From: Bacteroidota bacterium
Lineage (GTDB): Bacteria; Bacteroidota; Bacteroidia; Bacteroidales; UBA4417
NCBI GenBank assembly: GCA_013376995.1
Contig: JACAAZ010000003.1
Span: forward strand, 62,001 to 126,000
Length of the DNA: 64,000 nt
Direction of reading: 5' to 3'
Positions 1 to 64,000 of the stretch are shown in pieces (position 1 is the first letter of the stretch; each line of letters starts with the position of its first letter). A model generated the notes under the pieces. The model was not told the origin of the DNA, made no database searches, and saw nothing but the letters and a program-made list of their open reading frames with translations. A program made the translations under genes and the position numbers.

Positions 1-914
1 AGAAGTGTGTCGTAAATGGGACCCAGTATTTGGGGGATGCATCTGAGCGAATAATATTCCTGGACTTTTTCCCTGAAAAACTCATCAGATTGGTCCTTTT
101 CCCAGAAATTATTGCGTGAGCGGACCAGTGGAGAGTCTTCCAATATTTTTCTTGCTGCAGCAGCAATGATCATTTGGCCCTGATGTTTCTTTACAGCATT
201 AAGTTCAACTGAATAATGATCATTAAAAGCTTCCATCAATTCATTGATCATTACTGAGAATGCCAGGTTCCATCCGAGAGCTGTAAATGCAAATTCCAGG
301 TTAATGGCAGCAAGGCCTGTCATAGCGGAAGTTCCATTCATCATTGCAAGGCCTTCCCTCAACACAAGCTTTTTAGCTGTCAACCCACAGAGTTTATAAG
401 CTTCTTCTGCTTGAATGATATTCCCATTAAAATAGCAGATACCCTCTCCTATCACAACGGCAGCTAAGTGGGCCAGCTGCACAAGATCGCCACTTGCACC
501 TACACCTCCGTGAAGAGGAATGCAGGGAACGATACCTGAGTTGAACATAGAGACCATATGGAAGATCAACTCCTTGCTGACGGCAGAATGCCCTCTAACA
601 AGAGAATTCAAGCGCGCCAGAAAGACGGCTTTACATTCAGCCGGCCCTAAATAATGGGGAAACCCGGTGTGATGACTCCTTATCAGGTTATACTGAAGAT
701 CAAGCAATTGCTGCTCCTCAATGCTATATTGAGCCATAGGGCCCAAACCAGTATTAATTCCATATATATTGTACCTGGAATTTACAGCTGAAAGAAAATT
801 AAAGCTTTTTTCGACCTTCTCAATTGTCAGATCAGATACACCAACTTTATCGTCGCCAAAGCAGAGTTTAAATAATTGTTTAGCAGATAAACTATAGCCA
901 TCAAGCAGCACCAT
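1..914 (-). CDS. Aromatic amino acid ammonia-lyase (HAL/TAL family), 3' end cut by window
   Basis: The reading frame starts at the ATG at 912-914 on the minus strand and runs off the left edge after about 304 codons, so the C-terminal part is missing. It carries the family hallmark Ala-Ser-Gly at residues 140-142 (context GGVGASGDL), which cyclises to the MIO electrophile, and the catalytic tyrosine segment IYGINTGLG near residue 51. YSLRCIPQ near the truncated end is also typical. Enzymes of this family remove ammonia from histidine, tyrosine or phenylalanine to give the aryl acrylate. The specificity loop reads NLIRSHHTG, closer to the Ser-His of histidine lyases than to the His-Leu of tyrosine lyases, but Bacteroidota also use relatives in aryl polyene or flexirubin pigment pathways, so the substrate is left open. 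No other hut gene is visible in the window. Confidence 0.9.
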   Translation of the reverse strand, partial: MVLLDGYSLSAKQLFKLCFGDDKVGVSDLTIEKVEKSFNFLSAVNSRYNIYGINTGLGPMAQYSIEEQQLLDLQYNLIRSHHTGFPHYLGPAECKAVFLARLNSLVRGHSAVSKELIFHMVSMFNSGIVPCIPLHGGVGASGDLVQLAHLAAVVIGEGICYFNGNIIQAEEAYKLCGLTAKKLVLREGLAMMNGTSAMTGLAAINLEFAFTALGWNLAFSVMINELMEAFNDHYSVELNAVKKHQGQMIIAAAARKILEDSPLVRSRNNFWEKDQSDEFFREKVQEYYSLRCIPQILGPIYDTL

Positions 915-1013
915 CAAACAAATAATTTAGGGCAAAAATAATGATCTTTAGGTAATATTATGAATTTAAAACATATCTATAGAACTGAAACTGGATAGAC
1001 CTATTAACTAGAA

Positions 1014-1043
1014 AGCGATCCCGGGTATCTACCCAGGATCGCT
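1014..1043 (-). terminator. Strong hairpin downstream of the secreted protein gene
   Basis: Eight base pairs AGCGATCC/GGATCGCT, one mismatch, then GGGT/ACCC with a four-base loop. It lies about 25 bases after the TAG at 1069-1071 on the minus strand. Only a short T stretch follows, so it is either a terminator or an mRNA end-protecting hairpin. Confidence 0.45.
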
Positions 1044-1068
1044 GACATGGCTTACATGTATTATATAA

Positions 1069-1679
1069 CTACTTGGTATTCTTGATTATATATTTTGCAT
1101 AAGCTTTACCAAGTTTTGCATATGCTTCTGAGATTCGCCAGCACTATCAAAATCAAAACCCATAACATCAGAACCAGGAACCCTGGTAACAGTGCTTTGT
1201 GATAAAACCTTCCCGGGATTTGCTGTTTCCATGAGCATAATATCGGCTTCAATCATAGCAGGCCTTCTGACAACTCCTACATTAAAGCCTGGTTCAATCA
1301 TCAGGGTTTTTACCAGGATAGTGTATTGGGCGTCTGTAGCACCAGGTTTAGCTATCATACCAACTTCTCCAAGATATTTATTGAACAGTTCTTCAAATTT
1401 TGGTTGATACCTGGTCTTCCTGTCGTTAGCCCAAGCTACTTTCCAGGTATCACCTTTACCAGGTTCTTTAGAATTGTATTCTGAAACTTTCTTATTAATG
1501 TAATCTGATTCTTTCATATCACCAACCAAAACGCCATCGTAGGAATATTCCAGGTTGATAGTCTTCTGGCCTTTTAAAGGAGTAAGGTTGCCGGAGATTT
1601 GCTTGATCTTCTGGCTGTAACCGGCTAATGCCAGGAACATGGTCAGCAGCAATAAAATGGTTGAATTTTTCATAATCAT
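1069..1679 (-). CDS. Secreted protein of unknown function, probable C-terminal frameshift
   Basis: A signal peptide (MKNSTILLLLTMFLALAGYS, cleavage near SQK) precedes about 175 residues of soluble domain, so the product is periplasmic or surface exposed. As written, the open frame stops at 1086 with a tail (SAGESQKHMQNLVKLMQNI) that looks unlike a natural end. Moving one base at about 1136-1138 opens a second frame to a TAG at 1069-1071 that reads RISEAYAKLGKAYAK followed by YIIKNTK, an amphipathic, lysine-rich end like the conserved termini I recall in Bacteroidales homologues. I therefore give the gene to 1069 and treat the 1086 stop as the result of a one-base deletion, real or from assembly. 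Function is unknown; the soluble core resembles conserved Bacteroidales proteins without an assigned role. MIMK offers two possible starts; the second Met is the more usual signal-peptide start. Confidence 0.75.
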
Positions 1680-1751
1680 AAGTATTTAGATGAATATTGA
1701 TTTTAATTTTCTTGTAAGGTGGTTCGTTGACCCAGACTTGATAATATGTAT

Positions 1752-2168
1752 TTAAAAACGATAAGCCAGTGAAAGTGTTTGATAGGGATTAGGCTTTAGA
1801 TTCAGGCTGAGTGCATTTAATTTTTTGATATACTTGCTTTTCTTTGACCCTCCTACCGCCCAAAGGACTACTCCACCACCAAATGCCACACAACCCAATT
1901 CCGTGCACAACAGGCCTAAGGTAGCCTTGCCAGCAGCATTTTCAGTTACAAGGTCCGGGTCTTCAGCCACGGCATTTGAAAATGTGCTTATCCCAACAAC
2001 TACAAGGACAGCCCCTCCAACCGTTAAACCAATTCCGGCATTTTTCATACCGTTGTATTGACTTATTTTTCTCCTGAAGAGGTCTTTTTGATACTGATTA
2101 TCCTGTGCATTAACAGCTCCAAGAAATGCAAGAATTGCTACAAGACTGCATATAAGATTTCGTTTCAT
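1752..2168 (-). CDS. Small exported membrane protein of unknown function
   Basis: 138 residues. An N-terminal signal peptide (MKRNLICSLVAILAFLGAVNA, cut before QD) is followed by a short basic and polar segment, then two hydrophobic glycine-rich stretches at about residues 42-65 and 83-106, and a basic tail ending in AYRF. The terminal aromatic residue is typical of outer membrane proteins recognised by BamA, but the two hydrophobic stretches look like a helical hairpin. I do not recognise a family. It sits alone between two other envelope genes on the same strand with a long non-coding stretch upstream, so it is probably its own transcription unit. Confidence 0.7.
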   Translation of the reverse strand: MKRNLICSLVAILAFLGAVNAQDNQYQKDLFRRKISQYNGMKNAGIGLTVGGAVLVVVGISTFSNAVAEDPDLVTENAAGKATLGLLCTELGCVAFGGGVVLWAVGGSKKSKYIKKLNALSLNLKPNPYQTLSLAYRF

Positions 2169-2654
2169 GGTATAAATATTTGGTTATTAATAAGGTAACT
2201 TGAAGATAGTGGTTAAATAAGGCAGCCTAGCAAACAGGTGTTTACAAAATAACAGTAAATATAAGATATCAATTCAAATTACAAATATTTTTTCGTTGTA
2301 ATCGCATATTCATCGATTGCTTGTTGGATTGTATTGAATTTATAGGGAGTACTAGATCCAGGAATCTGTTACAATTGCTCTGGTCAAAGGAAATCCTGAT
2401 ATGATAGATTTCATCTCACCTACTCTTTAATGGATTTTCGGCTAACTCCTGTTGAAAACAAATATAATGAAATTGAAGCATTTTCGGTAACAAATAGCAC
2501 CTAATTTTTGAAGTGACCGCATTTTTTACCTTTTTATGCAATGATATTTAAACGGAAATAACTTGAACCAGCAAGATTTATGAATATGTAATATGATAAA
2601 ATAAAAAAGGGATCAGCCTTAGCTAATCCCTTTCAATAAGTTAAAAGAGCTGTT
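2169..2654. other. Non-coding stretch, 486 bp
   Basis: AT-rich, with no open frame that I would defend on either strand. It holds the terminator-like hairpin at 2606-2633 for the gene to the right and presumably the promoter of the gene to the left. I saw no repeat, RNA gene or convincing promoter match. Confidence 0.6.
2606..2633 (-). terminator. Rho-independent terminator of the beta-barrel gene
   Basis: Stem AAAGGGAT (2606-2613) with ATCCCTTT (2626-2633), twelve-base loop. On the minus strand the stem is followed by a run of T (A run at 2603-2608 on the plus strand). It begins about 20 bases past the stop of the gene at 2655-3221. Confidence 0.7.
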
Positions 2655-3221
2655 TTAAAACTTAACGGCAACACCAAGGTTAAGGTAAGAAATACCGGCA
2701 CCAATTTCCGCCATACCTGCAAATTTATCATTGAAGAAATAACGGGCTCCGATAAACTCAGAAGTAATCAGACCTCCATAGCTTCCAGCCGAGTACCCAC
2801 TTCCAATTGTCCCATATTCTTTATTGGTAGCAATCCAATAGCCAATCATTAAACCAGCATAAGTATCAAGTTTATCCATAAAACTGTAATGAAGATATCC
2901 TCTTGGGCCAATGATAATGTTGGAGTATTTCCATCCATAAGTTCCTCCACCATAATCATAGGTAGACTTGAACGATGAATACCCAAGATAGCCACCGAGG
3001 CCTAAGGCAAACTTACCCCCCCAGAATCCATCCTTGATTACTGCTTCCAGTGAAGCTGAAATTGGAGGAACTGAGGATTTATAATAGCTTCCGGAATAAA
3101 GTGCTGATCCGAGTCCAATACCGAGATTCAAAACTTTATCACCTTTCTGGATAGCCTGAGCATTGGCAGAAAAGAATCCGAATGCAAACACCGTTGCAAG
3201 AAACAAGATTTTGATTTTCAT
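2655..3221 (-). CDS. Outer membrane beta-barrel protein
   Basis: 188 residues with a clear signal peptide (MKIKILFLATVFAFGFFSANA, cut before QAI). The mature part is rich in Gly, Tyr, Ser and Phe in alternating patterns and ends in AVKF, the terminal aromatic seen in proteins inserted by the Bam complex. The size suggests an eight-stranded barrel of the OmpW/OmpX-like class common in Bacteroidota. No ligand can be inferred. It is flanked by a promoter-like sequence upstream and a terminator downstream, so it is a single-gene unit. The exact family is not certain; the fold call rests on composition and length. Confidence 0.75.
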   Translation of the reverse strand: MKIKILFLATVFAFGFFSANAQAIQKGDKVLNLGIGLGSALYSGSYYKSSVPPISASLEAVIKDGFWGGKFALGLGGYLGYSSFKSTYDYGGGTYGWKYSNIIIGPRGYLHYSFMDKLDTYAGLMIGYWIATNKEYGTIGSGYSAGSYGGLITSEFIGARYFFNDKFAGMAEIGAGISYLNLGVAVKF

Positions 3222-3255
3222 AATTAATTGTTTTTAGTTCAACATTTGGTTTTAA

Positions 3256-3290
3256 CAAATATACTACTGAAATGTTGATTTTCTTAACAA
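3256..3290 (-). promoter_or_regulatory. Possible Bacteroidota-type promoter of the beta-barrel gene
   Basis: Minus strand -7 element TATATTTG (plus-strand 3256-3263) fits TAnnTTTG and lies 35 bases before the ATG. A TTG at 3288-3290 could be the -33 element, but the 24-base spacing is longer than the usual 19-21, so only the -7 box is well supported. Confidence 0.35.
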
Positions 3291-3473
3291 GGAATTCCGA
3301 AAAGCATAAAAGATTTCAACAGTAAATGTTTGATAACATTTCAACAATATCCCTGAAAAAAGGGATATATAATTTATAAATATACGATATAATTCTATAT
3401 ATCCGAAATCATTTCGTTTAAATATGATGACCTTTTTTCAATCTCTTTCTATAATCAATCAAATTTAATTTGA

Positions 3474-4586
3474 CTAAATCTGTTTATCAAGAATATTATA
3501 CACCGAATCCCTTTCAACCGGGATTAAACCAGCTCCGGTTATCAGTTCCCTTATAGCGTCAGAAGTTAATGCAGGATTCTGATCATCAGCACCAGCCAGC
3601 GAGTAGATCTTTGTGGAATCGTTGATAGTGCCGTCAAGATCATCAACTCCAAAACTTAGTGATAATGCTGCCATCTGTTTGCCAATCATTGGCCAATAGG
3701 CTTTTATATGTGGAATATTATCCAGGAATATCCTGGACATTGCATAATTCCTCATATCCTCAATTAAAGAAACCTCCTCAATCCAGGAAAGTTCGTTGTT
3801 CTTATTCCTGAATTTCAACGGAATAAATGCATTGAATCCGTGCGTCTTGTCCTGTAACTCCCTCAGCCTGTTCAAGTGTTCAATCCTATGTTCGTACTTT
3901 TCGATGTGGCCATATAGAATGGTTGCATTGCTTGGGATTCCAAGATTATGAGCAACTTCATGAACTTCAAGCCAGGCCTCGGATGTTGATTTCTGTCCAC
4001 AAATTACCTCCCTTATCTTTTCGTCAAAGATCTCGGCTCCCCCTCCCGGAATGGAATCCAGGCCTGCCTCCTTAAGGATCATCAGGCCTTCTTCCAGTGA
4101 AAGGCCTGCCTTCTTCACCATATACTCAATTTCGATAGCAGTAAAGGCTTTGATATGGATTCCCGGCCTTGCTTCCCTGACCCTCTGTATCAATCCAGCA
4201 TAGTAATGAATATCACGTCCCGGATGAACAGCTCCAACTATATGAACTTCGGTTATTTCATTACCAAGAGATTCAACCTTATCAACCATTTCATCAATTG
4301 TCAACTCCCAGGATTCGGGGCTCTGATGATTTGAATAGGAACAGAACCTGCAATTATACACACAGATATTAGTCGGTTCAATATGAACATTCCTGTTATA
4401 ATAGGTCAGTTTACCGTTAATACTTCTTCTCACATGATCAGCCAGCAAAGCCAAAAGTGAAAGTGAGCCTTCATAATAAAGCAGGATCCCTTCTTCTGAG
4501 CTTATTCTCTTTCCTTCAAAGATTTTACATGCTATACTTTTTTGTGCCTCAGGAATTACCTGAGATGCCAATATCGCTTCCAACAT
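3474..4586 (-). CDS. mqnE: Aminofutalosine synthase MqnE (radical SAM)
   Basis: 370 residues, full length for the family. The radical SAM cysteines are C75, C79 and C82 in the context PTNICVYNCRFC, binding the 4Fe-4S cluster that cleaves S-adenosylmethionine. TEVHIVGAVHPG, KAFTAIEIEY and GLDSIPGGGAEIF are blocks I associate with MqnE rather than with its paralogue MqnC. The enzyme joins the 5'-deoxyadenosyl radical to 3-enolpyruvoyl-benzoate to make aminofutalosine, the step after MqnA in the futalosine route to menaquinone. It is on the same strand as mqnB and mqnD but is separated from them by a protease gene. The start at 4586 gives a leader-free cytoplasmic protein, as expected. Confidence 0.92.
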   Translation of the reverse strand: MLEAILASQVIPEAQKSIACKIFEGKRISSEEGILLYYEGSLSLLALLADHVRRSINGKLTYYNRNVHIEPTNICVYNCRFCSYSNHQSPESWELTIDEMVDKVESLGNEITEVHIVGAVHPGRDIHYYAGLIQRVREARPGIHIKAFTAIEIEYMVKKAGLSLEEGLMILKEAGLDSIPGGGAEIFDEKIREVICGQKSTSEAWLEVHEVAHNLGIPSNATILYGHIEKYEHRIEHLNRLRELQDKTHGFNAFIPLKFRNKNNELSWIEEVSLIEDMRNYAMSRIFLDNIPHIKAYWPMIGKQMAALSLSFGVDDLDGTINDSTKIYSLAGADDQNPALTSDAIRELITGAGLIPVERDSVYNILDKQI

Positions 4587-4626
4587 CTTACAAAGTCTTC
4601 TTACTGTTAATAATCGCCTAATTATT

Positions 4627-6519
4627 TTAAGGTCTGAGAACTATAACCTTTTCTGTTTGTACAGCCCCTGCCCTGTCAATTCTAACAATAAACAGGTTAC
4701 CTGCAGTCGGGAGGTCAATGCTGACCAATGGCCCTTCATCTCCTGACCAGCTTTGTGATTTTACCAATACCCCCAATGGAGTAAACACTTCAATTTTTAC
4801 TGTTTCTGAATTCTTCACATTTGTAAAAACTGAAAGGGCACCTTTAGTTGGATTGGGATAAACCAGGGCACTAACCTGGATGTAATCTGTACGGGTTAAT
4901 GAATCAACCAATGAGTCGGTATCCAACAAATAACTGACTCTTAATGACACCTTATACCTGCCGAAAGAATTATATACTATTCCTGATGGATTTTTGTCAG
5001 AAGATTCGGAAGGTTCACCTCCTTCAAATTGCCACTTCCAGTCATAAACGCTGCTGGCTGTTAAATCACGGAAGTCCACCGCACCACCGATTGGCACCTG
5101 CTCAACATTTGCCTCAAACTGAACAGTCCTGGACATTCCTCTCAGGAGTGTTCTACCAAGGTTCAAAGGATCGAGCCAGGGCCTGAGTTGCATAGAGTCT
5201 GCAGTTCCATTTGACGCCCAGGAATATGAAATTTTTCCATAGTAATCAGTTCCTCCGGCATTGGAACAGGCAGATTCTCCACCAGTAAGTGAACCAATCA
5301 GCAATCCTTCGCTGTTAAACAGCGGAGATCCCGATGAACCGCCTTCGGTTACTCCATATCCATGAGTTGTAGCAGACCAATTGACTTTCCAATGAGTTTC
5401 ATCTGTTGACTCCCATTTTCCCGAAACAATAGGTTGGGTGTAAGTTGAAATCTTTTTAATATCTCCTTCGGGATGATGAATACCCACTCCTGATGGTGAT
5501 GCAACATCCGTTACCTTCCATCCATTGAAATAAGGGTTATAGGTAACCGGAATATCCTGCTTGAGTTTAACCAGGTAAAAATCTGATCCCATTGTTACAG
5601 GATTTTGGGATGAGGCAAGCTTTTCAGCACCTGTCATACTTTGAATCCCAGGTTCAGAAAGTGGCTTGTCACATCCTGTAGCCTCATAGTTAAAATAGAA
5701 TATCCATTTTTCCAGATCTTCCGAGCTTGCGATATTGCCTGCATTGATCGAACAATGGTTTGCTGTTAGAACAATGGGAGAAAAGTCGAGATGGGTATTG
5801 TTCAACAGGGAACCTGTACACCAGATTGATTGCCCATTAACACGTGTGAGCATTCTCACAACTCCATGTGACTGAGCCAGCCAGTTATCACCCTCAGAAC
5901 AATGAATATTTACCTCGCAGGGGCCTGAAGCGCCAAAGTTATATCCATTTTTATCCAAACCTACATCCATCCCCCTGTAGATATAGTTGAGACCGGAAAC
6001 AATGATACTGGGCTCTTCCTTGCAGCCTTCAGGCTGATAATATTCAAGGATAAGTTCATCACCTGCCAAAGGCCGGGTAGCAAACGAATGCCCATTGGTA
6101 TTATTAAATGATGTGTATGCCCCGGCAATTTGCGAATGATCTGGATTATAAATAAACAGGTCAGAAGAAACGGGGAGATAAAAGTTTGAATAATCCACAC
6201 CCAGAGCTACAGCTCCAGGACTTCTGAGATGAAGTCTCCATAATTTACCACCACCAGGGTAATCCATCCAGATGCCTGAATTAGAGGTATTTAAAGAAAT
6301 ACTGACAGGAACTCCAACCCTGTATGGTTTTTCCATATTCGCATCGGCTTCATCTTCTGATTTGATCATGTTCATATCAGGAGAAGCGACAAGAATGATT
6401 GAATCACTTTTATAAAAAGATTTTGTGCCAAAACTCCTGGGAATCCCCCCCCGGTCAATCTGGGAACTTACATGTGAAAAAATAATCAGTAATGGTATGA
6501 GTAGGGTAAGTCTTTTCAA
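4627..6519 (-). CDS. Secreted trypsin-fold serine endopeptidase with PKD domain and T9SS tail
   Basis: 630 residues. Signal peptide at 1-19 (ending SHVSS). A pro-region of about 200 residues leads to a chymotrypsin-like domain with the triad visible as H255 (LTANHC), D313 (GSDFYLVKL) and S396 (EGGSSGSP). The arrangement and cysteine pattern resemble bacterial lysyl endopeptidases (MEROPS S1 group). A PKD-like domain follows at about 465-545 (AWKWQFEGG-like segment DWKWQFEGG, SSGIVYNSFGRYKVSL pattern), and residues 553-630 form a type IX secretion sorting domain of type A (YPNPTKG, ending KVIVLRP). It is therefore exported and anchored or released at the cell surface. It lies 40 bases upstream of mqnE on the same strand, yet has no evident link to menaquinone synthesis. 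Lys-specificity is an inference from the relatives, not seen. Confidence 0.88.
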   Translation of the reverse strand: MKRLTLLIPLLIIFSHVSSQIDRGGIPRSFGTKSFYKSDSIILVASPDMNMIKSEDEADANMEKPYRVGVPVSISLNTSNSGIWMDYPGGGKLWRLHLRSPGAVALGVDYSNFYLPVSSDLFIYNPDHSQIAGAYTSFNNTNGHSFATRPLAGDELILEYYQPEGCKEEPSIIVSGLNYIYRGMDVGLDKNGYNFGASGPCEVNIHCSEGDNWLAQSHGVVRMLTRVNGQSIWCTGSLLNNTHLDFSPIVLTANHCSINAGNIASSEDLEKWIFYFNYEATGCDKPLSEPGIQSMTGAEKLASSQNPVTMGSDFYLVKLKQDIPVTYNPYFNGWKVTDVASPSGVGIHHPEGDIKKISTYTQPIVSGKWESTDETHWKVNWSATTHGYGVTEGGSSGSPLFNSEGLLIGSLTGGESACSNAGGTDYYGKISYSWASNGTADSMQLRPWLDPLNLGRTLLRGMSRTVQFEANVEQVPIGGAVDFRDLTASSVYDWKWQFEGGEPSESSDKNPSGIVYNSFGRYKVSLRVSYLLDTDSLVDSLTRTDYIQVSALVYPNPTKGALSVFTNVKNSETVKIEVFTPLGVLVKSQSWSGDEGPLVSIDLPTAGNLFIVRIDRAGAVQTEKVIVLRP

Positions 6520-6604
6520 TTCCTGAAGTATTGTGTCAATAATGTATGGTTAACAAAAATAGAAATCTTTTGCCAGTTAAGCCTCCATATAGTAATGTGT
6601 TCCT

Positions 6605-7456
6605 TTATATCTGAGCCTCACTAAAGAATAATTCCAGGGGGATAGATGAAATGAGTTTCTGTTCCTTAGCCAATTCAAAGAGCCTGATGACTGAGATTCT
6701 ACCTTTTTCCCCCAGGCTGAGAGTCGATTCATTGACATATAAGGAAATATGTTGCCACATAACTGCCTCATTCATTTCCTGGGCATTGCATCGAACAAAA
6801 TCACTAAGCTGGTTGCTAGTTTGTGCGTATTCTACACTCCTTTTCAATGCCCGGGAGAACCTATGAAGAACCTCCTTCTTAAGCCTCCTGTGCGCAACTA
6901 TTCCGCCCAAAGGTATTGGATAGGATGTCAATCTTTCCCAAAACTCTCCTAAATCATCAAGCTTCATTAATCCTTTTTCCCTGTATGTAAAGCGGTTCTC
7001 ATGAATAATAACTCCAGCATCAACAGAACCATCAAGTATTGCATCTTCAATGTCAGAAAACAGCAGAGCTACAGTATTTCCAGCTGATGGATACGCGAGT
7101 TGGAACAAGAGATTAGCTGTGGTATACTTCCCTGGAATAGCGACTTTACAATTAGCTATTTCCGAACGGTTTAAAGCCTTATTACTGATCAGCAAAGGCC
7201 CTACCCCATAACCCAGTGCAGATCCAGAATCAAGGAGAGTGTATTGATCTATCAGATACAGGAGTGCATGGTAACTAACTTTTGTAACATCGAGTTCCCC
7301 CTGGAATGCTCTGCTGTTCAACTCTTCAACATCTGCAAGAACATATTCAAATTCAAGTCCTTCTGTATCCACTTTTTGGTGGACCAGAGCATCAAAAATA
7401 AAGGTATCGTTTGGACAAGGCGAAAAACCAAGTGATAATTTCATACCTGAATTCAA
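6605..7456 (-). CDS. mqnD: 1,4-dihydroxy-6-naphthoate synthase MqnD
   Basis: 283 residues. The N-terminal block LGFSPCPNDTFIFDALVH is the family signature of MqnD, which converts cyclic dehypoxanthine futalosine to 1,4-dihydroxy-6-naphthoate. Later blocks KVSYHALLY, GYGVGPLLIS, KVAIPGKYTTANLL and DAGVIIHENRFTY match the periplasmic-binding-protein-like fold shared with MqnA; the SPCPND start and VIIHE block point to MqnD. The gene is the last of a run phoA-like, mqnB, mqnD with gaps of 24 and 31 bases, so the three are likely cotranscribed. Met5 is an alternative start and would give the more usual N-terminus MKLSLGFSP. Confidence 0.92.
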   Translation of the reverse strand: MNSGMKLSLGFSPCPNDTFIFDALVHQKVDTEGLEFEYVLADVEELNSRAFQGELDVTKVSYHALLYLIDQYTLLDSGSALGYGVGPLLISNKALNRSEIANCKVAIPGKYTTANLLFQLAYPSAGNTVALLFSDIEDAILDGSVDAGVIIHENRFTYREKGLMKLDDLGEFWERLTSYPIPLGGIVAHRRLKKEVLHRFSRALKRSVEYAQTSNQLSDFVRCNAQEMNEAVMWQHISLYVNESTLSLGEKGRISVIRLFELAKEQKLISSIPLELFFSEAQI

Positions 7457-7487
7457 TTAGCATTTATGACAAAGAATTCTGCCTCCA

Positions 7488-8168
7488 TCAAAGTTTCTTG
7501 AGCATTTCAATTACAAACTGATTCAGCTTTGCAACAGCAAGTTTGATATCCCATTTGGATGTATCACGTGCTTCAACATAATTTGAAACAGCCCTTAGCT
7601 GGACACAGGGCAACTGCTCCTGGAAACAAGCATAGAAAAATGCAGCACCTTCCATTGTTTCAATATCAGCATCAGAGTGTTTGATAAATTTCCCTATCTG
7701 CACACTTTCTCCATGTATTGTGTTGACTGAAACAGCATTAACTTCAGGCAAACTATCCACCAGTGAAAATAAATGATTTTTAGGATTAATAAGTTTCCCT
7801 CCCTGAAACGGAAAAAAATCCGGACTAACAAGGTTCATATCTGCAAGTGACAGGAAACCATCAGCCGTTTCGGATCCTAATTCTGGGATGCAGTCACTCG
7901 TGATGTTAAGTAATTCTCCTAAGGCTATACTTCTATTGAAACTGCCACATATCCCAAGATTGATTGCACAATCATATTTCTCAGAATTAATCACTTTAGC
8001 AGTCCAAAATGCCGTTACAACCATCCCAACACCTGTTATCAAGATATCAACCACATGATTATTAAAATCATAACGTTTGAAATTTGATTTTAGTTCTTTT
8101 CCGTTTCCCAATTCTGAAAGAAGCAGTTGAATTTCAAGCTGGGTAGCTGATACAATAAGTATCTTCAT
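7488..8168 (-). CDS. mqnB: Futalosine hydrolase MqnB
   Basis: 226 residues. Begins MKILIVSATQLEIQLLL, the nucleoside phosphorylase-like fold start used by futalosine and MTA/SAH nucleosidases. AINLGICGSFN, the substrate glutamate block IETMEGAAFFYAC and the aspartate/asparagine block LRAVSNYVE are present. It hydrolyses futalosine (or aminofutalosine) to dehypoxanthine futalosine and the free base. Position directly upstream of mqnD with a 31-base gap supports the menaquinone role over a general MTA nucleosidase. The lower sequence similarity to classical MTA/SAH nucleosidases, judged by eye, also fits MqnB. Confidence 0.88.
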   Translation of the reverse strand: MKILIVSATQLEIQLLLSELGNGKELKSNFKRYDFNNHVVDILITGVGMVVTAFWTAKVINSEKYDCAINLGICGSFNRSIALGELLNITSDCIPELGSETADGFLSLADMNLVSPDFFPFQGGKLINPKNHLFSLVDSLPEVNAVSVNTIHGESVQIGKFIKHSDADIETMEGAAFFYACFQEQLPCVQLRAVSNYVEARDTSKWDIKLAVAKLNQFVIEMLKKL

Positions 8169-8192
8169 CTTTGATTTTTACTGTATTATAAT

Positions 8193-9296
8193 TTACGGAA
8201 GTTTGAAACCGTAGAGTGCCATACATTTTTTATATACATCCGTATTTTCCATCAGCCCGGTAAATTGTTCAGAGCCAGGCCCGAATGCAAATATCGGAAC
8301 CATTACAGCTGTATGATCTTTATAAACAAAACTCCCCTGCACCTTGCCTGTTTTAATATCCCCGCCTGTCAGGGCTAACCCTCCGGTTTCATGGTCAGCG
8401 GTTACGATAATGAGTGTTTCTCCATCCTTTTTTGCAAATTCAATTGCTTTACCTACAGCGTTGTCAAAATCGACAGTTTCATCCACAACATAGTTCAAAT
8501 CATTGTCGTGTCCTCCCCAGTCAATTTGAGAACCTTCAACCATCAAAAAGAATCCTTTCTTATTTCGCTTGAGAAGTTTAAGTGCCATTTCGGTAGCATC
8601 TGGCAACATTGAGCCCCTGCCGGCTGATATTCGGGGCATGGGTCCGTCAGCCAGCAATGCAGCAAGTTTAGAAACATTTGGAACATCAACATCCTTTAAG
8701 TCTCTGGCAATAGTATATTTATGAGCTCTCAAGCTATCAATAAGATTGATGCTATCTTTTCGATGGGCAAAATTGTCATAGCCACCACCTATGAATACAT
8801 CAATATCTGTTTTCAGGAAATCACGGGCGATATCGTCCATGTTGCCCCTGTTGCTGGTATGCGCTATGAATCCCGCAGGAGTTGCATGTGTAATTGCAGA
8901 TGTGGCTACAAGGCCTGTAGCAAGTCCTTTTGATTCAGCAGTTTCGAGTATGGTTTTTAGGTTCTTACCTTCAGGACTGACAGAGATATACCCGTTATTT
9001 GTTTTGTGACCGGTAGCGTATGCCGTTGCTCCGGCACCGGAATCGGTAATATAACTATCTGCTGAATAAGTCTTTACGAAACCACTATAAGGAAAGTGAG
9101 CGATATTGCATTTATCGCCTTTCACAGTGATACAGGTATAAAGTTGGGCTGAACCCATGCCATCACCAATCATGAGGATGATATTCCTGGGAACTTTTTG
9201 CTTATGTTTTTGGGGAGGGTCATTACCAGCATAAGTAAAGACCGGTATTATGAGTAGGAAAACAACAACCTGGCGAAATACTATTTGACGAACCAT
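8193..9296 (-). CDS. phoA: Alkaline phosphatase (PhoA family), exported
   Basis: 367 residues. Signal peptide at 1-23 (ending VFTYA). The metal and nucleophile motifs are clear: LMIGDGMG with D45, and TDSGAGATA with the phosphorylated serine S86. ADHETGG near residue 300 and VEGSQIDWGGHDND supply the remaining zinc and magnesium ligands. The enzyme hydrolyses phosphate monoesters in the periplasm. The length is shorter than E. coli PhoA (about 450 residues), which is normal for the compact bacterial forms. It is the first gene of a likely operon with mqnB and mqnD, an odd pairing unless the phosphatase serves a general role. No Pho box was recognised upstream. Confidence 0.92.
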   Translation of the reverse strand: MVRQIVFRQVVVFLLIIPVFTYAGNDPPQKHKQKVPRNIILMIGDGMGSAQLYTCITVKGDKCNIAHFPYSGFVKTYSADSYITDSGAGATAYATGHKTNNGYISVSPEGKNLKTILETAESKGLATGLVATSAITHATPAGFIAHTSNRGNMDDIARDFLKTDIDVFIGGGYDNFAHRKDSINLIDSLRAHKYTIARDLKDVDVPNVSKLAALLADGPMPRISAGRGSMLPDATEMALKLLKRNKKGFFLMVEGSQIDWGGHDNDLNYVVDETVDFDNAVGKAIEFAKKDGETLIIVTADHETGGLALTGGDIKTGKVQGSFVYKDHTAVMVPIFAFGPGSEQFTGLMENTDVYKKCMALYGFKLP

Positions 9297-9350
9297 TTAT
9301 TCTTTTTTCGCAAAATTACCATTAATCATTTGTCAGAAAGCGAATAAAAA

Positions 9351-9382
9351 GCCCCTCTTCCAGTAATGATTGAAAGAGGGGC
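9351..9382 (-). terminator. Rho-independent terminator of the MFS transporter gene
   Basis: Stem GCCCCTCTT (9351-9359) with AAGAGGGGC (9374-9382) and a 14-base loop. On the minus strand it is followed by TTTTTATTC. It lies 18 bases beyond the stop of the transporter and separates it from the phosphatase unit. Confidence 0.8.
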
Positions 9383-9399
9383 CAAATATGCAGTTTGAA

Positions 9400-10782
9400 T
9401 TAGTTCTGAATATTGGGCAGTTCAAGGCCATACCCTTTTTTGCGGTCTTCTGCCTTCAAAAGGAAGGAGAAAATCAAAGCGAGTACACCAAGGCTTGTAA
9501 AGATCATCATCGGAATTGTATAGTTGTATGTGTGAACGGGATTCCCGGCTACAACAGTGGTACCTATAATACAATACCTGTCAAGCACCCAACCGATCAG
9601 GGCTGGAACTCCCATTAATCCCCAGTTCTGAACCCAAAAGATCATTGCATAGGCAGTACCTAACTGCTTTTCAGGGATGATTTTGGGAACTGAAGGCCAC
9701 ATAGCAGATGGGACCAGTGAGAACCCGATACCCAGCACAATAATGAGGAAGATTGCGAAGAGGTAATTGTTAAAGAGCGGAATAGAGAACATGGTATGAA
9801 CGAAGATGAGCAACACTGACCCCAAAATCATAATTGTAGCGCCTTTCCCTTTGCGATCGTAGAGGTTACCGAATGTTGGAGTGAGGATCATGGTACCAAA
9901 AGGAAGCAAACTTGGGATGAGGCCGGCAAGCGATTCCTTAACTCCAAATTTATTCACCATCAGGTCAGAAGCGTATTTGAGGAACGGGAACACAGCAGAG
10001 TAGAAGAGTACACAAAGAATAGCAATGTACCACCAACCTTTATTCATAAAAATAACCTTGATATCAGAAAGCTTAAATTCTTCTTCAGGTTCAACTTCAC
10101 GGCCTACATTATCAGCAGCAATCGAAGCATCAAGTTTCTTATCCATGAATGTATAAAGGATGAAGGAGATCAATCCTATACAAAGCATTATCAGGCAGAT
10201 AAGGATAGGAACTGATACATCGTGCATGGCTTCTGCAAGTGGTGCAGATGTGGAAAGAGCAAGCGCAGTACCCATACGGGCTGTGGCCATTTCGAGGCCC
10301 ATGGCTAGAGCCATTTCTTTTCCTTTAAACCATTTCACTATGATCTTTGAAACAGTGATACCTGCTATTTCAACACCGACTCCAAAGGTGGCATATCCTA
10401 AGGCAGCCACCATAACCTGGCCTTTCCAACCCAATAGGATAACCCCATCCAATGAGTGGGTTGAGATAGCCCAGTACTTGACGGCAGTACCAACAACCAT
10501 GATAATGGCTGCCATAACGCCGGTGAACCTAACCCCCATTTTATCGAGGATGATTCCGCCGAGTATAAGCATCATCAGGAATACGTTGAACCATCCATAT
10601 GCACTGGTAAAGAAGCCATATTCAGTACTTGACCAGCCTTTTTGGCTTTCAAGAAGTGGTTTCAGGGGAGCCATTACATCGGCCAGGTAGTACCCGCAAA
10701 GCATGGTGAAAGCCACCACAGCCAGTGCAGTCCATCGCGCTGCTTTTGAATCGCGAAGGGTTGTTCTGATTGTTTCAGTCAT
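9400..10782 (-). CDS. Major facilitator superfamily transporter
   Basis: 460 residues with about twelve hydrophobic segments, starting with a polar leader of about 15 residues. LDKMGVRFTG after the second helix is a form of the conserved MFS loop 2-3 motif (G-x-x-x-D-R/K-x-G), and YDRKGKGATI is its counterpart in the second half. The opening GYYLADVMAPLKPLLE and the overall layout recall MFSD1-type carriers, which move peptides in animals, but the substrate here cannot be read from sequence. A charged cytoplasmic loop lies near residues 220-240 between the two halves. It follows prmC with a 32-base gap and ends at a strong terminator, so the two may share a transcript. Confidence 0.85.
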   Translation of the reverse strand: MTETIRTTLRDSKAARWTALAVVAFTMLCGYYLADVMAPLKPLLESQKGWSSTEYGFFTSAYGWFNVFLMMLILGGIILDKMGVRFTGVMAAIIMVVGTAVKYWAISTHSLDGVILLGWKGQVMVAALGYATFGVGVEIAGITVSKIIVKWFKGKEMALAMGLEMATARMGTALALSTSAPLAEAMHDVSVPILICLIMLCIGLISFILYTFMDKKLDASIAADNVGREVEPEEEFKLSDIKVIFMNKGWWYIAILCVLFYSAVFPFLKYASDLMVNKFGVKESLAGLIPSLLPFGTMILTPTFGNLYDRKGKGATIMILGSVLLIFVHTMFSIPLFNNYLFAIFLIIVLGIGFSLVPSAMWPSVPKIIPEKQLGTAYAMIFWVQNWGLMGVPALIGWVLDRYCIIGTTVVAGNPVHTYNYTIPMMIFTSLGVLALIFSFLLKAEDRKKGYGLELPNIQN

Positions 10783-10814
10783 CGTGGTTTAGATTAATAT
10801 GAATAAGAATTGAA

Positions 10815-11684
10815 TTAATTGCTCTTGCAATGCAAAAATCTATCTTTCCCAAAAAGGTCTTTCAAAATTTCCACATCTTTAAATCCATGCTTCAAATATA
10901 AGGATTTAACCTCTTCACCGTAACTTTCATTGATCTCCAGGAAAATATATCCGCCCGGCCTGAGCTTGTGTTCTGCATAATCAGCAATGGCTTCATAATA
11001 TAGCAAAGGTTGATTATCAGGTACAAACAATGCAGCAGCCGGTTCATATTCGAGCACATTCTTCTGCATTGCCTTCTTCTCTTTCTCCAATACGTAAGGA
11101 GGATTGCTAATGATGACATCAAAATCCGGAAGTCCGTCGAGTGTTTGAAAATCAAGAATGTCCGCCTCACAAAAAACAACATCAGCCCTGAGATTCTGAG
11201 CATTAAGACGGGCAACCTCAAGGGCTTCATCAGAGTTATCAAGGCCGAAAACTACCATATCCGGGAAATAGTTCTTCAAGGCAATAGCGATGCAACCACT
11301 ACCTGTTCCGATATCGAGGACCTTGATGGGAAAATTGATATCGATTACTATAGTCCTGAGTTCATTGATTATTGATTGTACCAATTCTTCTGTTTCTGGC
11401 CTGGGTATCAGAACATGTTTGTTGACTATGAACTCGGATTCCATAAATAGTGTTTTCCCCAATACATACTGAATGGGTTTATTGGCCAACAAATCTTCCA
11501 TTGCGAGTGCCAGGGGAGGCAATGAATTGTCAGGAATTTCAATATTGAACTGAACCATTACCTTGGCTCTCGTAATCTGAAGATGATGTTCAAGGAGACG
11601 GAAAGCCATTTCCCTGGCTTCATCATACGAAAAAACGGCTTTCAGTTCAGTAAGAAGATGCGTGTATACTTGTCCGATATTCAA
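10815..11684 (-). CDS. prmC: Release factor glutamine methyltransferase PrmC
   Basis: 289 residues. The N-terminal helical domain is followed by LIPRPETEELV (about 92-102), the SAM-binding KVLDIGTGSGCIAIAL (121-136) and the catalytic NPPY at 194-197. This combination marks PrmC/HemK, which methylates the glutamine of the GGQ motif in peptide chain release factors 1 and 2 and so tunes translation termination. A recognisable Bacteroidota promoter lies 55-87 bases upstream, in the divergent intergenic region shared with the OmpA gene. The length matches the family. Confidence 0.95.
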   Translation of the reverse strand: MNIGQVYTHLLTELKAVFSYDEAREMAFRLLEHHLQITRAKVMVQFNIEIPDNSLPPLALAMEDLLANKPIQYVLGKTLFMESEFIVNKHVLIPRPETEELVQSIINELRTIVIDINFPIKVLDIGTGSGCIAIALKNYFPDMVVFGLDNSDEALEVARLNAQNLRADVVFCEADILDFQTLDGLPDFDVIISNPPYVLEKEKKAMQKNVLEYEPAAALFVPDNQPLLYYEAIADYAEHKLRPGGYIFLEINESYGEEVKSLYLKHGFKDVEILKDLFGKDRFLHCKSN

Positions 11685-11738
11685 TGTGAAGTGATTTGCT
11701 TGTTACTGAATGACATTGTATCGTTTTTGACAGATGTG

Positions 11739-11771
11739 CAAAAATAATATTTAATGCATATAGGGATCAAA
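11739..11771 (-). promoter_or_regulatory. Bacteroidota-type promoter of prmC
   Basis: On the minus strand TTTG (plus 11768-11771), 21-base spacer, then TATTTTTG (plus 11739-11746), fitting TTTG-N19-21-TAnnTTTG. It lies 55 bases before the prmC ATG. Confidence 0.65.
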
Positions 11772-11854
11772 CAAATTTACAATTACCAATTCTCGAAAAG
11801 GTGATTAATTGAAACCGGAGAATTTGAAAATTCATTTTTCGGTTCACCTTTTAG

Positions 11855-11862
11855 TACCTTTG
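11855..11862 (+). promoter_or_regulatory. Possible -7 element of the OmpA-family gene
   Basis: TACCTTTG fits TAnnTTTG and lies 27 bases before the chosen ATG at 11890. The nearest TTTG upstream (11823-11826) is 28 bases away, too far for a good -33 box. Confidence 0.35.
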
Positions 11863-11889
11863 GAAATCGCTCACTTGAAACTGACAACC

Positions 11890-14346
11890 ATGAAGAAGAT
11901 CTTATCTCTCATTTTCCTGTTGACAATCAGCTACTTGAATATCAGTGCGCAGGAATTCCTGCCATTTTACACTTCCAATTATGCAGGTGTAACCGGAATT
12001 CACCAACAACCGGCTTCAATAGCAGATAGCAGGTACAAATTTGATATTTCATTGTCTGCAACAAGCGTTGGTTTCTACAATAATTATATGGGAATCGATC
12101 CGTATGTTATATGGCATCCGCAATTGATGAAAGATTTAGGCAACTGGGAGGATCTCAGTTATATGAAAAAAAATTATAACGGGAAAGATAAAACAGGTAT
12201 GTTCAGCTTACAGCAAGACTTATTCAGTTTTATGTTTACTCTTTCTGATAAGGATGCTATTGCCTTTACTCCTTCTGTCAGGACTATCCTGAATTTTGAT
12301 AATGTTTCTGAAGAAATTGCCACTCTTGCTGACCATGGTCTTGATTACCCATCGTTATGGGGGCTAAAGCTAAAGAATACCAATTTCAGCCTTCAGGCCA
12401 ATAGTTGGATTGATTACGGGGTTACGTATGCCAGGGTAATTAAAGGAGAGGGAAAACATTTCATGAAAGCTGGTGCTACTGTGCGCCTGTCGCAGGGTAT
12501 CATCTCAACATACACGTTCATTAAAGATCTGAGTTATGAATTTAACCAGAATACAAGTGATACATTATCCATTTTCAAGACAGATATCAGCTATGGCGCT
12601 TCGGATAACATTTACCAGGTAGAAGATGGAAAATACAATTACCGTTTCCTTGCTTACCCTTCAATGACTTTCGATTTCGGTTTCGTATATGAATATCGTC
12701 CTCATTGGATGGACTTTAAATATGATATGGATGGTAAGACAAACCTTTGGAGAAAAGACAAAGAAAAGTACCTGTTCAAGCTAGGTGTGAGTATTACCGA
12801 CATTGGAAGTGTACATTACCGAAGAAATAAAATGAGCAGGGACTTTAAGGCCGATATTAACAACTGGTATATCGGTGATCTGGGCTTTTCAAGCATTCAA
12901 AATTTTGATAGCACCTTAAACAAGGTATTCAAGGACAACTTTTACGATGTGCCGGCGAAATACAACATGAATCTCCCAACTGCAATCAGCGTGCAGGCAG
13001 ATGTAAATATCTGGAAAGGTTTTTATTTCAATTTTTCACCTTATATTGCATTGAACAGAGGAAGTAAAGATGTAAACAAGGTTCATTATTACTCATCATG
13101 GAACATGATTCCCCGCTACGACTCCAAGTGGTTTGGCGTGTCAATTCCCTTCCAGTATACCGGACTGAAGCAAATGAATATTGGCATGGGCCTGAGGCTA
13201 GGGCCAATCTGGATTGGATCCAATGATATCATAAGTTACCTGACTACAAAAAATTACAGGTATGGTGCAAATGTTTCGGCAGCACTAAAAATCCCTGTAA
13301 TGTATGGCAAACCTCATGACAGGGATGGTGATAAAGTTTCGAACAGGAAAGACCATTGTCCTGATGTACCCGGTATATGGGCAATGAGAGGCTGCCCTGA
13401 CACTGACCTCGACGGAGTGCCAGATGCCAGCGACAGATGTCCTACTGTTCCAGGTTTAAAAGAACTTGCCGGATGTCCGGATAAGGACGGTGACGGAATT
13501 ACGGATGATGTAGATCAATGTCCTGATGTTAAAGGTCTCGCTGCATTCAATGGCTGCCCCGATAGTGATGGTGACAGTATTATCGATAGCAAGGATGATT
13601 GTCCTTACAATGCAGGTCGGCCCATATTAAAAGGATGCCCTGATCAGGATGGTGATGGCATAGCAGATAAGGATGATAATTGTCCAACACTTCCCGGAAC
13701 TGTTGAAAATAAAGGCTGTCCATACATAGATAGCGACGGTGACGGTGTTAAAGACTCTGAAGACCATTGTCCAAGTGTAAAGGGCCCGGTTGAGAATTTC
13801 GGATGCCCTTACAATGACACGGATAATGATGGTATTCCTGACAAGGATGATGAATGTCCAAGCATGGCAGGAACTGCAGCTTTCAGGGGATGTCCTGATA
13901 CGGATGGTGACGGAATTTCCGACAAATACGATCAGTGCCCGACTATTCCCGGAATTCCTCAGAATAATGGATGTCCTGAAATCAAGAAAGAAGAACAGGA
14001 AGTTATCAACAAGGCATTCGATAACCTTGAATTTGAAACAGGAAAGGCTGTTATAAAGACTTCCTCCTTTATTTCACTGGATGAATTGGCTGCTCTTCTG
14101 AAGAGAAAACCTGAATTTAAACTATTGGTTGCCGGGCACACTGATAATGTAGGCAAACCAGAAACCAATATGCTTCTTTCCAAGAACCGCACTATGGCAG
14201 TACAAAAATACCTTCTTGGAAAAGGTATAGAAGCGGGCAGAATCCGTACAGAATGGTATGGTTCAACAAAGCCAATTGCCGACAATTCAACGCCTGAAGG
14301 CCGTCAGCACAACAGGCGTGTCGAAATGAGCATAGTTTTTGAATAG
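11890..14346 (+). CDS. OmpA-family outer membrane protein with thrombospondin type 3 repeats
   Basis: I start at the ATG at 11890 because it opens a proper signal peptide (MKKILSLIFLLTISYLNISA, cut before QEF); the longer frame from a TTG at 11809 adds 27 residues that lack sense. The mature protein (818 residues in all) has an N-terminal barrel-like region of about 450 residues rich in Tyr and Trp, then at window 13300-13990 nine or so calcium-binding thrombospondin type 3 units (DxDGDGxxDxxDxCP, each closing with a GCP), and at 14000-14340 an OmpA C-terminal domain (AGHTDNVG, NRTMAVQKYL, HNRRVEMSI) that binds peptidoglycan. It would tie the outer membrane to the cell wall with a stiff calcium-stabilised linker between. 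The promoter lies in the region divergent from prmC. Confidence 0.9.
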   Translation: MKKILSLIFLLTISYLNISAQEFLPFYTSNYAGVTGIHQQPASIADSRYKFDISLSATSVGFYNNYMGIDPYVIWHPQLMKDLGNWEDLSYMKKNYNGKDKTGMFSLQQDLFSFMFTLSDKDAIAFTPSVRTILNFDNVSEEIATLADHGLDYPSLWGLKLKNTNFSLQANSWIDYGVTYARVIKGEGKHFMKAGATVRLSQGIISTYTFIKDLSYEFNQNTSDTLSIFKTDISYGASDNIYQVEDGKYNYRFLAYPSMTFDFGFVYEYRPHWMDFKYDMDGKTNLWRKDKEKYLFKLGVSITDIGSVHYRRNKMSRDFKADINNWYIGDLGFSSIQNFDSTLNKVFKDNFYDVPAKYNMNLPTAISVQADVNIWKGFYFNFSPYIALNRGSKDVNKVHYYSSWNMIPRYDSKWFGVSIPFQYTGLKQMNIGMGLRLGPIWIGSNDIISYLTTKNYRYGANVSAALKIPVMYGKPHDRDGDKVSNRKDHCPDVPGIWAMRGCPDTDLDGVPDASDRCPTVPGLKELAGCPDKDGDGITDDVDQCPDVKGLAAFNGCPDSDGDSIIDSKDDCPYNAGRPILKGCPDQDGDGIADKDDNCPTLPGTVENKGCPYIDSDGDGVKDSEDHCPSVKGPVENFGCPYNDTDNDGIPDKDDECPSMAGTAAFRGCPDTDGDGISDKYDQCPTIPGIPQNNGCPEIKKEEQEVINKAFDNLEFETGKAVIKTSSFISLDELAALLKRKPEFKLLVAGHTDNVGKPETNMLLSKNRTMAVQKYLLGKGIEAGRIRTEWYGSTKPIADNSTPEGRQHNRRVEMSIVFE

Positions 14347-14381
14347 CACTTCTTCGGGTTTTCTGATAGCAGGCTAGTTAT

Positions 14382-14387
14382 AGGAGG
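14382..14387 (+). promoter_or_regulatory. Perfect Shine-Dalgarno before the HIT gene
   Basis: AGGAGG six bases before the ATG at 14394. A full SD is uncommon in Bacteroidota, where most starts lack one, and it fixes the start of the HIT gene. Confidence 0.7.
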
Positions 14388-14393
14388 CAAAAG

Positions 14394-14879
14394 ATGCCAG
14401 TTAATTCATTTGATGAACCATCCTGCCCTTTTTGCAAGGATAGTATCCCAGCCTCTGCATTTATGGAATCAGAGTATTTCCTTGCTATTTACAATATTTC
14501 TCCAATTTTGAGAGGACATTCGCTGGTAATCCCGAAAAAGCACATTCAAAGTCTATTTGAACTAAGTGAGAAGGAGACGAATGAGTTTTTCACATTCTCC
14601 AGGTCAGTCACAAAGGTTTTAATTGAAGCTTTTAAGGGAGAAGGTTATGATTGGTCAATCCAGGAAGGAAAGTCTGCAGGCCAGTCAGTTCCTCACCTTC
14701 ACCTGCATATAGTTGTCAGGAAACCAGGTGATCTGAAGAAAGATGAAGAATGGTATGATAAGGTAAGGAACAGCGAGCGTGAGTTCCTAGATACATCAGG
14801 TCGTACCAGGCTTTCAGATGAAGAATACCTGTTCTACACGGATTACTTAAAGCACGAAGCAAAGAGGTTCAAGGATTAG
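14394..14879 (+). CDS. HIT-family nucleotide hydrolase/transferase
   Basis: 161 residues. The histidine triad is HLHLHIV with H101, H103 and H105, preceded by the typical GQSVP. A CPFC pair at residues 11-14 and an N-terminal aspartate/helix pattern (SLVIPKKHIQSLFEL) complete the family picture. HIT proteins hydrolyse or transfer nucleoside phosphoramidates and dinucleoside polyphosphates; the precise substrate is unknown. The gene begins 48 bases after the OmpA-family gene with a perfect ribosome binding site and may be cotranscribed with it. Its stop overlaps the tail of the convergent transporter gene by four bases. Confidence 0.9.
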   Translation: MPVNSFDEPSCPFCKDSIPASAFMESEYFLAIYNISPILRGHSLVIPKKHIQSLFELSEKETNEFFTFSRSVTKVLIEAFKGEGYDWSIQEGKSAGQSVPHLHLHIVVRKPGDLKKDEEWYDKVRNSEREFLDTSGRTRLSDEEYLFYTDYLKHEAKRFKD

Positions 14880-15814
14880 AGAAAAAACAAGGATACTCCA
14901 GCCACGGCAATAATAGCTCCCAGAATTTCTCTGAATTTTGGTTTTTCTTTCCCAAATATAATGGAAGGCGGAATAATCATGACCGGTACAAGGGACATGA
15001 TTGTTTGAGCTATCCCGGCATTTGTGTGCTGAACTGCGATCATGGAAAATGAAACTCCAAGAAAAGGCCCGAAGAAAGATCCAACCGACAGCCAGATCAT
15101 GGCTTTCTTATTCCTGATGGAAGTGGGAAGTTCCCTGAACTTTCCAAGAATGGCGAATATAAGGGCAAAGCCCAGGAAGCCGGCAAAAACCCTGATCTGA
15201 GATGAGGAAAAAGGATCATAGGACTGCATACCATGCTTACTCAGGACCAGGCCTATTCCCTGACCCATGGCAGCAACCAGGGCGAGGATAATACCTTTTA
15301 GCGGGTGGGCCAATTTAACCCTGCCCGCCTTACCCTGATCCAAACCGGATGACGGTGTCCTGACAAAGATGACCAGGGCAATCCCGAGAATAGTGACCAT
15401 CATTCCCAACATTCCTTTGAAATCGATGGCATCCCCATAGAAATACCATCCGGTAAGCGCAGCCATTGGAGGAGCCAATGTCATTAACAACATTGCGACC
15501 CTGGCACCTATCATAATAAAGGCCTGGAAAAGGCAAAAATCTCCGATAACAAAGCCTATAATACCAGAGATGCTCAACCAGGTCCACTGATGTGTACCGG
15601 CATCCATCGGGAGTGGCATATCCCTTCTGATCCATGAAAAAGCTGTCAGCAATATAAGAGCCAGGCCCAATCTCAAAAGATTAAGGTGCAGGGATCCAAT
15701 CTGTTTGCTTGCAGACTCAAAGGATAAAGCTGTTATTGTCCAAAATACGGCTGTAATTAAGGCAGCCAATTCCCCGTAATGAGCGACCAATTCAATTTGT
15801 TTAATAATGAACAA
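14876..15814 (-). CDS. EamA/DMT-family transporter
   Basis: 312 residues with ten hydrophobic helices arranged as two EamA repeats (about 15-145 and 175-310). Features such as the start ELAALITAVFWTITALSFE, GFVIGDFCLFQAFIMIGARVAML and FFGPFLGVSFSMIAVQHTNAGIAQTIMSLVPV are typical of drug/metabolite transporter family members that export small metabolites. Substrate unknown. The gene is convergent with the HIT gene, overlapping it by four bases at the stop codons, so their transcripts overlap unless terminated very locally; no terminator hairpin is visible between them. Confidence 0.88.
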   Translation of the reverse strand: MFIIKQIELVAHYGELAALITAVFWTITALSFESASKQIGSLHLNLLRLGLALILLTAFSWIRRDMPLPMDAGTHQWTWLSISGIIGFVIGDFCLFQAFIMIGARVAMLLMTLAPPMAALTGWYFYGDAIDFKGMLGMMVTILGIALVIFVRTPSSGLDQGKAGRVKLAHPLKGIILALVAAMGQGIGLVLSKHGMQSYDPFSSSQIRVFAGFLGFALIFAILGKFRELPTSIRNKKAMIWLSVGSFFGPFLGVSFSMIAVQHTNAGIAQTIMSLVPVMIIPPSIIFGKEKPKFREILGAIIAVAGVSLFFL

Positions 15815-15924
15815 TAAAGTTCTGATTTGTTAATATCCATCAATCATATCGATTGGATAGAACGGGACAAATGTAACAATAACCTTTATTTATACATGCC
15901 GCCCTATTTTTAAGTCAAACAATG

Positions 15925-15932
15925 TAAATTTG
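15925..15932 (+). promoter_or_regulatory. Possible -7 element of yigZ
   Basis: TAAATTTG fits TAnnTTTG and lies 48 bases before the ATG at 15981. No TTTG at the right spacing upstream, so support is partial. Confidence 0.3.
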
Positions 15933-15980
15933 CACAGGCATCCAACCTTCTTACCTTAACTTACAACTGCAATAACCCTG

Positions 15981-16595
15981 ATGCTTTTTGATGATCAGTA
16001 TCTTACGATTGAAAGTCCTTCGGAGGGCAGTTTCAGGGACAGAGGAAGCAAGTTCATTGGAAAAGCTATTCCGGTAGAAACAGAAACTGATATAAAGTCG
16101 GAACTCGAGATATTAAGGAAGGAGTTCTTTGATGCTACTCACCACTGTTATGCATATATTTTGGGAGCGGATAAATCGGCCTGGAGGGTGAATGATGACG
16201 GGGAACCGTCGGGTACCGCAGGAAGGCCGATATATGGTCAGATTTTGTCACATGATCTTACCAATATATTGATTGTTGTAGTAAGGTATTATGGTGGAAC
16301 AAAACTGGGAGTACCCGGGTTAATCAATGCATATAAGACTGCAGCGAAAGAAGCAATAATAAATGCGAAGGTTCGGCAGTGCATTGTAAAGGAAGTTTAT
16401 AAGCTTGAATATGAGTACCCTCAGATGAATGAAGTCATGAAGATTTTGAAAGAAGATAGTGCTGATATACTTTTCAGTGATTTTGGCATGAAGTGTGTGG
16501 TCGATTTTGCAATTCGAAGGAAGGAATCCTCCAAAGTTTGTACCCGCATTTCTCGTCTAAGGGGTCTAAAAATTAGTTACTTAAAAACAATGTGA
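15981..16595 (+). CDS. yigZ: YigZ/IMPACT family protein
   Basis: 204 residues. The central block NDDGEPSGTAGRPIYGQI, followed by VVVRYYGGTKLGVPGLINAY, is the UPF0029/IMPACT signature, and a small C-terminal domain of alpha-beta type (about 140-204) is the usual DUF1949-like partner. The bacterial members bind nucleic acids and have been linked to ribosome or stress functions, but no enzymatic activity is established. The gene lies directly upstream of dnaA on the same strand, with a 208-base intergenic region that carries the dnaA promoter. Confidence 0.88.
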   Translation: MLFDDQYLTIESPSEGSFRDRGSKFIGKAIPVETETDIKSELEILRKEFFDATHHCYAYILGADKSAWRVNDDGEPSGTAGRPIYGQILSHDLTNILIVVVRYYGGTKLGVPGLINAYKTAAKEAIINAKVRQCIVKEVYKLEYEYPQMNEVMKILKEDSADILFSDFGMKCVVDFAIRRKESSKVCTRISRLRGLKISYLKTM

Positions 16596-16624
16596 TGATT
16601 TTTGTTGAAATCTGATCTTGTTTT

Positions 16625-16655
16625 TTTGATGTTTTTCCATATACGAATAACTTTG
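16625..16655 (+). promoter_or_regulatory. Bacteroidota-type promoter of dnaA
   Basis: TTTG (16625-16628), 19-base spacer, TAACTTTG (16648-16655). This is a full TTTG-N19-TAnnTTTG match. It implies a leader of about 140 bases before the dnaA ATG, long and AT-rich, which could hold post-transcriptional control. Confidence 0.65.
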
Positions 16656-16803
16656 TTCAAAATCAATAGTGAATTAATTTTTTTTTTCACTAATAACAGT
16701 TGATTTTTGAACAGCGAATTTTACCGCCATCTTTCCATCCATATATCACTTACAGATTCTCGGCTATCTTACTCAAATTTAAATTCTTATTGCATACATA
16801 ACT

Positions 16804-18261
16804 ATGCTTAATAACAACCTAGAAGGAATGAATGAATTGCATGATGAAGTGTGGGGAAACTGCCTGAAGGTTATCCGTGACAATCTTACTTATCAAAGTT
16901 TCAAAACCTGGTTTGCACCTATCAAACCTATTAAACTCGAAAACAATGTTCTGACAATCCAGGTTCCCAGCCAGTTTTTTTACGAATGGCTTGAGGAACA
17001 CTACATTACATTGTTGAAAAAAACTATCAGAAACGAACTTGGACCAGGAGGCCGGCTTGAATACAGTATTGTTATGGATGGTGCATTCTCCAATGACCCT
17101 TACACGATCAAAATCCCAACAAGTAATCGAAAAGCAACCACCAACCCATCAGTGGCTATGCCGATTGATCTGAACTCAGGCTCATCAAAAGAGATACCCA
17201 ATCCTTTTGTCATACCGGGTCTTAAGAAAATCCAGGTTCATTCCCAATTGAATGAAGCATACTCATTTGAGAACTTTGTTGAAGGAGATTGCAACCGCCT
17301 TGCTCGTTCTGCAGGTTATGCAGTTGCCTGCAATCCTGGCAAAACAGCTTTCAATCCCTTGTTCCTTTACAGCGCAGTCGGCTTAGGCAAAACTCATCTT
17401 GCCCATGCAATAGGCTTGCAGGTAAAAAACAATTTCCCCGAAAAGACAGTCCTGTATGTAGCTGCCGAACAATTTCTTCAGCAGTTCATTGATTCTGTCA
17501 GGAATAATAACCAGAATGATTTTGTTCATTTTTACCAGATGATGGATGTACTCATTATTGATGACATTCATTTTATTTCCGGTAAGGAGAAAACACAGGA
17601 TGTATTTTTCCACATCTTTAACCACCTGCATCAAAAAGGAAAACAACTGGTCATTACAAGTGACAAGGCTCCTGTTGAACTCAAAGGTGTTGAGCCCCGG
17701 CTTTTATCCCGATTTAAATGGGGACTGGCTGCTGATCTGCAGGTTCCTGATCTTGAGACCCGCATTGCTATCCTTAAGAAAAGGATATACAAGGATGGGA
17801 TTGAAATGCCAGATGAGGTTATTGAATACCTTGCCTATTGCATCACAACGAATGTCAGGGAATTGGAAGGTGCGCTTATTTCACTGATGGCCCAGTCATC
17901 GCTCAATAAAAAAGCGATTACCCTGGAGTTAGCCCGTCAAATGATCGACAAATTTGTCAAAAATACCACCAGGGAAATTTCAATTGATTTCATCCAGAAG
18001 ATTGTTTGCGACTATTTCAGCATCCAGGTAGATGCATTAAATTCAAAAACAAGGAAAAGAGACATTGTTCAAGCCAGGCAGCTATCAATGTACTTTTCAA
18101 AAAAACATACCAAAGCTTCTTTGGCAACTATCGGTCTTCATTGCGGCAACAAGGACCATGCAACAGTATTGCATGCCTGCAGGACTGTCACAAACCTGAT
18201 AGAGACCGACAAACAATTCCGCCTTTATGTTGAAGAACTGGAGAAGCGAATCAAGTTCTAA
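16804..18261 (+). CDS. dnaA: Chromosomal replication initiator DnaA
   Basis: 485 residues, full length. Domain I is at 1-80 (EVWGNCLKVIRDNLTYQSFKTWFAPI). A linker follows to about 140, then the AAA+ domain: Walker A GLGKT at 193-197, Walker B IIDDIHF near 250, and the arginine-finger region PRLLSRFKWGL. The C-terminal DNA-binding domain carries the DnaA signature KDHATVLHACRTV near residue 460. It melts the origin and recruits the replicative helicase. Met9 is a possible alternative start. I saw no cluster of TTATCCACA boxes around the gene, so I do not place the origin here. A terminator follows 15 bases after the stop. Confidence 0.97.
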   Translation: MLNNNLEGMNELHDEVWGNCLKVIRDNLTYQSFKTWFAPIKPIKLENNVLTIQVPSQFFYEWLEEHYITLLKKTIRNELGPGGRLEYSIVMDGAFSNDPYTIKIPTSNRKATTNPSVAMPIDLNSGSSKEIPNPFVIPGLKKIQVHSQLNEAYSFENFVEGDCNRLARSAGYAVACNPGKTAFNPLFLYSAVGLGKTHLAHAIGLQVKNNFPEKTVLYVAAEQFLQQFIDSVRNNNQNDFVHFYQMMDVLIIDDIHFISGKEKTQDVFFHIFNHLHQKGKQLVITSDKAPVELKGVEPRLLSRFKWGLAADLQVPDLETRIAILKKRIYKDGIEMPDEVIEYLAYCITTNVRELEGALISLMAQSSLNKKAITLELARQMIDKFVKNTTREISIDFIQKIVCDYFSIQVDALNSKTRKRDIVQARQLSMYFSKKHTKASLATIGLHCGNKDHATVLHACRTVTNLIETDKQFRLYVEELEKRIKF

Positions 18262-18276
18262 AGAGTAGAATTTATT

Positions 18277-18297
18277 AAAGCCGGTATATCCGGCTTT
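18277..18297 (+). terminator. Rho-independent terminator of dnaA
   Basis: Stem AAAGCCGG (18277-18284) with CCGGCTTT (18290-18297), loop TATAT, running into TTTTTTCTTC. It lies 15 bases after the dnaA stop. Confidence 0.88.
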
Positions 18298-18417
18298 TTT
18301 TCTTCATAAGACCACCTGAGACCCAGACCAGTCCGCTAATCGGAAAATTGATAATTTTGTGACTGTAAACTAGAATCATAAGGCACCCTAAAGGCCTATT
18401 CTACTCTGACAAGGTTC

Positions 18418-20604
18418 ATGACAAATCTCACTCAAAATACTGACAAGTCATTACTCGGACTCATTAGAATGCTTCTGTTCAGTAAACTGGCAATAGTTTT
18501 TCTTGCTCTCTTCATTGCTTTTTATTTCGGATTAAGAAGTATTCATCAATTGATCAGATCCATTGAAGTAATTACGGAACCAGATTCTACACTTTCACTG
18601 ATTGAAGATGGAATTTCAAATCTATACCAGGCGGACAATAACTTCAGAGATTATATTCTGACACGTGACTCAAAGACCTATTATTCATACACTTCCAATC
18701 TTACCAGAATTTCAGAAATACTAGGCTGCCTCAGGAATTCAGTTAACAGGAACACCTTTTATAATCTGAATCATGAGTTAATCAAGAAAGAAAAAATCAG
18801 CAGAAAGTACATCCGGCTAAAAGAAATTTCAGATTCGCTCCTTTCTCTTGCTGTTTCATTCGATTCTGTGCATATCGAATCATTTGACCTTCCGCGTTAT
18901 GATATCAGGAAATTCTCAGTGCTTCATCATAAACTGCAGGTAGATTCCGTCACACAAGCCGGCAAGTCAGGAAAGATCGGATTTTTGAAGAAAGTTAAAA
19001 ACCTTTTCATCGATGAAACAGGTAAAGAACCATCAAAAACCATCATCAGGCGGTCTGAGTCGAAAATTGACAGTACATACAATACGGAAATCAACCCTGA
19101 AGAAAAGTACCTGCTGAATGACATCCAGTCCTATTACAACACAAATCTTAAGAAATATTCCGATGGCCGTAACAGGCTGAATAAAAGGGAATCAGAACTG
19201 GTTGAAGTAAATAGCAAGTTGATTGTGATGATGAAGAGTATACTCGAATCTACACATAATGAAACGCTTCAGGCAATCAGCAAATTGAAACATGATGCTT
19301 ACATATCATCCCGGAAATCAACTCGTTACCTTATTATCATCGCGGCTTTTGTTTTCCTGATAGCTTCCATTCTGTTTGTCATGATTGCTATCAATCTGCG
19401 TAAATTCAGAAACTTTACCATTGGCCTGCAGGTTGCCAAAGAAGGATCTGATCAGCTCGCGCTTCAAAAAAGCAATTTTCTTGCTAGCATGAGCCATGAG
19501 ATCCGGGCACCCTTAAATAATATTATCGGCTTTACTGAGCAACTAAATAATGAAAAGCTGACGGCAGATCAGAAAAACTCCCTTCATGGTATTTCATCTT
19601 CGTCTGAATTGTTATTGTCAACGGTTAACCAGATCCTGGATTTTTCTACTCTCGAAACGGGTAAGATGCGTTTTCAATCCATCAACTTTAATCCATATAA
19701 AGTAATTAATGAAGTTGTATTAATTAATGAACTGAGGGCCAGCCAAAAACGATTAGTCTTAAAAAATCTTTTTCGGGTTGATGAACAGGCAATTGTAACA
19801 GGTGATGCCTATCGACTGAAGCAGGTAATACAGAACCTGGTAGATAATGCCATAAAGTATTCTGATGGTGGAGAGATAACCATCCAAACCAATATTGAAT
19901 CAACCGGATCAAAAACCTGCCTGTTAAAAGTACAGGTTGCTGATCATGGCATTGGAATCCCCGAGGACCAATTGGGGAATGTTTTTATTGAATTTAACAG
20001 GATTGAAGAAGATGGAAAACGTCCATGGCAGGCCGGCACCGGTCTTGGTTTACCTATATGTAAGCGAATTATAGAACAGCAGCATGGCAAGATTGAATTA
20101 ATGAGTATACCAGGGGAAGGTTCAATTTTTTCGTTTGAAATCCCATATAGTATCCCTGAATTAAACAGCGTTGCTGAACCAGGCATGGTAGAAGTCCAGG
20201 ATTTCAGCAATCTAAAAGGTAAAAGAGTATTGCTTGCTGAAGATGATGAGTTCAACAGGCTGCTGGTCAACAAGGTATGCATTAAATACGGTATTACACT
20301 CAGTTCAGCCCCTGACGGCGAATCAGCACTTGAATTACTTATCAAGGATAACTTTGACCTTGTACTTACTGATGTGAATATGCCTGGTATGGACGGTTTT
20401 GAACTCACTTTCCGAATCAGGCATCTCACTGACAAAGCAAAAGCAGATATTCCGATTCTGGCTGTTACCGCTAATGTTATGGAACGAGAGCTCAGGCAGA
20501 TTATGGATTCTGGCATGAATGGCTATATCCTAAAACCTTTCCGTGAAAAGGAATTGCTAGCTAAGATTTCTATTACGTGCAACACATTAAATAATTCTAA
20601 CTAG
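18418..20604 (+). CDS. Membrane-bound hybrid sensor histidine kinase
   Basis: 728 residues. A first membrane helix at about 22-42 and a second at about 301-322 bound a periplasmic sensor region of about 255 residues that I do not recognise. After it come HisKA with the phosphorylated H360 (SHEIRAPLNN), HATPase_c (QNLVDNAIKYS, DHGIGIPEDQL, GTGLGLPICKRI) and a C-terminal receiver with acidic EDDE and phosphoacceptor D652 (LTDVNMPGMDGF) and a lysine in LKPF. Because the receiver is on the same chain, signal flow continues through a phosphotransfer protein not seen next to it. The HisKA motif has Ala where most have Thr (HEIRAPL rather than HEIRTPL), which should matter for phosphatase activity. 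No adjacent response regulator is present. Confidence 0.9.
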   Translation: MTNLTQNTDKSLLGLIRMLLFSKLAIVFLALFIAFYFGLRSIHQLIRSIEVITEPDSTLSLIEDGISNLYQADNNFRDYILTRDSKTYYSYTSNLTRISEILGCLRNSVNRNTFYNLNHELIKKEKISRKYIRLKEISDSLLSLAVSFDSVHIESFDLPRYDIRKFSVLHHKLQVDSVTQAGKSGKIGFLKKVKNLFIDETGKEPSKTIIRRSESKIDSTYNTEINPEEKYLLNDIQSYYNTNLKKYSDGRNRLNKRESELVEVNSKLIVMMKSILESTHNETLQAISKLKHDAYISSRKSTRYLIIIAAFVFLIASILFVMIAINLRKFRNFTIGLQVAKEGSDQLALQKSNFLASMSHEIRAPLNNIIGFTEQLNNEKLTADQKNSLHGISSSSELLLSTVNQILDFSTLETGKMRFQSINFNPYKVINEVVLINELRASQKRLVLKNLFRVDEQAIVTGDAYRLKQVIQNLVDNAIKYSDGGEITIQTNIESTGSKTCLLKVQVADHGIGIPEDQLGNVFIEFNRIEEDGKRPWQAGTGLGLPICKRIIEQQHGKIELMSIPGEGSIFSFEIPYSIPELNSVAEPGMVEVQDFSNLKGKRVLLAEDDEFNRLLVNKVCIKYGITLSSAPDGESALELLIKDNFDLVLTDVNMPGMDGFELTFRIRHLTDKAKADIPILAVTANVMERELRQIMDSGMNGYILKPFREKELLAKISITCNTLNNSN

Positions 20605-20678
20605 CTGCAAGTTTGCTTACCGAATTAGCATTTGTGCAGCTCTCCCTATTTTTCTTATTTTTGAACAAAGATCGTATC

Positions 20679-21155
20679 GTGAACATTTTAATGGTATGCC
20701 TTGGCAATATTTGCCGTTCACCTATGGCAGAAGGCCTTATGCACGACAAAATCCGCAAGTGGAAACTTGATGCTGCTGTTGATTCAGCCGGGTTTGAATC
20801 TTTCCACCTGGATGATAACCCTGATTCACGGGCTATCCAGGTAATGAAAGCTCATGGTATTAATATTTCCGGCCACAGGATGCGACTTTTCAGGGAGTCA
20901 GATTTTGATCTCTTTGACAAGATATATGTGATGGATCGTTATAACTACCAGGATGTAATTTCTATGGCAAGGAATGAGAATGACTTAGCGAAGGTGGACT
21001 TCATACTAAATGTGCTTGATCCAGGCCAGGATAATCTAGTTCCGGATCCATATTACGGTGGAGTGAATGGTTTTGAAAAAGTTTATGCATTGCTGGATAG
21101 AGCAACTGATGCCATAGCTGAAGATATTAAGGAAGGGACTGCAAATGCTTCATGA
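20679..21155 (+). CDS. Low molecular weight protein tyrosine phosphatase
   Basis: I start at the GTG at 20679 (ATG 20691 is possible); the open frame reaches back to a TTG at 20613 but those residues do not fit the family. The product begins VNILMVCLGNICRSPMAEG with the C-x5-R loop (C7 and R13 from the GTG) and ends with the general-acid segment VPDPYYGGVNGFEKVY. It dephosphorylates phosphotyrosine in proteins or small aryl phosphates. In many bacteria such enzymes partner with tyrosine kinases of capsule export; no kinase is here. The 3' end overlaps the next gene by 11 bases, which indicates translational coupling. Confidence 0.93.
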   Translation: MNILMVCLGNICRSPMAEGLMHDKIRKWKLDAAVDSAGFESFHLDDNPDSRAIQVMKAHGINISGHRMRLFRESDFDLFDKIYVMDRYNYQDVISMARNENDLAKVDFILNVLDPGQDNLVPDPYYGGVNGFEKVYALLDRATDAIAEDIKEGTANAS

Positions 21156-22095
21156 AGTACCCGGAAAAGAGGACATCTTACTGGCTTCTGACAGGATAAA
21201 ACCATTCATTCACAGAACAGCTGTATTAACCAGCAAAGCGATAGATTCCATTGCCGGGATACAAATATTTTTCAAATGCGAGAACTTTCAAAAAGCCGGT
21301 GCATTTAAGGCCCGTGGAGCAACCAATGCAGTATTTAGCTACTCAGATACAGAACTTGCAAATGGAGTAGCCACGCACTCTTCCGGCAACCATGCAGCAG
21401 CACTTTCTATGGCAGCTTCGAACCGGGGAATTCCTGCCTATATTGTTATGCCATCCAATTCATCAAAAGTGAAGATTGCAGCCGTTGAGTCGTACGGCGG
21501 GATTATCACCTTCTGCGAACCTACACTCATGGCCAGGGAAGAAACCCTAGCCAGGGTACTCTCAAAAGAAAATGCTCTGGAAGTTCACCCTTACAACAAC
21601 AGCCGCATTATTGCCGGGCAGGCTACTGCCTGTTTGGAACTTATAGAGGACTCTCCTGAACTTGATGTAATCATGGCTCCAGTCGGAGGCGGTGGCCTTT
21701 TAAGCGGGACAGCCTTAACCTCATTTTTCTTCTCTGGTCACTCTAAAGTTATAGCTGCTGAACCGGCAGGAGCAAATGATGCTTACCAAAGCTTCTATCA
21801 AAAAAAATTCATTCCATCTATAGATCCTCAAACAATAGCCGATGGACTGCGCACGTCGCTAGGCAGCATCACCTTCCCCATTATTCTTGAGAAGGTGAGT
21901 GACATACTGCTTGCAGGGGAAGGCGATATAGTATCTGCAATGAAACTAATTTGGGAACGAATGAAGATCATTGTTGAACCTTCATCAGCCGTTCCGCTTG
22001 CTGCACTCCTGAACCATAAAAAGGATTTTAGAGGCTTGAAGGTTGGAATTATATTATCTGGAGGCAATGTTGATCTATCAGACTTACCCTGGTAA
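21145..22095 (+). CDS. PLP-dependent threonine dehydratase / serine racemase family enzyme
   Basis: 316 residues, fold type II. The Schiff-base lysine is K55 in FQKAGAFKARGATNA; the glycine-rich phosphate loop is PVGGGGLLSG near residue 190, and ATHSSGNHAAALS is the usual substrate block. Without a C-terminal ACT regulatory domain it is of the short catabolic or racemase type. It could deaminate threonine or serine to the 2-oxo acid or racemise serine; sequence alone does not decide. It overlaps the phosphatase gene by 11 bases and precedes the methyltransferase by 12, so the three form one transcription unit. Confidence 0.9.
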   Translation: MLHEVPGKEDILLASDRIKPFIHRTAVLTSKAIDSIAGIQIFFKCENFQKAGAFKARGATNAVFSYSDTELANGVATHSSGNHAAALSMAASNRGIPAYIVMPSNSSKVKIAAVESYGGIITFCEPTLMAREETLARVLSKENALEVHPYNNSRIIAGQATACLELIEDSPELDVIMAPVGGGGLLSGTALTSFFFSGHSKVIAAEPAGANDAYQSFYQKKFIPSIDPQTIADGLRTSLGSITFPIILEKVSDILLAGEGDIVSAMKLIWERMKIIVEPSSAVPLAALLNHKKDFRGLKVGIILSGGNVDLSDLPW

Positions 22096-22107
22096 AAGTA
22101 AAATAAC

Positions 22108-22815
22108 ATGAAACCAGGCATTCTTTACCTTATTCCAACTCCCTTGGGCGACCCTGGAGAAGAGTTAGTGCAGTTCCCGGGAAACAAGGAAATCATTGAA
22201 TCCCTGGAAATATTTATCGTTGAAGAATTGAGAACAGCACGTCGTTTCCTGAAAAAATCAGGTATCAGCCGTTCTATTGATGCCCTCACATTCTTTGAGT
22301 TGAATGAACATACCGTTCAACAGGAATCCGAGCATTTTCTGGATCCTGCATTGGCAGGAAAAAACATAGGATTGTTAAGTGAAGCAGGGCTTCCCTGCAT
22401 TGCAGACCCCGGGCATACAGTTGTAATGCTGGCGCACAGAAAAGGGATAAGGGTTATACCACTGGTTGGGCCTTCATCCCTAATGCTGGCATTGATGGCT
22501 TCAGGCATGAACGGGCAGCAGTTTGTATTTCATGGCTATCTGCCAGCCAAGCCTAATGAAAGAGTTCAGGCCTTACGGTCGTTAGAAAAAGATATTCATA
22601 TTCATCACCGTACGCAAATATTCATCGAAGCACCTTACAGGAACCAGGCTATGCTGGACTCGATCCGCAACAGCTGTAATGGGGAGACCAGGTTATGCAT
22701 TGCCATTGACCTGACAATGGAAACCGAGTATATTTCAACCAGGCCGATTGCCGGCTGGAAAAACAATCTTCCCGACCTTCATAAGCGCCCTGCAGTTTTT
22801 CTGCTGGGAGAATAA
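22108..22815 (+). CDS. RsmI-like SAM-dependent methyltransferase
   Basis: 235 residues. LYLIPTPLGDPG near the start, IGLLSEAGLPCIADPGH around residue 90 and VIPLVGPSSLMLALMASGMNGQQFVFHGYLP around 110-150 are the family blocks of tetrapyrrole-methylase-fold RsmI proteins, which 2'-O-methylate C1402 in 16S rRNA. This sequence belongs to the shorter Bacteroidota branch that differs from canonical RsmI (which has NLGN rather than PLGD and a longer C-terminal domain), so its rRNA target is assumed, not shown. It is the last gene of the tight run begun by the phosphatase gene. Confidence 0.8.
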   Translation: MKPGILYLIPTPLGDPGEELVQFPGNKEIIESLEIFIVEELRTARRFLKKSGISRSIDALTFFELNEHTVQQESEHFLDPALAGKNIGLLSEAGLPCIADPGHTVVMLAHRKGIRVIPLVGPSSLMLALMASGMNGQQFVFHGYLPAKPNERVQALRSLEKDIHIHHRTQIFIEAPYRNQAMLDSIRNSCNGETRLCIAIDLTMETEYISTRPIAGWKNNLPDLHKRPAVFLLGE

Positions 22816-22856
22816 GGACGGGAAGAGTGTATTAAAAGCTGTTATATATCTGCTGA

Positions 22857-23363
22857 TCAATGCTGGTGACCACCATCTCCATGAACGTGGCCATGGCTTA
22901 ATTCTTCAGAGGAAGCTTCTCGAACCTGGATGATCTGTCCTGAAAAATGCAGGACTTTACCGGCCATAGGATGGTTGAAATCCATTTTAACGGATTCATC
23001 AGTAACAGAAACTACTTTTCCCTGGAGCATGTGGCCCTGGTTATCGCGCATAGGGATCATATTGCCAATGGCAAGCATTTCTTCATCAATCACACCGTCA
23101 ACACTGAAAATCTGCTTATCCAGGTCAATGATGGCTTCTTCTTCATATTCGCCGTATGCATCTTCACTGGCGAGTGTGAATTCAAAATTCTCGCCATCTG
23201 ATAAATTGGTCAGGTATTCTTCAAAGCGAGGGATCATTTGACCTGCACCATAAAGGAACACAAGTGGATCAGAATCCTTGGCAATTTCAATTACTGCACC
23301 ATTGGCATCGTCCTGTTTCAGGATATAACTGAGAGAAACGACTGTGTCTTTCTTAATTTGCAT
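22857..23363 (-). CDS. slyD: FKBP-type peptidyl-prolyl isomerase, SlyD-like
   Basis: 168 residues. FKBP core with the SlyD-type insert-in-flap (IF) chaperone domain between about residues 70 and 130, read from blocks SYILKQDDANG, FLYGAGQMIPRFEEYL and DFNHPMAGKVLHFSGQII. The C-terminus is histidine rich (SHGHVHGDGGHQH) and could bind nickel, as in E. coli SlyD. The protein speeds proline isomerisation and acts as a chaperone in the cytoplasm. It is convergent with the methyltransferase gene, separated by 41 bases. Confidence 0.92.
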   Translation of the reverse strand: MQIKKDTVVSLSYILKQDDANGAVIEIAKDSDPLVFLYGAGQMIPRFEEYLTNLSDGENFEFTLASEDAYGEYEEEAIIDLDKQIFSVDGVIDEEMLAIGNMIPMRDNQGHMLQGKVVSVTDESVKMDFNHPMAGKVLHFSGQIIQVREASSEELSHGHVHGDGGHQH

Positions 23364-23457
23364 GAGTAATAATTAATGAGTTAATGAATGAGCGGAACCA
23401 ATTGATAACGGGTGGCTCCATTCCCGGATTGAGGTTATCACTGAAAACAGAACTGGA

Positions 23458-25818
23458 TTATTCCATAATGAGCGTATCGTTGAGCAACTGCAAAGAGTCT
23501 ACTTTTGGCAGGATTGTCTGGCAAGAATAGGGTTTACTGATCTTAATAGCAGGTTTAGGGAATTTCTGCCTGTATTGTTTCAAAGTTTCGTCCTTTAATA
23601 CCTTCTCCATAAATTTCCCGTAAACCGGTAATGCTGTTCGTAAGCCCTCCCCTATGTGTGAAGACTTGAAATGGATTGAACGATCGTCATTACCAACCCA
23701 GCATCCGGCAACCAGCCCGGGAGTAACCCCAATGAACCAGCCATCCGTATAATCGGATGAAGTCCCGGTTTTGCCTCCAAAATCAGTATTATAGCGAAAA
23801 AGATCATATTCAAATAGTCCCTGCGGGGTACCACCAGGCTCGGTTAAGCCTGAACGCAGCAAAACACTCATAAGAAAAGCAGTTTCCTGGCTGAGCACCC
23901 TGGTTCTCTCTTCTTTCTGTTCATAGATTACTTTTCCATTCTTGTCTTCAATACGTGTAACCAGGATAGGATCCCCGGTAAAACCGTCGTTCACAAAAGA
24001 ACAATAGGCATTTACGATTTCGAGAAGGGTAACATCGCTGGATCCCAGGCAAACGGAGGGGACGCTGTCGAGGTTGGAATGGATACCAAGTTTATGAGCA
24101 TATTCAATCACTTTTAACCAGCCTATCTTCTCAGTGATCTGGACAGCGATAGAGTTAACAGAACGGGCAAAAGCATGCTTAAGAGTCATTGAACCAGCGT
24201 GGTTCCAGTCTACATTATGTGGCTCCCATACTTTTTGAACTCCTTTTTCCACATACTTTATGGATACAGCTTTATCCGTCATTTCGTCGCATGGGCCAAA
24301 GCCATTGTCGAATGCGGCAGAATAAACGAAACCTTTGAAAAGCGATCCTGGTTGTCTATGTGATTGATTTACATGGTCGAACTTAAAATACTTATAGTTT
24401 ATTCCACCGATCCAGGCCTTTACATAACCCGTAGCAGGCTCAATGGCAACAAGCCCTGTCTGAAAATAACGTTTGTAATGCTTTAATGAATCAAGGGTGG
24501 ACAAGAGTGTATCGCGTTCACCATTCCATGTAAAGACTTTCATCTTATGTTTTGTGGTAAATATTTGCTTAACAGTGTCACTCTCAGGACCATATTTCTT
24601 AACGATATCCCTGTAACCGGGCATATCAGCGGCAATATTTTCGAAATAACCCGCAATATCCTTTCCTGACTCATCTTTCCAAGGAACTATTGTATTGCCG
24701 GAATTATTGATGAAGATCTGCTGAAGCTTTTTCATATGCTCCATCATGGCTTCTTCGGCATATTTCTGCATCCGGGAATCAATTGTAGTATAGATCTTAA
24801 GGCCTTCGGTCCAGATATCATGTTCAGTTTCCCTGCTCCATTTCTGTAATGCCCTGACAATGGCCTCACGTAAATAGGAAGCTTCCCCTGTTGTACTACC
24901 TCTCCGTTTGAACTTCAAACCCAATGGAAGTTGAACCAGTGAATCGCCAGTTCGTTTATCAAGATATTTATATTTTACCATCTGAGCCAGAACCTGGTTC
25001 CTGCGATTTACGGAATTTTGAGGATTGGCAACAGGACTATAATAGGATGGTGCTTTAAGCAGACCAATCAGGACGGCGGACTGTTCTGTTTTTAGTTGGA
25101 TTGGAGCACAGCTGAAGAAGGTAGATGCTGCAGAATTAATTCCGAATGCGTGACTGCCAAAATCCACAGTATTCAAGTACATAGTCAGAATGTCCTCCTT
25201 TGAGTAGTAAAGCTCTATTTTCAGGGCATTTATCCATTCCTTGGTTTTACTGATCATTGTAGAAATCCATGGCACAAAACCCAATAAACCCGTTGAATAA
25301 TCGGCCCTGGTTTTAAACAGGTTTTTCACAAGTTGCTGAGTTATAGTGCTACCACCCCTCTTATCACCTTTTATAGTTGACCACATAGCTGCAAATGTAG
25401 CTTTGGCATCTATTCCATGGTGATCATAAAACCTAACGTCCTCGGTAGCGACAAGAGCGTCAACAAGATTTTTAGGGATATCCTTGTATTCTACAGGAGT
25501 TCGATTCTCGACAAAAAGCGAGCCCATTAGTTTTCCATCTGAAGAATAGATCTCAGAAGTGAGATTTATATCAGGGTTTTTAATTTCACGGATCCTGGGA
25601 GAACTTCCAAATAACCAGAAGAGGTTAACATCAACTGCCAATAAGAAGATCAGGAAAAATGCAAGAGTGTATATCAGCACCAGGACTGATTTGAGCCAAA
25701 GGGGGGATTCCCTTGGAATACGGATCCAGGTCCGAAGCAAGTATTTAAACTTAAAGAACCACCTTAACAGTAATTCCCTGAATCTTCCCAATAGGTTCCT
25801 TTGTTTCTCTTCTATCAT
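23458..25818 (-). CDS. Bifunctional penicillin-binding protein 1A
   Basis: 786 residues. A cytoplasmic basic leader is followed by one membrane helix at about 45-65. The GT51 glycosyltransferase domain has the catalytic glutamate E126 in ATEDVRFYDHHG and GGSTITQQLVKNL at 155-167. The transpeptidase has the SxxK nucleophile S492-K495 (PGSLFK), SVN at 553-555 and KTGT at 683-686. It polymerises and cross-links peptidoglycan in the periplasm. The C-terminal tail is short and contains no extra domain. The gene is transcribed away from SlyD-like gene's upstream side with a 94-base gap. Confidence 0.95.
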   Translation of the reverse strand: MIEEKQRNLLGRFRELLLRWFFKFKYLLRTWIRIPRESPLWLKSVLVLIYTLAFFLIFLLAVDVNLFWLFGSSPRIREIKNPDINLTSEIYSSDGKLMGSLFVENRTPVEYKDIPKNLVDALVATEDVRFYDHHGIDAKATFAAMWSTIKGDKRGGSTITQQLVKNLFKTRADYSTGLLGFVPWISTMISKTKEWINALKIELYYSKEDILTMYLNTVDFGSHAFGINSAASTFFSCAPIQLKTEQSAVLIGLLKAPSYYSPVANPQNSVNRRNQVLAQMVKYKYLDKRTGDSLVQLPLGLKFKRRGSTTGEASYLREAIVRALQKWSRETEHDIWTEGLKIYTTIDSRMQKYAEEAMMEHMKKLQQIFINNSGNTIVPWKDESGKDIAGYFENIAADMPGYRDIVKKYGPESDTVKQIFTTKHKMKVFTWNGERDTLLSTLDSLKHYKRYFQTGLVAIEPATGYVKAWIGGINYKYFKFDHVNQSHRQPGSLFKGFVYSAAFDNGFGPCDEMTDKAVSIKYVEKGVQKVWEPHNVDWNHAGSMTLKHAFARSVNSIAVQITEKIGWLKVIEYAHKLGIHSNLDSVPSVCLGSSDVTLLEIVNAYCSFVNDGFTGDPILVTRIEDKNGKVIYEQKEERTRVLSQETAFLMSVLLRSGLTEPGGTPQGLFEYDLFRYNTDFGGKTGTSSDYTDGWFIGVTPGLVAGCWVGNDDRSIHFKSSHIGEGLRTALPVYGKFMEKVLKDETLKQYRQKFPKPAIKISKPYSCQTILPKVDSLQLLNDTLIME

Positions 25819-25849
25819 TAAAATTTGATTTCTGCCTGGATTATCATGG

Positions 25850-25857
25850 CAAATATA
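25850..25857 (-). promoter_or_regulatory. Possible -7 element of the PBP1A gene
   Basis: On the minus strand TATATTTG (plus 25850-25857) fits TAnnTTTG, 32 bases before the ATG. No TTTG partner at the right distance was found. Confidence 0.3.
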
Positions 25858-25965
25858 GCCTAATTTTTAGAAATCTCTAAGAATCCATTTAAGTGGATCC
25901 AGTCGCTGGCACTGATCCAACCGGTGTCATTCCCCTGGTTTCTTTACAAAAACTTAATATTCAAT

Positions 25966-27201
25966 TCAGGCTTTATCAAGTGCATCCAAACGATTTAAGA
26001 GAGTAGGATGTGAATAATTCACAAAAACGTACCAGGGGTGTGGAGTAAGGTTGCTGAGGTTTTTTATCGACAGTTTTTTGAGAGCCAGTTGAAGTGCCTC
26101 AGCATTGTAGAAGGTTGCTGCAAATTCATCAGCTTCGTATTCATGTTTACGGGAAAGATAGTTCTGACCCAGTCCGAAAACAATCGAAATAGGGCTGTAT
26201 AGTATAGCGAATGTTATCAAAGCAAGATGGAAGGAAGGAAATTCAGATCCCAGTGCCAGTGACAGAGCCGGATTACCAATAAAATAGGATAGAATTAATA
26301 ACAATAATCCAGTTTGAATGACACTACTTATCATACCCTTAAGAATATGTTTTCGCTTGTAGTGTCCAATTTCGTGCGCAAGGATTGCAACCAATTCCTG
26401 CACTGAATGTTCTGCAATCAAAGTATCGTATAATACGATCTTCTTCTGTCTGCCAAATCCGCTAAAATATGCATTCCCCCTTGTTGAGCGCTTTGAGCCA
26501 TCAATAACATAGACACTCGATAATTTGAACCCTACTTTTTGAACAAAGGCCCCGATCTCATCCTTCAATTCACCATCAGGAAGTGGTGTTAATTTATTAA
26601 AGAGTGGTAGAATGATAATTGTGTAGAAATAATTAGCCACCAGTGAAAAGAAAGTAATTATCCCCCATGTTACCAACCAGAAGGAGGAACCGGTTTTCTC
26701 ATAAACCCAAACAATCAGCGATAACAGGCCTCCTCCAATAATAACAGCCAGCAGCCATCCTTTCAATTTATCAAGCAAATATGTTAATGCTGTTGTATTA
26801 TTAAAACCAAACCTTTGCTCAATAATAAATGTGTCATAAATATCGAATGGTGTGGAGAGCAGATCTGAGAGAAATCCGATCGTGCCGAAGAAAAGCAAGG
26901 CCAAAACTATAGGGGAAGAAGTATATTGCCGAAGGAAATTATCAAGAATTGCAAAACCATCAATAGAAAGCATCCCTATCATCAGCAGGAAAGAAAAGGC
27001 ACCTGAAACCAGTTTGAACCGGTAACGCGTCCGCTCAAACTTCTGTTGCTCGCTGTATTTTTCATTGTCATATATTCCCTTGAGCGAACCAGGAAGTACC
27101 GAACTCCAGGTAGTTGTGTTCAGATAACCTAGCCAGAGGTCAAAAAGGTAACCGAAGACTATGATAGCAATAATTAAAATAAAAAGTGATCCGTGGGTCA
27201 T
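25966..27201 (-). CDS. M48-family integral membrane metalloprotease (Ste24-like)
   Basis: 411 residues with about seven hydrophobic segments. The zinc motif HExxH is H276-E277-H280 in LAHEIGHYKRKH, the third ligand being the glutamate of HEYEADEFAA near 350. The N-terminal half matches the Ste24/CAAX prenyl protease 1 layout rather than the shorter HtpX layout (length 411 against about 290). In bacteria these proteases act in membrane protein quality control; prenylated substrates are not expected. It is alone between PBP1A and the VWA-like gene. Confidence 0.9.
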   Translation of the reverse strand: MTHGSLFILIIAIIVFGYLFDLWLGYLNTTTWSSVLPGSLKGIYDNEKYSEQQKFERTRYRFKLVSGAFSFLLMIGMLSIDGFAILDNFLRQYTSSPIVLALLFFGTIGFLSDLLSTPFDIYDTFIIEQRFGFNNTTALTYLLDKLKGWLLAVIIGGGLLSLIVWVYEKTGSSFWLVTWGIITFFSLVANYFYTIIILPLFNKLTPLPDGELKDEIGAFVQKVGFKLSSVYVIDGSKRSTRGNAYFSGFGRQKKIVLYDTLIAEHSVQELVAILAHEIGHYKRKHILKGMISSVIQTGLLLLILSYFIGNPALSLALGSEFPSFHLALITFAILYSPISIVFGLGQNYLSRKHEYEADEFAATFYNAEALQLALKKLSIKNLSNLTPHPWYVFVNYSHPTLLNRLDALDKA

Positions 27202-27347
27202 GGTAAAGTATTGCTTAGCCAGATCTTTCTGAGAAATCCCTATGAACAGCGTTGCTGAAGCAGAATCCTAACTTCTATTCCAGGCATTTCAATAGAACTC
27301 TTTTATGGCAAGGATGACAATTGTTTATTAATTTCCTGAAAAGGTTT

Positions 27348-29435
27348 TCAATATCCTCCGCTGCGTTTACGAAGGAACCATTCTGCAGAGAGCAAGGATA
27401 TGATCAGGAGGAATACCCAAAAAATATTAACGAGATCCGTATATTTCTTTTGGGCATAGGTAACTGTTTTGATATCCTCTCGCTTATTCAGAATATCAAT
27501 AAGCTTATTCATATCAGATGGGTGAAGCATTTCTCCGTTGTGCTGCCCTGCAAGGGTAAAAAGCAGGTTGTGATTAGCCACGGTATTGAGTAATTCTTCA
27601 TTGATAGCCATTACGACAAAGGAGCCTGTCTTCTGAAATGATTTACCGCTGTATGAAGTAGAGGCCTTATAAGTATATTCACCCGGCGGGAAACTACCGG
27701 CATTCAGGTAATATGCATTTACAGTTCTGGAAAAAGAGAATGGAAAGGTCTTACCAGACTTATCCGTTACCACTATATTTACATCTGGCTCATTCACAAG
27801 CTCATAACTGTCATTATAAAGCTCGGCATCTATTTCTACCGTTTCATCCTCAGTGAAGTTATTTTTCAGAATAACCCTGAATTGGCTTTTATCTGATTTA
27901 ACTGACAGGTACTGAACTACCCTGGACATTAATTCATCGAAAGCCTGATGATTGCCTGATTTCAGGTAATCCGTCAATCGCCATCTCCAAATCCCCTCCC
28001 CTGCAATGATACCGGATTTCCTGTCAAGTCCCTGGTTGAAGGAAATCAATGGCATAGACGTAGAAACCGAACCAATTCGTTGATATAAAAGAGGTTCTGA
28101 GGAAGTCACTGATTTATATTGTCCAAAGGGAACATTCAGAGGCGGATATTCTGAGATCATCCGTGAAACCTCAGAACTGATTGAGAACTGGCTAAAATTG
28201 GGATTGATCTGAGGAAAAGCTGCTGAAAGTGAAGCTGAAGTAGGAGGAATATTAAGCCCCATCTGTAAAGCATTGAATGCCTGCAAATTGGATTGAGAAC
28301 CTAAAATAAAGAGAACCGGGACTTTTGCACCTTTCAATTGCGTTAACAATTGCGACCCGGCATCCAGGATTGAAGGGACCTGGTGAAGGATTACCAGGCT
28401 GTATTTGTTAACATTACCTGAGAACTGGTCTAATTGGACCTGTTCAACCTCATAATTCCTGTTATTTTCGATGGCTTCCTTGAGTGCAGCGATATCCGGA
28501 TGAGGAGAAGCTGAAACCAGCAATACTTTTTGACGGCCATCCAGAACTTCCACAAAAATATCCCTGAAATTGTTCTGAACAGAAATTTCACCTTTTACAG
28601 GTGCAACGCTTATTCGAAATCTCTGGATACCGGAAACCGTTGCGGACACCATAACATTTACCGTCTTAGTGAAGTTTTCGTTTGCGACATTGAAAGCTTC
28701 GGAATAAATCTGTTTATCCCCAGAGACGACGGATAACCTGCTTTGAGATCCTGTACATTTATAACCAAGGATGGTGATTTCGATCGGAAAATTATTGCCC
28801 AGGTACGCCAGGTGATTATAATTGACTCGAGCAACAAGCAGATCACGGTGCCTTGAAGTATCGCCCAGAGCGATGGTATAGATGCTATAGGGAACTTTTT
28901 CAACAGTATAAATCGGATCGGCTCCCCGTGTAACAATGCCATCACCGGCAAGCACAACTGCAGCCAGGTTCCTGTTCGAATAACGGTTATTAAGTTCGCT
29001 GAAGAGCTTGCTCATATCTGTCTGCTTCCCGTGAAAATCGCCTTTCAGACCGGGTGTAACATCTTTATCGAAACTATAGGTAGCGATTTCATACTTACTG
29101 CTTAGTTTATTAGCCAACTCCCTGAATGACGGGGTAAATTCATTCCTGAAGTATGAAGAATCCTTACCAACAGCAATGGATTCCGAATTATCGAGGGCCA
29201 ATACAATGATGGGTTTCTCAACATGCCTGGAAACCGTTTTAAGCAAGGGTGAGAGCAATAAAAAGGAAATAATCGTGACGGCCAACAGTCTCAGGACAAA
29301 GAGTAAAGCATTGAAGGTTTTACCAAAACCATTATTGGTATTGCTGTAATAAAGAATACAGGCATAACCGACACCACAGGCAATGCAAATAATGAAAAAC
29401 CAGAAAGGATAAGCTGTTGTCAATGAAAATCCCAC
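27348..29435 (-). CDS. VWA-like membrane-anchored protein of unknown function
   Basis: 695 residues. The N-terminus has two hydrophobic helices (about 10-28 and 40-63), then a von Willebrand factor A-like domain with IIVLALDNSESIA (a D-x-S-x-S-like metal site) and LAAVVLAGDGIVTRG. The middle looks like a glutamine-amidotransferase-like fold (KVLLVSASPHPDI). A beta-rich segment follows and a last membrane helix sits near the C-terminus (IFWVFLLIISLLSAEWFLRKRSGG). This is the layout of Bacteroidota inner-membrane proteins in Bat-type or similar operons, with most of the chain in the periplasm. The role is unknown. No AAA+ MoxR partner is adjacent. Confidence 0.7.
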   Translation of the reverse strand: MGFSLTTAYPFWFFIICIACGVGYACILYYSNTNNGFGKTFNALLFVLRLLAVTIISFLLLSPLLKTVSRHVEKPIIVLALDNSESIAVGKDSSYFRNEFTPSFRELANKLSSKYEIATYSFDKDVTPGLKGDFHGKQTDMSKLFSELNNRYSNRNLAAVVLAGDGIVTRGADPIYTVEKVPYSIYTIALGDTSRHRDLLVARVNYNHLAYLGNNFPIEITILGYKCTGSQSRLSVVSGDKQIYSEAFNVANENFTKTVNVMVSATVSGIQRFRISVAPVKGEISVQNNFRDIFVEVLDGRQKVLLVSASPHPDIAALKEAIENNRNYEVEQVQLDQFSGNVNKYSLVILHQVPSILDAGSQLLTQLKGAKVPVLFILGSQSNLQAFNALQMGLNIPPTSASLSAAFPQINPNFSQFSISSEVSRMISEYPPLNVPFGQYKSVTSSEPLLYQRIGSVSTSMPLISFNQGLDRKSGIIAGEGIWRWRLTDYLKSGNHQAFDELMSRVVQYLSVKSDKSQFRVILKNNFTEDETVEIDAELYNDSYELVNEPDVNIVVTDKSGKTFPFSFSRTVNAYYLNAGSFPPGEYTYKASTSYSGKSFQKTGSFVVMAINEELLNTVANHNLLFTLAGQHNGEMLHPSDMNKLIDILNKREDIKTVTYAQKKYTDLVNIFWVFLLIISLLSAEWFLRKRSGGY

Positions 29436-29530
29436 AGTAATCAGGTATTAAATAAACCGGGGCAAAGGTCGCAATTTTTTAGCAACCATTGCCCCTAATA
29501 TCACTTGGAAATCGGGATAGGAACTATTTG

Positions 29531-30226
29531 TCAGGGAGTGAACTCTTTCAGCAAGGTACTGCCAACCAGTTTACCTTTGCTGTCATAAGTCTCGGTCTTA
29601 ACACATCCGGCTCCCCTATTCAACCATTGTATTGCAGAAGAAGAAATCCTTGCCCCGAATTTTGTTTCAAGGTTATAGGTAATCTTATAACATTCAAATG
29701 TACCTGCCGGCACTGTTACAGTTTCAACTCCGGCAACCTTGCGCTCAGTAACCTTAATTGTCATTCGCATCAGCGTTATCCCACCGGAACCAGCAGCCAT
29801 GATCATGCTTGCATCCGGAAGTGTCATACCGGCAGATAATGAAGAAGGATAAGAAAGATCATCACCAGAAAATGTTAATTCCATATTCTTAAGTCCGTCG
29901 AAGGATTTCGGATCAATCATACTTTTTAATTCAACGGAAAAATTACCGTCAACACATTTCATGGAATATTCACGGCTTTGGGTAGGTTTATTTTTATCGT
30001 CCCAGAATTCTGACTTCACTTTATATTCAGTTGACAACCCGCTTTGGATAATATCCTGGATTGTTACTTTTGAAGTACTTACAATTTTGCCCTTTTCATC
30101 CAGGGACTGGTATCCTAACACTGCACCCTGTTTAATGGGATAGTAGGAACATTGCTGTGATTTGGACGTCAAAGCCAGGAAGCTGAAAACTGCAAATAAG
30201 CATACTGGAAAGAAATATTTTTTCAT
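29531..30226 (-). CDS. Exported protein of the TapB/DUF3108-like type
   Basis: 231 residues. Signal peptide at 1-23 (ending LTSKS). The mature protein begins CSYYPIKQGAVLGYQSLDEKGK, and carries repeating beta segments with VPAGTFECYKITYNLE near residue 175, a phrase common to DUF3108 and TapB-type proteins of Bacteroidota. Such proteins are thought to be periplasmic beta proteins; the function is unsettled. It is followed on the same strand by the VWA-like gene with a 95-base gap. The family call is from pattern recognition only. Confidence 0.6.
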   Translation of the reverse strand: MKKYFFPVCLFAVFSFLALTSKSQQCSYYPIKQGAVLGYQSLDEKGKIVSTSKVTIQDIIQSGLSTEYKVKSEFWDDKNKPTQSREYSMKCVDGNFSVELKSMIDPKSFDGLKNMELTFSGDDLSYPSSLSAGMTLPDASMIMAAGSGGITLMRMTIKVTERKVAGVETVTVPAGTFECYKITYNLETKFGARISSSAIQWLNRGAGCVKTETYDSKGKLVGSTLLKEFTP

Positions 30227-30367
30227 TATTATTCGATTTAGTCTACAAATTTAAGAAACTATAAAATGAATTAAATGAGGTTATTTTTCCGGCTAACAGA
30301 AATTCAGTATATCTGCCACCCGGATAATTGTTTTCATGAAAGAATGTAATCAGTGATTGACAAGGGA

Positions 30368-31114
30368 TTAGGTATTCATCCCTCCGCAAACATTCATTAC
30401 CTGCCCGGTTATGTAAGCTGAAAGGTCGGAAGCGAAGAAAATACAGGCCTTTGCAACATCCTCAGGTTTGCCACCCCTACGGAGAGGTATTTGTTCTGCC
30501 CAGGCTTTGCGGACATCTTCGGGTAATTTGGCAGTCATTTCGGTTTCGATAAAACCCGGGGCAATAGCATTGCAACGGATATTCCTTGAGCCCAACTCCT
30601 GGGCTATCGATTTAGTAAACCCAATCAACCCGGCTTTGGAAGCCGAATAATTCGATTGACCGGCATTTCCGCTAACTCCAACAACAGAACTCATATTTAC
30701 AATAGAGCCATTGCGCTGTTTGAGCATATATTTCTGAACTGCCTTGGTAAGATTAAAAGCTGATTTCAGGTTTACTTTGATTACCAGGTCCCAATCGGAT
30801 TCTGCCATTCTCATGAGCAAGTTATCGCGGGTAATCCCGGCATTGTTGATGAGAATATCAATTTTCCCGAATTCAACGGCGATTTCATCCACTACGCGCT
30901 CGCTATCATCGAATGAACTTGCATCAGAAGCATAACCTTGAGCTTTTACACCAAGGGCAAGAAGTTCCTTTTCCGTTTCTTCCATAATTTCATCCCTGCG
31001 GATATCAGTAAAAGCCACGTTAGCTCCTTCCTGAGCAAAAGCGACGGCAATTGCCTTGCCTATTCCCCGGGATCCTCCGGTAATTATTGCATTCTTGCCT
31101 TCAAGTAGTTTCAT
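30368..31114 (-). CDS. fabG: 3-oxoacyl-ACP reductase FabG
   Basis: 248 residues, a classical short-chain dehydrogenase. The cofactor loop is GGSRGIGKAIA (about 12-22), followed by NNAG (near 90) and the catalytic Ser-Tyr-Lys in NMSSVVGVSGNAGQSNYSASKAG. NGSIVNMSSV, GFIETEMT and ITGQVMNVCGGM complete the FabG signature. It reduces 3-oxoacyl-ACP with NADPH in fatty acid elongation. No other fab gene is adjacent, so its place in the fatty acid system rests on similarity rather than on context. Confidence 0.9.
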   Translation of the reverse strand: MKLLEGKNAIITGGSRGIGKAIAVAFAQEGANVAFTDIRRDEIMEETEKELLALGVKAQGYASDASSFDDSERVVDEIAVEFGKIDILINNAGITRDNLLMRMAESDWDLVIKVNLKSAFNLTKAVQKYMLKQRNGSIVNMSSVVGVSGNAGQSNYSASKAGLIGFTKSIAQELGSRNIRCNAIAPGFIETEMTAKLPEDVRKAWAEQIPLRRGGKPEDVAKACIFFASDLSAYITGQVMNVCGGMNT

Positions 31115-31138
31115 ATGTTGTGTTGTTGGTGTGTTTAA

Positions 31139-31384
31139 AGTTATAAGTTATTGGCTATTAGTTATTGGTAATTGGTTCTGCGTTTGAAGAATTAAAAGTG
31201 TTTGGCGTTTGAAGTGTTAAAAGTGTTTGATGTTAATCTGCATTCATTGACTATTGTCAACTTCCTACTTTCTACTTCCGTCTTCCAACTGCCTGCTGCT
31301 TACTGCTTACTGCTTACTGCATACTGCATACTGCCGTCTTCCTACTTCCTACTTCCTACTTCATGCTTTCTACTTCCGTCCTTT
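31139..31384. repeat. Low-complexity heptamer-like intergenic repeat with a 25-bp duplication
   Basis: The gap after fabG holds a run of degenerate 7-bp units at 31259-31381 (ctacttc, cttactg, catactg, read on the minus strand as GCAGTAA/GCAGTAT/GAAGTAG), with the phrase ctacttccgtcttcc present on both sides. Before it, 31180-31204 and 31205-31229 form a 25-bp tandem duplication differing at two positions. No gene is present. Such arrays are familiar in intergenic DNA of Bacteroidota and probably arose by slippage. Confidence 0.75.
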
Positions 31385-31413
31385 ATCCTGCGCGCCTCCC
31401 CATTAATAAAAAA

Positions 31414-31435
31414 ACCGGGAACCTAAATTCCCGGT
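31414..31435 (-). terminator. Rho-independent terminator of the glycogen fusion gene
   Basis: Stem ACCGGGAA (31414-31421) with TTCCCGGT (31428-31435), loop CCTAAA, followed on the minus strand by TTTTTTTATTAATG. It lies 76 bases past the fusion gene stop. Confidence 0.85.
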
Positions 31436-31510
31436 GCAAAAGTACGGATTATCAATTATATCTCGAAAAGTACCTTTGTTTGGATACGATTCAGATGTAT
31501 AAATCAAGCT

Positions 31511-34500
31511 CTAGGCCCATTTAACAAGGTTAAAATCTAACCTGTGCGGTAACAAAGGATGCTTGGGAGTAATCCTGAATGCGATGTCGAAAACGCCTGA
31601 TCGTGTTGTAGTTATATCGTAGGCATAGACAGCATTTTCTCCTTCAATACGGTTAAGTTTGAGTAGATGGATCACCTGGGGCTCAATCATCTGGTCATTT
31701 ACCCTTTGTCCAGCTACAAATTCTACCATAACGTCATCAGGGTGGATATCCCCGAGATTGAGGGTTACTTCAGTATGCAGGGTTTCACCGAGGTCCATTG
31801 GGCTAACTGTTGAATTAGGAAGACCAACACTTACCACTTCAATGCTATCCCAATGCCTTAGCATCCGGTATTTCCAAGATGCAAGTTTTTTAACTGCAGC
31901 ATAATCATCCTGCTTAAGGAATTCCGATCGCTCGTAAAGTTTGTGATAATATTGAGTATGATAATCGTCAAGCTGACGTTTCATTGTAAAATTGGGAGCA
32001 ATTCCTGAGATCGTATTCTTTATGTAAGAGATCCATTTGGAAGATATTCCCCTGGAATCTTTCGAATAGAAAACTGGAATGATCTCATCTTCAAGTATAT
32101 TGTAGATGGTTTCACTATCCAGCTCATCCTGGAACTGTTGGTTCATATAGGTACTTTCTTCTTTCAAAGCCCAACCGGCATCAGGCCTGTAACCTTCTGC
32201 CCACCAACCATCAAGCACACTGAAATTAACAACTCCATTCATGATAGCCTTCTCACCACTGGTTCCTGAAGCTTCAAGAGGCCTTGTTGGTGTGTTAAGC
32301 CAAATATCAACGCCCTGGACAAGCTTCTTAGCCATCTCCATTCCATAATTCTCAAGGAATATAACCTTACTCAGGAATTGAGGCATACGCGACACTTCAA
32401 CAATCCGTTTGATCAGGTCAGCCCCAGCTTTATCAGCCGGATGTGCTTTCCCTGCAAAAACAAGCTGAACGGGTTGCCCTGGACGATTCAGAATCTCCGC
32501 CAACCTATCAAGATTGGAGAATAATAAATGCGCTCTTTTATAAGTAGCAAACCTGCGTGCGAAACCGATGGTAAGCGCATTGGGATTTAACAATTCAACG
32601 GTCTTGATAATATTCTTTGGGTTCTCTTGCCTGGGACCCATTGAATCAAGCAGGCGTTTACGAATAAACTCTATTAGGTCTGTTCTGAGTTCCTGGCGGA
32701 TCTGCCATATTTTTTCATCCGGAACATAATGAATCTTCTGCCAATGTTGTGGATTGGACTGATCATTCATAAATTCAGGGCCGAACTGACTTTCATACAG
32801 GTAACGCCATTTAGAAGATGCCCAGGTAGGATAATGAACTCCATTGGTTACATAACCAATATGCAGTTCCTTTTCGTAGAATCCATGGTACATATTCCTG
32901 AACATTTCGCGGGTAACCCTGCCATGAATCTCACTAACCCCGTTAATCTCCTGGGAGAGCTTGCTGGCAAGCACGGACATAGAGAATTTCTCCTCATGCC
33001 TGTTTTCAACATAACGTCCAAGGTTCATGAATGTATTCCAGTCGATATTCAGGCGGTCAGCATAATGCGGAATATAGGTTCGAAGCATATCTTCAGGAAA
33101 TGCATCGTGTCCGGCCGGAACAGGGGTATGCGTAGTAAATAAGGTTGATGAACGAACTATCTCAACTCCCTGGGCAAAAGAAAATTGTTTTACTTCTACA
33201 AAGTCACGCAGGCGCTCAATCCCGATGAAAGCTGCATGGCCTTCATTGCAATGATAAATATTAGGCTCCAATCCAAGCAGGTCAATTAATCGAATACCGC
33301 CAACTCCCAGTAGAAGTTCCTGTTTAAACCTCATTTCGAGATCGCCACCATATAATTGATGTGTAATAACACGATCTGATTCGCGATTTTCTTCAATATC
33401 GGCATCCAGCAGATACAAAGGAACACGGCCTACATCTACCTTCCAAACCTTGGCAAAAAGGTTTCTGCCTGGTAAAGCAATGCTGATCTGTAACCATTCA
33501 TCGTTTTCGTTCCTTACGGGCTTGATCGGCAAATGGTTGAAACGTTGAGGAAAATATTGTGAGATCTGCTCTCCATACATGGATAATCCCTGTTTGAAGT
33601 ATCCATAACGATAAAGCAAACCAACTCCAATCATATCTACATTTGAATCGGATGCCTGTTTAAGATAATCGCCAGCCAATACACCCAAACCTCCTGAAAA
33701 AATCTGAAGTGAATCATGTAATCCAAACTCCATGCTGAAATAAGCAACCTGGGGCTTTGGCTTTTCATTGACCTTAGACATATATTCCTTGAACCTGGCG
33801 TACACCGATTCAAGTTTGCTCATGAAAGCTGCATTCTTTTCCAGTCTTCGAAGCTGCTGAAGCGATAGGGATTCAAGCAGGAAAATCGGGTTTGAATCCT
33901 GGCTAACCGCATTTTCCGGATCAATCATCTTAAAAAGCTCAATGGCTTCTGTATTCCAGCACCACCAAAGGTTCCTTGAAATCTCAACCAGGCTTTTGAG
34001 TGCATCAGGATATGCCTGCCTGATAAGTACTTTCTTCCATTCCGGGTAGGCGTGTTTTTTGCCGTTTACGGTGCTTACACTATCAACGAGACGCTTATCG
34101 CGGAATAGTTCAGACCTCTCCTGAACCTTGCTCAGAGCAATGCTATATGCCTTGTAATAATTAACCAGTAGGTTCTTCCATAATGCCAGGCGGGCAACTG
34201 AGATAGCATCCTGTCCCAATTCATCCCTCCTGCTTTCTGACATTTTCTCAAATTTCAGAATGATCTGTGAAATTTGGGCAACTACTTTCTCTGTATTGTC
34301 ATCATTCCGTTCGATGACAGTGACACCACCATTTTTGGCATTATTGCTGACCCACAATCCGAAGCCAGCAAGGGTTGTTGTAATTGTAGGTACACCAAAG
34401 GCAAGGCTTTCGAGCGGGGTATAGCCCCAGGGCTCATAATAGGATGGGAATACAGATAAGTCGAATCCGGGTAGAAGGTCATAGTAAGGAAGATCAAATA

Positions 34501-35752
34501 CGCCATCATTACCATTAAGATAACTGGGAACATAAATCACCTTTACTTTATCTCCCGGAGCATTGCCAAGATGTTTTTCCTTGAGCCTGCCGAGAATCTG
34601 GTCATATTCACCCTCAAAGAGGCCATGTGTAAGGTATTTCCCGGCGAGGGAACTATCTTCCTTTGAATCCTGCATTCTTTCCAACAGTCCTGCGACAGGC
34701 CCTGAATGGTTGGCAGGAATGGTTATGAAAGCCACTACCGGATAGGTCAGCCTCTGCTCTGAATTTAATTCAGCCAGGGCATCAATAAACAAATCAATTC
34801 CTTTGTTCCTGAATTCATACCTGCCTGAATTTACCAATAAGAGGGTATCAGCGGGCAAGGATTGTCCCATAACAGCCTGAGCAACAGACAACAATTTTTC
34901 CCTGGCGATTATTCTCCTGTCACTTAGCAGCGCTTCGTCAGGAATCAGGTCATCATTAAAACCATTGGGGGTAAGTACATCTACATCCCTGCCAATAAAC
35001 TGCTTGCATTCATCAGCAGTAAGCTTACTAACTGTTGTAAAAGCATCGGAATTCAATGCAGCCAAGGTTTCCAGGGAATGCTTTGCCTGGACATTGAAGC
35101 GGTGAGACATAGCTTCACCAGAATATTCATGGAAATGGCTGTACAGTGGAAGGTTATTCCCGGCAATACAGCGGCCAACTACAGTTGCGTGCGTTGTGAA
35201 AACACAACCAACCTGAGGTACTTTATCTTCAAGATAGAGGACACCGGTTCCTGTCATCCATTCGTGGAACTGGGCAACGATCTTATCCTGTGCGGTAAGG
35301 TTATAATCGTAAAAACTCTCAATAACCCTGGCAGCAGCATATCCAAAGAGAGCAGGTTCGAAATAATCCCAGCTGCCTGTAATGCTATCCAGTTTATACG
35401 TTTCCCAAAATTCAGCCAGGATCTTATCCTTTATGGCAATGTACATGGAGAAATCTACAAGAATCACTATTGGATTTCCCTTGATGTTCCAACGGCCGAT
35501 CCGAAACCTCAAACCCTGGCTTTCGGCTCTCTCGCGCCATGTGCGGAGTATACTTCTGTCTTCAGTGAAATCAGGATTTTGGCTTGTTTCTTTCCAAACG
35601 TCGGGACCTATAAGGATATAGTTATTTTCGAATTCCTGCTGAATTCCAGGTGCCTTTGTGGCAACAACCGTATAAATACCGCCAACTTTATTACATACTT
35701 CCCAGCTAACCTCGAAAATATAATCTGGCTTAATCAGTTTTTTTTCGCTCAT
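31511..35752 (-). CDS. Fused glycogen synthase (GT3) and alpha-glucan phosphorylase (GT35)
   Basis: 1413 residues, two enzymes on one chain. Residues 1-570 are a GT3-type glycogen synthase of the eukaryotic kind: EVSWEVCNKVGGIYTVV at the start, HEWMTGTG near 165 and the sugar-nucleotide block SYYEPWGYTPLESLAFG at about 437-454. Residues 575-1410 are an alpha-glucan phosphorylase of the short bacterial class; the pyridoxal phosphate lysine is K1168 in ASGTSGEKAIMNG. One arm adds glucose to the glycogen chain, the other releases glucose 1-phosphate. Carrying both on one polypeptide puts synthesis and breakdown in fixed stoichiometry. The Glu before the lysine replaces the more usual Met. The gene has its own promoter at 35844-35873 and a terminator, and lies just below the other glycogen genes. 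Confidence 0.9.
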   Translation of the reverse strand: MSEKKLIKPDYIFEVSWEVCNKVGGIYTVVATKAPGIQQEFENNYILIGPDVWKETSQNPDFTEDRSILRTWRERAESQGLRFRIGRWNIKGNPIVILVDFSMYIAIKDKILAEFWETYKLDSITGSWDYFEPALFGYAAARVIESFYDYNLTAQDKIVAQFHEWMTGTGVLYLEDKVPQVGCVFTTHATVVGRCIAGNNLPLYSHFHEYSGEAMSHRFNVQAKHSLETLAALNSDAFTTVSKLTADECKQFIGRDVDVLTPNGFNDDLIPDEALLSDRRIIAREKLLSVAQAVMGQSLPADTLLLVNSGRYEFRNKGIDLFIDALAELNSEQRLTYPVVAFITIPANHSGPVAGLLERMQDSKEDSSLAGKYLTHGLFEGEYDQILGRLKEKHLGNAPGDKVKVIYVPSYLNGNDGVFDLPYYDLLPGFDLSVFPSYYEPWGYTPLESLAFGVPTITTTLAGFGLWVSNNAKNGGVTVIERNDDNTEKVVAQISQIILKFEKMSESRRDELGQDAISVARLALWKNLLVNYYKAYSIALSKVQERSELFRDKRLVDSVSTVNGKKHAYPEWKKVLIRQAYPDALKSLVEISRNLWWCWNTEAIELFKMIDPENAVSQDSNPIFLLESLSLQQLRRLEKNAAFMSKLESVYARFKEYMSKVNEKPKPQVAYFSMEFGLHDSLQIFSGGLGVLAGDYLKQASDSNVDMIGVGLLYRYGYFKQGLSMYGEQISQYFPQRFNHLPIKPVRNENDEWLQISIALPGRNLFAKVWKVDVGRVPLYLLDADIEENRESDRVITHQLYGGDLEMRFKQELLLGVGGIRLIDLLGLEPNIYHCNEGHAAFIGIERLRDFVEVKQFSFAQGVEIVRSSTLFTTHTPVPAGHDAFPEDMLRTYIPHYADRLNIDWNTFMNLGRYVENRHEEKFSMSVLASKLSQEINGVSEIHGRVTREMFRNMYHGFYEKELHIGYVTNGVHYPTWASSKWRYLYESQFGPEFMNDQSNPQHWQKIHYVPDEKIWQIRQELRTDLIEFIRKRLLDSMGPRQENPKNIIKTVELLNPNALTIGFARRFATYKRAHLLFSNLDRLAEILNRPGQPVQLVFAGKAHPADKAGADLIKRIVEVSRMPQFLSKVIFLENYGMEMAKKLVQGVDIWLNTPTRPLEASGTSGEKAIMNGVVNFSVLDGWWAEGYRPDAGWALKEESTYMNQQFQDELDSETIYNILEDEIIPVFYSKDSRGISSKWISYIKNTISGIAPNFTMKRQLDDYHTQYYHKLYERSEFLKQDDYAAVKKLASWKYRMLRHWDSIEVVSVGLPNSTVSPMDLGETLHTEVTLNLGDIHPDDVMVEFVAGQRVNDQMIEPQVIHLLKLNRIEGENAVYAYDITTTRSGVFDIAFRITPKHPLLPHRLDFNLVKWA

Positions 35753-36060
35753 AAGATGATTGGAATGGCTTTTATTAAGATGTTACTTTTTTTACCAACA
35801 GTTAATTTCATCGAAAGGAATAAGTAACTTTTTTTAGGCGCGCCAAAAGTATAAAAAATTAGAAAAAAGCAAATCCCAAGGTAGAATTAGGCAGGATTGA
35901 TAGTTAATGAATTCATATTCTGAAGCATGTAAACCTAAATTCCCGGTAAATATACCACACAAAAATGTAGCATTTCAGGAAGGTTCGCAATCAGAAATCC
36001 AATACAGGCATGGATTTCAAGACAAACCCATGACTGTGATAATTGGTAACTGAATAAATT
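35753..36060 (-). other. Intergenic region before the glycogen fusion gene (308 bp)
   Basis: Holds the promoter at 35844-35873 (separate entry) and, at 35932-35947, an exact 16-base copy of part of the terminator loop region at 31420-31435. I see no gene in it. Confidence 0.6.
35844..35873 (-). promoter_or_regulatory. Bacteroidota-type promoter of the glycogen fusion gene
   Basis: On the minus strand TTTG (plus 35870-35873), 18-base spacer, TACTTTTG (plus 35844-35851), near the TTTG-N19-21-TAnnTTTG consensus. It leaves a leader of about 85 bases. Confidence 0.55.
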
Positions 36061-37410
36061 TTATTTTTTTCCTACCCTGGAGACTGTTTTTGTAAGCTTT
36101 TTTGCCGCTACTGTCTTGGTTTTCGGGGCCTTAGCTACTACAGATTTTTTTTGAGGGAGAACTTCTTTGGATGTACTCTTAAGGCTTTTAGGAGGTGAAG
36201 TCTTGAATTCCAGTCCTTTACTATAAGCATACAATTTCAGCCTGAGTAAGAAATCGGAAAGAACATTCATATAATTGAGGAATGCCTCGTAGGGTGTACT
36301 ATAAGGATTAAAGTAATGGTGAACAGCACCATCACTAAACCATTTGGTGCACATGTAATAGAAATGGTCGCTAGCCTGCAGGTAATGCCAGTCAGCCAGC
36401 AGTTCTCTATCATCACAATGAGAAACCAAATCCGTTACTGAATAAAGACTTCCGATTGCTTCATCCTGTAAATCATTCCCTTTCCATGCTGTAAGGTCTC
36501 TTTCTTCATCAGCCCAGGAAATTGCATGAGGCACATTAAGGCTGGCAACAGGCTGCAGATCACGGGAAGCCTCTGCGGGTGTCAGGAATTTCCATTTACC
36601 GGATTTAATTACCTTTACCGGGAAGGCATTCAGGAAAGAGAAAATGCCGGAATCAGCCTTCTGATGTTCTCCAAAGGTTTCATAATCCATAAAGAGGTTC
36701 ACGATCTCCTGTTTTTTATCAACAGCATTTAACCATCCGAGGTATTTTTCTGCAGTCATTGGCCATTCACTCCAACCCTGCTGCGAGAACCTGAAAGCAA
36801 TATCGTCACTTAACTGGTAATTACGGAGTAAAATTTTCAGTCGTTCGTTTGCAGCACTGCAATAGAGGAAGTTAGGACTTTTCCATGCCAGTACCTGTTT
36901 TGCACCTTCGGTAAGCATAGTTTGGAAACCCATATCATATACCTGCTGAGCTATGTCATTTGAGAAGATAAGCTCAGTGTTCCTGAAGGTAACAGGGCGT
37001 TTCCCGAACAGTTTCTCAATCATATCCGAATGTTCCTTCACCTGCCTCTTAAATTCTTCAGCATCCATCACCGAAGCAAGCGAATGGGAATATGTTTCTC
37101 CCAGGAATTCAACATTACCGGTCTTTGCAAGTTTTTTGAAGCTGTCGATCACTTCAGGGCAGTACTTCTGGAACTGTTCTATGGCAGTACCGGAAATACT
37201 AAAAGAGACTTTGAATTTATCACCATATTCCTTTATGAGGCTGAGCATGATCTCATTTGCCGGAAGGTAGCAATTGCTGGCTATACGCCTCACAATTCGT
37301 TTATTCTGATAATCATCATAATAATAATGATCTGAGCCAATATCAAAAAAGCGGTATGTTCGTAACCGGAATGGTTGATGAATCTGGAAATAAAGGCACA
37401 ATGACTTCAT
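36061..37410 (-). CDS. GH57 glycoside hydrolase (alpha-amylase type) with lysine-rich tail
   Basis: 449 residues. QIHQPFRL near the start with H11 is the GH57 region 1; the nucleophile is E146 in TFRNTELIFS and the acid-base is D242 in NLFMDYETFGEH, both as in GH57 amylases and branching enzymes. The C-terminal 65 residues are extremely basic (KSTSKEVLPQ, then repeated KTKTVAAKK and KKLTKTVSR) and look unstructured. The enzyme cuts or transfers alpha-1,4-glucan chains inside the cell, having no signal peptide. It sits between the GT4 gene (24-base gap) and the synthase-phosphorylase fusion. Whether it is a hydrolase or a transferase cannot be told by eye. Confidence 0.88.
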   Translation of the reverse strand: MKSLCLYFQIHQPFRLRTYRFFDIGSDHYYYDDYQNKRIVRRIASNCYLPANEIMLSLIKEYGDKFKVSFSISGTAIEQFQKYCPEVIDSFKKLAKTGNVEFLGETYSHSLASVMDAEEFKRQVKEHSDMIEKLFGKRPVTFRNTELIFSNDIAQQVYDMGFQTMLTEGAKQVLAWKSPNFLYCSAANERLKILLRNYQLSDDIAFRFSQQGWSEWPMTAEKYLGWLNAVDKKQEIVNLFMDYETFGEHQKADSGIFSFLNAFPVKVIKSGKWKFLTPAEASRDLQPVASLNVPHAISWADEERDLTAWKGNDLQDEAIGSLYSVTDLVSHCDDRELLADWHYLQASDHFYYMCTKWFSDGAVHHYFNPYSTPYEAFLNYMNVLSDFLLRLKLYAYSKGLEFKTSPPKSLKSTSKEVLPQKKSVVAKAPKTKTVAAKKLTKTVSRVGKK

Positions 37411-37434
37411 AGTTCGGGTAATTATAGATAATGA

Positions 37435-38721
37435 TTAAGAATTACATACTGATTTGTAGATTTCGGCAACCTTCCCTGCGGCTTCTTCCCATTTGAGACC
37501 ATCTACCTCATCGGTGCCATGTTTCTGGAACATCTGGGTCATGGCGTTATAGTGCAACAATCCATATATTGCATCTGCCATAGCATCAATATCCCAGAAA
37601 TCGACTTTCATAACATGGTTGAGTACTTCTGCAACACCCGATTGTTTGGAAATAACTACAGGCACATTGGAGCGCATGGCTTCAAGAGGAGAAATCCCAA
37701 AGGGTTCAGATACTGATGGCATAACATATACATCGCTCATTGCGAACATCTTATCAACGTTATCACCCTTGAGGAAACCCGTGAAATGGAATTTAGTGGC
37801 GATCTTCAAATTAGCAACGCGGCGTATCATCTTTTCCATGAGATCCCCGGTACCTGCCATAACAAAGCGAACGTTCGGATCACGGTCAAGTACTTTCTTA
37901 GCTGCTTCGATAAAATATTCAGGCCCTTTTTGAAAGGTGATCCTTCCGAGGAAAGTAACTACCTTTTCAGGAACATGCTTTTCAACATCACTTTGTTCAG
38001 TTTTTTCACTTGGTTCAACAGCGTTATGAACGGTAAAGACTTTCGCAGGATCGATTCCATACCGGTCAATCACTATGTTTCGCGTAAGGTTGCTAACGGT
38101 AATTACCCTGTCGGCTTCTTCCATTCCCTTGCGTTCGATATCATAAACATTTGAGTTGACATTTTCGCCTGAACGGTCATACTCGGTGGCATGCATATGA
38201 ACTACAAGTTTCTTTCCCGAAACTTTTTTTGCAGCAATCCCGGCGGGATAGGTGAGCCAATCGTGTGCATGGATAACGTCAAAATCATTGCTTGATGCAA
38301 TGGATGCTCCAACCAGGGCATAACGCGAAACCTCGGTCATAAGGTCATGGCCGTATTTTCCAGAGAACTGGAATCTTTCTGAAAACACTGGGCTCAATGC
38401 AGTTTCAATGGTTTTAGTGTTCTCATTTACCATCTGTTCAAATTCTGCAGGGCCTACATAAGGAATGAGATTTGAACCGATCTCCATAAAAGTGATTTGG
38501 TCCCAATATTCCCTGTATACAGGGTCATGCATCAATATGGGAACATCACTGGCATTCACGAGCCTTACCGCTTCCTGGCTTTCATCGCCATAAGCCTTTG
38601 GGACCACGAAAAGGACTTCAACACCATGCTTAACCAGGCCTTTAGTAAGCCCGAAGCATGCTGTTCCAAGCCCGCCGGTAATATGGGGAGGAAACTCCCA
38701 ACCAAACATCAGTACTTTCAT
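37435..38721 (-). CDS. GT4-family glycosyltransferase (glycogen synthase-like)
   Basis: 428 residues, GT-B fold. MFGWEFPPHITGGLGTACFGL at the start carries the nucleotide-sugar N-terminal loop; SEPFGISPLEAM at about 330-341 is the retaining E-x7-E motif. Such proteins in this neighbourhood are described as glycosyltransferases that make alpha-glucan. Its start overlaps the debranching enzyme stop by four bases (38718-38721), so the two are translationally coupled, and the GH57 gene follows 24 bases after its stop. The donor (UDP- or ADP-glucose) is not determined by sequence. Confidence 0.88.
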   Translation of the reverse strand: MKVLMFGWEFPPHITGGLGTACFGLTKGLVKHGVEVLFVVPKAYGDESQEAVRLVNASDVPILMHDPVYREYWDQITFMEIGSNLIPYVGPAEFEQMVNENTKTIETALSPVFSERFQFSGKYGHDLMTEVSRYALVGASIASSNDFDVIHAHDWLTYPAGIAAKKVSGKKLVVHMHATEYDRSGENVNSNVYDIERKGMEEADRVITVSNLTRNIVIDRYGIDPAKVFTVHNAVEPSEKTEQSDVEKHVPEKVVTFLGRITFQKGPEYFIEAAKKVLDRDPNVRFVMAGTGDLMEKMIRRVANLKIATKFHFTGFLKGDNVDKMFAMSDVYVMPSVSEPFGISPLEAMRSNVPVVISKQSGVAEVLNHVMKVDFWDIDAMADAIYGLLHYNAMTQMFQKHGTDEVDGLKWEEAAGKVAEIYKSVCNS

Positions 38722-40706
38722 TTTGGAGATTTAGTATTTCTTTCTTTCTTAACTTTTGACTTGATTCCTTTTGCCTGATCAATCAGGTGACGTATTCTCA
38801 GCAGTTCAGCAACGCTCCATGCCTGGGAAATAGCACCGGAAGGCCTGTGAGGAGGATCGCCGTCGTATAGTTCTGATATCGTGCCGATACCATGTTCCGG
38901 CATCACTTCTTCGAAGTTGTTATATATCTTTTCGACAAACGAGATCCCTGATTTCTCGTATATCTTCAGGTAAGCTTCTGCGAAGTGGCCCAGGAGCCAC
39001 GGAAATACGGATCCCTGGTGATAAGCCATATCTCTTTCAGCCTGGTTTCCTGTATACTCAGGTTTATAGAGAGGGTTTTTAGGAGACAAGGTTCTTAACC
39101 CTCGGGGCGTTAACAATTCCGATTGTACCCTGTCGATTACCCCTTTACGCTGATCATCATCAAGAGGAGAATAAGGCAGGGAAACAGCAAATATCTGGTT
39201 TGGCCTGACACTCCTGCTCTGTTGGTCTCCATGGACAAAATCAGCCAGGTATTTTTTGTCTTCGAACCAAAAAGTGCTGACAAAAGAAGCCGGAATTTTA
39301 GCAGCAATATCTTTCCAGTCAAGAATGAACTGTTTATCTTTAGCTTCTTCAGCAAGTTCGAGTGAAAACCGTATGGCGTTGTACCATAAGGCATTAACTT
39401 CAACTGCCATTCCAATCCTGGGTGTGACCGGTTTTCCATCAACCACAGCATCCATCCAGGTAACTGCAACACCGGGAATCCCGGCATAGAGAAGGCCATT
39501 CTCAAGCATGTGAATATTGAAAGATGCTCCTTGCCTGAAACTGGTAAGTATCATTTTCATCGTTGGGCCATACTGTTTCCAGATATTCTTATCCCCGGAA
39601 AACATTGCGTATTGCTGCAATGCCCAGAACATCCACAATGATGAATCAACAGCATTGTATTCAACCTTTAGCCCGGAACCAAAATTCGGGAACAAAGGGC
39701 CTTTCATTTCTGATACCAGGGTATCGAAAACGCCTTTAAATGTTTTGAAATCGCCCTGCAGCAAGGTAAGCCCAGGCAACGATATAAATGAATCCCTTGC
39801 CACACGTCCAAACCACGGGAAGCCTGCTATTACCTCATCCCTCTTCCCTCTTTTAACAAGGAATTGCTGGGCAGCATTCTGAAGACAATGTTCAAAACTA
39901 TCCCTGGGAATTCTCCTTTTCGATTCAGCATTGAATAATTTTGCCAGGCTAGCCGGATTTTCAGGCTCGAGACCTGCAACAAAATAGATACTTTCACCAA
40001 CGGAAATGGGCATTTCGAAAAACCCAGGGGTGAAAAGGTCTTCCACATAATCATATCCCCTTGCACGTTCACGGGTATAGGTAAAATTGTAATACCAGTC
40101 AGGGACATGAATGTATTCCGGGTCTTTGGAAAATTGCAGGTGAAGATAAGGATACCCCTGGTACATTCTGACCTTTATGCCATTACTGATAGGATCGTAT
40201 TTACGTTCCACATCATTATTGGCTTTACTCAGGCTGTGAATGTTCCTGTATGCCAGGAAAGGCCTGAAGCGCAAGCTGGTAGGTGAATTTGCAGCTACAA
40301 GGGTATATTTGATGATGATCTGATCAGAATTGCTGACGAAGAGCATTTCCTTTGTCAGGATTACTCCTCCTACCCTGTAAGTGATGGTAGGAATCGGGTC
40401 AGATTTGAAATCGGTAATATATTTGTGTCCTTTCGGATTGTAAATCCCACCCTTATACCTGTGAATTGCAAGGTTAAATTCCGTATTTTGCTGTATGACA
40501 GACTCGTCGAGATTCGACAGCAAAACATGCATACCTCCATCCAGCTGAGGCTGTGGTGTTATCAACAGGCCATGGTATTTCCTGGTGTTACATCCAATGA
40601 TCGTCGTACTGGAGTATGATCCGGCACGATTTGATCTAAGCAGTTCACGAGTAAGGGAGTATTCCAGATTAACGAGCTGATCCTTGTCAAATTCAATGTA
40701 ACTCAT
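38718..40706 (-). CDS. Glycogen debranching enzyme (amylo-alpha-1,6-glucosidase type)
   Basis: 662 residues. N-terminal beta-rich domain (NTRKYHGLLITPQPQLDGGMHVLLSN is the bacterial/archaeal GDE N-domain start), then an (alpha/alpha)6 GDE C domain with GFPWFGRVARDSFISLPGL and MAYHQGSVFPWLLGHFAEAYLK. It removes alpha-1,6 branches left after phosphorolysis. It is the first gene of the operon GDE, GT4, GH57, whose promoter is about 50-80 bases upstream. The length fits the Bacteroidota enzymes, which lack the eukaryotic transferase half. Confidence 0.92.
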   Translation of the reverse strand: MSYIEFDKDQLVNLEYSLTRELLRSNRAGSYSSTTIIGCNTRKYHGLLITPQPQLDGGMHVLLSNLDESVIQQNTEFNLAIHRYKGGIYNPKGHKYITDFKSDPIPTITYRVGGVILTKEMLFVSNSDQIIIKYTLVAANSPTSLRFRPFLAYRNIHSLSKANNDVERKYDPISNGIKVRMYQGYPYLHLQFSKDPEYIHVPDWYYNFTYTRERARGYDYVEDLFTPGFFEMPISVGESIYFVAGLEPENPASLAKLFNAESKRRIPRDSFEHCLQNAAQQFLVKRGKRDEVIAGFPWFGRVARDSFISLPGLTLLQGDFKTFKGVFDTLVSEMKGPLFPNFGSGLKVEYNAVDSSLWMFWALQQYAMFSGDKNIWKQYGPTMKMILTSFRQGASFNIHMLENGLLYAGIPGVAVTWMDAVVDGKPVTPRIGMAVEVNALWYNAIRFSLELAEEAKDKQFILDWKDIAAKIPASFVSTFWFEDKKYLADFVHGDQQSRSVRPNQIFAVSLPYSPLDDDQRKGVIDRVQSELLTPRGLRTLSPKNPLYKPEYTGNQAERDMAYHQGSVFPWLLGHFAEAYLKIYEKSGISFVEKIYNNFEEVMPEHGIGTISELYDGDPPHRPSGAISQAWSVAELLRIRHLIDQAKGIKSKVKKERNTKSPK

Positions 40707-40755
40707 AATATATCAATCTTTTAATCAATAAACTTTTTTCACTCTAAAAAGTTTG

Positions 40756-40787
40756 CAAAGATAGTAAACAAATTTTTTGAATTTCAA
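40756..40787 (-). promoter_or_regulatory. Likely promoter of the glycogen operon
   Basis: On the minus strand TTG (plus 40785-40787), 21-base spacer, TATCTTTG (plus 40756-40763). The -7 fits TAnnTTTG exactly; the -33 is TTG rather than TTTG. It lies 50 bases before the debranching enzyme ATG. Confidence 0.5.
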
Positions 40788-40881
40788 CAGTGTTTTCTGT
40801 CTTTTAAGAACTTATAACAAAAATAGGCATTAGATTCGTTGGATATTCGTTTTCATTAACAATAAAAAGACCAATTTCACG

Positions 40882-40889
40882 TATTTTTG
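40882..40889 (+). promoter_or_regulatory. Possible -7 element of the lipoprotein gene
   Basis: TATTTTTG fits TAnnTTTG and lies 32 bases before the ATG at 40922. The -33 side has no TTTG at the right distance, so this is weak. Confidence 0.3.
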
Positions 40890-40921
40890 GCGGCTTACTA
40901 TTTAATTCAACTTCCGTCGGC

Positions 40922-42373
40922 ATGTTACGAAAGAAAACTATCAATGTTTTCCTTTTACCAGTCATTGTTATATCTCTGTTAAGCCTGGTTAACGCAGGCT
41001 GCCGTAAGGATGAAATCAACAAAGACTCTTCATTCCATCTCTCTTTCAGCAGTGACACGGTTGTTTTTGACACGGTGTTCACCTCCATAGGTTCACAAAC
41101 CCAACGGTTGATGGTTCGCAACAGCAGTAACCAGAGAGTCGTTATAAGTTCTGTAAAACTTGCCGGTGGCAGCGCATCTCCCTTCCGGATCAATATTGAT
41201 GGAGAAGCAGCATTTGAAGTAAATGACCTGGAGATTGGAGCTAAAGACAGTGCCTTTATTTTCGTCAAGGTCACTATTGACCCGAACCAGCAGAATAATC
41301 CCCTCATAGCAACAGACTCAATTCTATTTGAAACGAACGGAAACTTTCAAAACGTAAAACTGGTTGCCTGGGGGCAGGATGCACATTTTTTCAACCATGA
41401 CACGCTGAATGGAGACATTACATTTACCGCCGATAAACCTTACGTTATTTATGGAATGCTGGTCGCTGATTCGCTATGCAAGATAAACATCGAACCGGGG
41501 GCAAAGATTTATTTTCATAACAATAGCGGGCTTTTGATAAAGAATGGGGCGTCAATAGTTGTAAATGGGACTCTTGAAGATCCTGTCCTCTTTCGCTCGG
41601 ATAAACTGGGAGTTGATGGGCAGAAACTGACTGACCAGTGGATTGGTATTGAGATTGAAGGCGGCAGTAGCGGGAATCGGTTTACATATGCCGATATTCA
41701 AAACGGTAAAGTGGGGATTCTGTTAGATGCTTCCGAATTATCCGTGGAGCCCAGGCTGATACTCTATAATACCGTCATTAACAATATGGTTAATTACGGA
41801 TTGCTCTCCATTCAAAGTAATGTATGGGTTTTGAATTGCAGGATAACGAATTGCGGGGGATATACCGTAGCCCTTGAGGGAGGAAGCTACGATTTCAGGA
41901 ATTGTACCTTGTCAAATTACTGGAATGAATCAGGAAGGCATTATCCTTCCTTGCTGCTTGGGAATAATTTTTACGATCAAAAGGGTACTTTGATTGCAAG
42001 TCCCCTGTTGAATGCATATTTTGGAAACTGTATACTGACAGGAAACAACGAAGATGAAATTGAGCAGGATAGTATGGCTAATGTAGGCTTTCAATTTTCA
42101 TTTGATCATTGCCTGGTTCAATCAAACCTCTATAAAAGCCATTCATCTTCTTTCACAGCCTGCAAGTTTAATGAGGATGCAAAGTTTGTTGATCCTATTA
42201 AAGGTTATTTTGAACTAGACACACTTTCGCCAGCCAAGGATAATGCATCACTTTCTATTATTCAGAACGCGCCCTACTTGTTTCCTCTTACCTATGACCT
42301 GAAAGGTACACTAAGGGTTGGAAATGATGCAGGGCCTGACATTGGTGTTTATGAGAGGATTGAAAGCAAATAG
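40922..42373 (+). CDS. Probable lipoprotein with right-handed beta-helix domain
   Basis: 483 residues. An N-terminal hydrophobic helix leads to VNAGC with C27, a plausible but not perfect lipobox. From about residue 130 to 420 the chain shows short repeats of the kind GTLEDPVLFRSD, NRFTYADIQNGKVGI, NCRITNCGGYTVAL and DFRNCTLSNYW, which look like rungs of a right-handed parallel beta-helix as in pectate-lyase-like proteins. GNDAGPDIGVYE at the end is the closing phrase of many such secreted Bacteroidota proteins. A surface role is likely; no catalytic residues are identified. Convergent with sucD. Confidence 0.75.
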   Translation: MLRKKTINVFLLPVIVISLLSLVNAGCRKDEINKDSSFHLSFSSDTVVFDTVFTSIGSQTQRLMVRNSSNQRVVISSVKLAGGSASPFRINIDGEAAFEVNDLEIGAKDSAFIFVKVTIDPNQQNNPLIATDSILFETNGNFQNVKLVAWGQDAHFFNHDTLNGDITFTADKPYVIYGMLVADSLCKINIEPGAKIYFHNNSGLLIKNGASIVVNGTLEDPVLFRSDKLGVDGQKLTDQWIGIEIEGGSSGNRFTYADIQNGKVGILLDASELSVEPRLILYNTVINNMVNYGLLSIQSNVWVLNCRITNCGGYTVALEGGSYDFRNCTLSNYWNESGRHYPSLLLGNNFYDQKGTLIASPLLNAYFGNCILTGNNEDEIEQDSMANVGFQFSFDHCLVQSNLYKSHSSSFTACKFNEDAKFVDPIKGYFELDTLSPAKDNASLSIIQNAPYLFPLTYDLKGTLRVGNDAGPDIGVYERIESK

Positions 42374-42382
42374 AAATAAAAA

Positions 42383-42405
42383 AAAGGACTGATTAACAGT
42401 CCTTT
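42383..42405 (-). terminator. Rho-independent terminator between the lipoprotein gene and sucD
   Basis: Stem AAAGGACT (42383-42390) with AGTCCTTT (42398-42405), loop GATTAAC, followed by a T run only on the minus strand. It therefore ends sucD; the convergent gene may use it weakly. Confidence 0.8.
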
Positions 42406-42430
42406 GAAGTTCGATATCTTAAGAAATCAA

Positions 42431-43303
42431 TTAAGGTTTCAATAATTTCAACATAGCAGAACCAATATCTGCCGGGGAATCAACCACGGTAATACCGCAC
42501 TCTCGCATTATCGCTTTTTTAGCTTCGGCCGTATCAGCCTTACCACCAACGATAGCACCGGCATGGCCCATAGTTCTTCCTTTAGGTGCAGTTGCACCTG
42601 CAATAAATCCAACAACCGGTTTGTTTCCATGGTCCTTAACATAGTAAGCTGCATCAGCTTCCATAGTTCCGCCTATTTCACCGATCATGACAATTCCCTT
42701 TGTTTCAGGATCATTCATAAATAATTCCATGGCATCGCGGGTGGTGGTTCCAATGATCGGGTCACCACCAATTCCAAGAGCTGTGGTTTGCCCAAGGCCT
42801 ACTTTCGTTAACTGGTCAACAGCTTCATAAGTCAAGGTACCTGAACGGGATACAATCCCGACTACCCCTTTTTTGTGAATAAAACCAGGCATGATACCCA
42901 CCTTTGCTTCTCCTGGGGTGATAACTCCGGGGCAATTCGGGCCTACCAGCCTGCAATCAAGTCCGTCAACATATTCTTTTGCTGCCATCATGTCCTTAAC
43001 GGGAATTCCCTCTGTGATGCAAACTATCACCTTAATACCGGCTTCGGCGGCTTCCATAATTGCATCGGCAGCAAAGGCGGGCGGGACAAAGATCAATGAT
43101 ACATTTGCCAGCGTAGCTTTGACGGCTTCCTTCACAGTATTGAAAACCGGTTTGCCCAGATGAATTTGTCCGCCTTTTCCGGGGGTGATACCACCAACCA
43201 CATTGGTTCCGTAATCAATCATCTGCGAAGCATGAAAAGTGCCTTCGCTACCTGTAAAACCCTGAACCAGAATCCGGGAATCTTTATTGACAAGAATGCT
43301 CAT
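42431..43303 (-). CDS. sucD: Succinate-CoA ligase alpha subunit SucD
   Basis: 290 residues. CoA-binding fold at the N-terminus ([15 protein letters not shown]), [21 protein letters not shown] near 120, and the phosphorylated histidine H247 in [11 protein letters not shown], all canonical. With the beta subunit (sucC, not in this window) it couples succinyl-CoA hydrolysis to ATP or GTP formation in the TCA cycle. A -7 element fitting TAnnTTTG is at 43328-43335 (minus strand TACCTTTG), about 25 bases before the ATG. Confidence 0.96.
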
Positions 43304-43327
43304 AGCTTAGAAAATACTGATTTCGGC

Positions 43328-43335
43328 CAAAGGTA
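43328..43335 (-). promoter_or_regulatory. Possible -7 element of sucD
   Basis: On the minus strand TACCTTTG fits TAnnTTTG, about 25 bases before the sucD ATG. No TTTG at the usual spacing was found. Confidence 0.35.
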
Positions 43336-43405
43336 TGGAAAAAATGAAATATGGAAAATGTATGAAAAGAATATGTGTATGTGGCCGGGGATGGGGGGAC
43401 ATTAA

Positions 43406-43510
43406 GCAGGAGGCGGCAAGCAGGAGGCGTTTTGTTTTTATCGACACACAATCCGCGGGAATTCGCGGCCGCCAGTTCACGGATCCGCAGGATCCCTGTC
43501 TGCTGACAGG
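43406..43510. repeat. GC-rich intergenic element with duplicated GCAGGAGGCG and hairpins
   Basis: The stretch between sucD and the serine hydrolase gene (400 bases) holds a 14-bp direct duplication of AAGCAGGAGGCGGC (GCAGGAGGCG at 43406-43415 and 43420-43429), then a palindromic CCGCG/CGCGG around GGAATT (43453-43468), two GGATCC sites, and a hairpin CCTGTC-TGCT-GACAGG at 43495-43510. Its composition is far from that of its surroundings. It could be a dispersed repeat or a cloning adapter; see the findings. No gene is seen. Confidence 0.6.
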
Positions 43511-43703
43511 CAGGAGCGTTCCATTGCCAAGCCCCATCAGGAAAGACTCACTAACATAGTCAGATTATGATTTTAAGGAGAAATCAATTCACCGAATTAG
43601 GCCCCATACAAACATCATTTTGTTAACAACTATTCCTACCTGAATTCTGAATTCTGTGTGCTATTGATTTTTTTTGCAATACTCAAACAAGCAACGATTC
43701 CCA

Positions 43704-44930
43704 ATGAAATATATCTCCCCAATACTCTCCCCTGCAGCCTTAATTTTACTGACACTCCTCTCCTTCTCCTGCAAACAAAAGCCGAAAAACGCCGAAGAAA
43801 CTGAAAAATGCTTCGATAAGCATCTCCTTACCCCTGCTCAACAGGCTGTGATCCGGAAACAGATCCATGCAGATGAGAAAGCCAAAAGGCTGGACTCGCT
43901 TTTTCAGAAGAAATTCAAATCACAGGGATTTAATGGAACAGTCCTGGTCGCCCAAAAAGGTGTGATTATTTACGAGAATGCTTTTGGCTACAGTGATTTC
44001 AGAAAAAAAACACCTTTAAACCTTAACAGCGGGTTTCAACTGGCTTCCATAAGCAAGACTTTTACCGGAGTTGGCATTTTGATACTGGCACAGGAAGGAA
44101 AGCTTAGTATTGACGACTCCATCCAGAAATTCATACCTAATTTTCCTTATCACGGCATTCACATTGAAGACTTGCTGAGCCACCGCTCGGGATTGCCCAA
44201 TTACCTGTATGCATTTGAAGACAAACGGAAACTTAATGGGCCCCCTCCCAATAATGATACTATCATCGACTGGTTCTGCAAGGCTGATCCCCTCCCTCCT
44301 GCCTATAATAAACCCGGGTGTTTTTTCAGTTACAACAATTCCAATTTTATGCTGCTTGCAGCAATAATTGAACGGGTAAGCGGAATGAAATATGCTGAAT
44401 TTCTTCAAAAAAGGATCTTCACGCCTCTGGACATGTTCCATACCTACATTGATACCCTTGCACCGGATTCGCTGTTAAAGCTAAAAACATCAGGACATAA
44501 CGGGAATCACGAAAGGGAACGTGATTTCTATGACGGGGTTTATGGCGATAAAGGCATTTATTCAACTGTTGAGGACCTTTCCCGCTGGTATTTCGGACTC
44601 TACCATGAGTGCATCCTTAACCGACATTGGCTGGATCTCGCTTTCACTCCACGTAGTTTTGAAAAAAGAAGCCGGCACAACTATGGTTTGGGGTTTCGCA
44701 TCATGACCCAGCCTACTGATATGAAGAAGGTGGAATTTATTTACCATGGTGGATGGTGGGCCGGTTATTCTACCATGTTCTGGTCAAATCCTGATAAGGA
44801 ATATGTGATCATTGTCCTTGGCAATAAGAAGAGTACTTCCGTGTACCAGGTTCAACCTATAGTTCAGATTCTTGAAGGCAGCAAGCAGGCTGATAAGGAT
44901 GCCAATGGGGAATCATCTGATACTTTATAA
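43704..44930 (+). CDS. Serine hydrolase of the beta-lactamase/class C PBP family, probable lipoprotein
   Basis: I start at the ATG at 43704 because it opens a signal sequence (MKYISPILSPAALILLTLLSFSC) with a lipoprotein-like Cys at residue 23; the longer frame from 43674 adds ten residues of no signal character. The catalytic Ser-x-x-Lys is S115-K118 (ASISKTF) and the Tyr-x-Asn is Y210-N212 (SYNNSNF); a HGGWWAGYS block near residue 345 takes the place of the KTG motif. Relatives are peptidases or esterases; beta-lactam hydrolysis is not implied. The gene starts beyond the GC-rich element and is followed by mnmE. Confidence 0.85.
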   Translation: MKYISPILSPAALILLTLLSFSCKQKPKNAEETEKCFDKHLLTPAQQAVIRKQIHADEKAKRLDSLFQKKFKSQGFNGTVLVAQKGVIIYENAFGYSDFRKKTPLNLNSGFQLASISKTFTGVGILILAQEGKLSIDDSIQKFIPNFPYHGIHIEDLLSHRSGLPNYLYAFEDKRKLNGPPPNNDTIIDWFCKADPLPPAYNKPGCFFSYNNSNFMLLAAIIERVSGMKYAEFLQKRIFTPLDMFHTYIDTLAPDSLLKLKTSGHNGNHERERDFYDGVYGDKGIYSTVEDLSRWYFGLYHECILNRHWLDLAFTPRSFEKRSRHNYGLGFRIMTQPTDMKKVEFIYHGGWWAGYSTMFWSNPDKEYVIIVLGNKKSTSVYQVQPIVQILEGSKQADKDANGESSDTL

Positions 44931-44994
44931 CAACCTCACTCCTATCAGATTTCATAAAATAATAACAGTCAGGCATGGAGCTTTGAACTACTTT

Positions 44995-45027
44995 TTTGGC
45001 ATTCTGCCCAGTCAGAGCGTATCTTTG
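44995..45027 (+). promoter_or_regulatory. Bacteroidota-type promoter of mnmE
   Basis: TTTG (44995-44998), 21-base spacer, TATCTTTG (45020-45027), a full match to TTTG-N19-21-TAnnTTTG. It lies 23 bases before the ATG at 45051. Confidence 0.7.
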
Positions 45028-45050
45028 CAATACATCAATCCATCCCGGTC

Positions 45051-46463
45051 ATGAATACCTTAGAGATACTGGCATCAGGAGATGATACCATCTGTGCCCT
45101 GTCAACTTCTCCAGGGACAGGTGCTATCGCTGTTATCAGGCTTTCAGGAAAGAAAGCTTTGGAAATAATGGGTGGTCTGTTTGTTCCTGCAGGTAAAAAG
45201 GGAGAGCCCGCCAGTGCTGAATCCCATACCGTTCACCTGGGATTATTCATGCAGGGAAATGAACTGATCGATGAAGTTTTGATGGCTGTATTCCGCAATC
45301 CTCAATCCTATACTGGAGAAGATGTAGTGGAGATCTCCTGTCATGGTTCCCTGTTCATCCAGCAACGCATACTCGAAGCGCTGATCAATGCCGGTGCCAG
45401 GATGGCAAAACCGGGTGAATTCACCTTGAGGGCTTTCATGAACGGTAAATTTGATCTATCACAGGCTGAAGCAGTTGCGGACCTTATTTCAAGCAATTCA
45501 AGAGCCGCTCATGACCTGGCTCTCAACCAGATGCGTGGAGGATTTTCAGGAAAAATCAAGCTGATGCGACAACAGATGCTTGACCTGGCATCCTTGCTAG
45601 AACTCGAATTGGATTTCAGTGAGGAAGATGTTGAATTTGCAGACAGGACCCAACTTACAAATCTCCTTTCTGAATTGAGGCTGGAACTCGGGAAACTGGC
45701 AGAATCTTTCAGCCTTGGGAATGTTATCAAGGAAGGGATACCTGTGGCCATCATCGGCAAGCCCAATGTTGGAAAATCAACACTGCTCAATGCTTTGCTG
45801 AACGAAGAACGAGCAATAGTAAGCGATATCCCCGGAACTACCCGTGATACCATTGAAGATACCCTGACAATCAAGGGGCTCAAATTCAGGTTCATTGATA
45901 CTGCAGGCTTACGCAGCCATAGTACTGATGTTATTGAAAACCTGGGAATCGGGAGAACCTATGAAAAGATAAGAGAGGCAACAGTTATATTATATGTTTT
46001 TGATATCAGTACAATTACGGCAGAGGAAATTGATGAGCTAAAGGAAACCTTCAGGGAGCATATCGTCAATCCGGATAAGCAATTCATCCTGGTGGGCAAT
46101 AAGACCGACCTGATGATGCAGACTCCAGGCCATGTGTCAGCCCATTTTGACCTGGAAACCATCTTTATTTCTGCCAAGCGCAAGGAGAATATCAACATGA
46201 TCATCGACAGCCTGCTACGTACAGTAAATTCAGAGAACCTGAATGACCAGGCTATTGTAAGCAATGCAAGGCATTATGATTCAATCAAAAAGACCCTGGT
46301 AGCCCTTGAAAGCGCCCAGGATGGATTCATCAACAACATTGCGACGGACCTGATAGCTATCGATATCCGTTCAGCCCTTCATCACCTGGGACAGATCACG
46401 GGGGAAGTATCAACAGAGGAATTGCTGGGGAACATATTTGGGAAGTTTTGTATCGGGAAGTAA
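45051..46463 (+). CDS. mnmE: tRNA modification GTPase MnmE
   Basis: 470 residues. An N-terminal tetrahydrofolate-binding domain (DTICALSTSPGTGAIAVIRLSG), a helical domain, an inserted GTPase with G1 GKPNVGKST at about 237-245, G3 DTAG and G4 NKTD, and the C-terminal FCIGK with its cysteine. With MnmG it makes the 5-carboxymethylaminomethyl group on U34 of some tRNAs. The gene has its own promoter. No mnmG is visible in the window. Confidence 0.97.
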   Translation: MNTLEILASGDDTICALSTSPGTGAIAVIRLSGKKALEIMGGLFVPAGKKGEPASAESHTVHLGLFMQGNELIDEVLMAVFRNPQSYTGEDVVEISCHGSLFIQQRILEALINAGARMAKPGEFTLRAFMNGKFDLSQAEAVADLISSNSRAAHDLALNQMRGGFSGKIKLMRQQMLDLASLLELELDFSEEDVEFADRTQLTNLLSELRLELGKLAESFSLGNVIKEGIPVAIIGKPNVGKSTLLNALLNEERAIVSDIPGTTRDTIEDTLTIKGLKFRFIDTAGLRSHSTDVIENLGIGRTYEKIREATVILYVFDISTITAEEIDELKETFREHIVNPDKQFILVGNKTDLMMQTPGHVSAHFDLETIFISAKRKENINMIIDSLLRTVNSENLNDQAIVSNARHYDSIKKTLVALESAQDGFINNIATDLIAIDIRSALHHLGQITGEVSTEELLGNIFGKFCIGK

Positions 46464-46543
46464 TCACCAGGATTGACACTTACTGAAATCGGGTTAAAAG
46501 CAGTCTTTCTCTGGTTCTTTAAAAAACAGAACAATCCGAAGCC

Positions 46544-46629
46544 TATCGGATTTCAAACCGATGCTTACAAAATAAAATCTGTTGCTTATCGGATTCCAAA
46601 GCGATGCTTACAAAAATAAATCCGATGCG
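46544..46629. repeat. Imperfect 43-bp tandem duplication
   Basis: Units at 46544-46586 and 46587-46629 both begin TATCGGATT, then CAAA, CGATGCTTACAAAA and end in AAATC plus a few bases. They differ at a handful of positions. Both lie in the non-coding DNA after mnmE. Confidence 0.7.
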
Positions 46630-46689
46630 CGTCAGTTCGTAAAGGGTTGAAATCGCGAAAAAGATAAGTCTCTTGAAGTTGTGCAGGTA

Positions 46690-46836
46690 TCATGCCACCC
46701 TTTCTTCGTACAAATACTTCTGAAACTCCACAAAAAAGCCCTTCACCTTTCCTACTCCACCTAACCTATCTGTGGCATCGGAAACAGCCTGGTATTTGAG
46801 TTCCAGTAAGGCAGGGAGTTTCCTGGTCAAGTTCTT
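46690..46836 (-). pseudogene. Relic of the 3' end of a second hsdR gene
   Basis: About 147 bases match the last 49 codons of the hsdR gene at 48881-49029, with about nine substitutions and one 2-base deletion. On the minus strand it reads LPALLELKYQAVSDATDR, GGVGKVKGFFVEFQKYL and YEERVA followed by TGA, so the frame holds from the gap to the stop, and the deletion upstream of LPALL puts the rest out of frame. The homology stops exactly at the stop codon on one side and within the gene on the other. No promoter or start is present. It is a fossil, not an expressed gene. Confidence 0.85.
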
Positions 46837-47019
46837 GATTAAAGATGCTTGAATTTTTACTTACGCACTTAAACCATGAGTGATTTCAGACACATTAGCT
46901 TAATGCCAAGGTGACAATCAAATGATATCAAACGTTTTACTATTATTTCCAAATAACAATTCAAGGTTAATACCAATGAATATCACAACATGTTTAAAGT
47001 TTGAGTTTGCCTTAAAATG

Positions 47020-47235
47020 TCAGATTAGGGCCAGAAAAGTAACCAGGTTCACTTCTGAATTTGAAATGCCTAATTTTTGTCTCAACCTATACCGGGCATG
47101 CTCTAAAGCATTCAATTGCTGACCTGTCAGTTCTGATATTGCTTTTGAGGTCATATTCATTTTCAGGAAGGCACAAAGCCGCAGTTCATTAGCTGTTAAA
47201 GCTGGGAAGTTGAACTTGAATTAGATAATTCCTAT
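47020..47235 (-). pseudogene. Remnant of a LuxR-type helix-turn-helix regulator C-terminus
   Basis: On the minus strand, 71 codons without a start read FPALTANELRLCAFLK, MNMTSKAISELTG, LNALEHARYRLRQKLGIS and end in VTFLALI with TGA at 47020-47022. This is the pattern of the C-terminal domain of large Bacteroidota sensor regulators with a LuxR HTH. The frame is closed by TAA just upstream. It is probably the 3' tail of a once larger regulator gene, the rest having been lost or shifted out of frame. The neighbouring frame up to about 47413 (CQNWLEEAISAIRHYNPK and DEDLLNLINDKVF) is also open but has no start and I do not know it. Confidence 0.65.
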
Positions 47236-47499
47236 GCCAGATTAGTTTCCAGATTGAATTGCACTTCGTTCTGAACACTTTATCATTTATTAGATTAAGG
47301 AGGTCTTCATCTGCAAGGAGGACCTCCTTGATTTTTTCGCTTTTTGGATTATAATGTCTAATTGCAGATATAGCTTCTTCTAGCCAATTTTGGCATATTG
47401 TCTTACCTTTTAATTATCAGTTTTTTAACTTAGCGTTATTCAGTCTCGCAGCATAACTTAATTTTTGCCTATATCTGTTTCATCAACCAAAAATTAACT

Positions 47500-48753
47500 T
47501 CAATCCTTTAGACACCGGACTGACACTCCATTATTTTTGTGATAACCCATTTGACCTGAGGAACCATCAAAATAAGTTACCCATCTATCCCATGCATAAA
47601 AAGGCTCTTTTTCTGTAGAACTCCACCAAATTGCATTTGCACCCATTAAGCTACAAGCTCCCAAGCACCAATGGTATCCTCCAGGAAGAGCGGTAAAACC
47701 ACTTTGATTTGTTGCTTCACTGTTTGGCAACTGCCAATAAGCAGAATTAATATCTTTCATTTTACCACCAGCGACTAATGATCCTCCTAAATATTCAATT
47801 AATGAGTCCCATTCTATTTCTGATGGAATGTGCCAACCTGACGGACAAAGCCTATTAGTATCAACTACTGTATACCAATTATACAGTCCACCATAAATAG
47901 CTTTATATGAGCTGTCATTATCATACCATGAATAAGCCCCATTGGTTGTTGTAGCCCACATAGTGGTATCAAGTATCCTTGGAATTTCAACACCATTAAG
48001 ATAATGAGTGGTTTTAAGATTTTCTGCCATCCAAATTTGACTCCCAATTGAAACTACAGAATAATTATTTCCATCAAAATCTTTGCATGGCATGAATTCA
48101 AAATTTACATTCTGAGAACTACTTGGGCTTAGTGTAGTTACAGTACAGTAATCCCCTGAATAAGACCTAAATAGAATTATATCACCTTCATTATAAGGAA
48201 TCTGAATAGCACTTTTTGTACTTTTCAGAATCACGCTCTCTTCAGGTGTGTCATCTGTACTTTTTGCACTGATAGTTGGCCGCCCAGAATGCTTCTCCAC
48301 TGAAAGGATCTTAGCGGAGTAAAAGAAATTTGATGATCTAACTTCTGCCATATAAATGCCTGATTTAAGGTTAGCAACTTCTATATGTCTCGACCCTTTA
48401 TTAAGAAATTGATCATGTCTTAAAATTTCTCTTCCATACTCATCACAAAATCTAATAGAGATATTGTCTGAAGTTGGATTATAAAACTCTATTGTTATTT
48501 TATCTAAACATGGGTTAGGATATAGGCTTAATTTATCAGAATTAATGGGCACTGAGTTAATTCCATGTGTTCCAACCAAATGCAAAGTGTCATCTCCATG
48601 CAAAAGTGCGGTCAATCCCTGAGTCAAGTTTTCTGCATGGATACTATCAATTTGGCTGCTTGATCCGGAAGAGGTAAAACTAATTTTATAATCCTGAGCG
48701 AACAAGACGTTTGCAATTAGCATTGAAAACATTGTAATGGTAATAGTTCTCAT
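47500..48753 (-). CDS. Surface protein with T9SS-type domain and FISUMP domain
   Basis: 417 residues. Signal peptide at 1-19 (ending NVLFA, cut before QD). At residues 76-155 lies a domain with YPNPCLDKITIEFYNP and SGIYMAEVRSS, the pattern of a type IX sorting-type domain, but it is internal. The C-terminal 190 residues are a FISUMP domain (Fibrobacter succinogenes major paralogous domain), seen in KDFDGNNYSVVSIGSQIWMAENLKTT and LCPSGWHIPSEIEWDSLI, with paired cysteines (VVDTNRLCPSGWHIP, CLGACSLMGANAIWWSSTE). Secretion at the cell surface is likely. It stands between the hsdR relic and the intact hsdR, in the same direction as the restriction genes. Confidence 0.85.
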   Translation of the reverse strand: MRTITITMFSMLIANVLFAQDYKISFTSSGSSSQIDSIHAENLTQGLTALLHGDDTLHLVGTHGINSVPINSDKLSLYPNPCLDKITIEFYNPTSDNISIRFCDEYGREILRHDQFLNKGSRHIEVANLKSGIYMAEVRSSNFFYSAKILSVEKHSGRPTISAKSTDDTPEESVILKSTKSAIQIPYNEGDIILFRSYSGDYCTVTTLSPSSSQNVNFEFMPCKDFDGNNYSVVSIGSQIWMAENLKTTHYLNGVEIPRILDTTMWATTTNGAYSWYDNDSSYKAIYGGLYNWYTVVDTNRLCPSGWHIPSEIEWDSLIEYLGGSLVAGGKMKDINSAYWQLPNSEATNQSGFTALPGGYHWCLGACSLMGANAIWWSSTEKEPFYAWDRWVTYFDGSSGQMGYHKNNGVSVRCLKD

Positions 48754-48880
48754 GTTCTTTCGATTTATAGGTAAGTATTTTTAGAATTATAAATAAATTT
48801 TAAGATAAATCTTGGTAGTGTTGTCCCAAATAGCCTACCAATAATACTAAAACTTAATGCTTACAACTTAAATATTGATG

Positions 48881-51268
48881 TCACGCCACCCTCTCCTCAT
48901 ACAAATACTTCTGAAACTCCACAAACAATCCCTTCACCTTCCCTACTCCACCTAACCTATCCGTGGCATCGGAAACAGCCTGGTATTTGAGTTCCAGTAA
49001 GGCCGGGAGTTTTTCCTGGTCAAGTTCTTCGACTCCGGACTCAATATATTTTGCCAGGACAAATTCAACGAATTCCTTTTGATTGTGGTCGAGTAAGGCG
49101 AAGATATTATCCTGGGCTGTGGCTACTCTTTCTTCACGGGTGATGGGATTTGTGGCAAAAGCAATATAATCCAACACGTCAAATAGATCACTCTTTTCGG
49201 CTGATATTAAGGCTTGTAAGGTTATGAGTTGATCTTTCCCAAAGCCTGCTGTTGCTAATTTATCGAGCAATGATTTCCGGGTCATTGGGATGGACCATAG
49301 TGCTCTTAATTCTTCTTCTGTGGTAAAGAATCCGGGTAAGGTACCAAACAATGAATCCAGGAACTCCTGGAGGGAAAGGATCTTGCCATCGGCACTCCAG
49401 AAGGATGTTGATGTCATATGCTGGATCTCCCGCTCCTTTCCATCTGCAAGCTTAATCTTGGTCTTCTTTATGCAGACACAAGGCCGTTTACCGCATTTTG
49501 GGCATGGCTCCGGACCAGGTTTCTCACAGATGCATGGAAGCATTCCGCAGACCAGACAAGGCTTTGGAGGCTCTTTTACGCATTCACAAGGATATTTATT
49601 GCACTTTGGACAGGGTTCTGGCTCAGAAGGTGGACCATCCCACTCCTCATCCAGGAAATGATGATAGGCGTCTACATAATCATAAATGGTAAAGAAGTCC
49701 TTGCCATCGAAAAGTCGAGTACCCCTGCCTATGATCTGCTTGAACTCTATCATGGTATTGATGGGGCGAAGCAGGACAATATTCCTGATATTGAGTGCAT
49801 CAACTCCTGTGGAAAGCTTCTGAGAGGTAGTTAGGATAGTTGGGATGGATTTCTCATTATCCTGGAACTCCCGCAGGTACTGTTCTCCCAATAATCCATC
49901 ATTGGCTGTTACCCTGACGCAGTAATTGGGATCAGTACTTTTCTTGTATTGGTTGATCAGCTCCCTGACAGCAGCAGCATGATCCTGGGTAGCACAAAAG
50001 ACAATGGCTTTTTCTTTCTGGTTGGCATCATCCATGTAAACTCGCACTCTTTTTGCCTCCCTCTCCCGGATCTCGATGATCCGGTTAAAGTCTGACTCCA
50101 CATATTTTTTACCATATTCTATTTCACCTTCAACCACCTGGTCATCCGGTGTGTAGATGTAATTATCTATTGTAGTTTGAATCCGCTTTACCCTGAAGGG
50201 TGTCAGGAATCCATCGTTGATGCCTTCTTTTAATGAATAGGTATAGACCGGCTCTCCAAAATAATGGTAAGTATCCATATTGAACTGCCTCTTGGGAGTG
50301 GCTGTTAATCCAAGCTGGACAGCCGGCGAAAAATACTCCATGATGGAACGCCAGTTGCTTTCATCGTTTGCTCCTCCCCTATGACATTCATCAATGATGA
50401 TAAAATCAAAGTAATCCTTTGGGTATTCGCCAAAGTAGGGTTCTGAATTCCCAAAAGCATCGGTCCCTGACATGAAGGTCTGGAAAATGGTAAAGAAAAT
50501 GCTGCCATTCGTGGGGACTCTCCCATTTTTCCTGACTTCGTCCGGCTTTATGCGAACCAGGGCATCTTCCGGGAAGGCTGAAAAAGCATTGAATGCCTGG
50601 TCTGCAAGTATGTTCCTGTCGGCCAGGAATAAGATCCGTGGCCTGCGGGACGCATATCGTGTAAGGTTCCAGCGGGTCTGGAATAGTTTCCAGGCAATCT
50701 GGAAGGCTATGTAGGTTTTGCCTGTTCCCGTTGCCATGGTAAGCAGGATGCGCGGCTTCTGATCCGCAATGGCTTCCATGGTTTTGTTAACGGCAATCTC
50801 CTGGTAAAAGCGAGGCTTTTTGGTTCCACCGACGTTTTCGATGGGGACAGCATTGAATGCATCTCTCCAGCTGTTCTGGGTTGAAAACACAAGGTTCCAG
50901 AGTTCTTCGGGGGATGGAAAGGCTGTTACAAGCATTTCCTTGCCCGACTCCATAGCTACCTGGTAAATCTCTTTCCCATTGCAGGAATAGGCATAGGCAA
51001 TCTGCAATTTCCCTGCATAGTTCTTTGCCTGGGCAACTCCTTCCCCAACTGCAACTTCAATGCTTTTAGCTTCGACAACAGCCAGTTTCCGGCCTTTATA
51101 CTCAAGGATGTAATCAGCTATTAGTTGTTTGCCTCGGCTGCCACCAACCTGGATCTTACCGGAAGTTATAGGAAATTCCCTGTGAATCTTACTTGTTTCC
51201 ACGACTCCCCATCCGCTGGCTTTCAGGGCCGGGTCAATAAGTTCAGCTCGGGTTTCGGCTTCGTTCAT
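48881..51268 (-). CDS. hsdR: Type I restriction enzyme R subunit HsdR with cysteine repeats
   Basis: 795 residues. The nuclease domain is at the front: D52 and E66-x-K68 (VVEAKS). The motor follows with Walker A TMATGTGKT (177-185), DECH at 293-296 (IIDECHRG) and helicase motifs LTATPK (321-326) and QIIGRGTRL (511-519). A remarkable insert at 552-599 has three copies of P-C-x-x-C-(N/G)-x-x-P-C-x-C with an 18-residue period, separating motor from the C-terminal helical domain that binds HsdM/HsdS. HsdR translocates DNA and cuts at a distance when the site is unmethylated. It is the last gene of the hsd operon, six bases after the RhuM/Fic gene. The length is normal for the EcoR124/EcoEI-like class. 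Confidence 0.95.
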   Translation of the reverse strand: MNEAETRAELIDPALKASGWGVVETSKIHREFPITSGKIQVGGSRGKQLIADYILEYKGRKLAVVEAKSIEVAVGEGVAQAKNYAGKLQIAYAYSCNGKEIYQVAMESGKEMLVTAFPSPEELWNLVFSTQNSWRDAFNAVPIENVGGTKKPRFYQEIAVNKTMEAIADQKPRILLTMATGTGKTYIAFQIAWKLFQTRWNLTRYASRRPRILFLADRNILADQAFNAFSAFPEDALVRIKPDEVRKNGRVPTNGSIFFTIFQTFMSGTDAFGNSEPYFGEYPKDYFDFIIIDECHRGGANDESNWRSIMEYFSPAVQLGLTATPKRQFNMDTYHYFGEPVYTYSLKEGINDGFLTPFRVKRIQTTIDNYIYTPDDQVVEGEIEYGKKYVESDFNRIIEIREREAKRVRVYMDDANQKEKAIVFCATQDHAAAVRELINQYKKSTDPNYCVRVTANDGLLGEQYLREFQDNEKSIPTILTTSQKLSTGVDALNIRNIVLLRPINTMIEFKQIIGRGTRLFDGKDFFTIYDYVDAYHHFLDEEWDGPPSEPEPCPKCNKYPCECVKEPPKPCLVCGMLPCICEKPGPEPCPKCGKRPCVCIKKTKIKLADGKEREIQHMTSTSFWSADGKILSLQEFLDSLFGTLPGFFTTEEELRALWSIPMTRKSLLDKLATAGFGKDQLITLQALISAEKSDLFDVLDYIAFATNPITREERVATAQDNIFALLDHNQKEFVEFVLAKYIESGVEELDQEKLPALLELKYQAVSDATDRLGGVGKVKGLFVEFQKYLYEERVA

Positions 51269-51274
51269 AGATAG

Positions 51275-52249
51275 CTAATTATTACTATTTATAAGGTTGA
51301 CCACCAGTCTTACCATCGTTTCCTTCTCTTCGGCTCTGCTTTCAGCAATCATAATGGTTATGGCAACCAATGCATTATCATTTAATATTTTACTCCCATC
51401 CTTTTGATAAAGAGCATTGTTCATATCCAGGAAATAGACAAACAATCCAGCTGCGATGCGTTTATTTCCATCAACAAATGAATGATTCTTTACGATAAAA
51501 TAGAGCAGATTTGCAGCTTTCTCTTCAATACCAGGATACACATCCTTTCCATCGGCAGACTGATAAATTGCATACAAGGAACTCCGGAAGGAATCATCCT
51601 TTTCCCGTCCAAACAGCTTTCCCGCTTTTTCAATAACTTTCCATTCATCAATAAGAAGTTTGGCAGCACCATATGTTAATGGTTTTACTTCAATAACCCT
51701 GTCATCAGAACCAGGCAGAATATTCCGGTCATACTTATCGAGGATCTCGAGCGCATAGGAGTACTGTTGCAGAATCTTCAGTATGCCCTTGGCCTCAGAT
51801 GTTGTGATATCACTTCTTTCAGCTGAAAGAGCAGCTATCTGGATTGTTTTAAACAGCTCCCTGTACTTGGTTTCAATATTTCCTGGATCGGACTTACGCA
51901 GTGCTTGTGTGAGCAGGTGATTTTTCAGGACATTGGTTGCCCATATTCTAAAATTGGTACCTCGAAGAGACTTAACACGATAACCAACTGAAATGATAAC
52001 ATCGAGATTATAATTCTCAACCTGATAGATTTTTCCATCGTTTGCAGTTGTCGCAAATTTTGCGACAACTGAATCTTTGATTAATTCACCTTCTTTAAAT
52101 ATATTACCGATATGCTTCCCAATCGTCTTGATATCCCTATCAAACAATGATGCAAGTTGTTCACGATTAAGCCATACTGTATCCTTATCAAGCCTGACAC
52201 TAAATTCTTCAAGATTACCAGGGGACTTATATATTTCGATTTCACTCAT
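51275..52249 (-). CDS. RhuM-type N-terminal domain fused to Fic/Doc domain
   Basis: 324 residues. The first 110 residues match the virulence-associated RhuM type (VRLDKDTVWLNREQLASLFDRD, GKIYQVENYNLDVIISVGYRVKS, FRIWATNVL), a predicted nucleic-acid-binding module. A linker leads to a Fic/Doc core with H256, F258, D260, N262, K263 and R264 in HSFVDGNKRIA. Lys in place of the second Gly of the canonical HPFxxGNGR motif is the Doc-like form, which uses ATP to phosphorylate rather than AMPylate targets; the activity here is unknown. Cotranscription with hsdR (six-base gap) and location inside an hsd operon suggest a role linked to restriction, perhaps abortive infection. No separate antitoxin gene is seen. 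Confidence 0.88.
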   Translation of the reverse strand: MSEIEIYKSPGNLEEFSVRLDKDTVWLNREQLASLFDRDIKTIGKHIGNIFKEGELIKDSVVAKFATTANDGKIYQVENYNLDVIISVGYRVKSLRGTNFRIWATNVLKNHLLTQALRKSDPGNIETKYRELFKTIQIAALSAERSDITTSEAKGILKILQQYSYALEILDKYDRNILPGSDDRVIEVKPLTYGAAKLLIDEWKVIEKAGKLFGREKDDSFRSSLYAIYQSADGKDVYPGIEEKAANLLYFIVKNHSFVDGNKRIAAGLFVYFLDMNNALYQKDGSKILNDNALVAITIMIAESRAEEKETMVRLVVNLINSNN

Positions 52250-52303
52250 ACATTCCGGTCATTTGAATAGTTGCAAAATTTGCAAAAGTTGAGTCTTTAT
52301 ATC

Positions 52304-52325
52304 TATTTTAGGATTAATGGATTAT
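52304..52325 (+). repeat. GATTTTAGGATT-type repeat, copy 1 (diverged)
   Basis: TATTTTAGGATTAATGGATT. Part of a group of three direct and one inverted copies around the GxxExxY gene. Confidence 0.45.
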
Positions 52326-52389
52326 ATTTATTTGTAGTCTTTAAACTTACTATGATCGCATCGTATTTCAAACCTTGACTGAGTAGTAT

Positions 52390-52785
52390 CTATTTGATTT
52401 TAGGATTGACAGGATTATACTTTGGATTATATACTTTCTTAAATTGCAAACTAACCGAACCAAAATTGATAAGCAGACCTATTGGAAAATCATAGGCTAC
52501 AACATAATTCTTTGCCTGGGCCAGATGGACATCTTCAAGGTTGATCAGCGCTTTTAATTCTACTATTACCTGATTTTCAATTACAAAGTCTGCTCTCCGT
52601 GTGCCAACATCAATTCCTTCATAGTAAATTGTTTGCTCTATTTCTCTTCCAAAACTCAGCCCGGCTCTACTTAATTCAATTGCCAAACATCTCTGATATA
52701 TAACCTCCTGAAAACCATTGCCTAGTGTATTGTGAACCTTCATTGCACAACCGTTAATTTTATAGGTAATGTCGTCAAGAGTCAT
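52390..52785 (-). CDS. GxxExxY protein (PD-(D/E)XK-like)
   Basis: 131 residues. The defining motif is G-F-Q-E-V-I-Y near residue 24 (NGFQEVIYQR), and RADFVIENQVIVELKAL around 85-100 is the nuclease-like core with D and E-x-K. The C-terminus NPVNPKIK is encoded by the nearby TCCTGT(A/C)AATCCTAAAATC repeat, as I recall for other members of this group. The activity is unproven. The gene lies between hsdS (191 bases upstream) and the RhuM/Fic gene (140 bases downstream), on the same strand. It looks like a mobile insertion in the hsd operon. Confidence 0.85.
   Translation of the reverse strand: MTLDDITYKINGCAMKVHNTLGNGFQEVIYQRCLAIELSRAGLSFGREIEQTIYYEGIDVGTRRADFVIENQVIVELKALINLEDVHLAQAKNYVVAYDFPIGLLINFGSVSLQFKKVYNPKYNPVNPKIK
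52396..52417 (+). repeat. GATTTTAGGATT-type repeat, copy 2
   Basis: GATTTTAGGATTGACAGGAT, which in the minus frame forms the last codons of the GxxExxY gene. Confidence 0.6.
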
Positions 52786-52810
52786 AAATTGTCAGAATCA
52801 GGATTTGATT

Positions 52811-52832
52811 GATTTTAGGATTTACAGGATTA
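52811..52832 (+). repeat. GATTTTAGGATT-type repeat, copy 3
   Basis: GATTTTAGGATTTACAGGAT, 25 bases upstream of the GxxExxY start on the minus strand. It differs from copy 2 at one position (GACAGG against TACAGG). Confidence 0.6.
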
Positions 52833-52959
52833 GTTTCTGTAATTTTTATTCTTCCTCTCATTAATTAAATGAAGATATAAAATCTTGACTTCTGATCTTA
52901 ACTTTAACTTCTATTCATCATCGCAATCCAGCAATCTTCTAAATCAAATATCCTGAACA

Positions 52960-52985
52960 TCCTTCAATCCTGTAAATCATGATTC
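52960..52985 (-). repeat. Inverted copy of the same repeat beside hsdS
   Basis: TTCAATCCTGTAAATC at about 52962-52977, the reverse orientation of copies 1-3, touching the hsdS stop codon. Confidence 0.5.
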
Positions 52986-54185
52986 AGACAATTGTCCGCT
53001 GAAAGCCTTTTGCAATATGCTCTTCTTGAGCTCTTCCAAATCTACTATTTTTTGTTGGTAGATGGATTCGAGTTTTTTTGTTTTAACGGAAAAGGCTTCA
53101 ATTTGACTCACAATTTTTCCTTGCTTGAAAATTGAGGGAAGTCTAATGGGAAATCTTCGGACATCCTTAACATTTAAATTTGGCACTCCAGAGCTGCTAA
53201 TACTTCTTATAGCAATGGATTTGACGATAGGAGAATTTAGATAATGTTTTAAATAATAGCTATTTAGTATATCAGGTTTGGGTTTAATCAATGTCAAACT
53301 AACATAGACACTAAATTCAAATTCGCATTCGACAACACCTGCTTCTCCAAATTTAGAACCAACACGTGAATATAAAATATCCCCTTTTGCTGGTTTGTTT
53401 TTCTTAGTAAGTTCTTGATGAAATCTTTGCGAAATATATTTATAGTTTTCTAAAACCACCTCTCCATTTCTTACATTTTGAGCAGATAAAAAGGGAATAC
53501 CTTCGTTTTCATCAACATATTTAGGCGTTGCTGCAACACCACAAGTTATCAAATCACACACATCAAATAATGTTGTCTCATCCATTTCCTCACCAGTGTT
53601 TTCAAACATCGATTTCAAATAACTCTCAAAAAGTTCTTTAGCGTTTTGCAGGTTGCGTTCTGCATTGGCTTTTGCTTTGGCAATGGCTGAAAAGGCTTGA
53701 TCAAAGGTGGTGACGATGCGTTGTTGCTCAATAATTGGAGGAATTGCAATTACAATCTCTTTTAGCCTACTTATTGGGATGAAGTCAATAGTTGTTTTTC
53801 CACTTAATCTTGATAATTGCTCCTTTAATGTTGAACAAAAATGGTACAAATAAGTGGCTAAAAGCACACCTTCCTTTTTGACAATCAATCCGTTAAATTG
53901 CTGATTAGTTGTCAAAGGGATTTCAGTTAATGCGCACTCTCCAATAGAAGCAGTACAACAAATAAGGACTGAGTTTTTAGGCAGAACTCTTAGCCTCTGC
54001 AATGCGGAATTGGTTACATGCTGCCTTGTAAACCTTATTATTCTTCCTTGTTCTCTAATGTCATCTATTGTGAACCACGGAAAGGTACCATTATCCCAAA
54101 ATTCATTATTGGATCTTAATGGAGTAGAGCCATTTACAATTTCACAAACCTCCCCCAACTTTTTTATTTCCCAACCTTTCCTCAT
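52977..54185 (-). CDS. hsdS: Type I restriction specificity subunit HsdS
   Basis: 402 residues. Two target recognition domains, each followed by a conserved helical region: the first (about 1-150) begins GWEIKKLGEVCEIVNGSTP and ends with PPIIEQQRIVTTFDQAF; the second (about 195-360) begins with DETTLFDVCDLITCG and ends RLPSIFKQGKIVSQIEAF, with LEELKKSILQKAFSGQL at the end. It selects the bipartite DNA sequence methylated and cut by the complex. The sequence recognised cannot be predicted. It starts four bases inside the end of hsdM, so translation is coupled. Confidence 0.95.
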   Translation of the reverse strand: MRKGWEIKKLGEVCEIVNGSTPLRSNNEFWDNGTFPWFTIDDIREQGRIIRFTRQHVTNSALQRLRVLPKNSVLICCTASIGECALTEIPLTTNQQFNGLIVKKEGVLLATYLYHFCSTLKEQLSRLSGKTTIDFIPISRLKEIVIAIPPIIEQQRIVTTFDQAFSAIAKAKANAERNLQNAKELFESYLKSMFENTGEEMDETTLFDVCDLITCGVAATPKYVDENEGIPFLSAQNVRNGEVVLENYKYISQRFHQELTKKNKPAKGDILYSRVGSKFGEAGVVECEFEFSVYVSLTLIKPKPDILNSYYLKHYLNSPIVKSIAIRSISSSGVPNLNVKDVRRFPIRLPSIFKQGKIVSQIEAFSVKTKKLESIYQQKIVDLEELKKSILQKAFSGQLSES

Positions 54186-55639
54186 AACAACTCCAGAATT
54201 GAATTTAGAATTCCGGCGCTTTCTGCATCCAGAGCTTTCATTTCTTCCAGGATCGCTTCCGGAGATCGTAATGCAGTTTCTTCTTTCTTATTCGGATTTT
54301 TGGCTGAAAGATCATAAGTAGAAGTATCTACATCTGCAATATTCAACAACCAAGAGTTATCAGAAGAAGCTTTCGTTTTTTGTAATTCCACAAACTCTGC
54401 GAGATCGGCTTCATTCAATGGAGCAGTCTTTCCCAGGTTACGTTCCAAGTTTAGCTGGTAGAACCAGATGTCGCGGGTTGGTGCCCCTTTTTCAAAGAAA
54501 AGCACCACTGTTTTAACTCCTGCACCCGTAAACGTGCCACCGGGCAGGTCAAGCACTGTATGCAGGTTACAGCTTTCCAGGAGCAGCTTACGCAGGCTTA
54601 CAGAGGCATTATCCGTATTGCTCAGGAAAGTGTTTTTGATAACTACGCCAGCCTTTCCACCGGCTTTCAGGATCTTTATAAAATGCTGGAGAAAGAGGAA
54701 AGCGGTTTCACCGGTCTTGATGGGAAAGTTTTGCTGCACTTCTGCCCTTTCCTTTCCGCCAAAGGGCGGGTTTGCAACGACAATATCATAGCGGTCGCGT
54801 TCCTGTATATTGGCCAGGTTCTCAGCCAGGGTATTGGTATGCACGATGTTGGGGGCTTCAATACCATGAAGGATCATGTTCATGGTCCCGATGATGTAGG
54901 CCAGGGATTTCTTTTCCTTGCCATAGAAGGTTTTGGATTGCAATACCTGGTCCTGGGAGGTTGAACGCTGCTTGTTATGCTCCTTCAGGTATTCAAATGC
55001 TTCGCAGAGGAAGCCTGCAGAGCCCACTGCGCCATCATAAATGGTATTGCCTATCTCTGGTGCCACCACCTTCACAATGGTCCGGATGAGCGGCCTGGGT
55101 GTGTAATATTCGCCACCATTGCGACCTGCATTGCCCATATTCTGAATCTTGGATTCATACAAATGGCTCATTTCATGCTTTTCGGAATGGGTACGGAAGC
55201 GGAGTTCATCAATGCGGTTGATCACTTCCCGCAGGTTGTAGCCACTCTGTATCTTATTTTTCAGTTCGCTGAATATCTCACCGATCTTGTATTCAATAGT
55301 ATTGGGGGAAGTGGCATTGGCCTTGAACTTCTTTAGGTAAGGAAACAGTTTAAGATCAACGAAGTCCTTGAGATCGTCACCTGTAAGGGCTTTATGGTGG
55401 TCAAGTTTGCCATCGCCATTCTTTGGAGCAGCCCAGAGTTCCCATTTAAACTCCTCTCCTATTAGTTCAGCATAGTCTTCTCCACGAAGTTCTGCCTTGG
55501 TCCGGCGGTCTTTTTCAAGGTCATCCAGGTATTTGAGGAAAAGTATCCAGGAGGTTTGTTCCACATAGTCCAGTTCGCTGGAGCAGCCAGCATCCTTGTG
55601 GAGTATATCATCGATGTTTTTGAAGGTTTGTTCGAACAT
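54182..55639 (-). CDS. hsdM: Type I restriction DNA methyltransferase subunit HsdM
   Basis: 485 residues. The N-terminal helical domain is followed by the SAM-binding fold with motif I DGAVGSAGF (202-210) and the adenine methyltransferase motif NPPF at 290-293 (VVANPPFGGKE). MGNAGRNGGEYYTPRPLI near 170-185 is typical of this subunit. It N6-methylates adenine in both half-sites read by HsdS. It is the first gene of the operon. A possible phylum-type promoter is about 50 bases upstream. Confidence 0.96.
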   Translation of the reverse strand: MFEQTFKNIDDILHKDAGCSSELDYVEQTSWILFLKYLDDLEKDRRTKAELRGEDYAELIGEEFKWELWAAPKNGDGKLDHHKALTGDDLKDFVDLKLFPYLKKFKANATSPNTIEYKIGEIFSELKNKIQSGYNLREVINRIDELRFRTHSEKHEMSHLYESKIQNMGNAGRNGGEYYTPRPLIRTIVKVVAPEIGNTIYDGAVGSAGFLCEAFEYLKEHNKQRSTSQDQVLQSKTFYGKEKKSLAYIIGTMNMILHGIEAPNIVHTNTLAENLANIQERDRYDIVVANPPFGGKERAEVQQNFPIKTGETAFLFLQHFIKILKAGGKAGVVIKNTFLSNTDNASVSLRKLLLESCNLHTVLDLPGGTFTGAGVKTVVLFFEKGAPTRDIWFYQLNLERNLGKTAPLNEADLAEFVELQKTKASSDNSWLLNIADVDTSTYDLSAKNPNKKEETALRSPEAILEEMKALDAESAGILNSILELL

Positions 55640-56095
55640 TAGAAAGGTATCTGCTAAAGTGATAGGATGAATAATACAATAAGGTTCAAAGCTACAAAGG
55701 AAATCAATAACATCAATAGGTGTACGATACCTCTTAACTTTTATATAAGAAATAAAAAATCGATTAAAAAAGTTATCTCTGTTTCAATCCTCTATTAATA
55801 TACAAATTTCATAGAACATTTTCATTTCGGCAAACAATATGATAACATATTAGGATTCAGTAAATTTTCCCTATTAATCGTCCTCAAGGTGATTTGTAAT
55901 ACTACTTAATAACGTTTTTTTAAAGATTTTTTTTAATTGAGGTGTAACCTTATGCTATTAAAGCAATTAAATAGATGAAAACCCAACTGAAAAGTCTTGT
56001 ATAGTTATTCTGATCAAAATAATTTAGCCTAATTTGGCTCCATTGTCTTGACATAGTTGTACAAAACTTGTTTTATTAACCTTATTCTATGTGCC
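55640..56095. other. AT-rich intergenic region upstream of hsdM
   Basis: About 450 bases with no gene that I accept. It divides the minus-strand hsd operon from the plus-strand membrane gene and should hold promoters for both. The strong AT bias is in keeping with imported DNA. Confidence 0.6.
55687..55716 (-). promoter_or_regulatory. Possible promoter of the hsd operon
   Basis: On the minus strand TTG (plus 55714-55716), 19-base spacer, TAGCTTTG (plus 55687-55694), near TTTG-N19-21-TAnnTTTG, 48 bases before the hsdM ATG. Confidence 0.4.
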
Positions 56096-56512
56096 ATGAG
56101 ACAAAAAACAAGCACAGTAGTCAAGAATTTTATTAATTTCTTGAAATGCATCTATGACTTAGAGATTAGTTTGAAGAAATGGTCACGCAACATAGGTCCA
56201 TCGGATCAAAATGACCATAAAGATGATTCTAAATCATTAGATAATCTCGGCACTGAAATTAGCAAAATGCTTGAGCAAGATCGTGAATATACTTATAAAT
56301 ACTCATTAATTCGTGAGAAATACAGAATGATCTATTTTTGGGGAATAATGTTGTTTCTTGCATTTTTGGTCATCTTTCTTGCTGACAAAGACAATGATCT
56401 CCTTTTAACATTAGTGGACAAGTTTTCAAGTATATTCTTAGGAGCACTTGGAGGTTATGGCTATAAATCTTACCTTGATAATAAAAAAACAGATTCGGAT
56501 AACTTTCCATGA
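56096..56512 (+). CDS. Small membrane protein of unknown function
   Basis: I start at the ATG at 56096 (MRQKTSTVV); the track of frame extends to 56057 but the residues before it look untranslated. 138 residues: a basic amphipathic first half with EISKMLEQDREYTYKYSLIREKY, one clear membrane helix (YFWGIMLFLAFLVIFLA), then a second weaker hydrophobic stretch (SSIFLGALGGYGYKS) and an acidic tail. I do not recognise a family. It is divergent from hsdM and could be a defence or phage-related membrane effector only by position; no evidence supports that beyond location. Confidence 0.55.
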   Translation: MRQKTSTVVKNFINFLKCIYDLEISLKKWSRNIGPSDQNDHKDDSKSLDNLGTEISKMLEQDREYTYKYSLIREKYRMIYFWGIMLFLAFLVIFLADKDNDLLLTLVDKFSSIFLGALGGYGYKSYLDNKKTDSDNFP

Positions 56513-56759
56513 AGATGGGAGTTTGATTAAAAAGCTTGGTACTTTGTACCTCATTTGTACCTCCAATTCATAAATAACTGTATTTCAGTACCATTTACTT
56601 TCTGTATCGGGAAGTAAACCCGTCCTACCACAAAAAGCAGACTTACGTTTATAGCTTCAACCTGGCAAGGGTTGATTACATTATTGAGTGTTCTTCTAAG
56701 TGTTAATGGAGTGTCGAAGGATTTAGTGAGATTTTCATAATCAGCCTTCAGACAAAAAG

Positions 56760-57194
56760 TTACATCCTCTCCATATACCAACTCAACTGCTTTTCGAGCC
56801 TGCGGAAGCTGAAAAGGGTGGTTATGATTTTCTGCAATCGGACAAAGGCAGTTTCGCTTTTCACAACGTAATCTGAGGCTTTGTGATGCATACAATTTAT
56901 AGCTACTTCTATTTTGTCCTGGGAGGATAACATAACCACTGGAATATCCGGGTTGAATTCCTTTATCCTGTCGAGGGTCTCAATTCCATTTATCGCTTTT
57001 TTATTAACGCCATCCAGGTAGTAATCCAGGATTACAACATCCGGGTTATGTGATAGGTCGGCAACGCAAAGTTCACCTGTAGCGAAAGTTTCAATGCTGA
57101 AATCAGCATGCTGCAGAAATTCAATTTCCAACAATTTCAGGTACAATGCATCGTCATCAACGAGGAAAAGTTTAATCTTTTCGTTATCTTTCAT
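56760..57194 (-). CDS. Single-domain response regulator
   Basis: 144 residues consisting of a receiver domain only. The acidic pair is in LVDDD (13-15), the phosphoacceptor is D57 (VVILDYYLD), S90 (VVMLSS) and K112 (DYVVKSE) complete the site. With no output domain it must pass phosphate on or act by binding a partner. It lies four bases from the hybrid kinase gene (57191-57194 overlap of start and stop) and so is translationally coupled to it; the kinase has an Hpt domain that could donate phosphate. Confidence 0.88.
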   Translation of the reverse strand: MKDNEKIKLFLVDDDALYLKLLEIEFLQHADFSIETFATGELCVADLSHNPDVVILDYYLDGVNKKAINGIETLDRIKEFNPDIPVVMLSSQDKIEVAINCMHHKASDYVVKSETAFVRLQKIITTLFSFRRLEKQLSWYMERM

Positions 57195-59524
57195 TTGTTG
57201 GAGTTTTTAATCACATTAAATTCTATTTCCAGTTCCCTGCATGCTTGCGTACAAACATTTTCCAGCTGCTGAACAAGATCAGGAATACCATCCGTTTGCT
57301 GCTGGGTACTTGCATATTCCTGCACCTTCTTGGCCATATTTTCAAAATCTATATTTATTCCTACGATTGAAAAGGAAGGAATCATCTTATGTACTGCAGC
57401 GTACAATGAGCCCCAGTCTTTATTCAGTAGACTATGCTTCATCGTATTGATAAGTGGCGGTGTTTGCTCCAGGTAAAGCGATATCATCTCCATCATCAAA
57501 ATTGGATTTGATTTGGTACGACGAATTAAATATTGAAGGTCAATGCATCGTTCCGGTTTTACCGCAATGTTTTCCTCCAGCTTTTCCCTAACAGGAGCGG
57601 ATTTCTTTACAAATTCTACAATTTTACTGTACAATAATTTTTCATCAATGGGTTTGGCTATATAATCATTCATACCCACTGCCCTGCATTTCTCCAGGTC
57701 AACCGTTGTAACATCAGCAGTAAGCGCGATTATTGGAATCGCTGATTTCAATGTATTCCGGATATAATCGGTTGCTTCGAAACCATTCATTTCAGGCATC
57801 TGCAAATCCATTAAAATGATATCGTAGGAATTGGTATTCAATTTATCAATCGCAATTTTCCCGTTCACAGCGATATCGCATTCAAAACCGAAATCATCCA
57901 ATACGGTTCTCATGAGTAATTGGTTGAGTGCTATGTCTTCTGCAACCAGGACTTTGATATCCTTAATTTCGGTATCAAGCTCAACGAATTCTGATTCCTC
58001 TTCGGCATCGGCTTTGGTTTTCAGAAAACTCAGGATAAAGCTGAAAGTAGAGCCCTCATTCACTTTGGAAGTTACGCTGATGCTCCCACCCTGGGGCTCT
58101 ACCAACTGTTTTACAATTGCCAGGCCCAAGCCAGTGCCTCCATATAGCCTTGATGTGCCCGAGGATGCCTGTTGAAAATTCTCAAAAATCTTTTCAATCT
58201 TATTTTCTGCGATCCCAATCCCGGTATCTCTCACCTGGAATTCAATCATCGCCATTTCATCATTTTCTTCAATCAAACGGACACTTACAGTAATCTTACC
58301 CTTGGTTGTAAACTTAACTGCATTGCTAACCAGGTTTAAAATAATCTGGTGCAGCCGGACAGGGTCCCCAACCAAAACATCCGGAATCCGTTCATCATAT
58401 TCTTTAACAAGGTCAAGGTTCTTTTCCCTGATCTTGGCCTCAAAAAGATGCAGCATGGCAGAGATGGACAATGACATTTTAAATGGAGTTTGTTCAAATA
58501 TCATTTTCCCGGCATCCACCTTTGCAAGGTCGAGGATATCATTGATCAGGACGATCAATGCATCGCCACTTAATTTTATCGCCTGCAGGTATTCTTTTTG
58601 TTTTGTTGTGAGGTCAGTTTTCAGAACCACTTTTGTGAAGCCTATAATAGCATTCATTGGGGTACGGATCTCATGGCTCATATTTGAAAGGAATTGTTGC
58701 TTGGCCTTTACTGCATTTTCAGCAATTCGTGTGGCATTTTCTGCCTTAGTTTTTGCTTCTTCAGCTATACCGGCAGCAAGTTCAGCGAAAACAATAGCTT
58801 CTGTCAATTCCGTTTCAACTCTCTTCTGTTCAGTGATATCCCTCGCTACAAGCACTGCTCCCAGCACATGGCCCCTGTCATTTTTATAAACCGAGCCGTT
58901 GAACAAGACATCGGTAAGTTTGCCATCCATGATTGTGAGAGGGAAATCGGCAACAAAGCCTTTCTTGAAAACCTGTTGCCAGGCTTCTTTTGCATTTTCG
59001 GGTTTTGTAAAATAGTTGAAGAATTCCGTACCTATTAATTCGACGCGTGACACCCCGGTAACCTTAACCGTAGCCTCGTTCATATCCGTAATCTTGCCCT
59101 GGGGACTTATTGTGAACAAGGGGTCGCGACTGGCTTCTATTAAGCTCAATGAATAGTTTGACAGCTGTTTTTGTGCAGTAACATCCCGTGCAACGATTAC
59201 TACACCAAGCACTTTCCCATCATCATCCCTATAAACCGAACCGTTGAAGAGGACATCGGTAAGTTTTCCATCATTATGGCGGAGCGTTAGCGGTGAATCT
59301 GCTACAGAGCCTTTTGCAAAGACTTCCTGGTAAACTTCCCTTGCTTTTTGGGGCTCAGTGAAGTAATCGAAGAAGTCGGTTCCCCTCAGCTTTTCCCGGG
59401 TAATACCAGTAATACTAGCCAGGGCTTCATTCATATCTGTGATCTTTCCATCAATATTGATAGTTATGAGAGGATCAAGGCTGGCCTCAATAAGGCTCCT
59501 GGCGTAGTGAGATTCCTGGTTCAT
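57191..59524 (-). CDS. Cytoplasmic hybrid histidine kinase: PAS-PAS-HisKA-HATPase-REC-Hpt
   Basis: I start at the ATG at 59522-59524 (MNQESHYARSLIEASLDPL); the frame reaches 59605 but those residues lack a role. 777 residues. Two PAS domains follow directly and are near copies of each other: both run SLIEAS-DPL, GKITDMNEA, DGKLTDVLFNGSVY and VLG-V-VARD. Then comes a coiled linker, the HisKA box (SHEIRTPMNA), HATPase_c (NLVSNAVKFTT, GTGLGLAIVKQL), a receiver (MDLQMPEMNGFEA) and an Hpt-like C-terminal domain (AAVHKMIPSFSIVG). There is no membrane helix, so it senses an internal signal. It is followed by a receiver protein that overlaps it by four bases, a complete phosphorelay on one operon. 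Confidence 0.9.
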   Translation of the reverse strand: MNQESHYARSLIEASLDPLITINIDGKITDMNEALASITGITREKLRGTDFFDYFTEPQKAREVYQEVFAKGSVADSPLTLRHNDGKLTDVLFNGSVYRDDDGKVLGVVIVARDVTAQKQLSNYSLSLIEASRDPLFTISPQGKITDMNEATVKVTGVSRVELIGTEFFNYFTKPENAKEAWQQVFKKGFVADFPLTIMDGKLTDVLFNGSVYKNDRGHVLGAVLVARDITEQKRVETELTEAIVFAELAAGIAEEAKTKAENATRIAENAVKAKQQFLSNMSHEIRTPMNAIIGFTKVVLKTDLTTKQKEYLQAIKLSGDALIVLINDILDLAKVDAGKMIFEQTPFKMSLSISAMLHLFEAKIREKNLDLVKEYDERIPDVLVGDPVRLHQIILNLVSNAVKFTTKGKITVSVRLIEENDEMAMIEFQVRDTGIGIAENKIEKIFENFQQASSGTSRLYGGTGLGLAIVKQLVEPQGGSISVTSKVNEGSTFSFILSFLKTKADAEEESEFVELDTEIKDIKVLVAEDIALNQLLMRTVLDDFGFECDIAVNGKIAIDKLNTNSYDIILMDLQMPEMNGFEATDYIRNTLKSAIPIIALTADVTTVDLEKCRAVGMNDYIAKPIDEKLLYSKIVEFVKKSAPVREKLEENIAVKPERCIDLQYLIRRTKSNPILMMEMISLYLEQTPPLINTMKHSLLNKDWGSLYAAVHKMIPSFSIVGINIDFENMAKKVQEYASTQQQTDGIPDLVQQLENVCTQACRELEIEFNVIKNSNK

Positions 59525-59668
59525 TTTTGAATTATCACGATGAATACTGATGTTTGGACCGATTCTGTTTCGATTTGTTATACTGATTATTTCGAAGGGT
59601 TGCATACTGAGCCTGATTCCGTGCAGATAAATGATTTGATCCTGATGCTCAACCAGGAAACATTTTTA

Positions 59669-60253
59669 CTAAACCTCAGCATAATTCGCATTACCCAACT
59701 CTTCAATAGGGCTCCTTTTCCTATCCTTCAACTGTTTGAACTGTGTAGGGGAAAGCCCGGTCACCTTCTTAAACTGGTTTGAAAGATGGGCCACACTGCT
59801 ATAATGAAGCCTGTAGGAAATTTCCGTCAGGTTCAGTTCTTCATACAACAGGAGTTCCTTGGCTCTCTCTATTTTATGGATGATGATAAACTGCTGTATA
59901 GTTATACCCTTAACTTCTGAAAAAAGGTTAGACAGGTATGTATAATCATAATTCAGTTTTTCACTCAAATAGTCTGAATAGTTTGTTTTGGGCATTTCTT
60001 CCGTAAAATGGATCATTTCAAAAATCACATTCTTAATTTTTTCAATCAGAACTGCTTTGCGGTTGTCCATGAGTTCAAGCCCGGAATTTATCAACGCTTG
60101 ATTTAATTGTTCCCGCTGTTCTTCGGAAATACTTTCCATGATCTCAACCTCGCCCAAGTCAACCAGGATAAAGTGTAAACCCAGTTGAGTCAGGACAGTT
60201 TTTACTTCCTGCTTGCACCGGTTACTCACCATGTATTTGATATAAAGCTTCAT
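59669..60253 (-). CDS. AraC-family transcriptional regulator
   Basis: 194 residues. The C-terminal half has the double helix-turn-helix of AraC/XylS (TIQQFIIIHKIERAKELLLYEELNLTEISYRLHYSSVAHLSNQFKKVTGLSPTQFKQ, broken over residues 115-170 as two HTH). The N-terminal 90 residues (MKLYIKYMVSNRCKQEVKTVL) look like an HMA/ACT-type sensor and lack the cupin of classical AraC proteins. It probably regulates one of the neighbours. It is 145 bases upstream of the hybrid kinase and on the same strand, so a direct link to that signalling set is plausible. Target genes cannot be stated. Confidence 0.88.
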   Translation of the reverse strand: MKLYIKYMVSNRCKQEVKTVLTQLGLHFILVDLGEVEIMESISEEQREQLNQALINSGLELMDNRKAVLIEKIKNVIFEMIHFTEEMPKTNYSDYLSEKLNYDYTYLSNLFSEVKGITIQQFIIIHKIERAKELLLYEELNLTEISYRLHYSSVAHLSNQFKKVTGLSPTQFKQLKDRKRSPIEELGNANYAEV

Positions 60254-60370
60254 ATCTGTTTCAATATGTTAGGACAAATTTCTCCTATCAGTTCCCAAGG
60301 TTGCAGCAATATTTTCGCTATTGCTCTGTTTACTAATATTTTGCTATTCAACGTTGTTTTCGACAATAAC

Positions 60371-60556
60371 TTACAGAGCTGCCAGGATCTTCAGCATCTC
60401 TTCCTTCGTTTTGCCTAGTTTGATTTGCAATTTCCTGATAACCTCCTCTTTTTTACATTCTTCAAACAACAGATCTTTATCGGTGAGGGCAGCAAATTTC
60501 TGCTTGAGCTTGTCTTTCTTTTCGCTCCAATTCCAGTTGGTATCGGTTACTATCAT
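60371..60556 (-). CDS. CsbD-like stress protein
   Basis: 61 residues. NWNWSEKKDKLKQKFAALTDKDLLF followed by a second helix (EEVIRKLQIKLGKTKEEMLKIL) is the CsbD pattern, a small charged helical protein raised in general stress and osmotic stress in many bacteria. The biochemical role is not known. The gene lies 117 bases from the AraC gene, same strand, and 196 bases from mgtA. I see no promoter I can name. Confidence 0.78.
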   Translation of the reverse strand: MIVTDTNWNWSEKKDKLKQKFAALTDKDLLFEECKKEEVIRKLQIKLGKTKEEMLKILAAL

Positions 60557-60752
60557 TTTCTATTAATTTCATACTCCTGTAATACAAGAGATGTGTGAAA
60601 ACATTTTCACCACGCAAAAGTGGGCAGAATAAATTCGGGAAGTGTTACATATTTTCAAGTAAGACTTACAGAATTCACACATTCTGAATTGGTAAGCCGG
60701 AACAGGAAATATGCATTATATCAATACATTGAAGGTGAAATACATGAATATT

Positions 60753-63275
60753 TCACAATTTAACTTTCTTATAGAATATCTTTTTTGTAATCTCAGCAGC
60801 TGCGATATAAACAACCACAACAAGAAATAGCGCCAGATAAGTAATGAAGCTGAGCGGGCTGAAGCCAAAAAGGCTTCCCAGGAAAGTAAATGGCAACACT
60901 ATTGTCAGGATCGCAATGCCCAGGGTGGTGAACAACAGGTACTTCCCGGGCCTGCTCCTGAAAAAAGGCTTCCGGCTTCGTATTACCAGTACAATCATAG
61001 AGGCAGAAATGACAGATTCCAGGAACCACCCTGTCCTGAACTGGCTTTCATTTGCCCGAAGTATAATCAGCAACAATCCGAAGGTGAGATAGTCAAATAC
61101 CGAACTTACCAGCCCGAATGTAATCATGAATTTCCTGATGGCTTTAATATCCCACCGCCTGGGGTGATCGATCATTTCATTGTCAACATTATCAGTGGCA
61201 ATAGTCATTTCCGGGAAATCCGTCATCAGGTTGGTGAGCAGTATTTGTTTGGGAAGCAAAGGAAGGAAAGGAATAAAAAGTGATACCCCGGCCATGCTGA
61301 ACATATTGCCAAAATTTGCACTTGTCGCCATAAATACATACTTCAGCGTATTGGCAAAAGTAGTCCGGCCTTCCTTTACCCCTTCGATCAGTACACCGAG
61401 GTCTTTGTCGAGCAATACAATATCGGCTGCATCCTTTGCCACGTCCGCAGCTGTATCAACGGATATCCCGACATCAGCCGCATGTAATGCCGAAGCATCG
61501 TTTATACCGTCACCCATATAACCTACAACATTCCCTGCCTTTCGCATGGCAATGATGATCCTTTCTTTCTGGTTGGGTTCTATTTCGGCAAAGACATCGA
61601 TCATGCCCACACGCCTGAGCAGCGCGCCATCACTCATTTCGCGGATCTCATGGCCTGTAATAATCTTATTTTCATTCAATCCCATTTGTTTGCTCACGCT
61701 TGCAGCTACCAAATGATTATCACCAGTGATCACTTTCAGCGAGACACCTAGTTTCTTAAGACTTGCAATGGTTTTAAGAATATCGGGTTTAGGCGGGTCG
61801 AAAAGCGTAAGGAAACCTATAAAGGTCATATCCTTTTCATCCGATTTATGAATCGATGTGCCTGCAGGAATGCTTTTATATGCAATGCCAAGTGTTCGAA
61901 GCCCCTGCTTGCTGAATTCTACAAACTTTTCCTGGATTTGATCTTTAACACTTTCGATACTGACAGGCTGTCCCTTCGTGGATTCAGCCATAGAACAGAT
62001 CTCGAGTATATTAGCAAGTGCACCTTTTGTTATCAGGTAATGTTTGGCACTCTCACTGACGGCTATACTCAGTCGTTTCCTCAAAAAATCATAGGGTATT
62101 TCTCCAATTTTTTCAAACGCCTTTGTTTCAATTTTCTTATGCATCAATATGGCTTCATCAATGGGATTTGTAAAGCCTGTTTCAAATGTTGCGTTCAGGT
62201 AAGCATACAAGAATACCTTTTCATTTTCAATCCCTGACACATCAACAGCTGCCTGAAGCCTGACCTTCCCCTCTGTAAGCGTTCCCGTTTTATCAGAACA
62301 AATGATGTTCATACTTCCGAAGTTCTCAATTGAGGCAAGCCGTTTAACAATCACTTTATTCTTAGCCATTTTCTTGGCCCCATGAGCCAGGTTAATGCTG
62401 ATGATTGCCGGAAGCAACTGGGGAGTTAAACCTACTGCCAATGCCAGAGAAAAAAGGAATGATTCAAGAACTGGCCTATGCAGGTATACATTAATCGCAA
62501 AGATGAGCACAACCAACAGCAAGGTCACTTCGCCAAGAAAATAGCCAAATCGCCTGATACCACGCTCAAATTCAGTTTCCTGGGGTTTAAGTTTCAGATG
62601 TTCCGAAACTTTGCCGAATTCGGTATTCTTACCAGTAAAAGCAACCAGGGCCTTTGCATTTCCGCTAACAATATGCGTACCCATCCATACTGAATTCGTC
62701 CGCCTGGCCAGTTCAGTAACAACAGGAAGCACAGATACCTGCTTTTCAACAGGATAAGTCTCACCGGTAAGCATTGATTCATCTACAAAAAGATCTGTGG
62801 ATTCGAGTATAAGGCAATCGCCGGGAACAATATCACCGGCATTCAGAATAATAAGGTCTCCGGGAACAATATTTTCTACAGGAATTTCTATTTCTTTTCC
62901 ATTGCGAAGTGTCGAGACATTGATCCTGACAATAGCCAGCAGTTTCTTAACCGCATCCGATGCAGAATGTTCCTGCCAGAATCCCAGGAGACCGCTGATG
63001 ACCACAATTGACAGAATGATCGAAGCATCGGCAATGTTATGGAGGTAGATTGACAATACTGTAGCCCCCAAAAGTATAAGGATGATGGGGCTTTTAAACT
63101 GGGCTACAAGAAGAATGAGGGTATTCGATCTTTTTGCGGGTTTCAACCGATTGGCCCCGTATGTTGTAAGCCTCTTCTGTGCTTCATCTGCAGAAAGACC
63201 GTTGGTCGAAACATTGTACTGAGCAAGGATTTCCCGGACAGGAATACTCCAAAATGCTGATTGGTTCTGATCCAT
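60753..63275 (-). CDS. mgtA: Magnesium-translocating P-type ATPase
   Basis: 840 residues. Cytoplasmic N-terminal domain, then ten helices with the A domain (SMLTGETYPVEKQ) and the phosphorylated aspartate D328 in SDKTGTLTEG. Features VITGDNHLV, GYMGDGINDASALHAADVGISVD and the length fit MgtA/MgtB (type IIIB), which imports magnesium down its gradient with ATP. The gene is followed by nothing close on that side but precedes the CsbD-like gene on the same strand. No magnesium-sensing leader was recognised in the 189 bases upstream (63276-63464). Confidence 0.93.
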   Translation of the reverse strand: MDQNQSAFWSIPVREILAQYNVSTNGLSADEAQKRLTTYGANRLKPAKRSNTLILLVAQFKSPIILILLGATVLSIYLHNIADASIILSIVVISGLLGFWQEHSASDAVKKLLAIVRINVSTLRNGKEIEIPVENIVPGDLIILNAGDIVPGDCLILESTDLFVDESMLTGETYPVEKQVSVLPVVTELARRTNSVWMGTHIVSGNAKALVAFTGKNTEFGKVSEHLKLKPQETEFERGIRRFGYFLGEVTLLLVVLIFAINVYLHRPVLESFLFSLALAVGLTPQLLPAIISINLAHGAKKMAKNKVIVKRLASIENFGSMNIICSDKTGTLTEGKVRLQAAVDVSGIENEKVFLYAYLNATFETGFTNPIDEAILMHKKIETKAFEKIGEIPYDFLRKRLSIAVSESAKHYLITKGALANILEICSMAESTKGQPVSIESVKDQIQEKFVEFSKQGLRTLGIAYKSIPAGTSIHKSDEKDMTFIGFLTLFDPPKPDILKTIASLKKLGVSLKVITGDNHLVAASVSKQMGLNENKIITGHEIREMSDGALLRRVGMIDVFAEIEPNQKERIIIAMRKAGNVVGYMGDGINDASALHAADVGISVDTAADVAKDAADIVLLDKDLGVLIEGVKEGRTTFANTLKYVFMATSANFGNMFSMAGVSLFIPFLPLLPKQILLTNLMTDFPEMTIATDNVDNEMIDHPRRWDIKAIRKFMITFGLVSSVFDYLTFGLLLIILRANESQFRTGWFLESVISASMIVLVIRSRKPFFRSRPGKYLLFTTLGIAILTIVLPFTFLGSLFGFSPLSFITYLALFLVVVVYIAAAEITKKIFYKKVKL

Positions 63276-63464
63276 AAAGTGCTTCCTTTGATTTTGATGC
63301 TATTTTGATCCACTCAAACAGCTCTTTCGTGCCCAGCACAGCGGGATCATTCTTTTAACTTCCAGGCATTTGCCTTGTATTATTAACCTGCCAATTTAAC
63401 AATAAGCTGATAATAAATATAAAACAGCTGATAAGATAATTACTCAATCTTGTGAAAGAGTAAC

Positions 63465-63842
63465 CTAAGAAAAATACTGTCTTACAAAAGCATGCCTGTG
63501 ATATTCGTCCAATTTGTCAGCATCTTTTGCTTCAATTTTTATTTTATCAAAACGATGGTCGGCTTTTAACAGGTTAAGCAACTCATTTTTAGCATTGGTA
63601 GGGCCGAAAAGAACCACATCATTGTAATTGAGCAACATACCGCCAAGCTTTTTAAAATAGGCAAATTGATGTTGATTCTCTTTATTGTGCATCAGGTTTT
63701 CACTTCTGCTCAGGCTGAATTCTTTATCCTGGTGTGAGAACCCGGAAGATACACTTTTTTGAATTATCACATCGTCCGAAAGTTCCATCAAAAAGGCTTC
63801 GGAGTGATCGAGGTAAACAGCTACTTTATCGGATATCTTCAT
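63465..63842 (-). CDS. Small conserved protein, eRF1/baeRF-like fragment, stress associated
   Basis: 125 residues without signal peptide. KVAVYLDHSEAFLMEL at the start, HQFAYFKKLGGMLLNYNDVVLFGPTNAKNELLNLL in the middle and a charged tail. The VVLFGPTNAKNEL block resembles the third domain of eRF1-like translation factors and matches conserved hypothetical proteins I recall near CsbD and universal stress genes in Bacteroidota. Function is not established. It is cotranscribed, if at all, with the gene cut off by the window edge 57 bases to its right. Confidence 0.6.
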   Translation of the reverse strand: MKISDKVAVYLDHSEAFLMELSDDVIIQKSVSSGFSHQDKEFSLSRSENLMHNKENQHQFAYFKKLGGMLLNYNDVVLFGPTNAKNELLNLLKADHRFDKIKIEAKDADKLDEYHRHAFVRQYFS

Positions 63843-63898
63843 TTTATTTGAATTGATGTGTTAGTAAGTGACTTTTTTTCAAGCCTTTAGTGGCGATG

Positions 63899-64000
63899 CT
63901 ATTCATTTTCATAAAGAAGAAGCCTGTTCCTCAAAGAGGTAATTTCATCCTGCATGCTGTTAATACGCCGGATCATATGGGTAATTGCTTCAATTCCTTC
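63899..64000 (-). CDS. C-terminal end of a CbpM-like chaperone modulator (cut by window edge)
   Basis: 33 codons plus TAG at 63899-63901 on the minus strand read EGIEAITHMIRRINSMQ and DEITSLRNRLLLYENE. This matches the C-terminus of CbpM-type MerR-like modulators, which end in an EGIEAI helix and a coiled MQxEIxxLRNRLxxYE segment, and bind the DnaJ-like CbpA. The start lies beyond 64000. With the CsbD and eRF1-like genes beside it, it fits a stress group. Confidence 0.7.
   Translation of the reverse strand, partial: EGIEAITHMIRRINSMQDEITSLRNRLLLYENE

What the first reader, a model, noticed from the sequence alone, without database searches (positions are those of the whole stretch)
46690..49029. 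Fossil of the hsdR 3' end on the far side of the FISUMP gene
46690-46836 matches the last ~49 codons of the intact hsdR (48881-49029) at all but about nine positions and a 2-base gap, and ends exactly at the same stop codon. The two copies are in direct orientation and flank the FISUMP gene (47500-48753) and a LuxR relic. Simple models: a second type I locus once stood here and was lost, leaving its 3' end; or the FISUMP block entered by recombination at the hsdR end and duplicated the target. Direct repeats of this kind can also recombine to delete what lies between them.
Basis: seen in the sequence. Interest (0 to 1): 0.6.

Follow-up and report, generated by a model that had tools for sequence, protein, structure and literature searches.

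The report
Leftover restriction-gene end in an island
A 147-base leftover of the end of a restriction-enzyme gene is real; it sits inside a 10-kilobase DNA island inserted at the end of a tRNA-modification gene, and it looks like the old gene end left behind when related foreign DNA recombined in.

Summary
Window 46690-46836 (- strand) copies the last 49 codons and stop of the intact hsdR (48881-51268) with nine substitutions and a 2-base gap. All nine substitutions are at codon position 3 (dS 0.34, dN 0.010), so the two ends diverged while both encoded working protein. A target duplication that then decayed does not fit.

The larger context was missed. The last 18 bp of mnmE (46446-46463) recur at 56600-56617, the only two pattern hits in the 5.05-Mb genome. 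The fossil, a second gene stub, the FISUMP gene and the type I RM operon thus lie in a 10.15-kb island at the mnmE 3' end, the SGI1 target. No integrase was found in it. 10 of 117 sampled genomes of the order, own included, show such a pair. In 7 of the 13 other paired genomes examined, an integrase is the first or second ORF after mnmE.

One of 46 other hsdR loci has a similar stub (L046).

Best reading: incoming DNA with a diverged hsdR end plus cargo displaced the resident end. A lost second RM locus remains a serious rival.

The parts
45051..46463 (+). mnmE (trmE/thdF), intact; its 3' end is the integration target
   Evidence: MnmE_helical, TrmE_N; full-length orthologues 69-75% identical in 11 of 15 other genus members
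46446..46463 (+). left attachment copy (attL core): last 18 bp of mnmE, TTTTGTATCGGGAAGTAA
46464..46689 (.). left end of the island between mnmE and the hsdR stub; holds two 43-bp repeat units (46533-46618)
46690..46836 (-). hsdR 3' stub: last 49 codons and stop of a diverged hsdR allele, with a 2-base frameshift
47020..47208 (-).
47500..48753 (-). FISUMP (Fib_succ_major) protein gene, 417 aa
   Evidence: PF09603 E 1.5e-41, PF18962 E 6.4e-11
48881..51268 (-). intact hsdR, 795 aa; the repeated end is 48881-49029
   Evidence: ResIII, EcoEI_R_C, REase_I
51275..52249 (-). RhuM/Fic-domain protein, 324 aa (PADLOC candidate PDC-S23)
52390..52785 (-). PD-(D/E)XK_3 protein, 131 aa (GxxExxY type by my recall)
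52977..54185 (-). hsdS, 402 aa
54182..55639 (-). hsdM, 485 aa
56057..56512 (+). ORF of 151 aa (TTG start), no family match
56543..56563 (+). TTGTACC twice, 11 bp apart, just inside the right end; the same word stands twice with the same spacing beside mnmE in G010
   Evidence: possible integrase arm sites (inference)
56570..56599 (+). island-side flank of the right copy, resembling right ends of some mnmE islands in other families (best 20/30 with G115 and G028)
   Evidence: 2 of 5000 shuffles score as high
56600..56617 (+). right attachment copy (attR core), TTCTGTATCGGGAAGTAA

Best explanation
The block from 46464 to 56599 is a 10.15-kb genomic island that entered at the 3' end of mnmE by a tyrosine-recombinase-type event. 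It now has no recognisable integrase (a CIME-like remnant, or an island moved in trans). Its main cargo is a type I restriction-modification operon whose hsdR 3' end faces mnmE. The 147-bp fossil is most likely the displaced end of the resident hsdR. DNA from a related donor, carrying its own diverged but working hsdR end followed by the FISUMP gene and a truncated second gene, recombined with hsdR on one side and joined illegitimately on the other, pushing the old end about 2 kb downstream. Shown: the repeat, the selection signature, the 18-bp direct repeats, the right-end sequence shared with some islands, integrases at the same site in relatives. Inferred: that one event placed the FISUMP block, and its recombination chemistry.
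For: Stub: nine of nine substitutions third-position, eight synonymous, dS 0.34, dN 0.010. DNA beyond the two stops unrelated. The stub holds the string ELKYQAVSDATDRLGGVGKVKG of the intact protein, whole in none of 16 other hsdR ends. Island: the 18-bp core pattern occurs exactly twice in the own genome, same strand, reversed-pattern control 0; expected copies with at most one mismatch 0.014 per genome. The right copy's island-side flank resembles other islands' (2 of 5000 shuffles; it is the only one of 10,862 sampled window 30-mers to reach its score). 10 of 117 order genomes, own included, have a same-strand pair within 30 kb. In all 13 other paired genomes examined the first copy is the mnmE end, and in 7 of 13 a related integrase is the first or second ORF after it. 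Within the genus, G013 has the integrase there, and G006/G008 look like an empty/occupied pair. Displacement: an independent hsdR end stub lies 2.7 kb downstream of hsdR, same orientation, ending at the stop, in L046. No hsdM/hsdS remains lie beside the stub. In G067 an RM operon of this hsdR family likewise faces mnmE. Such displacement is proposed for T6SS effector and Rhs genes (PMC5361080, passages) and a displaced gene end is described for icd/e14 (PMC6379469, passages).
Against: No donor or pre-insertion genome was found, so a single event is not shown. Only 1 of 46 other readable hsdR loci (about 44 distinct) has a clear stub, and its eight differences are not third-position-only (positions 1,3,3,2,3,3,1,1). 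No integrase was found in the island or between the hsdR ends. The own right flank is not syntenic with any of 11 other right flanks compared, so the empty site of this very island is not seen. Right-end likeness is strong with only some islands (10-20 of 30 matches with shifts of one base allowed), and several of the 17 flanks, G214, G230a, G070 and G218a most, do not clearly exceed their own shuffles. The looser pattern has a chance level: 22 reversed-control hits in 117 genomes, one of them in the own genome.
Confidence: 0.5

Rival explanations
1. A second, older type I RM locus with a closely related hsdR stood nearest mnmE in the same island or in an earlier tandem island; all but its last 49 codons was deleted when islands turned over at this site.
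For: Third-position-only divergence fits a once-functional allele. The site holds tandem units elsewhere: three copies in a row in G218 and in G230. Tandem arrays at this target are documented for SGI1 (PMC2297512, passages). An RM operon facing mnmE also exists in G067.
Against: Needs two RM loci with about 93% identical hsdR ends side by side plus a separate deletion. tblastn of the window's own hsdM and hsdS against 46464-48880 gives nothing better than E 3.2. The same geometry in L046 would need the same coincidence again.
Confidence: 0.33
2. A site-specific element with its attachment core inside hsdR inserted, bringing a replacement hsdR end and leaving the native end behind, exactly as e14 does in icd.
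For: Geometry as for e14, which leaves a 163-bp pseudo-icd' (PMC6379469, passages). The stub's 5' end has 18 identical bases.
Against: No recombinase gene found in the 2.0 kb between the ends. Between the L046 ends the two largest ORFs are a DUF3800 protein and one without a Pfam hit. 18 identical bases are unremarkable at 93% identity.
Confidence: 0.1
3. Plain segmental duplication of the hsdR end, or a target-site duplication, followed by neutral decay.
For: Direct orientation and the same stop codon.
Against: Nine of nine differences at codon position 3; probability of at least 8 of 9 synonymous under neutrality 4.9e-5. No shared DNA beyond the stops.
Confidence: 0.03

Closest known systems
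SGI1 and other trmE/mnmE-targeting genomic islands of Gammaproteobacteria
   Same: Target is the last 18 bp of mnmE/thdF/trmE, with direct repeats at both ends; tandem arrays possible (PMC2297512, passages; PMC8409611, passages).
   Different: Here in an order that is probably Bacteroidales (inference); no integrase found, and no mobilisation or resistance gene among the seven island proteins scanned. The recombinase at this site in relative G013 is a Phage_int_SAM_5/Phage_integrase protein with Arm-DNA-bind_5; it was not compared with SGI1 Int.
CIME (cis-mobilizable element: att sites kept, integration and transfer genes lost)
   Same: attL and attR copies without a recognisable integrase or transfer gene (definition in PMC5704250, passages).
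   Different: Loss of an integrase from this very island is not shown; it may have moved in trans.
Displacement of gene ends in T6SS effector and Rhs loci by homology-facilitated illegitimate recombination
   Same: Incoming DNA anchored by homology leaves orphan 3' regions downstream (PMC5361080, passages, where the mechanism is itself proposed as putative).
   Different: The gene here is hsdR, and the incoming end encodes nearly the same protein rather than a new toxin or effector tip.
e14/icd displaced gene end in E. coli
   Same: A 163-bp displaced 3' end across an inserted element (PMC6379469, passages).
   Different: e14 is a prophage integrating site-specifically; no recombinase is found here.

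Membership tests
mnmE 3'-end integrated genomic island | direct copies of the mnmE 3' end at both borders | tested here: met
   46446-46463 and 56600-56617; only two pattern hits in the genome
mnmE 3'-end integrated genomic island | own site-specific integrase next to an end | tested here: not met
   no integrase family among seven island proteins scanned; tblastn with the G013 integrase finds nothing above noise, best E 2.7
mnmE 3'-end integrated genomic island | right-end sequence shared with other islands at the site | tested here: met
   2 of 5000 shuffles reach the score; likeness strong with G115, G028, G109, G052, weaker with the other 12 flanks
mnmE 3'-end integrated genomic island | empty site in a close relative | tested here: inconclusive
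   G006/G008 give such a pair for another island of the genus; none found for the own right flank
mnmE 3'-end integrated genomic island | excision to a circle | not testable with these tools
   needs reads or DNA
CIME | att sites retained, integration and transfer genes absent | tested here: met
   by gene content of the scanned ORFs only
CIME | can be mobilised in cis by an accreted element | not testable with these tools
   no experiment possible
type I RM system | hsdM, hsdS and hsdR all intact and in one cluster | tested here: met
   open frames of 485, 402 and 795 aa with MTase_I, Specificity_I, REase_I models; two other genes lie between hsdS and hsdR
displaced gene end (homology-facilitated or e14-type) | orphan 3' end ends at the stop and differs from the intact end as a functional allele would | tested here: met
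displaced gene end (homology-facilitated or e14-type) | pre-insertion locus in a relative | tested here: inconclusive
   1 of 47 hsdR loci has mnmE on its contig (L139, G067): single hsdR end, no FISUMP hit, but another family and 4.4 kb of other cargo between
decayed target duplication | differences spread over codon positions | tested here: not met
   9 of 9 at position 3

The most novel reading that the evidence does not exclude
The conserved 3' end of this hsdR family works as a recurrent recombination port: incoming RM fragments anchor in hsdR and bring new downstream cargo (FISUMP here, a DUF3800 gene in Flavobacterium UBA5153), leaving orphan hsdR ends. RM operons would thus swap passenger genes by end displacement, here inside an mnmE-site island of a kind found in about one in twelve sampled genomes of this order.
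Probability: 0.2. Interest if true: 0.6.

Novelty: new member of a known kind. Interest (0 to 1): 0.4.

Why it matters
It turns a small oddity into a trace of how a defence island changed: the two hsdR ends give a relative clock, and the mnmE repeats show which DNA moved as a unit. The survey suggests that the mnmE 3' end, known as the SGI1 target in Gammaproteobacteria, is also a frequent island site in this order (10 of 117 genomes sampled, own included). My searches for mnmE or trmE islands in Bacteroidetes/Bacteroides (listings with titles and abstract starts; passages of PMC5704250) showed no report of that, but the library lacks most subscription papers and I read no paper whole.

Tried and rejected
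Second copy of the mnmE end as chance: rejected (expected 0.014 copies per genome with at most one mismatch under a first-order model of the window). tRNA target: none in the window. Integrase relic in the island: none above noise. Integrase of the same family elsewhere in the own genome: best 36% identity on C14, too distant to assign. FISUMP block copied from elsewhere in the genome: only FISUMP paralogue matches on C1 and C43 in the DNA search. hsdM/hsdS remains beside the stub: none. hsdR in viral contigs: none. Jump in GC3 along hsdR: none. Structure prediction was not used.

hsdR survey: 47 loci besides the window; L059 dropped because its C-terminus was not reached, leaving 46. Three have under 500 bases of downstream DNA (L138, L149, L070). 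Other short hits (L043, L142, L152, L158, L161; L058) are on the other strand, upstream, or do not reach the stop codon, and were treated as chance. The window row took the stub itself as the hsdR end, so it is not a test.

The pair count was made by eye from its complete match list; re-checked the distances of the rows I had picked, not the whole list. Of the 13 other paired genomes nine come and four (G218, G230, G214, G243), whose match list was cut short, so those four are not part of a rate. G218, G052 and G243 were each read as two loci. The family scans covered 70 chosen ORFs of these units, not all, and show 25 of 96 and 25 of 240 families. It also called the second stub LuxR; one search did not bear that out.
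Full report
OBSERVATION. The repeat is real. 46690-46836 and 48881-49029 align in direct orientation at 93% (149 columns), E = 3.6e-57 against the own genome, with no third match at E <= 0.001. Read as codons on the - strand back from the shared TGA, the first 43 codons show nine differences, every one at codon position 3; eight are synonymous and one is Leu to Phe; then follows the 2-base gap. Nei-Gojobori on these codons gives dS 0.34 and dN 0.010, and at least 8 of 9 synonymous by chance has probability 4.9e-5. The two ends therefore diverged while both were translated and selected; that the stub lost its function recently is inference from the near lack of other changes. The DNA beyond the two stops is not homologous. 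The stub carries the string ELKYQAVSDATDRLGGVGKVKG of this hsdR, found whole in none of 16 other family members (two share the KVK part), so it is a close sister allele.

SETTING. Between the two ends lie a 417-aa FISUMP protein gene and a second 3'-end stub: the last 62 codons of a gene like the 577-aa one on contig C43 (81% identical in protein). So the mnmE-proximal end of this region holds two gene ends without their genes. No remains of hsdM, hsdS or other window genes lie there.

ISLAND. A search of the own genome with the mnmE end gave an 18-bp hit at window 56600-56617, identical to the last 18 bp of mnmE at 17 of 18 positions. The pattern TTYTGYATHGGNAARTAA occurs exactly twice in the 5.05-Mb genome, both here and on the same strand, with no hit of the reversed control. 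Expected copies with at most one mismatch: 0.014 per genome. The 10.15 kb between hold the two stubs, the FISUMP gene, hsdR, a RhuM/Fic protein, a PD-(D/E)XK_3 protein, hsdS, hsdM and an ORF of unknown family. In SGI1 the first attachment site is likewise the last 18 bp of thdF, which is mnmE (PMC2297512, passages; PMC8409611, passages).

RELATIVES. Left of mnmE, sucD and a beta-lactamase-family gene stand in 6 of 10 fetched genus loci; in the other four little or no left flank was held, or the genes are not there (names by Pfam). Right of it, among 12 right flanks compared, only G006 and G008 share a gene in place, G010 and G013 share a first ORF (37%), and the own flank has only matches of its kinase-type proteins. 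G013 has an HTH_17 protein and then a tyrosine recombinase (PF13102, PF00589, PF17293) after mnmE. G008 has a second copy of the mnmE end on another contig, followed after 0.7 kb by the DNA that in G006 starts 0.3 kb after mnmE itself (73% nucleotide identity over 2.15 kb): an occupied/empty pair for another island. In an order-wide sample 10 of 117 genomes, own included, have two copies on one strand of one contig within 30 kb (counted by eye, distances re-checked); the reversed control gave 22 hits in the same 117. Four more genomes came from the truncated list. In all 13 other genomes the first copy is the mnmE end, and in 7 of 13 a related integrase is the first or second ORF of 80 aa or more after it. 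In the other six, as in ours, none was found. Among 70 chosen proteins of these units 7 match Phage_integrase, 2 N6_Mtase, 2 RhuM and 2 HipA_C, and some match candidate defence models. Island-side bases left of the second copy are alike in many units: own versus the other 16 flanks scores 13.75 of 30 on average against 11.3 for shuffles, reached by 2 of 5000. G214, G230a, G070 and G218a show no clear likeness.

WHERE THE STUB CAME FROM. Three routes would leave a functional-looking hsdR end: a lost second RM locus, a site-specific element with its core in hsdR, or a recombination event anchored in hsdR. Among 46 other hsdR loci with a readable end (about 44 distinct), one, L046 (Flavobacterium sp. 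UBA5153), has a 48-bp stub of its hsdR end 2.7 kb downstream, same orientation, ending at the same stop, with unrelated genes between, one of them DUF3800. Its eight differences fall at positions 1, 2 and 3, so it is less clean. One of 47 hsdR loci, L139 (G067, another family), has mnmE on the contig: its hsdR faces mnmE as here, across 4.4 kb of other genes, with one hsdR end found, no FISUMP hit and a contig that stops inside the RM operon. Its hsdR frame is cut by a stop near the end. So this RM family sits in this orientation beside mnmE in at least two families, but G067 is too distant to show the pre-insertion state. The repeated stub geometry (close allele, direct orientation, downstream, ending at the stop) follows from homology-anchored displacement and needs coincidence in the lost-locus model; that is why I put displacement first, at even odds. 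Displacement of this kind is proposed for T6SS effectors and Rhs (PMC5361080, passages), and e14 leaves a 163-bp pseudo-icd' (PMC6379469, passages). Without a recombinase between the ends an e14-type route is less likely here.

LIMITS. One genome per species is held, so the pre-insertion junction could not be seen. Whether the island still moves is unknown.

VERDICT. The fossil is genuine and its likely history is ordinary for a defence island at a busy integration site. The additions are the mnmE island frame, strong evidence that the fossil was a working gene end, and a second hsdR stub elsewhere.

Noticed in passing
52385-52417 and 52800-52832: A 33-bp direct repeat (85% identical) brackets the PD-(D/E)XK_3 gene (52390-52785) almost exactly, as if that gene were a small insert of its own.
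   Followed up: no
46533-46618: Two tandem 43-bp units (81% alike) in the island's left end; one similar 43-bp stretch (81%) exists on contig C41 of the same genome.
   Followed up: no
L046:12109-12156: Independent hsdR 3' stub 2.7 kb downstream of hsdR in Flavobacterium sp. UBA5153, in a locus with an integrase, an HTH_17 protein and a D5_N/DUF5906 protein upstream of hsdM.
   Followed up: yes
L139 (G067): mnmE 8155-9564, hsdR from 1263: Another RM operon of the same hsdR family facing mnmE, with 4.4 kb of other genes between; its hsdR is broken by a stop near the end.
   Followed up: partly
L101/L102 (G218) and L103 (G230): Three mnmE-end copies in a row: an integrase unit next to mnmE and a second unit in which no relative of that integrase was found, i.e. 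tandem accretion at mnmE.
   Followed up: partly
L099 (G109), L104 (G131), L127 (G112): Very small units of 1.6-2.2 kb with one or two ORFs and no integrase found between mnmE-end copies.
   Followed up: partly
56760-63275: Right of the island: response regulator, hybrid histidine kinase with PAS domains, AraC-family protein, cation ATPase; a homologue of the AraC-family protein (60%) also stands beside a type I RM locus in L047.
   Followed up: no
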